Source of the DNA: Antedon bifida
Taxonomy: Eukaryota; Echinodermata; Crinoidea; Comatulida; Antedonidae
NCBI GenBank assembly: GCA_963402885.1
Contig: OY727103.1
Coordinates: 16,270,085-16,334,084 of the forward strand
Direction of reading: 5' to 3'
Length of the DNA stretch: 64,000 bases
The position numbers and the translations under genes were made by a program. The notes under the pieces were generated by a model. That model had not been told where the DNA came from, did not search any database, and was given only the letters and a program-made list of their open reading frames with translations. How positions within the stretch are numbered: the first letter of the stretch is position 1; each line of letters starts with the position of its first letter. Positions 1-64,000 of this stretch are shown here, in pieces.

Positions 1-89
1 ATGAAACTAACATTTAAGTCCATCATTGACTTCTAAAACTAAATAAATTTTTAACAAACTTCAAATGGCTTTCTATAACTATTGTTTAA

Positions 90-252
90 TTAACGTTTTA
101 CATAATCCTTTAAATAGGATGGTTCTCTTCTATTTCTCTTCGGTCTTTCAACTCCCTTATTAACATTACTGTTTTGAACATGTTTATTGTTTGGCTCAAG
201 CTCATCGTCACTTTCTGTATCACTTGCATTATCTAAAACCTTATGCAGATGG
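90..252 (-). pseudogene. gypsy-B integrase C-terminal tail
   Basis: Minus-strand reading from 252 to a stop at 90-92 gives an acidic stretch followed by an Arg/Pro/Tyr-rich end (PKRNRREPSYLKDYV), the usual C-terminus of gypsy integrases. It continues in frame from the integrase C-terminal region at 3952-4154 if the intervening gypsy-A and one target-duplication copy are skipped, so this is the far side of the insertion. Positions 1-89 are AT-rich 3' untranslated sequence with no LTR visible. Confidence 0.8.
248..252. repeat. Target site duplication (GATGG), left copy
   Basis: GATGG directly precedes the gypsy-A 5' LTR and is repeated at 3947-3951 directly after the 3' LTR. A 5-bp duplication is the expected length for Ty3/gypsy integration. 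Confidence 0.9.
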
Positions 253-400
253 TGTCATGATAATATACATATTACCGATACACCGCCCTCTATGTATAAT
301 AATGATACACAAATAAAAGTATATGGATGTAACATGGCCGACTAGAAACGAACCATGTTGCTTATCGTAAATTGCCTTCTACCGTTCCACTCATATGACA
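253..400 (+). repeat. gypsy-A 5' LTR
   Basis: 148 bp, beginning TGTCAT and ending ATGACA (perfect 6-bp inverted ends). It has an AATAAA signal near 314 and TATA-like sequence near its start. It pairs with 3792-3946. Confidence 0.92.
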
Positions 401-420
401 TTGTGACAGTGACGGGATTA
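401..420 (+). promoter_or_regulatory. Probable primer binding site of gypsy-A
   Basis: TTGTGACAGTGACGGGATTA lies immediately after the 5' LTR. It resembles the complement of a tRNA-Ser 3' end (TGGCGACGAGGATGGGATT) with mismatches. Its position fits a primer binding site; the tRNA identity is tentative. Confidence 0.5.
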
Positions 421-474
421 TTTTTTTGATCATCGACACATATAGAAAGATGTCGAGTATACAGAAAACGAGGC

Positions 475-1296
475 ATGGCGAAATTCGCAGCGCCAGCCAA
501 TTTTAACTTTTCCCAACCGGCGGCATTGCCCGAGTGGCGCCTCCGCTTTAAACGATATCGAATGGCTACAAAGCTACACAAGGAAGACGGCGATATACAA
601 GTTAGTACCTTAATATATGCGATGGGGATGGAGGCTGAAACCATCCTCAAATCTTTTACCTTCACCGAAGATGAGGACAAACAAAATTACATTAAAGTAA
701 GAGATAAATTTAACGAACATTTTATCCCCAAAATAAACGTGATTCACGAACGGGCAAAATTCTTCCAACGACAGCAACACGAGGGAGAAACCGTCGAGGA
801 GTACGTGCGTGAACTATATGATATGGCTGAAAAATGTGATTTTCAAAGCCCAGCGGTCAAAAGCGAAAACATCAGGGATAGAATTGTCGTTGGTCTAAAA
901 GACAAAAAGGTTTCAAAGGAACTTCAACTCATGACAAAGCTTACACTTGAGGGCGCTATACAATTAGCAAGAAATGCTGAACTTGTTGATAAACAAATGG
1001 CAAACCAACTGGATTTTAGTTCATCCAGCAAAGTCGAAGCAGCTATTGCAAGCGTAGGACGTGGTAGACAAACCAGCAGATACGGACCTAGGGTAAGCGA
1101 ACCTAGAATAAGTAATGACAACAAAAACTATAAATATAACCGTACTGGTGGAAGAAACACCCAACAATGTGGCCGGTGCGGATATGTACATCAAAGTACA
1201 GCCTGTCCAGCAAAAAGTGCAGAATGCCGTCGTTGCAACAAAAAGGGACACTTTGCAAAATGTTGCCACACAAAGGAGTGGGGGAACTATCATTGA
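475..1296 (+). CDS. gag: gypsy-A Gag (capsid/nucleocapsid)
   Basis: 273-residue retrotransposon Gag. Residues about 1-190 are a helical capsid-like region. The C-terminus has two closely spaced cysteine clusters: CGRCGYVHQSTAC, then CRRCNKKGHFAKCC, which is a CCHC zinc knuckle of the RNA-binding type. The first Met follows the LTR and primer site without an intervening long ORF. Its 3' end overlaps the protease frame (from 1115), so the downstream enzymes need a frameshift. The reading frame itself looks intact. Confidence 0.85.
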   Translation: MAKFAAPANFNFSQPAALPEWRLRFKRYRMATKLHKEDGDIQVSTLIYAMGMEAETILKSFTFTEDEDKQNYIKVRDKFNEHFIPKINVIHERAKFFQRQQHEGETVEEYVRELYDMAEKCDFQSPAVKSENIRDRIVVGLKDKKVSKELQLMTKLTLEGAIQLARNAELVDKQMANQLDFSSSSKVEAAIASVGRGRQTSRYGPRVSEPRISNDNKNYKYNRTGGRNTQQCGRCGYVHQSTACPAKSAECRRCNKKGHFAKCCHTKEWGNYH

Positions 1297-1666
1297 CAAT
1301 GAACCAGTTGAGGAGGAGGAGGAGGAGGAGTACTTGTTAGATACTGTCACATGTAATGATAAAGATGAGGAGCCTTGGCTAGTAAATTTGAAAGTTGGAA
1401 ACACTACGATCAAATTCAAAATTGATTCAGGAGCTGATGCTACAATAATATCCGAACATGCATATAATCAGCTAAAGCCAAAACCGAAGTTAACTCCAAC
1501 ACACATTATTCTCAAGAGCCTAACAACAAAATTAGTGTCACTAGGCAAGTTTACAGTCAAAACAATGTATAACAATGAAAGTTACACATTTGATATTCAT
1601 GTGACTAGAGGAACTATGAGTAATCTATTGAGTCGCTACACGTCTGATGGGGCTTATTACCGCTAA
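1115..1666 (+). CDS. gypsy-A aspartic protease region
   Basis: The reading frame overlaps the end of gag by about 180 bp. The meaningful part starts near 1380, with a retropepsin core: the catalytic IDSGADATI triad at about residues 103-111, preceded by the usual beta strands. The acidic run just before it is a linker. The annotated Met is unlikely to be used; translation would come by frameshift from gag. The frame ends at 1666 and RT continues in another frame, so one mutation or frameshift separates them. Confidence 0.7.
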   Translation: MTTKTINITVLVEETPNNVAGADMYIKVQPVQQKVQNAVVATKRDTLQNVATQRSGGTIIDNEPVEEEEEEEYLLDTVTCNDKDEEPWLVNLKVGNTTIKFKIDSGADATIISEHAYNQLKPKPKLTPTHIILKSLTTKLVSLGKFTVKTMYNNESYTFDIHVTRGTMSNLLSRYTSDGAYYR

Positions 1667-2063
1667 CATACAGGAGATCAATAGTACCACTATTGGACTG
1701 TGGAAAACTGAACCGGTAAAAATTCATCTAAAAGAAGGAGCTATCCCGTACCACATTAACGCACCGCGGAGAGTACCATTACCTCTACTGCCTAAGGTGG
1801 AAAAAGAGTTACAGAAAATGGAAGAAGCCGGTGTGATTGAAAAGGTTACTGAGCCTACAGAATGGTGTGCTCCGATGGCGGTAACTCTAAAAAAGTCTGG
1901 GGATGCTCGTCTATGCGTTGATTTATGCCAACTGAACAAATCCGTCCAAAGAGAGAGATACATTCTTCCAACGATAGATGATATAACACACAAGTTGGCT
2001 GGCGCCACAGTCTTCTCAGCGTTAGATGCAACTAGTGGCTATTATCAGGTTCCGTTATGCTAA
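1647..2063 (+). pseudogene. gypsy-A reverse transcriptase, N-terminal fragment
   Basis: Contains the RT entry motifs: a helix ending GVIEKV, then WCAPMAV, LCVDLCQLNKSV and FSALDATSGYYQVPL (RT fingers and the first palm Asp in the ALDA motif). It ends at a stop right after the palm A motif. The rest of RT, including the YxDD motif, the thumb and most of RNase H, is absent. The next recognisable residues at 2076 belong to the RNase H C-terminus, so an internal deletion lies at about 2060-2076. Confidence 0.85.
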
Positions 2064-2075
2064 CGACGACTAATC

Positions 2076-2297
2076 ATGAGGCTAATGAGATACAACCCCA
2101 AAGCAAAACATGTACCTGGGAAGGATATGGTTATTGCAGACACGTTGTCCAGAAGCCCTATAAACACAAATGAATCAAACACAGAGCAAGCTGTAGCACT
2201 CTATTTAGAGTCAATAACAAACACCTGGTCAGTCTCTCCATCAAGACTTAAGCGGATATTAAGGAAGCAACTAACCGTGAATGCCAAACGCTCATGA
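2076..2297 (+). pseudogene. gypsy-A RNase H C-terminal tail and linker
   Basis: Short frame with the characteristic RNase H/integrase junction: a basic stretch, then HVPGKDMVIADTLSRSP. It picks up after the internal RT deletion and ends at a stop at 2297. The following integrase zinc-binding region (about 2280-2640) can be followed only across frameshifts: HDGHQGV near 2464 and a CSHCQLYK-type CxxC near 2568. Confidence 0.8.
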
Positions 2298-2741
2298 AAG
2301 TCATATTGGAAGGATGGCCAAAGCATTTCAGCGACACTCCTGATAGCATAAAACCATTGTATAGTTTAGGAAGTCACTTCTCTACTGATGATGGAATTAT
2401 AACCTTTGATGATAAGATATACATCCCCACTGTTTATGAGAAGGGAAATCTTACAGAGAATTCATGACGGACACCAAGGTGTTACAAAATGTAGAGAGCG
2501 GGCAAAATCATGTGTTTGGTGGAAGGACAACAACAAGCAAGGACATAGCTAACTTTGTTGAAAAATGTAGTCACTGTCAACTCTACAAGAGAACACAGAA
2601 GAAAGAGCCATTAATAACAACCGACCCTGGCAACGAATAGCTACCGACCTATGTGAGTTTCAAAACAACCACTACCTTATAATATCCGATTACTTTTCAA
2701 GATATATTGAAATCACAAACCTTAAAAAAGACACAACAAGC

Positions 2742-3500
2742 ATGAGAGTAGTAGAAGCGATTAAACCTGTTTGTGCTAGATGGGGAATCCCTGAAACGGT
2801 CATCTCCGACAATGGACCCCAGTTCACTTCACGTCAATTTAAACTATTTGCAGAAGAATTTGGGTTTCACCACGTAACAACCAGCCCACACTTCGCACAA
2901 GCAAATGGTACAGCAGAGCGTGCAGTCCAAACAGCGAAAACTATGCTAAGACAAACAGACCCAACGTTGGCACTTATGATATATCGATCAACGCCCATTG
3001 AAGCAACAGGCTATAGCCCTGCACAATTGATAATGGGACGCCAACCAAAGACGACGCTACCTATACGTGTAAAGAAGCTTCAACCAGAATGGCCTAGCAT
3101 AAACAAAATAAAGGAAAAAGATAGAGAAACAAAGAAACGTTACGAGCACTTTTGCAACAAACGATACGGTGCCAAATCACTACCAGAATTGAAACCGGGT
3201 GACGTTGTACGTGTTAAGACATGCCACGATAAAATTTGGTCGAGTCCAGTAAATGTTGTAAGTGAAACAGATCAGCCAAGATCCTACATTGTCCAGACCT
3301 CAAGCAGACAACTAAGGAGCAATCGTCAAAACTTACAGCAAAACACAGGTCACACTGATAGCCACCTAGAACAATATCAAAACCGTATTCCAGAAACCAA
3401 CAACAATACTTCAACCGACGTAGCATCACCACAACCAAACCAGAGCTACACAACTCGCGCTGGACGACGAGTGAAGTCAGTCAACAAACTTGACTTGTGA
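2742..3500 (+). CDS. gypsy-A integrase core and C-terminus (fragment)
   Basis: Carries the DDE core segments ISDNGPQFTS (second Asp) and FAQANGTAERAV (the glutamate region), followed by a C-terminal DNA-binding region with LKPGDVVRV and a polar tail. The first Asp of the triad (the YFSRYIE neighbourhood, near 2690) lies upstream of this Met in the same region, so the true domain starts earlier. The tail ends just before the 3' LTR flank. Confidence 0.83.
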   Translation: MRVVEAIKPVCARWGIPETVISDNGPQFTSRQFKLFAEEFGFHHVTTSPHFAQANGTAERAVQTAKTMLRQTDPTLALMIYRSTPIEATGYSPAQLIMGRQPKTTLPIRVKKLQPEWPSINKIKEKDRETKKRYEHFCNKRYGAKSLPELKPGDVVRVKTCHDKIWSSPVNVVSETDQPRSYIVQTSSRQLRSNRQNLQQNTGHTDSHLEQYQNRIPETNNNTSTDVASPQPNQSYTTRAGRRVKSVNKLDL

Positions 3501-3791
3501 ACTTTTACACACAAAATATGTTGTGCAACGTTGTGCACCTTCATCGTTTAAGATGGAACTTGTTATTTTGAACTTTCGGACATTGTTATTATTTTTTGTT
3601 AATGTTTCTGTGGCTCATGATTAATGACAATGCTATCGTTTCGATACATAAGACCAACAATACAGTATCAATACTTTATGCATTTATTACTAATTAGCAT
3701 AATAATATAGCACAACCACTGACTTAATAATGTTTAATGATTTACACTATAATTAATAATATTCTGTTCTTTGAACTCAAAGTAAGGAAGA
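3501..3791 (+). other. gypsy-A 3' untranslated region
   Basis: AT-rich sequence between the integrase stop and the 3' LTR. No coding signal is seen. The segment just before 3792 (ACTCAAAGTAAGGAAGA) is purine-rich and sits where a polypurine tract is expected. Confidence 0.55.
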
Positions 3792-3946
3792 TGTCATGAT
3801 AATATATATTACCGATACACCGCCCTCTATGTCTAATAATGATACACAAATAAAAGTACACGGATGTAACAGGGCCGACTAGAAATGAACCACGTTGTTG
3901 TGTTTGCTTATCGTAAGTTGCCTCCTACCCTTCCACTCATATGACA
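3792..3946 (+). repeat. gypsy-A 3' LTR
   Basis: 155 bp, with the same ends as the 5' LTR (TGTCAT...ATGACA). By eye it differs by about ten substitutions, a 2-bp indel and a short GT-rich insertion. This divergence indicates a moderately old insertion. Confidence 0.92.
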
Positions 3947-3951
3947 GATGG

Positions 3952-4503
3952 CGTCTGTTTCTTCTAATGACATCGCCATTTTCAGTTTTAATCTCATAAG
4001 AACGATTTTCTAAGGATTTTAAAACATATCCACTTTTATCCCATAATGGTTTATCAAATTTAGTCATGTTTTGTATCATAACCTTGTCTCCTTCCTTTAA
4101 CGGTTTAAGAGACTTTGCACACTTATTATAGTTTTTCCTTAGAGGCTTTAACATCTGGAACTTGCGGTCTTAACATGTTACTCTTAAGTGGCAGATTAGA
4201 CCTTATACGACGATTAAAAAGTAATTCGGCAGGTGAAAACCCATGCTCTAATGGAGTACTTCGGTATATCTGTAGTGCCTCGTACAGGTCTTCTTTGCTG
4301 TCAGCTGTTTTTAGGATCAATGTCTTTGTAAGCTTTACTGCATTCTCTGCCTGACCATTTGACTGCAGAAAGTGAGGACTGGAGGTTTTGTGTTTAAAAT
4401 CCCAGTTTACAGCAAAATTACCAAACTCACTACTTGCAAATTGTGGTCCATTGTCACTGAACACTTCCATTGGTGTACCATGTCTAGCAAACATTTCTTT
4501 CAT
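3952..4503 (-). pseudogene. gypsy-B integrase core and C-terminal domain
   Basis: Minus strand. The 4503-4126 segment has FSDNGPQFASSEF and FLQSNGQAENAVK (DDE-type integrase core). The 4154-3952 segment has LKEGDKVMIQN followed by a GYVLKSL...YEIKT beta-barrel-like C-terminal region. A frameshift at about 4126-4154 separates them, and the first catalytic Asp segment is damaged around 4504-4560. The reading runs into the gypsy-A LTR at 3946, which makes a chimeric end; the genuine tail is at 90-252. Confidence 0.82.
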
Positions 4504-4549
4504 AGTTTTTATTACAGTTGATGTTGTCGTAGTACCAAGGGAGCTAACT

Positions 4550-5124
4550 TCAACATGTTAGCTGTGAATAGGTCAGCACCAATTTTTTGCCACTCTCAGG
4601 TTGCTGGTATTTTATGATAGGCTCTTTTTGCTGCTTTGGCTTAAATTTGCTACATGTTTTACATCGCTGAACCATATCTTCTATTTGTTTATTTATTCCA
4701 CACCAAAACATTGAGTCTCTGGCTCGTCTTTTACATTTTTCAATTCCCTGATGACCTTTGGGGAGTTGTTTCAGCATATGTTCCTGTAGACTGCTAGGAA
4801 CTATGACTTTGTTGTTTTTATATACAATTCCATTGACTACCGATAATTTGTCTCGATGAGTCCAATATTCACGTACAGAGACATGTACAGTAATTCTTTT
4901 CTCCGGCCATCCTTTTTCTATGGTTTCTTTAAGCTGAAGCAACGTGTTGTCTTTAGCAGTTTCATACTTTAACTTGTCCATCATTGCAGTTGTGAGTGGT
5001 GCAGTTTTTTGTACCATACTTAAGTAGGCTTCTACATCATCATCTAACTGCTGATCAGTATCTTTCTGATTGGTTGCGTCTACTGCTCTTGACAATGTGT
5101 CTGCTGTTAATAATTGTTTTCCAG
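4550..5124 (-). pseudogene. gypsy-B RNase H tail and integrase zinc-binding region
   Basis: Resumes after the LINE with PGKQLLTADTLSRAV (the RNase H/integrase junction), then a linker, then the HHCC zinc-binding module (KGHQGIEKCKRRA and CKTCSKF). The segment before position 5095 has no Met but is continuous with the element. The frame stops at 4550, inside the start of the integrase core. Confidence 0.85.
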
Positions 5125-5185
5125 GTGTGTATCATCAGGCATCCTTCAGTCAAGATTGACTATGGAGACGACATTGGAGAGAATT

Positions 5186-6039
5186 TCATCCGTTTTCCAG
5201 TGAGTCTGTGTGAGTTCCAGTGGCTGATCTAGATTTTCTTTTCAGATACCTTTCTTCATTTTCCATACGATATCTTTCTTCACTGTGTACAAGTCCTGCC
5301 TTAATACAATCTTTCCATGATTTTCGGTCATCAGCCTTTTTTTCCCAAGTGTTAACATTGATGTCCATTGCCTTCAAGTCTCTTTTACATGCATCTTTGA
5401 AACGCAAAAGTGGACGTCCTTTGGATCTTTTACAATTCGCTAGCTCACCGTACAACATAACCTTGGAGTTCTTGTATCGTCCATTCTTCTGACATGACCA
5501 AGCCATCGTAGTCTTCGCTGTCGAATTAATGTAAATATCGAAGGAATGTCACATCTATCAAGGATACTGTTGTTTGTTACCCTGTCCTGCCATCTGATAT
5601 TTAAGATAGTCCGGAGACAGCGGAGGTGAAAGACATTTAGTTTCTTTTCTTGTCTAGCATAGGTTGTCCATGATTCAGCTCCATACAAGAGGACGCTAAT
5701 GACACATGCCATATACACTTTTATCTTCACAGCCACTCTAATATTTTTGTTTTCCCAAACACGTGCAGACAACTGACTGAGAGTACTAGAAGCTCTTCTG
5801 ATTCGAATGTTTAGTTCACAATCAAGAGAGTTGTTATAAGTTATAACTGAACCAAGATATGAAAATTTACTAACATTTTCAAGTAGAAGATCTACAATGC
5901 AATAAAACTCCTTCCATAAGATTAGGTTCAAAAGCTCTTTGGAGGACGACTGCAAAGTAAATCCCAAAAAGAAGAGGGGCAAGAACATCTCCTTGTTTTG
6001 TCCCACTCTCGACATCAAATGAGTCAGACACTGCTCCAT
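5186..6039 (-). pseudogene. LINE C-terminal region (two frames)
   Basis: 6039-5440 has FSYLGSVIT, LLYGAESWT and RRLRWLGHVRRMDD, the signature C-terminal stretch of these LINEs. 5506-5186 continues in a shifted frame with KRSKGRPLLRFKDACKRDL and DRKSWKDCI. The change of frame at about 5440-5510 shows decay. Confidence 0.85.
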
Positions 6040-6904
6040 TGTACTTGACAGTAGCTTGCATTCCTTGATGGAAGGATCGGATAATATTTAATAGAGTAGG
6101 TGGACATCCAATTTTCCTTAGGATTTCAAATAGACAGTCTCTATTAATAAGGTCAAAAGCCTTAGTGAGATCGATAAATGCCAGGTAGAGTTGCTGTTTT
6201 TGCTCAACACATTTTTCCTGCAGCTGTCTAATAGAGAATATCATATCAATGGTAGATCTTCCAGAGCGAAAACCACACTGAGAGTCTAGATATACCCTTT
6301 CCGCTAAAGGCAGCAGACGTTGTAGAACTACTTTTCCAAATACTTTTCCACAGATATTAAGCAGAGAAATGCCGCGATAATTATCACAGCAACCACGATC
6401 ACCTTTATTCTTGTACAGAGTGACAATGGATGCATTCTTGAAATCCTGTGGAACTTTACCAAGAGACCAACAGAGACTAATAAGCTCATGCAGATGATGT
6501 ATTAGAGTCAGGCCACCTGCTTTAACAATTTCAGTTGGTATACCATCATCACCAGGAGCCTTGCCTGAAGACAGTTGCTTTACTGCTGATCGTACTTCAT
6601 CCATAGTTGGGTAGGCATCAAGTTCCAACATAGTTGGTAAATTTTGAACATTTTTTAGTTCCTCCTGGGATACAGGCATTTTAGTTTGGTAAACTTCTGA
6701 GTAATGTTCTACCCATCGGTCCATCTGTTTCTTCTGATCGATTATCACATTACCATTTCGGTCTTTAATTTGTGCTGTTTTCTTTTGCACTGGCCCAATG
6801 GCTTTTCGGATTCCTTCATACATTCCCTTGAAGTGCCCTGTATCAGCATCTTGTTGTATCTGAGCACTAAGTTCCTCCCAGTACTCGTTAGTGCACTGGC
6901 GCAC
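5879..6904 (-). pseudogene. LINE reverse transcriptase
   Basis: Contains the non-LTR RT blocks in order: SSGKAPGDDGIPTEIVK, VTLYKNKGDRG, NYRGISLL, CGFRSGRSTIDMIF, AFIDLTKAFDLINR (catalytic Asp block A) and SGTKQGDVLAPLLF. The frame breaks just before the second catalytic motif (YADD region), so it is not functional. Upstream, 7199-6888 encodes the spacer between endonuclease and RT in another frame. Confidence 0.85.
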
Positions 6905-7348
6905 AACTCGTTCTCAATGACGGCAGTAACTTTTCAGACTTTTCTTCAAACCAGTCTTGGTTGTTTTTTATTTTCTTACCAAACACTTCTATAGCAGAGT
7001 TATAAATTGCAGTTTTCATTTTCCCCCAGTATTCTTCAATATTTTTGCACTCATCTTGCATAGCAAGATTTTTTGCTAATTGATGTTCAAACTTGTTTCC
7101 TTGACATTGATCTTCCGAAGAGGGTGATGTTTGGTTTTTGGTCTTTGCTTTTGCACAATTTTTAGTCGACTGCAGACCAGAGAGTGGTCTGTTTCGCAAA
7201 CTGCACTATGAAACGTATGAGTATTTTGAACATCATTTAAGGAAGAACGGCGTGTGATTATTAAGTCGAGCTGATGCCAGTGTTTAGACCTAGGATGTCT
7301 CCATGAAACTTTGTGAGATGTCTTTGATTTGAAAAAGTGTGTGTGTAT

Positions 7349-8079
7349 GATACCGTAATATCATACTTATGTAAGCGTATGCGCATTCGTTGTAATCTTA
7401 AAGGACCGTCAGCAAGAGGCTTCTTGAATATTGCCAAGGGCTTGTGATCAGTTTCTACCTCCACTGTCTGTCCGTAGATAAATTGGTGAAAACGCTCGCA
7501 AGCAAAGGTAAGCGCTAAGCATTCCTTCTCTATCTGTGCATAGTTTGTCTCAGTAGGTTTCATAGCGCGAGAAGCGTATGCCACTGGTTTCCATTCTTCC
7601 GTTTCTTTCTGCAACAGGACTGCACCTAGTCCATCTTTTGAAGCATCGGCTGATACTTTACACTTGAGCTTAGGATCATAAAAATTTAATACAGGAGCGT
7701 TTGTAAGTAATTTCTTGACTTTAATCAACACTTCCTCCTGAGCAGTTTTCCATACATACTCATTTTTCTCAGATAACAACTGTCGTAATGGTACAGTAAG
7801 ACTTGACAAATCTGGTACAAATTTCGCAAGGTACGTTGCCATACCTAGAAATCGCTGTAGTTCAGACTTTGTTTTTGGAGTTGGCATGTTATTTATAGCT
7901 CTCACTTTAGACGGATCAGGTTTTATTCCTTCATTAGTTATCAGATCCCCCAAGAACACTAACTTGTCCATACCAAACTCACATTTATGTTTGTTTAACT
8001 TAAGTTTATTGGATTCTACTATGTGTAACACTTTATTGAGTCTATTATCGTGTTGTTTTTTTGTCTTTCCCCCAGACAA
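7349..8079 (-). pseudogene. gypsy-B RT thumb and RNase H
   Basis: Minus-strand segment with FLGMATYLAKFVP, then the RNase H motifs ADASKDGLGAVLLQ (catalytic Asp) and YAQIEKECLALTFACERFH (catalytic Glu), TDHKPL and LRLQRMRIRL. The frame leaves gypsy-B at 7348 and runs 30 residues into the LINE before a stop at 7261; those last residues are chimeric. Confidence 0.87.
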
Positions 8080-8314
8080 TTATGTCATCCAGCATTGTAT
8101 TGACACCTTCCATTGATTCGAATAACTCATATATCTTCTGATGATATGCTTCAGGAGCCCTATTGACCCCAAAAGGTAATCTCTTATAGACATATCTCCC
8201 AAAAGGCGTTATAAAACAAGTTAAGTTGCAGCTGTTTTCTTCCAGCGGTATTTGCCAGAATCCAGCTGCCGCGTCCAATTTACTAAACACTTTAGCATTA
8301 GTAAATTCTGCCAT
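8045..8314 (-). pseudogene. gypsy-B RT palm
   Basis: Carries FSKLDAAAGFWQIPL (palm A), FGRYVYKRLPFGV and the catalytic loop as TMLDDIIVWG, where most relatives have (Y/V)xDD. It overlaps the next frame by about 35 bp; a frameshift between them breaks the enzyme. Another break separates it from the upstream gag-pro frame at 8355. Confidence 0.85.
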
Positions 8315-8354
8315 AATCTCTTCTATTCTTGGTAACTACTACCATGCTATTAAC

Positions 8355-9422
8355 TCAATTTGTAGGCTGTTTAATTTTCTCAATTACTCCTAACCTTTTC
8401 ATACGGTCTAATTCATCTTTTACTTTGTTTCTTAGCTTAAAAGGCACTTTGCGACAGGCATTCTGTACTGGTTTGATGAATTCATCAACAAATATCTTAT
8501 GCTTTGAAGGAAGACACCCTAAACCTTTGAAAACTTCAGGAAATTTGCCTATTATTTCTTGTGTTGTGTGAACTTCATTGCTATCAATGTTAGATGCCAT
8601 GTTAAGCAATTTTATTTTTAGCTCCTTACAAGCTGCCAGACCTAACACTGGTTTGTGTGTTACACTATCTAGTGGCTTGGTTATTACAAAAGGTAGTTTA
8701 TGAATACATCCATTATGTTTGATGTCCAGGACACAAGTTCCTTTTATAGGAATGGCAGTGCCTGTATAACCTTTCAATCTCACCCCTGTATCAGTGATGG
8801 ACGGCTTATCTTTCAATTTTGTATAATATTCCCATGGTAATACGTTTACCTGGGACCCAGTGTCTACCTTTAGTTTAATTTCTAAACCATTTACTTCAAC
8901 TGATATGGTCCAATCACTATTAGATCCGATATTCAACACGTCTACATCAACTATAAACTCATCCTCCTCAGAAGACTCTACTACTAGTTCAATTGTTTTA
9001 TCTTTTTGTTTTTTAGACTTTGATTTGCAGAAATTTGACCAATGGTTTTTTCCCTTACATTTATGACAGATTGATCCCCATGCAGGGCATGCTCTAGGTC
9101 CATGTGTTCTTCCACACCCCAAACAACTTTGTTGGCGACCCCTTTGAAACTTATCTTTACTTCTTTGGGCCTTTCTTTTTTCGACCCCATCAACTGTCTT
9201 ACCATTCATTGCCACTAAACTCTCCTGTGATGACTCATAGTTTAATGCAATATTGATTGCTTTATCTAGTGTCAACTCATCACCTACTTCTAGGCATTTC
9301 TCTCTGACTTTTGTGTCTGCAGCTTTTAACACTACCGCATCACGCAACATTCTTTGTTCATCTGTATATTCACATCGTTTAATAAGAACTCTTAAGTCTG
9401 ATGATGATGATGAATGATTCAT
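8355..9422 (-). pseudogene. gypsy-B Gag C-terminus, protease and RT start
   Basis: One open frame on the minus strand covers the Gag C-terminal helices, a zinc knuckle pair (CLGCGRTHGPRAC then CHKCKGKNHWSNFC), an acidic linker, an aspartic protease with KVDTGSQVNVLP, and the RT entry GVIEKIKQPT. Gag and Pol are thus fused without a frameshift, unlike gypsy-A. The frame is joined upstream to 9483-9770 by a frameshift near 9430-9480. Confidence 0.87.
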
Positions 9423-9482
9423 TTTCCATTTGGAATCGTTTATTAAATTCTACTGTAGCCCTTATGACATTTTTTTTTGGTG

Positions 9483-9770
9483 CTACATATTCTTCAAATT
9501 TCTTAAACTTCTTAAACACTCTAATGTGGCATTTTCAGCTGCCACTGCGGGATTATCTCCTGCAGCTTCTACAGCCGGAAGCCAGGTAAACATAGAGTAA
9601 ACTTCTCTACCCCTATTACCCATGTACGTCATGAGATAACTTACTTTCTGTAACTCCGTCTTGTCTGATAACGGACCATTAAAAGTAAAATAACAATGGG
9701 TTTTAAATCTATTTAATTCTTTGACAAGATTAGGACTGTTCCAGTCCATGCTAGGCTTTCTGTCTGCCAT
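9483..9770 (-). pseudogene. gag: gypsy-B Gag N-terminus
   Basis: Starts MADRKPSMDW at 9770 and continues as a helical capsid region (FKTHCYFTFNGPLSDK). This is the first Met after the primer binding site. It is broken near 9483 and continues in another frame toward 9422. Confidence 0.75.
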
Positions 9771-9992
9771 GATGAATGTAGTGTATGTAATTGACTTTTT
9801 AAACGTAACTCAACCGTGAATGTACAACAAAATCCTGTAGGCCTATGTTTTTCAGTGCAAAGATACTAAACACACTCCCGTCTGAGGCAGGGCTAACCGT
9901 TCACCACACAAATAATGTATAGCTACTTTACCTTCAGAAATCGAAAGCTTATAGTACCAACTACACCAAAATATATTACCAAACATATAGAC

Positions 9993-10142
9993 CACACACT
10001 TCTGACATCATGTTATGTTTTGATGGGTTTGGTGGGTGAATGATTACAATAATAACAGACGATTACAACTTCATATATAGTCTCAGGATCCATTTATTCA
10101 GACGCCATATTGTACACTGTTTGTTGTGCACCTCACCAGAGG
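9993..10142 (-). repeat. gypsy-B 5' LTR (main part) and primer binding site
   Basis: On the minus strand the LTR runs from 10142 to 10011 and ends in AAACATAACA. It contains an AATAAA signal near 10095. TGATGTCAGAAGTGTGTGG follows at once (10010-9992), a degenerate form of the TGGTGTCAGAAGTGGG primer site common in this superfamily. The first part of the LTR lies across the foldback insertion, at 14836-14852 (starting TGTATAATG). The start is inferred because the partner LTR is outside the window. Confidence 0.68.
10134..10142. repeat. Target site duplication of foldback element (CACCAGAGG), left
   Basis: CACCAGAGG occurs directly before the left terminus at 10143 and again at 14827-14835 directly after the right terminus. 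The 9-bp length fits foldback and Mutator-like elements. Confidence 0.88.
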
Positions 10143-10229
10143 AGGTATATTCAGAGTGTCATTTCGACGATCGAGCATTCTCTACTTCTACGGAGCGCCA
10201 TTTATGCCTTTATTTACTTCCGAAATAGA

Positions 10230-10760
10230 ATAGTACTACAGTAACTGCTCCAGTGGACCAAATTTAGCACCGGTGGAGCCCAGTGATATAAAATAGAAAT
10301 AAGTCACTAATTTTAAACTCTTTTTGTATGTTAATACACTGTGCTCAAGTGGACCCAATTTGGCGCCAGTGGAGCCCAGTGATATAAAATAGAAATAATT
10401 CACTAATTTTAAAATCTTTTCGTATGTTAATACACTGTGCTCAAGTGGACCCAATTTGGATCCAGGGGAGCACAGTGATATAAAATAGAAAAAAGTCACT
10501 GAATTTTAGTATCTTTTCGTATGTTAATACACTGTGCTAATTTAGAGCCAGTGGAGCACAGTGATATAAAATAGAATAAGTCACTGAATTTTAATATCTT
10601 TTCGTATGTTAGTACACTGTGCTCAAGTGGACCCAGTTTGGAGCCAGGGGAGCACAGTGATATAAAATAGAAAAAAGTCACTAAATTATAATATCTTTTC
10701 GTATGTTAATACACTGTGCTCAAGTGGACCCAATTTGGCACCAATTGGAGCACAGGGAAA
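10230..10760. repeat. Tandem ~97-bp units in left foldback arm
   Basis: Five units start with CACTGTGCTC at about 10336, 10433, 10530, 10615 and 10722. Each contains an internal imperfect palindrome (CACTGTGCTC...GAGCACAGTG) and an AT-rich spacer with TTTTCGTATGTTAATA. The mirrored set lies at about 14200-14700. Confidence 0.85.
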
Positions 10761-11429
10761 TAGTCACATACAATAACATCGAGAAAAACTACTTCTGGAA
10801 TTTAAAAATGTTTCAAACTTGGTATATATGTTCAATATCGGTTACTCCATCCGTAAACCAAAAGAAAAATTAGTTTCAAGCCACATCAGTGATTTTAATA
10901 ACTTGCGTTCGCTTATTATGAAAAAACATACAATTCCGACACATATTATGTTAAACTCTAATATTGATTTTAACAAAAGAAAACGGTTAGGAATTCGATT
11001 TTTTCCCTGTAAATTTAGCAACTTTAATTAAGAATATACCAAGAAATATATATTGAAATCCAGGAGTATTTTTTTTTTACAAAAGAAATGTTCGTATGTT
11101 AATACACTGTGCTCCAGTGGCTCCAATTTGGCGCCAGTGGAGCACAGGGAAATAGTCACATACAAAAACTTATAGAAAAAATATTTATCAAATTCAAAAA
11201 TATTTCAAACTTGGTATATAAGTTCAATATCGGTTACTCCATCCGTAATGCAAAAGAAAAATTAGTTTCAAGCCACATCAGTGATTTTAATAACTTGTGT
11301 TTGTCTAAGATAAATACTTATGAAAGAACATACAATTCCAACACATTTTTTTTTTAAACATTAGCGATTAAAAAAAAGACATATGTTAAATATATGAATT
11401 ATGTAGTAACATATTGAACGTGTAGTAAC

Positions 11430-11607
11430 TGTTTGGGTATGTTGCTTCGTTAATACCACAATAATAAAACTATACACAAAGATGTGCTATAACTATTACT
11501 TTAATAATAACTCAAGTCAAACGAACAATATGGCAGTCTACGCACGTTGTCTCTCTCTTCCTCCAACTACATACGTCATACGTATGGGCGGCCTTAAGGG
11601 CCTCACA
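11430..11607 (-). repeat. gypsy-C 3' LTR
   Basis: 178 bp. Its outer end abuts GTAAC; its inner-facing start TGTGAGGCCCTTA recurs at the 5' end of the element (13526 downward). It includes AATAAA-like and TATA-like stretches. The 5' LTR has been almost entirely deleted. Confidence 0.65.
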
Positions 11608-11886
11608 CCTCCCCTTAGATCCAAAGTGCTTATGGCCATTTTGGATCTTCAATCAATCTTGCAGGGGCCTTAATATAATGGTGCTGCGCATATACCTATG
11701 CCTTTCGGGCGGGTCCACTGGTACAAAGCCAATGGATTGCGGCGTACGTTTACGTATAAAGCGTCGGTTTCTAACTAACACCCTCTCCCCAATGTTTTGA
11801 TGAAGTATCTCCTGTTTGGTTTTATATCAATTATTGTTCCGTAAATGTTAAACAGTTTATCTAAATGATTATATACTGCAACATGG

Positions 11887-12330
11887 TTATGAAGCTTTGG
11901 TGTGAAGATCAAAGTATTGTTTCTCTTTCACCTTCCCCTTTTCCAAGATGATTTGGGCTTCCTTAATATCTTTCTGGAAGTCGGCATTAAAGGCGCGATG
12001 GTGCGTTGGTAGTGTACCCTGAATAGGTCGTCCAAATAACTTTATAGCAGGAGATAATCCATCTTTCCTACATGGAATATTTCTGTAGTGCAAGAGCGCT
12101 TTTGCTAACTGCTAACTTTGTTTGGTAATGTATGATTTGAAGATGATGAGTGGATAAGCTTTTTCATGGATTTAACTGTAGCTTCAGCTTTCCCATTAGA
12201 TTGTTGGTGATATGGTGAACTGCCAGTTATTAGCGAACTGTTTAAAACCATTGAAGGTGAATTGTGGTCCTCCGTCGCACCAAAATCAACCACGATCAGA
12301 TAATTTCTACCATTCACAAAGGCAAAATCT
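11887..12330 (-). pseudogene. gypsy-C integrase fragments
   Basis: 12317-12105 keeps NYLIVVD (first Asp region) and SPYHQQSNGKAEATVK (the glutamate region). The IxxDNGPQF segment is degraded to a D-N-S-P remnant. 12093-11887 keeps a C-terminal core with LSPAIKLFGRPIQGTLP. Stops and frameshifts separate the two pieces. RT is largely absent upstream, so integrase joins almost directly to the RT N-terminus. Confidence 0.75.
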
Positions 12331-12399
12331 CTGTTTCTCTAATGGAATTTGGTGATATCCTTTCAGCACATCGATTACTGTAAAGAACTGAGAGCATCT

Positions 12400-13129
12400 G
12401 ATGCAGCAATATCTGCTACAGCTTCCTGTGGAGTAGTATGAGGATAATACTCGCGTTTTACACTTTTATTTAGTTGAGATAAGTCAACACACATTCTGAT
12501 TTTTTCAGTGTCCTTTTTTGGTGCAATGACAATTGGAGCACACCAATTGGAATGTTCAGTAGTCTTGACAATGATGCCTTGGCTTTCAAGCGTTTCAAGC
12601 TCTGCTTTCAGCTTATCATTGTAGGCATACGGTATCTTTCGTAGGGTGCTAACACAAAATTGTTAGCATCATCTGCTATCTTGACTGTGAATTTTTCACC
12701 AGGCATCGAGCGAATTATACCATCAAACACTTCTGGAAATTCTTTGGACAAGTTAGTCAGATTGAAACGTGGCGCAGCAATCAGACTAATGTAAGTAACT
12801 GATGCAACGTTTGCGTGACACAGTGGCTCAGGGTAAGCTGGTGAGAGAAATCCCAACTGCTTTGATGCATCCCATGATAAAATAATGTCATCGATGTCAT
12901 CAGAAAAATAAATTGTAACACTCACGCAACGTTCGTCGGTTGAAACGATTAGTGGTAATTTTCCTGCAATCTGGATTCTGCTACCTTCGACAGTTTCAGG
13001 TCGTATTTCGCAAGGGATGAGATTCTCTACATGGTCATTAATTTGTTCGAGCAGTGATGTAGGAGCGAGACAAATATCTGAACCGGAATCAGGAAGAGCA
13101 AGAGTGTCTACGGATCGTACTGACTGCAC
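12400..13129 (-). pseudogene. gypsy-C protease and RT N-terminal fragment
   Basis: 13129-12608 encodes a protease-like ALPDSGSDICL core and a linker, then the RT entry around EVFDGIIRSMPGEKF. Beyond a frameshift near 12610 the minus strand still reads the next RT motifs (NWCAPIVIAPKK and RMCVDLSQLNKSVKREYY at about 12560-12440). The palm is then lost. Confidence 0.75.
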
Positions 13130-13503
13130 GTATTGATCCGTATCACTCCATTTTGGGGCTTAGAGCGGCATACGGTTGAAAAATGTCCGCGTTTCCTACA
13201 CGTATTACACATAGCATCTGCAGCAGGGCAGTGCTGCCTTCCACGTTGGTGGACCTTGCCACAGTAGTTACATTTATCATTATTACAAGATGGTTGTTGC
13301 TTACTCTGCTGCTTGATAATATGCTGCTTTTCTGGTTTTTTACTGTGATGTTTTCTCATATTATTGGACTGTCTTACAGCCGCAGTAGTGCTTGTCTGGT
13401 CTAGGCTTAGCTGTTGAGGATTTATTTCATCCCTTTGTCGTTTAGCGGCCTCTAACGCACATACCGTTGATATGGTTTTGGTCAAATCCAATTTGTCAAT
13501 CAC
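13108..13503 (-). pseudogene. gypsy-C Gag C-terminus with zinc knuckles
   Basis: Minus-strand fragment with a Gln/Lys-rich linker and cysteine clusters CNNDKCNYCGK and CNTCRKRGHFSTVC, the CCHC nucleocapsid type. The N-terminal Gag region is missing; the fragment begins just inside the truncated 5' LTR. Confidence 0.75.
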
Positions 13504-13539
13504 TAAGAGTTTTTAAGGGCCTCACAGTAACCTATTGAA

Positions 13540-14826
13540 CATATACTACCAAATTTCAAATGTGTAGGACAATTATTTTATGACGATCAAAATTAAAAGT
13601 TTAAAAAATGTCTTGGAATTCTATGTTCTATCATAAATATACATTTTAAACAAACGAAAATTACTAAAATCACTGATATGGCTTGAAACTATTTTTTCTT
13701 TTGCTTTACGGATAGAGTAACCGATATTGAACATATATACCAAGTTGTAATATTTTTGAAATCCAGAAGTATTTTTTCTCGATGTTTTTGTATGTGATTA
13801 TTTCCCTGTGCTCCCATTGGTGCCAAATTGGAGCAACTGGAGCACAGTGTATTAACATACGAACATTTCTTTTGTAAAAAAAAAAATACACCTCGAATTC
13901 AATTATATTTCTTTGTATATTTTTAATTTTAGTTGCTCAATATACAGGGCAAAAATCGAATTCCTAACCGTTTTTTTTTTGTAAAAATCATTATTAGAGT
14001 TTAACATAGGCCTATGTGTCGGAATTGTATGTTTTTTCATAAGTATTAACTTAAGCAAACGGAAGTTATTAAAATCACTGATGTGGCTTGAAACTATTTT
14101 TTCTTTTGGTTTACGGATGGAGTATCGGATATTGAACATAATCATACCAAGTTTGAAATATTTTTAAATTCACAAAGTATTTTTTCTCGATGTTTTTGTA
14201 TGTGACTATTTCCCTGTGCTCCAATTGGTGCCAAATTGGGTCCACTTGAGCACAGTGTATTAACATACGAAAAGATATTATAATTAATTGACTTTTTTCT
14301 ATTTTATATCACTGTGCTTATGGCGCAAGCGCCAAATTGGGTCCACGTAAGCAGAGTGTATTAAATACGAAATGATATTAAAATTCATTGACTTTTTTCC
14401 ATTTTATACAACTGTGCTCCACTGGCGCCAAATTAGGTCTACTTGAGCACAGTGTATTAACATACGAAAATATATTAAAATTAGTGACTTATTTTATATC
14501 ACTGTGCTCCACTGGCTCTAAATTAGCACAGTGTATTAACATACGAAAAGATTAAATTTCAGTGACTTTTTTCTATTTTATATCACTGTGCTCCACTGGC
14601 TCCAAATTGAGTCCACTTAAGCACAGTGTATTAACATACGAAAGATATTAAAATTAGTGACTTATTTCTATTTTATATCACTAATAATGCTCCACCGGTG
14701 CTAAATTTGGTCCACTGGAGCAGTTACCGTAGTACTATTTCTAATTCGGAAGTAAATAAAGGCATAAATGGCGCTCCGTAGAAGTAGAGAATGCTCGATC
14801 GTCGAAATGACGCTCTGAATATACCT
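13540..14826. repeat. Right inverted arm of foldback element
   Basis: Mirror image of 10143-11380. It ends with the 90-bp tip complementary to the left terminus (...CTCTGAATATACCT). It contains the units with GAGCACAGTG spaced about 97 bp, and the longer inner block around 13700-14200. Open frames here (for example 13706-13891 and 13903-14145 minus) are chance readings of repeat DNA. Confidence 0.85.
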
Positions 14827-14835
14827 CACCAGAGG

Positions 14836-14852
14836 AGGGCTCACATTATACA
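14836..14852 (-). repeat. gypsy-B 5' LTR, outer fragment
   Basis: Immediately right of the foldback duplication. On the minus strand it reads TGTATAATGTGAGCCCT and joins 10142 once the foldback element is removed, giving an LTR of about 149 bp. Inferred, because the other LTR is outside the window. Confidence 0.55.
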
Positions 14853-14869
14853 GAGGGTTCACTTCTTAA

Positions 14870-15200
14870 ATGATTAAAGATGATAAGTGATCTATCAACC
14901 TTTACTTATCGTTCATCTAAAAGCTGGAATGAACTTCCAAATGAATTAAAAATTAACTTTAAAGATTTTTCAATAACTTCATTCCAAAATACAATTAGTA
15001 CTCAACATTTTTAACTGAATTTTTTGTTTTCTAAAATTGATTGTTATTTTTAATGTATATTTCAATTACTCTTTGTCTTTATTTTATTATGTTTGTTATA
15101 TTTTCAATTACTGTACCACTTTGGAAATCAGTGCACTAGTACTGAAAGTGCTTGCAGAATAAAGAAAGAATAAATAAATAAATAAATAAATCACAGTGTC
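14870..15200 (+). mobile_element. LINE 3' end with (TAAA)n tail
   Basis: The plus strand reads a C-terminal LINE motif (SKSWNELPNELK then a Phe-rich end and stop), a 3' UTR with GTACTGAAAGTGCTTGC, and a tail of AATAAATAAATAAATAAA ending about 15190. Strongly 5'-truncated. Confidence 0.65.
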
Positions 15201-15204
15201 ATAC

Positions 15205-16205
15205 ACAAGTTAATTATGTATGTTGTAAAGCAAGCAGATTGCTTGGTTTCATTTCGAAATGTAGTAAAAATATGTCCTGGTTAGCTATGTTGAACTTATA
15301 CAAAGCTCTATTACTTCCAGCGGTTACCTACTGTTGTTCAATGTGGGCACCATTTGAGAAATCGCATATCAATAGAATAGAAAGTATACAAAGGAAAGCA
15401 ACAAGGATAATAATGTTTAGAAAGGAAGGTTCCTGGGACACATCTTATTTTCATAGGTTGAAAGTGCTTGAATTATTATCTATTGATGACTTGTTTAAAT
15501 TATTGTAATTGTAGTTTTTGCGTCAGGGAGTTGAGTAATTAGATGTTTTTGCCCTACTCTGACGTAAAAACTACAATTACAATCCTGTTGGTGCAGTACC
15601 CGCTGCTTACTTGGGCTCGAATCTAGCCACTAGCCATCAGCGCAAGCTCGGTGGTCTAGAGGTATGAACGCCAGGCTAGTGATCTGGAGGTCGTGGGTTC
15701 GAGTCCCACCCGAGAACTACTTGCGAATTTTTTCGCAAGTATTCTCAAATGTACTTAGTATAAAGTACAAATTACGTCAGAGTAGGGCAAAAACATCTAA
15801 TTGTTTAAATTACATAGACTTTCATTAGGATTTAAGGTGTTGAAAGGTTACTGTCCCCATTCTTTCAATGAGTATATTAAAACTAGTGAAAGATGTCCGG
15901 GTAGGCTTTTACGTTGGAATTCGAAAGGCAATACTTTTCATAATTTTGTATTTGTTTCCTTTCCTAGACTATGGGAGCAAATACTAAATGACATAAAAGA
16001 TTCACAAACGATTTCAATATTTAAGGCTGCTCTAACAAAACACTATATTTCATGTTATGTATAGTTTATTTGTATTTTTCTTGTATATGGTTTTATCTTA
16101 ACTGTTTGTATTGTATGGAGTGAGTGCAGAATCTGTTTGGGCTTTAGCCTATTCTCATTCCTGGTTATTGTTACATTGATGACCGAATAAATATTATTAT
16201 TATTA
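15205..16205 (+). mobile_element. LINE 3' end (RT C-terminal part), split by a SINE
   Basis: Coding part at 15239-15502: NLYKALLLPAVTYCCSMWAP and the RIESIQRKATRII motif of LINE RT C-termini. It resumes at 15813 and runs to a stop at 16062-16064 (PHSFNEYI and FPRLWEQILNDI). A 3' UTR ends in AATAAATATTATTATTATTA near 16200. The interruption is exactly the SINE at 15503-15800; without it and one duplication copy the frame is continuous. Confidence 0.8.
15503..15800 (+). mobile_element. tRNA-derived SINE with palindromic ends
   Basis: 298-bp insertion flanked by the 12-bp duplication TTGTTTAAATTA (15491-15502 and 15801-15812). A tRNA-like domain lies at about 15645-15716. It has a 5-bp anticodon stem CCAGG/TCTGG around loop CTAGTGA (AGT anticodon, threonine-like), a perfect T stem GTGGG/CCCAC around TTCGAGT, and a five-pair acceptor CTCGG/CCGAG. 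The first 80 bp form a hairpin (GTAATTGTAGTTTTT...AAAAACTACAATTAC). The block TAGATGTTTTTGCCCTACTC recurs inverted at the right end. Confidence 0.8.
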
Positions 16206-17373
16206 AATGTATATAATATTTTATTCTATTATCAGGTATTGTGGGTATAACTTTTAGATGTTAAAGAAATTTGTTGTATCGGAAATTGTTTAAATAATAT
16301 GTCATACTGAAATCCATGTCATACTCAAAAGTTCAGTTAATCCGCCTGAACTATAGTGGGTTTTATGCTTAACTGCCAATTGTAGGTAGCTTCTCCAATG
16401 GAATTGTCTTTTCACACTACAATCGCAAGACACACTGCAAAATAAATTATGAATATTTTCATTCATTTTCATTCTAAATGTTAGCTGACATCCCATCCCT
16501 AATTATGGTTGTATAGCCTGTGTCTTCTTGTATGTCAACCCCATGTATATGAAGTAGTAAGAGTAGGAATCATTCACATGTCTTGATATGTGTATATATT
16601 TGGGATAGATCCATTGATGTAGTCGGTTTTAATATACAGCTACACAGATTTGATAACTCATAAAATAATTCAGACGGTATAATCAACAAATACTTTACTG
16701 TAGTTATTTATTATCTGGATAGTACAGTAGAATACAAGTTAAAAATTAAAAAAATTAATTAATTAATATTTTTCAAGAATTATTTTATGATGATAATTCA
16801 CAAATTTCACTAATTTCAAGTGAATTGCTTTCAAAATTTATCTCCGAGCTTCGTGTTTGGATGGAAAAAAAAAAGTGATAATATCGCAGCAAACACAGAT
16901 AAAATTCTTTCTAGGAGGTTTTACATAGGCAATTTTTCATTGATTTAGTTAAGTTAGAAATTGTTGCTAATCTGAAACTCATATTTCAAATAGTCATAGA
17001 CTGTTGATTCAGAAAGTACTTAAATCATTAGGGGAAACATACATTTTTTAAGGGACAATATTACTATGACATAGCCTACAATTAGCAAGAGTATGTATAG
17101 GTCTATGGTCTATGGTAACTTAGTCAAAGTTACATATTTTGATACTAGTCAGACGTGTCTTTATTTAAAACGGGGATAATACTAAACTAACTACTAAATT
17201 TTAATTTTATTATTATATAGGTAATGACACAATCAGCAATATGTGATAGTGGGTATAAAAGTCTAAACAAACACCTAGAAACAGCATAGAATTATCCAAA
17301 TCAATATTATATATTACATCCCACTCTAATATTGCTTTTGATAGAAAACAACGTCTCACTAGCAGTCTCGCGG
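16206..17373. other. AT-rich intergenic stretch, no gene seen
   Basis: No exon, RNA gene or recognisable repeat is visible on either strand. Short open frames have no family features. Confidence 0.6.
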
Positions 17374-18090
17374 AGGTATATTCAGAGTGTCATTCTGACG
17401 ATGGAGCATTCTCTATGGAGCGCCATTTATGCCTTTATTAACTTCCGAAATAGAAATGATATAAAATAGAAATAAGTCACTAATTTTAATATAATTTGTA
17501 TGTTAATACACTGTGCTCAAGTGAACCCAATTTTGCACAAGGGGAGCACAGTGATATAAAATAGAATAAGTCACTAAATTTTAATATTTTTTCGTATGTT
17601 AATACACTGTGCTCAAGTGGACCAAATTTGGCGCCAGTGGAGCACAGTGATATAAAATAGAAATAAGTCACCTGCATTTTAATATCTTTTTGTATAATAC
17701 AGTGTGCTCAAGTGGACACAATTTGGCACCAGTTGAGCAGAGCAAAATAGTCACATCCAAATACATAGAGAAAAAAAATACTTCTGAAATTTAAAAAAAA
17801 TATTTCAAACTTGGTATATATGTTCAGTATCGATTAGTCTATCCGTAATGCAAAAAAAAAAATTAGTTTCAAGCCACATCAGCTGATTTTAATAACTTGC
17901 TTCTGTATAACTTAAATACTTATGAAAGAACATAGGCCTACAATTCTAACACATTTTTTAAAACTCTAATAATGATTTTGACAAAAACAAAACAAAACCG
18001 GTAGGAATACGATTTTTTCTGTAAATTGAGGACCATAAATTAAAAATATACTAAGAAATATAATATTGAATTCGAGAGCAGGGTATTTGA
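17374..18090 (+). mobile_element. Half copy (left arm) of the foldback family
   Basis: Starts AGGTATATTCAGAGTG exactly like the termini of the 10143-14826 element and keeps the same order: about 90-bp tip, CACTGTGCTC units, then the longer inner block ending near 18090. No right arm follows, so it is a solo or truncated arm. The tip differs by small deletions. Confidence 0.82.
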
Positions 18091-18326
18091 AAAGCGACGA
18101 GATAATCACTGGCCGAAAAAGGATGTCTACAGCATTCTGGGCAATACAGCTTGACTGTGGATCTCAAGAGACTGAATAGCCTATACATTTATACCCACAT
18201 CCAATAAGTTGTTAAAATAAGGATAAGAAACTTGGGAGGAGTACAAAATGTTACAGAGAAATTCACAACTCATTTTTTAATTTAATATAAACTTTTATTT
18301 AATGTTTTAAATTTTTTTATTTGTAG

Positions 18327-18647
18327 TGGCCAATGAATAGAGATTTACCTTACTCTACTTCAGTTCAAGATAGAAATTCACCATTTGCTCAAAACATGGA
18401 TCATTCTGGCATTACACAATCGGCCAGCTCTGAGTTACACCGATTTCCTGATGAACGAGTTTCTGAATTGCAACTGAACACGTTTGCCGGGAATATGGGC
18501 GCAGATTGGAAAAGCTTCATTAGGAGTCTTGGATTGAAAGAGAATGACATCTTTCATGCGAGTGGCAATGCTAACACACCAAGGGACCAGATATTTAGAA
18601 AAAATCATGAAAATTACAATGAAACTGTTCGTGTACTCGAACATTGA
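18327..18647 (+). pseudogene. Death-domain-like terminal exon with premature stop
   Basis: A plausible 3' splice site (T-rich tract then TTGTAG) precedes 18327. The frame gives a polar N-terminal part and then, from about residue 48, a death-domain-like fold: LNTFAGNMGADWKSFIRSLG, LKENDIF and a final helix NYNETVRVLEH. A TGA at 18645 falls where death domains usually have the Trp of a WL pair; the next codons read LDVDTKQ before a second TGA (18669-18671). The death domains that it resembles act in innate immune and apoptosis adaptors. No upstream exon of the same gene was recognised. It could be a decayed copy or a slightly shortened real exon. Confidence 0.5.
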
Positions 18648-18671
18648 CTTGATGTAGACACGAAACAGTGA

Positions 18672-19436
18672 TGTGTTTTTTCTGTATTATTATGATGATC
18701 TCTTCGCAAATACTATTTTATATATTGCAACTTATGTGTAATAGTGACTGTTTTATGTGTTGTTTATATAGTCAAAGACGACAATGATTAACCTTGATAT
18801 CAGATCTTTTTATTCATGGTATCATTACATGAGCTGTACATACATACATTATCTGCCATATTGCTCTGCCACTCCTAGAGCATACATGCATACTGTACAT
18901 ACACTACATACATGCATGATATTTTAAAAGGATCTAGGAAATAGTAGAAGCTAATTAAAGTGGTCAGGTCTGGAATTTTGATTTTTCACATCGAAATTAT
19001 TATTATAATAATTTTTTTAATTGCTTGATACAGGTTACACAAGGAAATTTGGATTGCGCTAGCAGATTGCCTTGGGACATTACTTGTTCTTGTTTTACTT
19101 GGTAACATAGAATTAAGAATTGGTGATAGCCATTGATGCAACAGAGCGGGAGAGTGGTGAATGTCTCTTGGATTGGGCTACTTGGGCGAAGAGAATAATA
19201 ACTACTGTGTTTAGAGTTTCTATTCGAAAGCTTTAAGCTACTTTAAACTTTAACTTAGTATTTACTTTACAAAGAGACTTATTGTTGTCTGAATATTGTA
19301 ATGACATGCGCAGACTCACATCATTGTGTCTGTGCATGTTTACATCAAATTTGCCATTTTTTGTTTGGTTAACAAATAAAAGAGTTGAAATTTTGTAATT
19401 TTTTTTAATGATTTTTCTGAAAAACGGCCAAAATAT
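18672..19436. other. Intergenic, no feature recognised
   Basis: AT-rich. Contains short ACATACAT-type simple repeats around 18835-18915. No coding or RNA signal is seen. Confidence 0.55.
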
Positions 19437-19755
19437 GCAATTATTATTCAATAATTTTTCTATATATGATCATATATTGTGTTATCATCTTATAGTGCCA
19501 TAGTAACCAGTTATGTCGACAATGAAATAGTGAACATTTTTGAAAAAATCTCTGTACTATAGTACAGGAATTTTTTTTCAAAAATTGACAAATTGAAAGG
19601 GTCGAAACGTAACAATTATTATGCAATAATATTTCTATATATGGTCATATTATTGTGTTATCATCATACATCTTATAGTGCCATAGTAACAATGAAAGTC
19701 AACATTTTTGAAAAAATCTCTGTACTATAGTACAGGAATTTTTTCAAAAATTGGA
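19437..19755. repeat. Direct repeat (~150 bp, two copies)
   Basis: 19437-19592 and 19610-19755 are near-identical, sharing TATAGTGCCATAGTAAC and CTCTGTACTATAGTACAGGA. The second copy runs directly into the minisatellite. Confidence 0.85.
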
Positions 19756-21728
19756 GGCAGGCTACTTGTACGCAGGCTAATTGGACGCAGGCTACTTGTA
19801 CTTGGATGCAGGCTACTTGTACTTGGACGCAGGCTACTTGTACATGGGCTACTTGGATGCATGCTACTTGGACGCAGGCTACTTGTACTTGGACGCAGGC
19901 TACTTGTATTTGGACACAGGCTACTTGTACTTGGACGCAGGCTACTTGTATTTGGACGCAGGCTACTTGTATTTGGACGCAGGCTACTTGTATTTGGACG
20001 CAGGCTACTTGTACTTGGACGCAGGCTACTTGTATTTGGACGCAGGCTACTTGTATTTGGACGCAGGCTACTTGTACTTGGACGCAGGCTACTTGTACTT
20101 GTATGCTTGCTACTTGTACTTGTACGCAGGCTACTTACTTGGACTCAGGCTACTTACTTGGATGCAGGCTACTTACTTGGACGCAGGCTACTTACTTGGA
20201 CGCAGGCTACTTACTTGGACGCAGGATACTTGTACTTGGACGCAGGCTACTTGTACTTGGACGCAGGCTACTTGTACTTGGACGCAGGCTACTTGTACTT
20301 GGACGCAGGCTACTTACTTGGACGCAGGCTACTTGTATTTGGATGCAGGCTACTTACTTGGACGCAGGCTACTTGTACTTGGATGCAGGCTACTTGTACT
20401 TGGACGCAGGCTACTTGTACATGGGCTACTTGGATGCATGCTACTTGGACGCAGGCTACTTGTACTTGGACGCAGGCTACTTGTATTTGGACACAGGCTA
20501 CTTGTACTTGGACGCAGGCTACTTGTATTTGAACGCAGGCTACTTGTATTTGGACGCAGGTTACTTGTATTTGGACACAGGCTACTTGGACGCAGGCTAC
20601 TTGTATTTGGACGCAGGCTACTTGTACTTGGACGCAGGCTACTTGTATTTGGACGCAGGCTACTTGTATTTGGACGCAGGCTACTTGTATTTGGACGCAG
20701 GCTACTTGTACTTGGACGCAGGCTACTTGTACTTGTATGCTTGCTACTTGTACTTGTACGCAGGCTACTTACTTGGACTCAGGCTACTTACTTGGATGCA
20801 GGCTACTTACTTGGACGCAGGCTACTTACTTGGACGCAGGCTACTTACTTGGACGCAGGATACTTGTACTTGGACGCAGGCTACTTGTACTTGGACGCAA
20901 GCTACTTGTACTTGGACGCAGGCTACTTGTACTTGGACGCAGGCTACTTGTATTTGGATGCAGGCTACTTACTTGGATGCAGGCTACTTGTACTTGGACG
21001 CAGGCTACTTGTACATGGGCTACTTGGATGCATGCTACTTGGACGCAGGCTACTTGTACTTGGACACAGGCTACTTGTATTTGGACACAGGCTACTTGTA
21101 CTTGGACGCAGGCTACTTGTATTTGGACGCAGGCTACTTGTACTTGGACGCAGGCTACTTGTACTTGTATGCTTGCTACTTGTACTTGTACGCAGGCTAC
21201 TTACTTGGACTCAGGCTACTTACTTGGATGCAGGCTACTTACTTGGACGCAGGCTACTTACTTGGACGCAGGCTACTTACTTGGACGCAGGATACTTGTA
21301 CTTGGACGCAGGCTACTTGTACTTGGACGCAGGCTACTTGTACTTGGACGCAGGCTACTTGTACTTGGACGCAGGCTACTTGTATTTGGACGCAGGCTAC
21401 TTATATTTGGACGCAGGCTACTTGTATTTGGACGCAGGCTACTTGTACTTGGACACAGGCTACTTACTTGGATGAAGGCTACTTGTACTTGTATGCTTGC
21501 TACTTGTACTTGTACGCAGGCTACTTACTTGGACGCAGGCTACTTACTTGGACGCAGGCTACTTACTTGGACGCAGGATACTTGTATTTGGACGCAGGCT
21601 ACTTGTACTTGGACGCATGCTACTTGTACTTGGACGCAGGCTACTTGTACTTGGACGCAGGCTACTTGTATTTGGACACAGGCTACTTGTACTGGACGCA
21701 GGCTACTTGTACTTGGACTACGCAGTAG
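19756..21728. repeat. 2-kb minisatellite, 21-bp and 19-bp units, with higher-order repeats
   Basis: Built on GGACGCAGGCTACTTGTACTT (21 bp; variants with GTATTT) and a 19-bp form GGACGCAGGCTACTTACTT. Marker variants recur in the same order: TACATGGGCTACTTGG at 19841, 20418 and 21012; GTATGCTTGCTAC at about 20101, 20735, 21167 and 21491. This gives higher-order blocks of roughly 320-630 bp. The unit contains no stop in any forward frame, so three overlapping ORFs of up to 640 codons appear; these are not genes. Confidence 0.95.
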
Positions 21729-22447
21729 CCTTTTTTAAATTTTATATTTACTAAAGCATGACTTGAACAAAATTTAAACAATATCTACTTTCATATACAT
21801 TTCTCTATTTTGGTTTTATTCTATTTATTTTATATATATTCACAAATAACATTTTCATGTATGCCTATAATATATATATATATAATATATTACTTAAAAT
21901 ATATAGAGTTTCATAACAATTCTAATTTTTCTTGTTACATTTAGCATGCTCACTGACTTGACTTGACTATACACTCGTCTTGCTCATGATATTTTATACA
22001 CTCGTTTTTATTTTATGGCTCTTTAATATTTTGAGATGCTCTACCAAGTTGGACTTGTTTAGCTCTGGTTCTTCTCATCTGGACTCACGTTAACAAACAA
22101 ACATGCCTACAAAGAAATTTAGTAAGAAGACATTACCTAGAGATAGTTTTTTTATACAAATATAAACCAAATGGATCATATTATAGTATATTAATTAACT
22201 CAGAATAATTGCTAAGCAATAAAGACGAGGATAATCTGTGAGAATGAGAAAAAGCCACTACAAAACTGAGATTGGAACATGGAACCACTTGGGCTTTCAT
22301 GGTATGGTTCATATTTGATTGGATAATGACTATAGAACCCTTGGCACTACAGTAGTATGTAATTGGCATATAGAGGAAACCATATCAAAATGTTTATCGT
22401 TTGAGATTGGCTTGTACGTTTTTTAAAAATATCACAACAAGCATTAG
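21729..22447. other. Intergenic, no feature recognised
   Basis: AT-rich DNA with a short (TA)n stretch near 21870-21890. No exon or RNA gene is seen. Confidence 0.55.
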
Positions 22448-23468
22448 GCGTCATGTCCAAATGTTTTGACAAAGCGTGTTAATCGCGTTTTCTTTTGTTG
22501 TAGCCGTGAAAATTCTAAAATCGTCAGACCGTTTGGAAATGGACAATATGCTTGACTTTGTGTAATGTCGATTTAACGATGAGTCATCACAAACAAGGCC
22601 CAAACAATTCGTTTCAGTTTGCCTTTTAAGAGAAACTCTCTAAATTGTATTCCGGGGGTGCTGATCTCAAGCATCATTTTGAAACGTTTATAAGTTCGTA
22701 ACCTCAATAAATAATTTAATTTTAATAATAAACATCCAGTCTATCCAGAAACGATGCTCACAAAAAAGATCGTAAAAAATACATTCTAAATATAGTATCA
22801 TAACGTTCAGTTAGTCGCTCAAAAAGACTGCCGACAGAAGACCGTAATTAATACAGACCTAGTTTTTTTTGGTCACATGGCATGAAAGCGATACTCACTA
22901 TTTTACCTCAACCTCTACAGTAGCTTTTAATAAAACTCAGTATGGCCGTCCATTAGAGAGTGGCTGCTCTGCCGACGACGATAAAACATTAAGATCGTGT
23001 ACCTGGATTTTCTCTATCTATATCTAAACTGTTCCCACACTCCGATCACATGTTTTTTTTCCACTCCAAATTCAGGTTCGGGCCTTTTTCTTTACACAAT
23101 AATATTAATAATTTAAAAGGCCTATGACTGTTAAATCTTAACATGGAATATATATTTATTTTGCATATATTTTGTTGGTGTCCTAGCCTAGGTGTTGTTC
23201 TTTTCATAATTCCCTAACCCAAGGTAGGATAACTACCGGATAACCGATGCGTAGGGCGGCTACAAAAATTGACGTCTTCCACCTTTAAATAGGATTTTAA
23301 TTAGCGAACAATACATTGTTTGTGTGTTGTGTCCATAAAGTCGATGACACATAGACATAATAAAACAAATGACATTTAACGCTAACGCGCGTCTAAAAAT
23401 TACGGTGCTCTTCTACGATCGTTACACGCGATGTGGTTTGTACGTTTGAAAACATTTGGACATGACGC
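22448..23468. mobile_element. 1-kb element with 20-bp perfect inverted ends
   Basis: GCGTCATGTCCAAATGTTTT at 22448-22467 is perfectly inverted at 23449-23468. The internal part (about 22680-23360) is repeated in inverted orientation at about 32230-33170 (shared GTAACCTCAATAAA, AAAAAAGATCGTA, GGTGTCCTAGCCTAGGTGT-like, TCGCTAATTAAAATCCTA blocks). No ORF of note, so it is MITE-like or a non-autonomous DNA transposon. Confidence 0.65.
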
Positions 23469-23734
23469 ATTACAGTCTCATTCATGGGAATTAAAAGTTG
23501 TAGTTTAAATTTACCTTAGAATCTCTGCCCAGTGATGGTTGAATTAAATGTGTTAATTTTGAATTTCTGTAAAGCACCTGATTTTAAACCTGAGAAAACC
23601 TGCAACAAAATTAAAAGCATTAAAGTAATCCACAAGATACAATACTAAATCAAATTTATACCAATTAGTCAGATGTTTTGCCATACTCTATACAATAGTA
23701 CTCTATGTAAGTGGTTTACGATGAAATTGTTCGC

Positions 23735-25246
23735 GTTTGAAATCGGTCAAGATAAAATCAACTTCCGGTATTTTGTATGGCGTGTCGCTAGAGCTATAAT
23801 ACTTTTGATGATACCGGTCGCGCTATTTTGTATGAAGCGGGATGATGCATGCGAGTGGGATATACATTTTCTTCATTTTTATATAGAGTTAATTTATATT
23901 TTTTAGGAACTAGATTATTTATGTGGATATTTTTTGTTATTGTCACAATCTTTTTTTTTTTCTATATTCTTATTTCTTTCCACGAATTTTGTTCGCAGCG
24001 TATCTCTAATTCTGGCAAACATAAGATTGTAACTTTGTAATAAGATTGACCTGTAGCTGTAGATGTGCAAGGAACTTTGTTATATGACTTTAGAGACGCG
24101 CAGTGTAAGTTACGCACGATTTTATGAACTTCGCGTATTTAACATAGATCGAAAACAATTTAAATTAAAACTTAGAAAAAGTGTAGTTTATATCATGCGC
24201 TAACTTTCTGTGAAAAAAAATGGCATATTTCAAAGAAAGTTACGCGCACATGCGCATTTAAAATTTAAAAATGCTAGAAATCAATTTCTAATCAACTTCC
24301 TACGTGTTTCATGTCATTTTAAGCAAGCAAACATGGAATGCCGTGGTACCTACAGTATGTATGGCTATGAAGAGGATATTAATATTACATAAGTTCGCAT
24401 TGAACTTGAACGCAATCAAAACAAAATACTGAGTGAATGATATCATCGGCAACAAAATGTTATTGTCTTTAATTACGTGTGTGTTTACCGAAGGGAAAAG
24501 GTATGATCATTTTACTCATTGGTAGCATGCTACATGCGAGAAAGTGCCTTTTCCTGCAAATTAGAGGTGCCATTTATCATGAATGTTATGTGCGAGAGTA
24601 CCATTTCCGGTCATCTGGGGCGTCATTTAACAAAGTTTGACGACCCTGGACAAGCACTCTTTTCCGCTATGTGAAAATGCTGTGACGCTTTTACTCAAAA
24701 TAGGCCTATGGGGGAAAATGTCACCTTTTAATAGGCTAGTACCTCAGTTTTCATATTTAAAATATCAATTGTTAATACATTTATAATAACATTTCCGACA
24801 ATCTAGGTGTCAAATCGCCCTCAGCTCAACCCCAACCATGGTCGGGCTGAGTTGGTGTGGACTCTCTACAGTTCTGCCCCCTCCCTCCCCAATATTCACA
24901 AAATCCTGGATCCTCCCCTGCAAATCAAGTGTATATTTTTATAAAATAGGAGATAAACATTTATATTTACTGTACTTAAAAAATAATAACGGTTGAGGTT
25001 TAAAAAAATGTCAATAGTATTATTAGAATTGCTATATTCAAAATTAAATAAAAACATAATGAGCGTTTTCATTTAAAAACACCTAGAAACGGCAAAATGT
25101 GTATCTAGTGTGCCACATACAAATTAGAGCGACCAAAAGAAAACGGGTCCGATATCAAATGTAACTATTATGATAAAAAGCGTATCTAGCGGCACCCTAT
25201 ACAAAATACAGGATGTTGATTTTATCGCGACCGATTTCAAGCACGA
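23735..25246. repeat. Imperfect inverted repeat pair (~65 bp arms)
   Basis: 23735-23800 (TGAAATCGGTCAAGATAAAA, TATTTTGTATGG, CGCTAGAGC) matches the complement of about 25180-25246. The 1.4 kb between contains no convincing gene. It could be another non-autonomous DNA element; target duplications were not found. Confidence 0.5.
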
Positions 25247-25468
25247 CCGTTTTCATCTGACACCATAAGTACATTTGAGAATCCTTCTGAAAAGTTTGCA
25301 AGTCATTCTTGGGTGGGAACTCAAACCTAACAGTACAACCACTAGCCATGGCTTTCATACCTATAGACCAGTGGCTAGCTCTCTGACATAAAGCTATTTC
25401 AAAATAGTTATTATATTATCAACATTATATTTATAAGTTTCAAATATGAAAAGTTTGGTGTACTGTAC

Positions 25469-26285
25469 CTGTCCAAGTGACGTAAGTGATTTATTAATAG
25501 CTGCAGCCTCAAAAAGTCTTTGTCCAGTGGCTTCTGTTTTACTTATCCTCTCTGATCCAGCCAAGTCAACCAAAGCCAGAGATCCAAAGCTGGTTGCCTC
25601 AGAGATCTTGTTTACACCCTCCACAGTCAACATCAGCAGCAAGTATGAACGAAAACTAAGGGAAACAAATACAGTAATAATAATAGTTTTTCATAATAAT
25701 AAAAGTCTAACTGGCTTAACACCATCAATTTTTTTCTTTGTGTCAGTTTTGGGATAAACAAAGTAATAATAATAATAATTGATTATATAGCGCCTTTCCA
25801 CATTGATCAAAGTAAACAAATCGGTCATATGGGCCTTTTAAAGTACCAAAATGCCTTAGAGTTGAGGGATGGGGAAGAGGATATACTTTATATACCATCG
25901 AGTAAACATTCTAGGATTAACGCACGATTTACCAAATTTTTCCCTTACGTAAATTTATATATAGATGAGGGAAATGTATTTTATCAACTAGATTAATCTT
26001 TTCAATGACAAATAATTGAATGCTCTATGTCACTGCCAATCTGATTATCTTATCTCACCTAATGATATCTTGGAACGTTCATTACAAAAGCTCTCTGTTG
26101 GATCTGATATTATCTTACCTTCAGAGTGTATGATATCTTGGAACGTTCATTACAAAAGCTCTCTGATGGATCTGATATTCATGCCAGGATCTTCTAGTGT
26201 TCCAATCATTGTGTATGTTTTTCCTGCCTCCTGTTTGGCCCTATGCCATGATGCAAATGCTGTAGCCCACACATGATGTTATGAT
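25469..26285 (-). pseudogene. Kinesin motor-domain pseudogene fragment
   Basis: On the minus strand, about 26262-26160 encodes the phosphate-binding region AGKTYTMIGTLEDPGMN. An exon at 25655-25469 (AG acceptor, GTACAG donor) encodes [13 protein letters not shown] (switch I side, normally SSRSH) and [11 protein letters not shown]...[10 protein letters not shown] (switch II). These are microtubule-motor ATPase motifs in the right order; the general pattern is close to kinesin-14 proteins. The P-loop is damaged: the expected Tyr before GQTG is a TAG, and one extra G shifts the frame between GQTG and AGKTYTM. The 57-bp exon end is tandemly duplicated (26068-26124 and 26148-26205). No other motor exons were found. 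Confidence 0.75.
25766..25860 (+). repeat. Interspersed repeat tail (ATAATAATAATTG...TATAGCGCCTTTCC)
   Basis: A short (AAT)n run followed by TTGATTATATAGCGCCTTTC, a motif that recurs at 3' ends of retroposons in many marine invertebrates. It lies in the intron of the kinesin remnant. Family not identified. Confidence 0.45.
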
Positions 26286-26799
26286 TGGTAGAACCTCCGA
26301 AAAGACAATTTTAGGTTGACTTATATAGTTGGCTATGAATGGGTACAACTGTCTTCTTAGAAACATCAAGGCATTCTCAATCATCCTTTCCTTTTGGAAA
26401 AATATATGGTGTACCACAAACCTAACTGTACTACAACCCAAACTATATAATACTTCTTGCTATTAATTTGAAGTAACAACTGATGCCAATTCCTAGGAGT
26501 TTTGTTAAAGCGGTATATAAGTAACTATTTTATCAAATTTGAAGCTCATTTTCTGGTCCTTTGCCTTATTTCACACAATATCTTGACCCGATGAGTATCT
26601 CGAGGTCCTCCAGATCCTGATTAGTGGTGGTTGGTATGGCGTTATGTCTTATAGTTCCAATACTACTCATCTGCAACAGGGCATCACAAGCTTGTTTTTA
26701 ATAAACCACTAAAATCTAATGGCAAACAAAAAATTAACATCTTTGTCAGAATCTAATCTCAAACTCCTATTGAGAAAGACATGCGCTACTACTGTACTA
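26286..26799. other. Intergenic, no feature recognised
   Basis: No further kinesin exon is visible here in either strand; sequence is AT-rich and non-repetitive by eye. Confidence 0.5.
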
Positions 26800-26974
26800 A
26801 CACCTAAAGGGCATGTCTTTCTCGTCAATCCAAATGATGTGTCTAGTTAACCAAATAATGCGTCACTTTAAACGAAAGGGCACGTCTCTTCAACAAACGG
26901 GCACATCTCTCTAAACCCGAATGGAGTGTCTCGTCAAACCAAATGGCACGTCTCTCCAACTCTCTCTTTGGTGT
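26800..26974. repeat. 66-bp minisatellite, left degenerate part
   Basis: Units with GGGCACATCTCTCTAAACCC and GGAGTGTCTCGTCAAACC, decayed toward the left (26800-26880). The array is cut by the SINE at 26975 and resumes at 27384. Confidence 0.8.
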
Positions 26975-27383
26975 TGGGTATTTATAATTGTCCTCAAACT
27001 GAGGAAATTCAGATTAGGCCCCCCACAGACCCACGTCAGCCAGCAGTGCAGCGTCTACCAAATCACCACACCGGGAGACAATCTCCAACTCTTTGCGAAT
27101 ATGCACTATGTACATGGGACCAACGGCTTTACATCCCATCCGAAGGACGAGGCAATGAGAGTAAAGCATCTTGCCTAAAGATACAGTTAATATGGTACAG
27201 ATACTGTAGGCTCGAACCCATGCCTATTATACTGTATGCTATCAGTAAACCATCACTCTCCGGTATATACAGCACCAGCCGTGATTCCATACAGTCTCCC
27301 ATCCAGAATGCAACCGGGCCCAACATTGCTTAACTTCAGTGATCTGACGAGAACCAGTGTTTCTATGCTGTATGGCCGTATAT
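26975..27383 (-). mobile_element. 5S rRNA-derived SINE (SINE3-like)
   Basis: On the minus strand, 27383-27262 is a 122-nt 5S rRNA-like sequence. It has ATACGGCCATA at the start, CTGAAGTTAAGC, GGATGGGAGAC and GGTGCTGTATATACC at the end. The terminal ATATAC/GTATAT can pair as helix I. It continues with a tRNA B-box-like GGTTCGAGCC (about 27213) and then a conserved-looking SINE body (TTGCCTCGTCCTTCGGATGG, AAAGCCGTTGGTCCCATGTA). Vertebrate AmnSINE1-type elements have this order: 5S-related head, tRNA-like part, Deu domain. It interrupts the 66-bp minisatellite. Confidence 0.82.
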
Positions 27384-27770
27384 CTAAACCCGAATGGAGT
27401 GTCTCGTCAAACCAAATGGCATGTCTCTTCAACAAAAGGGCACATCTCTCTAAATCCAAATGGAGTGTCTCGTCAAACCAAATGGCATGTCTCTTCAACA
27501 AAAGGGCACATCTCTCTAAACCCGAATGGAGTGTCTCGTCAAACCAAATGGCATGTCTCTTCAACAAAAGGGCACATCTCTCTAAACCCGAATGGAGTGT
27601 CTCGTCAAACCAAATGGCATGTCTCTTCAACAAAAGGGCACATCTCTCTAAATCCAAATGGAGTGTCTCGTCAAACCAAATGGCGTGTCTCTTCAACAAA
27701 AGGGCACATCTCTCTAAAGTGAATGGAGTGTATCGTCAAACCAAATGGTGTGTCTCTTCAAGAGTGAGAA
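27384..27770. repeat. 66-bp minisatellite, main array
   Basis: Six units; ATGGAGTGTCTCGTCAAACC recurs at 27394, 27460 and 27526 and so on, period 66 bp. Because 66 is divisible by 3 and the unit lacks stops, long open frames appear on both strands (27236-27784 plus, 27357-27722 plus, 27253-27699 minus). They have no independent support. Confidence 0.93.
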
Positions 27771-27789
27771 CATTAGCAATATAATAAAA

Positions 27790-28455
27790 ATAATTCAAAG
27801 ACAACTAACAAAGTAATTTACATCAGCACACACACATTTACAAAAGGTAAAGGTAACTATCTACAAAACATACAGTATATGTGGCATTCCACAGTATTTG
27901 GGTTGAACAATTTCATTTACTGATTTTGATGTAACTCTTGGCCATTTCTCAAAGTAGACATGCAATTTTTTTTATTTTTCTGATATTTATTTTTTAAGTT
28001 ATTGAATATTAAATATGAAAAAAACCATATTTGATGTTACGGACGGGACATTTTTAATCCTATTTATTTCATAAACTATGCATCTTATTACTGTTTTTAT
28101 CAACAGATATAGTTACTTTATGTCTCAATAATACATAATCAAGAATGCCATACTGTATATTAAAAACATGTTTGTTGTACTGCACACGGTAATGACATAC
28201 AGGGTCAAATGCATAATTTAATATTCTATAGATTAACGTAATTTTAAATTTCAGTAGGTTGCAGGACAATATGATAATTCAAATATAAAAATTACATATT
28301 TTATTAACATTACCAACTACTTAAAATTACGGTCGTAAGAAAGTGAACTTTTCGTAGTCCGATTGTGATTGTGACAAATTGCTCAGCAATATCTTGTTGT
28401 TGTCAATTAATCGACACATGTCAATAGAAAAATCAGACTTGGATAAACGTAATGA
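27790..28455. other. Intergenic, no feature recognised
   Basis: AT-rich. No coding or RNA signal is seen. Confidence 0.55.
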
Positions 28456-29115
28456 GATTTTTCTTAATTCTGGTGCTACTGCTCAATGGCGCAAAGTGAA
28501 GGAACTAAAAAATGTATACTGAAAGCAAAGAAAGCTTTTTATCGAAGATCTACGAGCATTGAAATGGCATAAGAATATCAAGAAGATATGCAATCTTAGA
28601 TCTCGACCTTCCTCTTCCATTCCTGGCTTGTCTCCCAAAGAGAGTGTGAAAGTTATCAACAATCACTTTGCTAAACGTGTGTTGTGTGTTACCTTCGTTG
28701 GACAGGAAACAACTGACAGTTCTGAAGTTGCTGAACTCTCTTAGGACAACTACCACTCGGACAACTACCACCCGAACAACTACCCTCTATGACAACTATC
28801 CTCTAGGACAACTTCTATTAGATTCCCTCGGATCTGGGAGTTAATCCTTCAGATGTCCAGGACATATGCGTAGACCTACTTGATGTTAAAACTTTTTCTG
28901 TTAAATTTAAACAGTGTTCTACAAAAAAAAACTTTAGTGTTAGTGTTGCTTATCTTTTATTTTATATTATTCAGTTATGTATCTATCATGATCTTATATG
29001 AGTTTGATATAACCAATGTTTGGTCTTAACCAGTCTATTTATATATATTAAATTTGTAAATTCGGGATGGGACGTCCAATCGAAAGCGATGATTCCCCCA
29101 GTAAAATCTGGAATA
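28456..29115 (+). mobile_element. Decayed LINE fragment (pre-RT region) with simple-repeat insertion
   Basis: 28500-28745 reads, across frame changes, a LINE spacer pattern (KELKN..., FIEDLRALKWHKNIKKI, GLSPKESVKVINNHFAK). This is followed by an ACAACTACC-type short repeat (28742-28810) and then a further piece resembling PSDVQDICVDLLDVKTFS. No RT core remains. The assignment rests on spacing and a few motifs only. Confidence 0.45.
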
Positions 29116-29599
29116 AATTGAATTTAATATTCCCCTTGGAAAACTACCCCTCTAGAACAACCTAGAATAACTAATCTCATGACACCTACACCTTATAGTC
29201 TTTTCATTTAATTTCATTTATTTTGCTTTTATAAATGCCATATAGAAATCTAGGAACCAAGTTGCACCAGTCATCGAAATTATAAACATTTTTGTTATCA
29301 GCCCCTTACTATCGATACAATTGGCCTGATTTTGTTCTTTCTTTTTCTTTTCAAAAACAAATGTTTTAGCTTAAGAGCTTATGTCATGCTGTTTAATGCA
29401 AGTCCAGTAAATATGGAATATTGGTTTGACTGTTACCTACTCAGGGGTAGTAGTACTAGGGCCAAAATAGACAAACATTGCTGTCCAAACAAATGGCGTT
29501 AAAGATATAATTCCTCGATTGTCAAACAAATGCTGCTGTACGGACACACACATTGCCGTATGAATAAATTGGTGAAAGAACAAATTGCCATATGGTTAA

Positions 29600-29940
29600 A
29601 GTAAATTGAGTTACAAGATGAGGGCTGAGTAAACGGGACCAGTGGTCCTACTCTAACTTATACTGGACGACTAAGGAGGTACCCTATTATAATCCCACCG
29701 AGTGACTACCAGGAACAATCCGCCGTTTTCTTACGAATACAGTTTCAAATTTCACTATATGTTAAAAATCGTGATTGAGTTACACTCAAATTTAAAAGAT
29801 GAGGGCTGAGTAAATGGGACCAGTGGTCCTACTCTAACTTATACTGGACAACTAAGGAGGTACCCTAGTATAATCCCACTAAGTGATTCCCAGAAAACAA
29901 TCTGTCGTTTGCTCACAAATATTTAATTTCGAATACCATT
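29600..29940. repeat. Direct repeat of ~125 bp, two copies
   Basis: Copies at about 29615-29740 and 29798-29925 share AAGATGAGGGCTGAGTAAA, GGGACCAGTGGTCCTACTCT and GGAGGTACCCTA. The offset is about 183 bp. GGACCAGTGGTCC is a palindrome in each. Origin unknown. Confidence 0.85.
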
Positions 29941-32180
29941 AAAAACCATAAGTAACACTGAAAATTTTAAAAATACACAAACGGCGTTTCATAGTTATTG
30001 TTGGCTGGAAAAATAAGTGGGCTGGCCTATTGTTGGCTAGCTTGACAGAAGCCAGTCGTCGTGTGTGCTGCCCGACTAGTGATGGTTATTCCCAATGTCT
30101 ATCCTAGGCCTAGCATTTTTATTATAAATAAATTGAAAAACAACTCACCAGTCCTTCTACTTCTAATGTAATCGACTGAAGGAATTCCTGTTTTGATATA
30201 TTCCTGTCAATCAGTTTTTGTGTAACAAACTTGCAATGGAATCAATAATTTCTCGATAAAACATATCACAATTTTTTATTTCGCGGCTGACCATAATATA
30301 TTTCTATGAAGCGCCATTTACGCATTTATCTTTGTTATAATTATGTTTGTGATGGAAAGTTGGTTGCATCACACATTAAAGCGTTAATGGTTAAAGCCAC
30401 ATAAAAAAATGTTATGTCTACTTACCTCAGCTCCCTTGAATAATAAGATGTCAATCTTCACAAACAGTACTTTGAGAAAATAAACTTAAATGTGTTTCTA
30501 TAGCGCATACGCACAAAGGGTTGTCAACGCAACCATAACTTTAAATTGGTAGGTATGGTTTTATAGGTGCGGCCTATATTATTTATTAACTATACTGAAC
30601 TGTTTGCACAGTACTTAAGCCTACGTTGTATATGTATATATAAATGGCACTATGGCCACTCCATAAAAATGTTATGGAATTGAATTTGTATATATAACTG
30701 AAAAGAAAACTCACCAGTTTTGTTTCCATCAGATGAAAGATTCCAGTACGTACACACTAGAAGTCAGTCATTCAATTTGGTAATCAATTTTCAATAGAAT
30801 TTTTACCTAGACAAATTACGCTTTATTATTAACTATTAAAAAGGTTAACACGGTTCTTGATTAATGTCAATGACACGGATCAACATTATTTTTGGTGCTA
30901 GTGCACTTTTGCACCTGTATTGTGTAATTCTACTTCCAATTTCGCACCTTAATGTGACCACGCTAGATTATTGGGCATAAGACTGCCACTCAACATCGCC
31001 TCCGCGCAGTGGGTGAATTGTTTTTGAAGGGTTTTCAATTAGGTGCGAAAGTACAGTAACACGAGACAGTTGCGAAAGTGCCCTACGCCAACGTTGTTGT
31101 ATTATGCTCTTTCTGCGCACCATACTTATGTTTGTTGATATACCTTTACGGTTGATATTTTACATTCAAGGAGTTATTAAAAGTTGATTGTTATAGTCAA
31201 TAGTAACAGAGTCTCATTGATTACTGTGTGTGGAGCGTTGATCACAACAACGGCGCTAGTGCCTTATTTTTTAGAAGAAACTACTACTGTCCACCCAAAC
31301 GTACAGTATAGACAAATTGACACTACAGCCAAAGATAGGATCAAAGGACTGTTATGAGTTCATACATTGACATGTCGTTTGGTTCGATAGCCTTGGACTA
31401 ATTGACGATACAAACTGGGGATTCCATTTGAATCTTAAATTTTGGCATTTGAATACACTGTTTCCTGAAAACAAAGAGGAATCACGTATGAAACGCCACA
31501 AATGACTTTATGCTTTGTTGCTGCTAATTATGTGCTACTATTGCTATATGTACGCATACACTTGTTATATAAGGAGAACAAAATTATTCATTTTCTAAAT
31601 AAAGTTTTAATTTGTATAAAATAATATAGATATATAAATGTATATCTTACAAAAACTTAAAAATAATATAATTTCTTGAATGGGTAGCAAAACATTAAAA
31701 GAACAAGGTGAAATTTCTTTGCCATGCTGGCCTTGCAGACAGGAACAGAAATTAGCATGCTCTGCTGGGCACTACATGACCTACTAGATCAAAACCATCG
31801 CTGCAGGCCTACACAACATTCTGAAAAAGACAAACAAAAATGGTATACTTTATTATACGGACATTGCTTTCTTTGGGATAATAAAACATTTTAAATCCTC
31901 AGAAGAAATTATACTGTTCTCGAGGGATTATATTTTTCCAAAGCATGTAGCACGGATGCAAAATATAGTAATATAATATTTTCGATCCCCGGAATGGTAT
32001 CATATGTGATGCCATTTCAACCAATCACATTCTATTAAATAAATAGGCAAAATAATACAACACACTTCAGTGTATCTTTTCCACTTGGTTAATTGTATTA
32101 CAAGCCATTACAGTACAGAAAGAAATGACTGCTCCGTATCTACAGAACCTTTCGTAGCCTACATGTAGGTAGATCGTAAG
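29941..32180. other. Intergenic, no gene seen
   Basis: No exon or RNA gene is visible. Around 30300 there is a short resemblance (GAAGCGCCATTTACGCATTTAT) to the tip of the foldback family. Confidence 0.5.
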
Positions 32181-32199
32181 TCATTGTTCTCTGAACGTA

Positions 32200-33200
32200 G
32201 CCTACAAAGTGTTGTTCGCACCTACGATGTATTTTTATGATAATTATCTACGCGTCGATCGTAGGGTGGTTTGTAGGGTTAGTAAACACCATTGTCATGG
32301 ACAATACAAACAGAGTATTGTTCGCTAATTAAAATCCTATCTAAAGCTAGAAGACGTAAATTTTTGTAGCCGTCCTACGCATAGGTTATCCTAATTTGCC
32401 CGGACATCCGCTGGCGAGACGACATCAGGCCTGTGGGCCTCAGCTCAGGCAGAGAGGCGGCCTACACTATAAATTTTAATTTAATCCTACCTTGGGTTAG
32501 CAAATTATAAAAACAACACGACACCTAGGCTAGGACACCAACAAAATATATGCAAAACAAATATATATTCCATGTTAAGATTTAACATTAAAATTTAACA
32601 ATTAAATTATTATCACGACCACAATTTGGAGAGGGAACAGTTTAGAACTTAGAGAGTATTATGTTTCATGTCATGTGATGCAAAATCCATGTACACGATC
32701 TTAATTACTGTTTTGCAGCCACCCCTCTCGTCGTACAGAGTAAAAAAACACGTTAGAGGTTGCGGTAAAACAGAGAGTACAATATCACGTTTCATGTCAT
32801 GTGACCAAAAAAACTAGGTCTGTATTTTTGAGCGACCGACTGAACATTCTGATACTATTACGATCTTTTTTGTCGGCCTAGTTCATTGTGTTGGATCGTG
32901 TCTGTACGTTAACATCGTGGGAAATTTATATTTATATTTGCCGTTGAGTAGGTAAACACGCACGAAGGAAATGAGTACGATTAAAAAAATATATATTTCT
33001 TTGTAATTTACAACTTGGTCCTCCGCCAGTCAAAATTAACACATTAATTTTCACACCTTGTTACTTCACTAAGAACATCGTAGGGTTGTTTATTAAGGTT
33101 ACGAACTCCCTACGAAGTTTAGAACGTAGCTCATTGAAAGTTGTTTATTGAGGTTACGAAGCCAAACAATGTAACATACGTAACCAACAACATAGCCTAC
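32200..33200. mobile_element. Second copy of the 22.4-kb repeat family, inverted
   Basis: The complement of about 32230-33170 matches 22680-23360 in the same order of blocks. Ends are less clear than in the first copy and many small differences are present. The two copies therefore form a 10-kb-spaced inverted pair. Confidence 0.6.
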
Positions 33201-33861
33201 AGTACGAAGCATACTACTACGAAGCTACTTTGTAAGAAAAGTTGAAGTATTTTCTTTCTGTACTGTAGTTCAACTATAATGGCAATCTAACAACAAGACA
33301 CTCGAGCTTGCCTTGCCTTTGATCTTATGTCTGGCTGCGACAAATACCAACAGTACTGTACTATGTACATATTCCCTGCAGCGCACTGATCTTGTTGGAG
33401 CCACAGACAAACCCTTTGATCTACTCCGGAGCTCAGCATCCTGTTGTTAGATTGCATTGGTTCTACAGAATGGGAATTGATATTTAATGATGATAATGAA
33501 CAGTGCTAACAATTTCGCCATGAAAGGTGGACAGATCAGCAAATCATCTGTAGTGTACGCTATCTATACGTAAAAAATTGGAGCTGCCTTTTTTCAATGT
33601 CCTAACTTTGAACATCAATTTATTAAGTTAATACTCTGACAGCACGATTAAGTGCTCCAAAATAAACCATTATTAGGGAGCTTCAATTTGTGACAACTAA
33701 GGAACTACTCATGCATATTGCTGGTCGTGTCTAAGCATAAAATCCGCCAAAATTGAATGAATTAATGTGACGTAACTGTTCCTACGTCGTCGCATATCAA
33801 AAGCTTTCCATTACTTTTAATTCAGTACATACGGTAAATATTCTCCAAAACAAAAAGTAGC
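33201..33861. other. Short intergenic region 3' of the Tudor gene
   Basis: Downstream of the Tudor stop codon on the minus strand. No AATAAA was clearly chosen as the poly(A) signal and no other gene is seen. Confidence 0.5.
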
Positions 33862-36800
33862 TCAGCCTGGTACACAATTAGCATATCGATCATATTTCTT
33901 GGATTTCTCTCCGATTGGCTGTTGTTGGTCGTAAGGTTGAGAAGTTGCAAGACCTCTGTCGATAAGCTCCTGATGCAAGTATAAATCGTTTCCTGGTTGA
34001 CTGGTGTCTATTAAAATGACGTGTAAAGTTCTGCTTGCCATACTGAAATAAAATGACAAAATCTGATGTAAGAATAATAATAAACATGCAAAAAATATGT
34101 GTGTAGCTGAAGATTTAGGAAGGAAAGATCGACAAATCCTGTGTAAGATCAACGATTGTGTATGCCACCAAAACATGGAACATAAAGACAACTGAAGAAG
34201 GAATTTTGAAAGGAACAGAAATGGCCAATGTGTGGTATTAAGCAGGCAGAAAGGAGAAACACAAAGAAGCTCATGGATGGAACAATCATGGAAGTTGTGA
34301 GGAGGAGCTTGAGATGGATGGGACATAGTTAAAGAAAAGATGCATCAGTAAAGAGAGCTTGGCATTCAAAGTTGGAGGTAGAAGAGGACAGCCAAAGGTG
34401 AGGTGTAAAAATATGGTGAAGAAAGAAAGTAGGAAAGTTGCTTTGGAAGAACATGATGCGCAGACAGGAAGAAGTAGAGAGGTGATGTAGCAGCCTGGAA
34501 CGAGTGACAGTCAGTAACCCATTGGAAGAGGGAGAAAGCCGATTCAAATAAAAGATGATGATGATGACATTAGAACCCCTATTAAGGGGACACTTACATA
34601 TGAAATGAACAAGGGGAACACTTTTTAGGGGACACTTTGTTGTGTCCTGAATTTATATTAATGGGACATCGTCGAGACCCAACAAATTGTCCCTTAAATA
34701 GTGACATGATATTAAAGCATATTTCCCTCTCTTTGTTTTAATAGGAAAGTGTCCCCTTTATAGGGGTATCCAAAAACAGTATTTAGATTCCAACTGGATA
34801 CATACCTTGCCTTCACAAGTGCTACTAGGGTTTTATCTACCGTCAATTCCTCCATTACTTTTCTGAAAAGAATATCACAATACTAAAAATTCAAAAGAAA
34901 ACAAATCTAGACTTGTTTGTTGGTCTGTCAAAACTACTTTAAAACTACTTAACAGATTTTGATTAAATTTCACTATTTTGATAGACATTGAACCATGGAC
35001 TATTCTATTAAATTTTAGAGGCACACGTATTTGTGCGCATACTGCGCAGCGTACATAACATGAACTCCATTAAATATTTAGACATGATTCTGAATCTGTT
35101 TTCACGTTTTATACCTGTCAGAGCTCTAATTACGCTTTTTCTGTATAATCTATGCAATCTTACCTAGCTTCTTCCGTTTTCCTATCATTTACCGACACAT
35201 TGTAAAGAAAACACTCAACAGCTTGGAAAGGAAGGTGAAGAAATTGTGGAAGCATAGGTCGCACCGATGATTCGGGCACCACCTCCGAATTTCCATAATC
35301 TAAATAAAACACCTGTAAGCAAAAAAATGATTATTCTAATTATTCTAGACAAAACAATTCAAATAACTTGTGCTTGTTTAAGTCTAATAAAAGAAGTTAC
35401 AAGGGTATCTAGACAATTTTCTATATACAGATCACATGTGACACTGTGTTTACTTTAACCTTAAAATTAATTCCACGATATAACTGTAACATGTGACTAA
35501 CATGTTTAACTATATCATGAAACTTATAAGATTCTGAACAAATTAAATAGTGCAGACACTCGTGTGTTTTTTGAGTGAAAATATGCAGAAATATGCAAAA
35601 GTTTTTAGGGAGGATAATTAAATACCTGTACTGTGTTTTCCTCTGCATTTGTGGATGTGACTCTAGCTCTATACCATTTGTTGTCAGCCTGGTACTTGCA
35701 ACACACTAGTTCACCATCAGCTTTTAACAGTAAATCAGTGGTATGAGTTGTATGCGAAGACTTTCCATAAATATTGCTGATGGATATTAAAACAATAAAA
35801 TAAGATAAGATAAGATAACTTTTATTGATCCTCAAAAGGAAATTCATTGCTCGTCATAATAAACAAAGAAAACACAATAAATACAAATATAAGATAGATA
35901 TAAGATATTAAAACAATAGTAATAAGAATAACAATTTCCTTTTGTATATATACAATTCCAACAATCATTTTTCATGGTGCTGTGTACTTTAGATGTTACA
36001 CTATTTAATGACATTCTCCCCCAACGGTCACGTCATGTCAGTGCTGCCAATTCTGGTGCTCTTTCATCATTCAACAGTGGCTGTGTGAGCTAGTATACTG
36101 GGGTAACTCTTACTCGTCTTAAAAGATGTACTAGGTTCTTAAAGTGCACACAACCATATTGTGTACACTGGACCTACGGTTTATAGTCTTTATATCCAAA
36201 AAAACTTGTTTCACCAACAACCATGGCAGTGAGCCTTGAACCCTTACCACAATGCTATGGATTACGGTTCCACTGTCTTAACTGCTCGGCCACACAATAC
36301 AATAGAATGGGATAAAGTGTCCATGCAAAATGTATTCTGTCTTAGTGAAAGTATATACTTACTTTATCGACTCAACCAAGCTTTCCAGGGTCTCCCCCTC
36401 CTCCTCTAAAGCATGTTCATGCCGTTCTACCTTTACGTCCTGCAGTGCCTTGGCGCCGAATGGCAACTGAGCCCAGAAATGGCTTGCACTGTAGTAGGAC
36501 TTTACTTGCATGGCAACACAGCTGCCCTCGTCCGGTAGTGACAATGGATTGTCATTCCAATATGCATCTACAGTTTCTCTTTTGATTTCTACACAAAACA
36601 ATAATTGCAATAGTTTATCAAACTAGCTAACTCTATTTTTGCCTGGCCTATGTTTAGTACACATTATAGAAGGATTGTCTTTAATTAAAGAATTTGCTAA
36701 TACCTCTTTCATAAACAAACCTCAAGAGTTTGCACAGACTCACATCAACACTGTGTACCATGGCAGTGTGTGAAAACTCTGCAGTTGAAGCGATGTGAAT

Positions 36801-39800
36801 GAAAGGGGTATGTTTTGTACAGTATAGATTTGAAATAAAAATAAACAGTACTAACAACAATTAAAAGACATTTTAAGACATAAAAATTATGTAGAAAAGC
36901 TATTTTATAAAATTTTATTTAAAATACCAATTGTATATTTTGGTTTTTTTTGGAAAACAAGAAGATTTCATTACCTGAGGAATGAAGATATTGACAATTA
37001 TCACCTTGGTAACACAAGTCACCCATTGCATAAAATCGACAGACCTTATTAGTTACATCACTTTCTGAAAATAATAACAAAATCTTGCTGAGTAATATCT
37101 GTCAGAACTCATATACCAGCTATTTTAGTATTATTATGCCAACCCCATCCCAGGGTTGTATGTGAAGTCCCAGGGTTGTGGGTAAGGTCCAATGGGTTTT
37201 GGGTAAGGTCCAATGGGTTGTGGGTAAAGTCCCAGAATTTTGGGTAAAGTACCAGGGTTGTGGTAAAGTCCAATGGCTTTTGGGTAAGGTTCCAGGGTTG
37301 AAGATAAAGTCCTAGGGTTGTGGGTCAAGTCTTAGGTTTGTGGGTAAAGTTTCAGGGCTGTGGGTAAAGTTTCAGGGTTTTGGGTTATATGATATGATCA
37401 ACAAACCGGAAGACGACTATTTTCAAATAGTGTACGGTGCACAAATGCCTTTAGGAGTAAGCAACATGCCACAGGTTTCAACCCATACCTGCCACATGTC
37501 AGTTCAATATCCATACCATTACCCATAACAGCTCTCGAGGGAGCAGACGCAAGTAAATAAAATACTGTATATACATACTATAGCCAACAGTAGCTATGCC
37601 AGGATCATCGACATCAATATTATATGCATTCCGTTGGGATATGAAGTCCTCCATCATTGGGTTCCAATTATCTAGCGCCACGCTTTCTGCAATAATACAC
37701 GAGTTGACAGGTTGGACAGATGACGGACTTTCTGTTGTTGGTGCACATTCCTGTTTTAAATCTTTATGATCAATCCTAACAACTGGAATATCTGAAAATA
37801 CATTACATGTTGTTTGTTTGTATGTCTCACTGTTCAGTCTGCACTATCAAACCTTATGTGACAACAAAATGTGATGTACCAATATCCTGTATGGACACAA
37901 TTTAAAAAAAAAAAAAAATTCAAATTACTCATTTCCTTTTTTCAAGCCTTACCGCATTGTGCCTCAAACATGTCTGATTCAGCATGACCCAAGGTCACCA
38001 TCTGTTCATTGATGCATGACTGTACACCATCAATGACCTTTTTTAATATCACTTGGTGAATTACCATGCTAAAATAAAGCAAAACAATTGCATTCTATTA
38101 AATAAAAAGTACCTGTGCAAACTGCAGCAAGGTTTTCCTCTAAATTGACACTAATATTGTAAAAACATTTGTATTTTTGGAAAATCAAATATTTTTCTTT
38201 TCACATGCAGTATAACTACATTTTGTTTTCTCTTTAACCTAAACTTTTTAGGGTATATCATCTGATTATTTCGCTTATAAACTTCTACATTACAACAATC
38301 TAAAATAATACACCAATAGTTACTCTAATTGGAGTAACACAAAAACATTTAATACTGCAGTAACTGCAGTAGAATAATCTGGACATGACCACTTAGATCT
38401 TCCAGATAACTTACTTTGATGTTTCTTCGGTTGATATACATTTTGCTGAGATTCTTTGGAGGTACCCTGTAAGGTGAACAAACTGTTCAATGTCTTCTCG
38501 AGACCAACCATCTAAAAAAAAAAGCACACGTGGTGATGAATTTGATTTATTCTTTAAGCTTGGTTCACACTAAGACACAACGCAAGGATGTAGTTTATTT
38601 AATAATCCATCACTTCCAATTGGTCAAATTGTGTTCTTGCATTGTGTTCTAGTGAAAACAAAGCTTAACAGAAAATCACATAAACTAAAAATCTTAATAA
38701 ATACCTAGTTATGTTGGGAGACCAAAACTACAATTAGAGCTCTGCCTTTCTTTTAGTAATACACAATTTATTTCTTAAGAGTTGGTGTAACTATGCTTTT
38801 CTTTCAGCTCTTACAATAATGCATTGCAGTTTTAAAAGTTTTTTTTTTAAAAAGAAATCGTCAGACTAACCTTCTGTTACTGAATCTTCTTTCGCATCTC
38901 TTTTCTTTGGGTAAACATGAGAAAGCGAACACCTGATCACCTGAGGTGGCAGATCAAAGAACCAGGATGGTAATTTACGAATTTCAGATCTACGAACCCA
39001 CTCAGTATTCCCAAAATCCACATAGTGGATGAAAACCATCTCCACTTCTTGGTCAGACTTTTCCATTTTCCGCTTCATTTCAAGAATTTTGACTCGACAC
39101 CATCTCTCATCTTCGGAGTATTTTGCAGAACAAATGGCACCAACATCAAAGTTTGTATCAACGTCTTCAGATGAACTGGTGTTCAAGTAGTCATTTAGTT
39201 CATCCATCAAGTAATCTAATTTAGGTGCATCACTACTAATGATATGCGAGTAAAATTCTGTAGGACTGGTGATGTCAGAGACTGCAATATTGATGCACAT
39301 TCCTGCTTCAATTTTATCTTTTCTTTCAGCTAAGGATGTTGGCACTTCAGAGACCACCTTAGTTGTCTTTGCTTGTGGTACAGTTGCAGATTCGTTAAAA
39401 GGTGGTGATGTTTTAGGCAGCAAAGACTGGTTTGAAGTGACTGTTGGACGGTCCTTTACGTTTGTTTCCGATTGTGTAATGAAATCTTTCTGAAAAGATG
39501 GAATCCTGGGAGGTGCATTCTTCCTTGAGCTTATTCCAATTTGAATACCATCTTCTGATGATGCATCCGAGATTGATTTAGAGTAACTCGAAACTTTCCC
39601 ATGACCTCTACCTCGACCTTTTCTGACACCTTCTTCCTTTTTAGGGGCTTTCTTGATTCCAATATCCAGTCTTGGAACACTGAAAGATTTACTACTACTG
39701 GAAAGAGAGACGCCACTTGAAGATCTTAGCTTTGTACTCTCATCTTTCACACTTGCGTTGTCTTGTTTCAACCTACTGCATATCATCTTGGCTTTTGTAA

Positions 39801-42800
39801 TAGGACTAAGAACTTCTAGCTGATCCTCTGGTGTAGCTGGTGAGGAACCGATGTCTTGGCATTGTGACATAGAAAGAGCTACTTGTGGTTGACTATTACC
39901 TATATTGAAAAACATATAAATAGTCTGCAATAAAGTATTTTAAATTTGATAAATATTATATAGAGAGTTCAATTTAGCGTTAGGGCAAAAACACGAGAAG
40001 GCATTTGACTACCAATTTGAATTAGCAACACAGATAGAGCTGCCTTTGGTTGATGTAACACCTATATTGTGAAACAAAAAAACACTGCAAAAAAGTATTT
40101 TAAATGTAAACATTTTTATACTTTAAAAGACATGCAACATAAACAATGACTCTTACTAATTTTTTTCTTTGGTCTAGTGATCTGGCTAAAAGGAACAGCT
40201 TGTCCGTTTTTAATCATTAACTCAGCAACATTTACCTGAAACAATAAAAATGATATAGTTCAAATATCATTCATAAAACCATAGGTGTTCTGTTGGTATT
40301 TTGATACCAAAATAAATTCCCTGGCAAAATTAGAACTCAACTTTGTGTTCACATTTTGATGAGAATGGTGGCTATTTAAAATGGCTACCAACACCCCTGA
40401 TGCATGAAAAAAATAGTAACATATGATTTTGAGGGTCTGACATATTAAATTTTCAGTAAAGACAAACAAATGCAACATTAGAAAGCTGACTGGAATATGT
40501 TGCCGTCATGGCTCAAATATGTTTCACAAGGGTACCAATATACTATAGGTTTAAACTCATCAACCAGGTATTTTAAATGTAAGAACATAAGGCCAGTTAT
40601 CAAAAACATTACATCATTCATCCTATTATAAGCAAAATATGATGTTAAATTACACTGAATGTTTCCATTTTTAACAACACATAAATAGATAATATTGCAC
40701 TATATTACCTTTATTGTTGGTGACGTATCTTTATCTGTAAACACTGAATTACTAGCCTGGTTAGCCACGAGGTCATAGGTCAGATCAACCAACGGTGCTT
40801 GTGTACCTGGACGGAACGAAACTGTCGCAGTCAGATTTTGATTGACAACTAGTTTGACAAAAAATAATGTGTGCTCGTGGCTCCAGCTTTTAACACCTGG
40901 CGGCTTCACCTGAAAAAATAAAATAAAAAATGGAATTGTCAATTTTCCTTCGACCACCTAGTAAGATTATAAAAGAGTGATTGCATTACAGATGAAAACA
41001 ATAATTATGATTAATATAATATGTACAGTAGCTACATATAGCACTTTGCTCTTAGCCTCTTCACATTATTACTCCGGTCATTTAAATTAAACATGCACAG
41101 AGCTCCCATAATGTTGCAGCTAGTAATCAATGCAGTTGTATTTAACCCTACCAGGTACCCATTTTTACATCTGGGTGGAAAGGAGCAAATGTAAAGTGTC
41201 TTTCCTAAGGACACAAGCATTGCGACGAGTGATGTGAATGATATAAAATTCAACGCCTAATACACAATGCCACACACGTTACACACACTGCGCCATATGC
41301 CTCACAAGATGCAGATGATCACTGAAGTGTACCTTAGCTAGACCAGAACAGACTGCTTGTGCCTGCAAAGAGGCAAACTCTGGCAGTAGATATCTGAGCC
41401 TGTTTAGTGGCAGTCTTTCACAGTTTCCATAATCCACGTATACAACCTTTACCTCTACTTCTGATCCATTTACTGTAAGAGATTGTGAGATCAATATGGT
41501 GTAATCTATTTGGAAACTTTTTTCAATGAAAGAGTACATAATTATAATTCAAAACTTCTATCATCTAAAACTCTCAGGTTTTTTCTATAGTCGCCACAGA
41601 TTTACTTCTTCATCAGTACTTCTATGAATGAATGATTAGTTGGGAACATGAACGCTAGTTGATCATACCTAGTACCGTATTGATCGTACATCATTCGGGA
41701 AAACACCTTCTAACTCAATGCTAAAAAAAAAATAAATACTCAACAGAAAAACAATAAAAGCCTTAATAGAATAAGTAAGAAAACCTGTCCAGGCCAACTC
41801 AGACAGCATCATACGACGAGGCCCGACAAAACGTCTGTTATTATTATTTTATTCTTCATACTGGGTAGCATCTTCGGTCAAAGACTGTTATCGCTGAGGG
41901 CGCAGTGTATGATGAGTTTGTGACAGTGGATGTGTGTGAACTAGTACACCGAGGTAATCCCTACTTGTCTCGAAAGATGTACTAGGTTCTTTAAAGTACA
42001 CCAGAACCATGGAGCGAGTGAGCCTCAAACAGTTGCCAATGTTCACTTGGCCACACACTAGACTCGTCGGTGCTGTCTGAGTTGACTCCAAATGAGAAGA
42101 GTTGTCTAGAGAGAGCATCGGGCATAGTTTTTAGGATGTCGGGAGAACTATAAAACGTGTTTAATTTACCCCTGACGAGGCGACTTGTCAGGCCTCCTCA
42201 TACGACGCTGTCTGGGTTGGCCTTTAATAAATTCCCCTACAGTCAATGAGATTAGTGTCTTGTAGCATAGTCAAATATGGACATTAGCATGTCAGTGATT
42301 TTTAAAAATTAAATGCATAAAGCTTGGTTCCCACTAACGACACGAAATGCCCTTCCAATAATTGTGATTGCCCCCGTCTGCGTGAAATAAAACTTCGATT
42401 TTTGCAGCACCGTTGCATCGTCAGTTCCCACTTGTGATTACGCAGTACAGAACTTTACGTCAATACGTCATTGTGTTGTCTTATGTTGCATCGCTATTGG
42501 TAACCACACTTAAGCATACAAAGTATTATGTCAAGCGAGGTTACCAATATGATTCATGATATAAATAGAAAATAAAAAACAGTTTACCAGATGGATATAT
42601 ATCAATGATTCGAGTTCTGTACCAGCAATTGTCTTGAGTAAAACATGAACAACAAGCCATACCAATTACTGGTATGGTGAGACTGTCACCTTTGCCTCCA
42701 CCATAGGCTACACTAAATAATTAAGAAGATCGATATTTATTTATTTCAGCAAACAAAAGAAACAATTCATGCATAAAACAGTAAATATATATAAGCGTTC

Positions 42801-44728
42801 ATCTTGGGTTTCCCCAGCTAAAACAAAAAGCTATACAACAATTTATGCAGAAAACATTAAAAATATACCATATTTATTTGATTGAATACCTTAATCTTTG
42901 CATCAATGATGCTAGTGATGATGACACTGGTTGGATCCAGAAGATCGATGGCGACACCACCTCAGTCACCAGCACCTTAAGAACTGTGCCATCAGTAAAC
43001 GTACTATTTGGTATTTTCGGTTGCATAGCAGATTGCTGAAGGAGTTTAGAGATGGTATCTGGTTCATATTTGATTCTGTGAACGATGGCACTACAGGTCT
43101 CTTGTTGAGTTGGCAGGTTGCTTGTATTGCTTTCAAAGCTGCTGGATCTCTTCATTACTGGTGGTTTGGCGATCTCTGCAACTTGTACAGATGCAGTGTT
43201 TAACTGACAACCATCACCAGAAGGCTTGTGTAGCAACGACTGATAGTTATCAAGACAAGATCCTTTAATCAATTGACTACCACCATGTTCTACCTCAAAC
43301 CAATTTTTCTTCGCAGAATCCTCTTTGATGGATGGCACATTTTGTTGCACTTCTGAAACACTACCAATCGTTTCGATACCTCCAAGCTGGTTGAACTGCG
43401 TTTGCTGGAAAGAGCTCTGGTAGCTGAGGCTATGATCAGAAGCTACAGAGATACCTTCTTCAAGCTGTGTCTTGACATCTACTGACATAGATCCTGTAAC
43501 AGACCCAGATTTTTCAGAAGGTACATCGTTGCCTTTTGAACATTCAAGATTGTCAGACACAGATTCTTCGCCGTCTTCTTCATCACTGCTACAAGTATCT
43601 AGTTTTTTTACAAGAAATAAAAAATTAATAACCTTTATGCACTTAACGAGTGTTCTCATCAGAAAGCGACCAACGTATAGTTAGACATAGCAAGTACCAC
43701 AATCTTTGATTTCATTGTGAATAAATGAATGAACACTTTTTCCAGGATGCACGACACAAAATGACCCTGGCACTATTGACCAATAACTAGTTCTTCTTAT
43801 CTCCAAAGCTTTTAAAGACCACTGTAGTATATTTTTTTTTACTTTTAAAGGAGTGGAGTAAAATTAACAATATTATGGCAAATGTTAACAATTCAAGTAG
43901 TTTACCATTGTCTAGTGTTGGAAGAGAAGTCCTGATAAGAAATAGTGTGTCTAAGCATCCTTCTAACTCTTGATTTGCTTTAGAGTAATTCTTTAGAAAT
44001 GACTTGTTATCAGATTGTGTGATCAGAATTCGAGCATCTGAGCATGGCTAAAAATTTAACATCAATTGTGAAATTGCATATTAAAGAAACAAATGTGTGT
44101 GCGTTTTAAATAGTGACCAAATTCACGCAACAACGCAAGGCAAAAGAACACTGGAAAACAGCGCATATTCAAAAGTATGCGGTGCACCAGGTCAAAGTCT
44201 ATGGCATGCTAACATTGACACGCAACAAGAAGATTTGATTTCACGCAGACGGGGGAAAACACAATTATAAGAAGGGCATTTTGTTACGTTGCGTGGGCTG
44301 CGTCAATAGTGGGAACCAAGCTTTATCGAATTACATAGTTTCGTCTGCTTTTTTAGCGTGTTGTTGCCACGTGATTTGTGACTTCCACTTATACGATATA
44401 AATCACTACAGAATGTGTGTATTCGGACCCCAAAAAAGACGTCGACTTAGACGAGTTCCAACTTAGAAAAATTCAACTTACAAATAAAAATTACACAGTA
44501 ATGTATAGGAAAGAAATGGGATTTTCATAAAAATTTGACTTTCGCGATTTTTCGACTTACGCGAATTCGATTTGGGTGGAGTCAACTGTATATATGAAAA
44601 TATAATCTTACCTTTGAGATGATGTCATCAATAAATTTATACAAAAAACTAGCTTGCTCTTCAACAGATAGAAGTTTTTCATTCAATTTTTTTTTCACCT
44701 CCGCTACAACCCTCTTCTTGGATGACAT
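33862..44728 (-). CDS. Multi-Tudor protein with CCCH zinc finger (TDRD family), 17 exons, 1273 aa
   Basis: Seventeen GT-AG exons, with phases that close exactly (3822 nt). ATG at 44728 has an in-frame TGA nine bases upstream; the stop is at 33862-33864. Domains: short helical N-terminus; polar region; extended Tudor 1 (about 285-500, VVYVDYGNCERLP); Gly/Arg/Ser-rich linker (GRGRGHG); Tudor 2 (about 690-850, IHYVDFGNTEW); a C-x8-C-x5-C-x3-H zinc finger at about 998-1017 (VCRFYAMGDLC...CQYLH); Tudor 3 (about 1030-1260, YLDYGNSEVVP). Tudor domains of this kind bind dimethyl-arginine on PIWI proteins and organise germline piRNA granules. Aromatic cage residues are present in all three. Which TDRD (1, 12 or a lineage-specific form) it matches is not settled; MYND, RING and helicase parts are absent. 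Confidence 0.9.
34084..34575 (+). mobile_element. LINE 3' end with GATGATGATGA tail in last Tudor intron
   Basis: The plus strand reads decayed LINE C-terminal motifs (VRRSLRWMGH, LERVTVSNPL) and ends in AAAGATGATGATGATGAC. The W-x-GH motif and microsatellite-like tail match the type seen in the 5133-7340 LINE. It is antisense to the host gene. Confidence 0.7.
34576..34790. repeat. Dispersed repeat with GGGGACAC and CCCTTA words
   Basis: AACCCCTATTAAGGGGACAC and related words form imperfect palindromes. Similar sequence lies at 56395-56665, 58375-58500 and 63540-63660. No coding capacity. Confidence 0.7.
35797..35850 (-). repeat. LINE/SINE 3' tail (GATAAGATAAGATAACTTTT)
   Basis: A (GATAA)n run followed by CTTTTATTGATCCTCAAAAG, a retroposon end commonly seen with TAAGA repeats. 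On the minus strand the tail points toward 35797. Located in the intron between exons 13 and 14. Confidence 0.5.
36035..36297 (-). mobile_element. tRNA-derived SINE (family S1), intronic copy
   Basis: On the minus strand it starts TGTGTGGCCGAGCAGTTAAG (A-box region), then GGGTTCAAGGCTCACTGCC (B-box region), then the body with GACTATAAACC and CCTAGTACATCTTTT. Same family as 59722-60050, 49186-49420 and 41885-42060. Confidence 0.8.
37130..37390. repeat. Intronic minisatellite, ~25-bp unit
   Basis: Imperfect repeats of CCAGGGTTGTGGGTAAAGTC and CCAATGGGTTTTGGGTAAGG between Tudor exons 11 and 12. About ten units. Confidence 0.88.
38555..38668. mobile_element. MITE family M1 copy
   Basis: Ends AAGCTTGGTTCACACTA and, inverted, TAGTGAAAACAAAGCTT, with internal ACGCAAGG and ATTGGTCAAATT. 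Intron of the Tudor gene. Confidence 0.7.
38871..41472 (-). other. Tudor gene exons 5-8
   Basis: Exon 5 41472-41333 (YVDYGN, end of Tudor 1 barrel), exon 6 40909-40709 and exon 7 40235-40157 (the SN-like half of extended Tudor 1), exon 8 39899-38871 (1029 bp, disordered basic linker plus Tudor 2 core). About 80 bp spanning the exon 8 acceptor is duplicated upstream in the intron (39871-39950 and 40030-40110). Confidence 0.88.
41030..41275 (-). mobile_element. SINE fragment
   Basis: Contains CTACCAGGTACCCATTTTTA, AAAGTGTCTTTCCTAAGGAC and AAGCATTGCGACGAGTG, a conserved body found in many deuterostome SINEs. No clear tRNA head. Orientation uncertain. Confidence 0.5.
41885..42060 (-). mobile_element. 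SINE family S1, partial copy
   Basis: Minus strand: GTGTGGCCAAGTGAACATTG, GAGGCTCACTCGCTCCATGG, CCTAGTACATCTTTCGAGAC. The middle of the tRNA-like head is deleted. Confidence 0.75.
42320..42516. mobile_element. MITE family M1 copy
   Basis: Begins AAGCTTGGTTCCCACTA and ends with TGGTAACCACACTTAAGC. The interior shares GAAATGCCCTTC and CCCGTCTGCGTGAAAT with the inverted copy at 44100-44323. Confidence 0.7.
42588..44728 (-). other. Tudor gene exons 1-4
   Basis: Exon 1 44728-44612 (phase 0 end), exon 2 44047-43906, exon 3 43598-42890 (709 bp, Ser/Asp-rich, then the first beta strands of Tudor 1), exon 4 42712-42588 (CSCFTQDNCWYRTRII, Tudor barrel). All have AG acceptors and GTAAG, GTAAAC or GTATTC donors. 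Introns hold MITE copies at 42320-42516 and 44100-44323. Confidence 0.88.
44100..44323. mobile_element. MITE family M1 copy (inverted)
   Basis: Ends AATAGTGGGAACCAAGCTT; its interior is the complement of the 42320 copy. Located in the first Tudor intron. Confidence 0.65.
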
Positions 44729-47074
44729 TTTAAATCATATGTGAACACATCTTTAGTTTAAAAAAAATTCAAATATTAAACTCCTCTAGGTAGATATATG
44801 GAGAAAATGTAGAGATTTAGCTGTGTAAAATATCCTATGAATTTCAAAATGTTTATAGGGGATTGTGGAAGCACTAGAGACAATACAAGGTGTAATGTTT
44901 AATTAATTTAAACATACAGTACAGTATTCATATTTTAACCTGTTAATGTCAACCTTATAAACATCTGTCGTGACTTTCACGATGACTGGTCTTTTTAAGA
45001 GTTTAATGGTTTTGTCATTCGATTTTTAAAATTGTATTTATTATAAATTTCTGTTGGTTTTAATTCTGCTGCTCTCTGCATTGCATTGTTTGTCATTATG
45101 ACGTCTTCCGTATCATGAAAAAGGTGACATTGAAAGGAGAAAAGCTGAAAGATGATCTACTCTTATTATTATCATAAGCACAAGGGCGGGTAATGGAATG
45201 TAACCAGGGTAGCTCCCAATCTACCAAGCAACAGGCAGTCTCTGATTAACTCCCTTCATATAGTCTATAATATAATACTAATAATAAGACATTTATTACT
45301 ACATTAGTGGAGGAGTGTAGAAACATAATATAACATTGAAAGCAGAGATGTGCTCCATTACACTAGAGTAGGCAGAGAGAATTCCACATGATTTCCTGTG
45401 AAATGAATAGGCCTACACTCACGAGAGTTGTCTAGGCCTATATGCTAGTCATGGCCATGCCACCATGGTACCAACGGGTTCCAACTCAACCGGACCGTGC
45501 CATGTGTGGTGCTATTCTGCGAGTTTGACAGCTCTCATGTCGGCCTGGCATAACTTAACTAATTTATATGTTAAAACCGTATTTTACTTACGGAAGGGTA
45601 ACTACAATGTAATTAGTTTATTATAAACTATTCTGAGTTTGTGTAGGCTTTTATCAAACAGCATATAAACGGTTAAAAAAACAAGCTTAGAGCAGTTGAT
45701 TTTCGTTACACTCCACACAACCATGTGCTTTCGATCTGGCGCTATACAAATCAAAACAAACGAGGTATGAAACGCAAATGTGGCCAAATTGACTTAATTT
45801 GTATCTTATCCAGATACATTACACAAAAGTGACATAGAGAGATCCAGAGCAGTGCACCATTTCTGCTATTATGAACGCCTAAATTGGATCCATGGGGTCT
45901 ACACAAATACGATACGCCACTAGGGTGGTTTAAAAAGACTAGGCCTATATCATAGTTTAATTATATAACAACCCCATCCACCCCCACACAATCGGTCATA
46001 AATTTCCCCCCTCTAATGACGTCGTCCTTACCGGTATCTATGTGAAAGGTTAAATAGTTCTACTGGTAGCGCACTGTGTTTAATTAATTTATTCCTTGGA
46101 ATAACAAATACTGAATGAATGTAAAGATAATAAGGGTAGCTTAAAATAAATTACGCAAAACAGTTTTAGGGAGAAATTCAGATTCAAAGACCATCATTCA
46201 TTTTTAGTGCGTGCGGATATAGGATCTCAGGCGACGTTCATATAAGAAAAAAAGAACTGTTTCGCCGTCAGAGAGGTAAACATTTATTTAACATTTTAGT
46301 ATTGTAAGTAGACCTACTGTTTACGAATTAGGCCTACACTATGGTACTATTATCATATCATTAGGTCTAGTTTCTGTAAAGTGTACTAGGCCTAGGCCTA
46401 GTGTAACATTTTGATGGTAGGCTCCTATAAAATACATCCATGATCTTCACGAAAGTTGGCAAAAACCTTTTCGTTTATAGGCCTAATCAAAGCTGAATTT
46501 GATTTTACTTTTCTGTAAAACAATTCTATAAAAACAAATGAATTTTATTTTGTTTCTTTCTTTTCTAATTCTCTTTTAAATGCAATCGTAGTTTTGGTGA
46601 CGTGTAAACGGAATAAAAGGCTATACGCATTTTGCAGTTCAAACTATTTTAAAAAAAAGAACTCGCAACATATTCAAAGGGTGCTAATTAAATCAAATAG
46701 CTTCCTATGTAAACATATTTCGCTGTTGCATAACAATAGAATATTAAGCACAATCTACAATAGGCCTCAGAATGGACCCGCACTTTCCTTTAATCATATA
46801 CACTCTTGTGTACATGCATATTTCAGTGTGAATTCGGCTACAAGTTGTTGGCACCGATTCCAATGTATACACTCATAGAAGAAGCATCTTGACCGAAATA
46901 TATTTTATTAAAGGTATTATAATTTTCTTTTTAAAATTAATTGATTAAATATATGCATAATATATAATTATATATATTATATACATATATATAATATTTA
47001 GTAATCGTCATCAGAGGGAGAATACCATAAGTGTCTTTATATAAATTCGCCTAAGTATAGTTATATATTATTTT

Positions 47075-47150
47075 GGCCGAGTGGTCTAATGGTTTTAGGA
47101 CATCTGCATATCAAGCAGAAGTTTCAGAGTTCGAATCAATTTGGGGAGGG
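47075..47150 (+). repeat. tRNA-like sequence (SINE head or tRNA pseudogene)
   Basis: TGGCCGAGTGGTCTAATGG (A-box-like), a perfect anticodon stem TCTGC/GCAGA around loop ATATCAA, then GAGTTCGAATC (B box). The T stem and acceptor pair poorly, so a working tRNA gene is unlikely. Confidence 0.55.
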
Positions 47151-47321
47151 GCTTTTCCTCACTCAGAGATAACCTCATCTTTGTTGTTTCAAAATTAATT
47201 AATTAATATCATAATCACCCAGTGGTTTAGAATTTCTTCTAATACGTACCTGTAAATGTTTATATACTGTAAATAGATATATTTTTCGTATCGTTCTTCA
47301 TGCCATTTTTGTATTAAGCTA

Positions 47322-47402
47322 TCAAACTTTATGTAACAAAAAATGTGATGTGACGCATTTTTTCTCAAACTAGGTTGATAGTGTAGACAGAGATTTATGC
47401 AA
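47322..47402. mobile_element. MITE family M2 copy
   Basis: TATCAAACTTTATGTAACAA ... GGTTGATAGTGTAGACAGAG with inverted-repeat character. Related to 62857-62943 and a fragment near 37840-37880. Confidence 0.6.
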
Positions 47403-47473
47403 CTTGCAAAATAATGATATAAGCCTAATTTTTTCTTTCATATTAAAGTTTATCTGGACAGCATCACTTCACG

Positions 47474-61393
<13,920 letters not shown>

Positions 61394-62025
61394 AGACACT
61401 GCCGCCAATGTTCAATTCTGTGATTGCCTACAAAATAGGCGCTCTTAATCCATAATTTCACCATGCTTCGACTGCAAGCCAATCAAAAGACAGAACAGCA
61501 CTATTAAGAGGCATATATCTGAAAATAATATAAAATACATGTGCAATATTAATATTATGATTCAAACAGTGTAATATTTTAAAAATGCAATTGAACATTT
61601 ATTATAGCCTAATAGATATGGCCAGGGCAAATATATATTTTATTAATTTAGGCCTTGGGACAATAAACTATTACTAGGTTACTATAAGCTATTATAATAT
61701 ATAACCTATAAAATTACCTAGAATAATGATAGAAATAGGACTATTAAAAATCTAATTAATTATTAATTCATAAAAAAAATATGATACATAATGTTTTTCT
61801 GTGAAAACCATCATGATTGGAACCCACTTCTCGCATCTGTTTATGAGTCAACCTTAATTAATTGAAAGCTGGTTTGGAGTATCACATTCTGACCACCACA
61901 TGAAGTATTCTGCCTACTCAATACGATTTAATGTTTTACTCATCGAGGGACACACAGGCACAGCTTCAAATGTCTCAAGATCAAGTTATAATCAAGGTAT
62001 AATATGTAAAGTTAATAAATAAAAG
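61394..62025 (+). terminator. SUR 3' untranslated region with poly(A) signal
   Basis: TAA at 61391-61393 is followed by AT-rich sequence with no further coding frame. AATAAATAAAAG at about 62013-62024 is the best poly(A) signal. Other AATAAA words occur closer, so the exact end is open. Confidence 0.55.
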
Positions 62026-64000
62026 TGATTGAAAACGAGATTATGATATGGAAGTGGACATTATGATGATGTTATGATGATTATAGTTAATATTGAAGAC
62101 ACCAAAGACAGATAAACTAAGTACTAGTGGTATCAACATTTATTTTCCTATACTTGTTTGAGGTTTATTTTTATGTTTATTGATGATTTAGGTTTTTTTT
62201 TTTTTGGTTATGTCGGGTAATAGTTAACACGTACAGTAGTACCTGCCACCATTTTTGTAATACTCAAAGGACACCCCTTGCATCCATATTGATGGATGGC
62301 AGAAAACAACAGAACCGTCCAATAGGACTAGGAAAAATTACCCAAAATCAAGATTTATTTAAAATTTGAAAATGCTATTATTTTGTCTCTAATTGTTTTT
62401 TTTTCTCAATGCATATTGTATGGTGATTGTGTATACTGTAGATTAGGTAGTGTATTATGTGACGGAATAGGTACGATTAAAATTCCAAAGAGAGAATACT
62501 GTCATTTATTTCTTTACATTCCTATTCTTTATTGCCAAAAACATCATAAACAACAACAAACAACTACAAAGTAAGTGGGAACAAACAGAAAAGGGAACAA
62601 AATCCCTATGGCTAAAAGCCAGTGTTACCAACTTACTGAGTAGCACATTAAGATAAATATAGCATTTCAATAAAATATATCAAATAATATCAACAAGAAA
62701 AATCTAAAAATCCTTCATAAATACACAAAAACTTACTCAACTTACAGTAACAATACAAACACTTTACACACTAAATATTATATTACTTATAGTATTACAA
62801 TATTGGTTTAGCTGACTCATGTGTGCAATTATGCAAGACAAAAAATCGAATAAAGATTAAAGCTCTGTCTGTCATATCACTACCATATTTGGCACATCAC
62901 ACTTTTTTTGTCAAATTAGTTTGAAAGTGTAGACAGAGCTTTATAATAGAATTGAACTCATGATTCAAGGTAAAATCATACAACACAATCATAATTATTA
63001 TTATTCTGCCAATAAGACTATCTACAATTTACTATTTAAAATTTCACAGCTTTTCTATAAAATAATTATGATAAATTCAAGACATACAATGCATCTAAAC
63101 AAAACAAAAGACTATTTCTATTGAATTAACTTTTCATCAGAAGATAAAATAGTCAATTATTTTGCAAAGTGCATATGCGTTGTCGTTATCAAAAACCACG
63201 AGAAAAGGTACCTGTAAGTTTGTATGTAAAGGATAGTGTTACCTTTCCAATACCAGCAGTGAAGGTATATAGCCTGAAATTGATCCTTTTGGCCGCCAAG
63301 ATTACCACCAAGACATACCAGCACATCCAAAAAGTTCCAAGATTAATAAAATTGGCTAAAAACTTAATACTTTATAAACAACTACACTATCAAGAACATT
63401 GGACTTATTTCTCTCAAGAGAAAATGAAATACTGAGATATATATTATATTTTCTGCATCTTCTGAAGGCAATTCAAAGGTAAGATATATTTAGTGATTAG
63501 CGGTAAATATGTAAATAAACATCTACCTAATAAACCAAACTCCATCTTTTGGGACACGAATATTAAAGGAAGACTCATGTGAAATCAATAGGCCTATATG
63601 TTTTAACACTATTACCAATCTTTATTCAGGGGACAATTTTTAGGGTCCATATTAGGTGTTCATAGTTATTGACAGAAACACTTAAGTGCTTTTGTTACCA
63701 ATTATTTTACGATCTTCGAGGTTCTGTAAGTTAGTATTTTATCAACATATTTAATAGTTTTTCTTTCTTTGTTTTATGCACAAAAGTACATACTTTTAGA
63801 CTAATGAAATATACACTAATTTGATTAGTGAAAGTTGATGGTAGAACCTCTGGGGTTACGTCAAATAGTATTCTCTGAGAGTTTTCCCTTATGAAGTTAA
63901 AGATTCTATGTTGAATGCCATAACTACCTTCAAACCAAAATTTGAATCATAGGTCTATTGTTAACATTCTGTCTGTCTTTCATGTAGAATACAGTATCAA
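62026..64000. other. 3' flank, no gene seen
   Basis: Holds a MITE (62857-62943) and a GGGGACAC-type repeat at about 63540-63660. The 63169-63435 open frame has no recognisable domain. No Kir6-like sequence is visible. Confidence 0.55.
62857..62943. mobile_element. MITE family M2 copy
   Basis: 87 bp with TAAAGCTCTGTCT at the left and AGACAGAGCTTTA at the right (perfect 13-bp inverted ends). Confidence 0.82.

What the first reader, a model, noticed from the sequence alone, without database searches (positions are those of the whole stretch)
10143..14826. Foldback element built of palindromic 97-bp subrepeats with 9-bp target duplication and no transposase
Long mirrored arms composed of tandem units that are themselves imperfect palindromes, unique tips, and a 9-bp duplication. 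Foldback families with repeat-built arms are known (Drosophila FB, sea urchin TU), but the units here look particular to this genome. The only coding content is a foreign gypsy remnant, so mobilisation would need an outside transposase, perhaps of the Mutator type suggested by the 9-bp duplication.
Basis: partly seen in the sequence, partly recalled or inferred. Interest (0 to 1): 0.75.

Follow-up and report, generated by a model that had tools for sequence, protein, structure and literature searches.

The report
Foldback transposon built of palindromic repeats
What looks like an animal genome carries a mobile DNA element that is one long imperfect palindrome made of smaller palindromic repeats, later split by a retroelement; no transposase gene was found in it, and it looks like a further member of the known foldback transposons.

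Summary
A foldback element lies at 10142-14827: a ~104-bp tip, five ~97-bp units per arm, then inner 393/408-bp units, all mirrored. The gypsy remnant is a later guest at 11430-13526, with its own 5-bp duplication (GTAAC), at the centre of symmetry. With the guest left out, the element is 2,584 bp and aligns with its own reverse complement end to end (85.5% over 2,660 columns): practically no loop, no recognisable gene. Marked units stand in the same order in both arms, so a whole arm was probably copied in inverted form after the array existed. A second, one-armed copy with the same tip lies at 17373-about 18076. The '9-bp duplication' is real but its length cannot be fixed: the target reads CCTC-ACCAGAG-GAGG and the tip starts GAGG, so 7, 9, 11, 13 and 15 bp all fit. 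Best reading: a non-autonomous cut-and-paste foldback element, mobilised in trans, most likely by a Mutator-type enzyme; that assignment is unproven. No transposase was found and the host genome could not be searched. Probably a new family of a known kind; interest moderate to low.

The parts
10142..14827 (.). whole foldback element as it stands (with the gypsy guest); start may be 10142-10146 and end 14823-14827
   Evidence: inverted arms and tips
10131..10145 (+). left copy of the target duplication zone (CCTC-ACCAGAG-GAGG); 7 to 15 bp of it is the duplication
14824..14838 (+). right copy of the target duplication zone
10142..10245 (+). left tip, unique sequence
   Evidence: (I8)
14723..14827 (-). 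right tip
   Evidence: (I8)
10246..10716 (+). left outer domain: five tandem units L1-L5 (96, 96, 97, 85, 97 bp), imperfect palindromes
14253..14722 (-). right outer domain: five units R1-R5 (99, 95, 79, 96, 101 bp)
10717..11429 (+). left inner domain: L6 (393 bp) and L7 (cut short by the centre), each opening with the palindromic core of the 97-bp unit, then about 350 bp of other sequence
   Evidence: (D6, D9)
13532..14252 (-). right inner domain: R6 (408 bp) and R7 (cut short by the centre)
   Evidence: (D7, D8)
11430..13526 (-). gypsy-type LTR retroelement remnant inserted in the centre; 178-bp LTR at 11430-11607, the other LTR reduced to 14 bp (13513-13526); zinc-knuckle, reverse-transcriptase-like and integrase-like pieces in different frames
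11425..11429 (+). left copy of the 5-bp gypsy duplication GTAAC
13527..13531 (+). right copy of the 5-bp gypsy duplication GTAAC
17373..18076 (+). second, one-armed copy: same tip start, a partial and two full outer units and part of an inner unit; about 50 bp after the tip missing; no right arm seen

Best explanation
A non-autonomous foldback DNA transposon. Shown: without the gypsy guest it is a 2.58-kb near-complete palindrome, tips outside, palindromic ~97-bp units next, 393/408-bp units inside, no loop of note and no recognisable gene; its two ends are flanked by a short direct repeat of the target. Inferred: a transposase supplied by another element recognises the tip, perhaps with the repeated palindromic units as secondary binding sites, cuts the element out and pastes it at a staggered cut. 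A Mutator-type (MULE/Phantom) enzyme is the likeliest source. Also inferred: the arms arose by tandem growth of a unit, then inverted copying of a whole arm, then separate gain and loss of units in each arm. A gypsy element landed at the centre later and decayed.
For: Mirrored arms with tips and target duplication. Element without the guest aligns to its reverse complement 1-2584, 85.5% over 2,660 columns. Same order of marked units in both arms: L1/R1 95% identical, L4/R3 97% with a shared deletion of 11 nt. Second copy with an identical 22-bp tip start and 88.9% over 90 columns. No Pfam family above its cut-off in 17 of 17 stop-free pieces of 55 aa or more that overlap the arms (pieces listed; scanned; four matches at E 0.054-0.086, all far below the curated cut-offs). 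Foldbacks with tandem-built arms and 8-10 bp duplications are assigned to Mutator in Tetris and Tm1; the active MULE Muta1 has repeats in its arms and 8 or 9 bp duplications.
Against: The duplication length is not fixed, so it cannot choose a superfamily. No transposase-bearing relative was seen. Only one two-ended copy is known. The second copy has one arm, so it says nothing on duplication length. Single units fold only modestly better than shuffles. Arm identity along the element is uneven, not a smooth fall from the tip, so constraint on the tip is not shown.
Confidence: 0.82

Rival explanations
1. The same kind of foldback element, but mobilised by a P-superfamily enzyme as in Galileo, with a 7-bp duplication ACCAGAG and a tip starting GAGG.
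For: A 7-bp duplication with tip GAGG fits all three junctions seen. Galileo has long internally repetitive arms, tandem units of ~210 bp in its F subfamily, and 7-bp duplications.
Against: The 9- and 11-bp readings fit the junctions equally. The tip does not start with CA as I recall for P-type ends (recalled, no call).
Confidence: 0.15
2. An inverted tandem-repeat array formed by local rearrangement of a satellite, or an assembly artefact, not a transposon.
For: Both arms and the nearby second copy are made of one satellite-like unit and lie within 8 kb of each other.
Against: Unique tips at both ends, a flanking duplication of at least 7 bp, and the same tip at the second place. Arms differ at ~9% of ungapped columns and in unit lengths and arrangement, which a read or assembly inversion would not give.
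Confidence: 0.04
3. The gypsy element is not a late guest but part of the mobile unit, captured as cargo.
For: It lies at the centre of symmetry.
Against: It has LTR ends and its own 5-bp duplication, and the spacer closes into one palindrome when it is left out.
Confidence: 0.04

Closest known systems
Tetris (Drosophila virilis), PMC4079207 (abstract and two sections read)
   Same: Foldback, no transposase found, three-part arms (flanking domain, tandem units, inner domain), 8-10 bp duplications
   Different: Units ~220 bp, no mention of palindromic units in the parts read; a non-coding middle domain is present
Tm1 (Meloidogyne), Mutator/Foldback, PMC3169594 (passages and part 1 of 2 of the discussion read)
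   Same: Composite arms with internal repeats; non-autonomous members; mostly 9-bp duplications
   Different: ~14-bp units; short asymmetric 7-bp terminal motifs; a member with a Phantom-type transposase is known
Galileo (Drosophila), P superfamily, PMC3573991 (passages read)
   Same: Long internally repetitive arms whose unit number can differ between the two arms; copies made of arms only
   Different: 7-bp duplication; transposase known; units ~210 bp
Muta1 (Aedes aegypti), active MULE, PMC5225508 (passages read)
   Same: Arms with a tip motif followed by subterminal tandem repeats; 8 or 9 bp duplications
   Different: 145-bp arms, 12-bp repeats, encodes a transposase
Sea urchin TU and Drosophila FB elements (recalled; not read here)
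   Same: Foldback arms built of tandem repeats
   Different: Unit sequences and sizes differ as far as I recall; not compared

Membership tests
Foldback (FB-like) DNA transposons, a structural class | Long terminal inverted repeats with internal tandem units | tested here: met
Foldback (FB-like) DNA transposons, a structural class | Flanking target-site duplication | tested here: met
   at least 7 bp, exact length open
Foldback (FB-like) DNA transposons, a structural class | Repeated dispersed copies with constant tips | tested here: inconclusive
   one further copy in the window with the same tip; 0 matches of the tip pattern in viral contigs and genome contigs, collections of viral and prokaryote DNA from which the tool may leave out the window's own genome; host genome unreachable
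Mutator (MULE) superfamily | Duplication of 8-11 bp | tested here: inconclusive
   9 and 11 bp fit, so do 7, 13 and 15; the range is from PMC6446971 (passages)
Mutator (MULE) superfamily | MULE transposase in an autonomous relative with the same tips | not testable with these tools
   The genome search did not complete in 14 tries (last); no transposase domain in 17 stop-free pieces of the arms
P superfamily (Galileo) | 7-bp duplication and P-type transposase | tested here: inconclusive
   7 bp is one of five readings; no transposase domain seen in the arms
Gypsy LTR retrotransposons (the guest) | LTR, short duplication, gag/pol pieces in the order zinc knuckle, reverse transcriptase, integrase | tested here: met
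   LTR and GTAAC; 5 of 8 gypsy-like frames of the same window match it by tblastn, in that order on the minus strand (knuckle 13159-13284, RT 12381-12641, integrase 11914-12282). Frame labels RT and integrase are by eye; no Pfam match for its two longest frames

The most novel reading that the evidence does not exclude
A foldback family that selects targets resembling its own ends: the unoccupied site CCTC-N7-GAGG mirrors the GAGG...CCTC ends, an agreement of eight bases by my count whichever duplication length is right. Together with arms made of palindromes, end recognition and target choice could use the same enzyme-DNA contacts. Against it: the left flank of the second copy has GAGG but not CCTC.
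Probability: 0.08. Interest if true: 0.55.

Novelty: new member of a known kind. Interest (0 to 1): 0.33.

Why it matters
It adds a probably new foldback family, in a host I could not name, with a readable history: unit growth, inverted copying of an arm, unit gain and loss, later gypsy insertion. A nearly loop-free palindrome made of palindromes is an extreme case for asking how such DNA is kept through replication. Its units could also seed satellite DNA, as proposed for Tetris.

Tried and rejected
Looked for the tip in viral contigs and genome contigs: 0 matches each. Looked for tip letters in papers: 0 papers. That it is an animal is inferred from a Tudor domain (above cut-off) and Death and ABC-membrane matches (both just under their cut-offs). 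Tested whether the flanks resemble the tip, which would suggest a nested older copy: right flank, 57 of 1,000 shuffles score as well; left flank, 972 of 1,000; not supported. Looked for a second copy of the flank letters of the one-armed copy, which could be its lost right side: of matches of 8 bp or more, one (8 bp, at 45235), taken as chance. Rfam at gathering cut-off: only a tRNA in 9600-18400. Pfam on 17 stop-free pieces of the arms and borders: four weak matches at E 0.054-0.086, all below cut-off. A palindromic target rule was checked on the second copy: the GAGG side is there, the CCTC side is not (flank letters). An idea that the centre holds a third, worn inner unit was left out: its matches to the arms were 18 bp or shorter.

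Full report
What is there. The window is 36% G+C. Of ten frames scanned with Pfam, a Tudor domain, a Retrotrans_gag and a reverse transcriptase (RVT_1) pass their cut-offs; Death, ABC-membrane and retroviral-type protease matches fall under theirs; four frames have none. I infer an animal genome. At 10142-14827 lies an inverted-repeat element. Its left arm matches its right arm in reverse complement over 1,250 columns at 87.4%; a separate global alignment gives 91.4% identity over 1,249 ungapped columns.

Anatomy of an arm. (i) A tip of ~104 bp, starting GAGGTATATTCAGAG. (ii) Five outer units: L1-L5 of 96, 96, 97, 85, 97 bp and R1-R5 of 99, 95, 79, 96, 101 bp. (iii) Inner units, 393 bp from core to core on the left and 408 bp on the right, each opening with the core of the outer unit (CACTGTGCTC...GAGCACAG) followed by about 350 bp of other sequence; the second inner unit of each arm is cut short by the centre. 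The consensus of 12 outer units (five left, five right, two of the second copy) is an imperfect palindrome: 37 of 58 positions pair around its best centre, in a periodic reading that counts some pairs twice; 0 of 500 dinucleotide shuffles treated alike reach the score. As single-stranded DNA the consensus and two real units fold with z of -2.4, -2.2 and -1.6, so the palindromy is modest per unit. The tip does not fold better than shuffles (z 0.59, 144 of 200 shuffles fold as well).

History of the arms. L1 and R1 are 95% identical; L4 and R3 are 97% identical and share a deletion of 11 nt; L5 joins R5 in the tree with support 0.77. These marked units stand in the same order in both arms. Between the first and the deleted unit the left arm has two units and the right arm one; between the deleted and the last outer unit the left has none and the right one. 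So the array probably existed before one arm was copied in inverted form, and each arm then gained or lost units alone. Several branches of the unit tree are weakly supported. Arm identity in blocks of 100 columns runs 96, 90, 90, 77, 77, 86, 95, 92, 84, 88, 87, 89, 70, then a short last block of 20 in 40. It is highest at the tip but uneven: the two blocks at 77 lie where unit arrangement differs, and the block at 10720 reaches 95. A constraint on the tip is therefore possible, not shown.

The guest. At 11430-13526, minus strand, lies a gypsy-type remnant. One LTR is whole (178 bp, 11430-11607); the other is cut to 14 bp (13513-13526); GTAAC flanks both sides. Eight gypsy-like frames of the same window were compared with it; five match in separate pieces, E 3e-03 to 8e-19, in two frames, in the order zinc knuckle, reverse transcriptase, integrase (frame labels by eye). 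Three of eight gave no match. Its two longest frames have no Pfam match. Leaving the guest and one GTAAC out, the element is 2,584 bp and its whole length aligns to its own reverse complement (85.5%, 2,660 columns, 152 gap positions). So the foldback itself had practically no loop. Stop-free pieces are at most 89 aa in the left arm and 86 aa in the right arm; all 17 pieces of 55 aa or more that overlap the arms gave no Pfam family above its cut-off.

The duplication. Left junction...GCACCTCACCAGAG|GAGGTATATTC. Right junction...GAATATACCTC|ACCAGAGGAGGGCTC. Depending on whether the tip begins at G, A, G, G or T of GAGGT, the duplication is 7, 9, 11, 13 or 15 bp. The reason is that the unoccupied site, CCTC-ACCAGAG-GAGG, mirrors the element's ends. 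Each reading needs the same number of chance agreements (eight bases; my count), so the sequence alone does not choose. The second copy also shows GGAGG before TATATT but lacks CCTC on the far side of its left flank, which favours GAGG being at least partly element. Prior knowledge of foldbacks favours 9 (Tm1: 8-10 bp, mostly 9, in 45 of 53 elements as the paper states; Tetris 8-10 bp; MULEs 8-11 bp); Galileo would favour 7.

The second copy. 17373-18076 starts with the same 22 letters, lacks about 50 bp after the tip, has a partial and two full outer units, and ends inside an inner unit; no other arm is seen in the window. It shows a constant tip at a second place, but not the duplication length.

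Mechanism. Shown: palindromic structure, duplication, lack of a recognisable gene, gypsy insertion with its own duplication. Inferred: cut-and-paste movement by a transposase made elsewhere that binds the tip and perhaps the repeated units; Mutator-type the likeliest (about 0.55 by my estimate), P-type about 0.15, other or unknown the rest. That repeats in the arms may be secondary transposase binding sites is proposed in the Galileo paper.

Novelty. The class is well known. Eight literature searches by topic (one search listed 10 of 16 papers) showed, by titles and abstract starts, no paper on this element, and four strings of tip letters are in no held main text; Repbase was not available, so the family may already have a name there. 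The host genome could not be searched: 14 identical requests did not complete (first, last). I file it as a probable new family of the foldback class, not as a proven Mutator element.

Noticed in passing
window 19781-21718: Long minisatellite, 94 copies of a 21-bp unit (TTGGACGCAGGCTACTTGTAC), open for up to 640 aa, probably a by-product of the repeat.
   Followed up: no
window 475-3500 and 7261-9422: Further gypsy-like frames on opposite strands (Retrotrans_gag above cut-off at 475-1296; protease matches under cut-off at 8355-9422); no DNA match to the remnant inside the foldback.
   Followed up: partly
window 5879-6904: Reverse transcriptase frame (RVT_1, E 9.4e-24), by eye of LINE type.
   Followed up: no
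window 15645-15717: tRNA-Thr (agt) predicted by ARAGORN and matched by Rfam, about 800 bp right of the foldback; gene or SINE head not decided.
   Followed up: no
window 14841-15190: By eye, the right flank of the foldback reads like the end of a LINE frame followed by a TAAA-type tail, so the target may be an older LINE (not tested).
   Followed up: no
window 18333-18647: A 104-aa frame with a weak Death-domain match (E 2.1e-4, just under the cut-off) about 250 bp after the one-armed copy.
   Followed up: no
whole window: The octamer TAGGCCTA occurs 17 times in 64 kb, once in the right arm (14007) and once in the second copy (17933); its meaning was not pursued.
   Followed up: no
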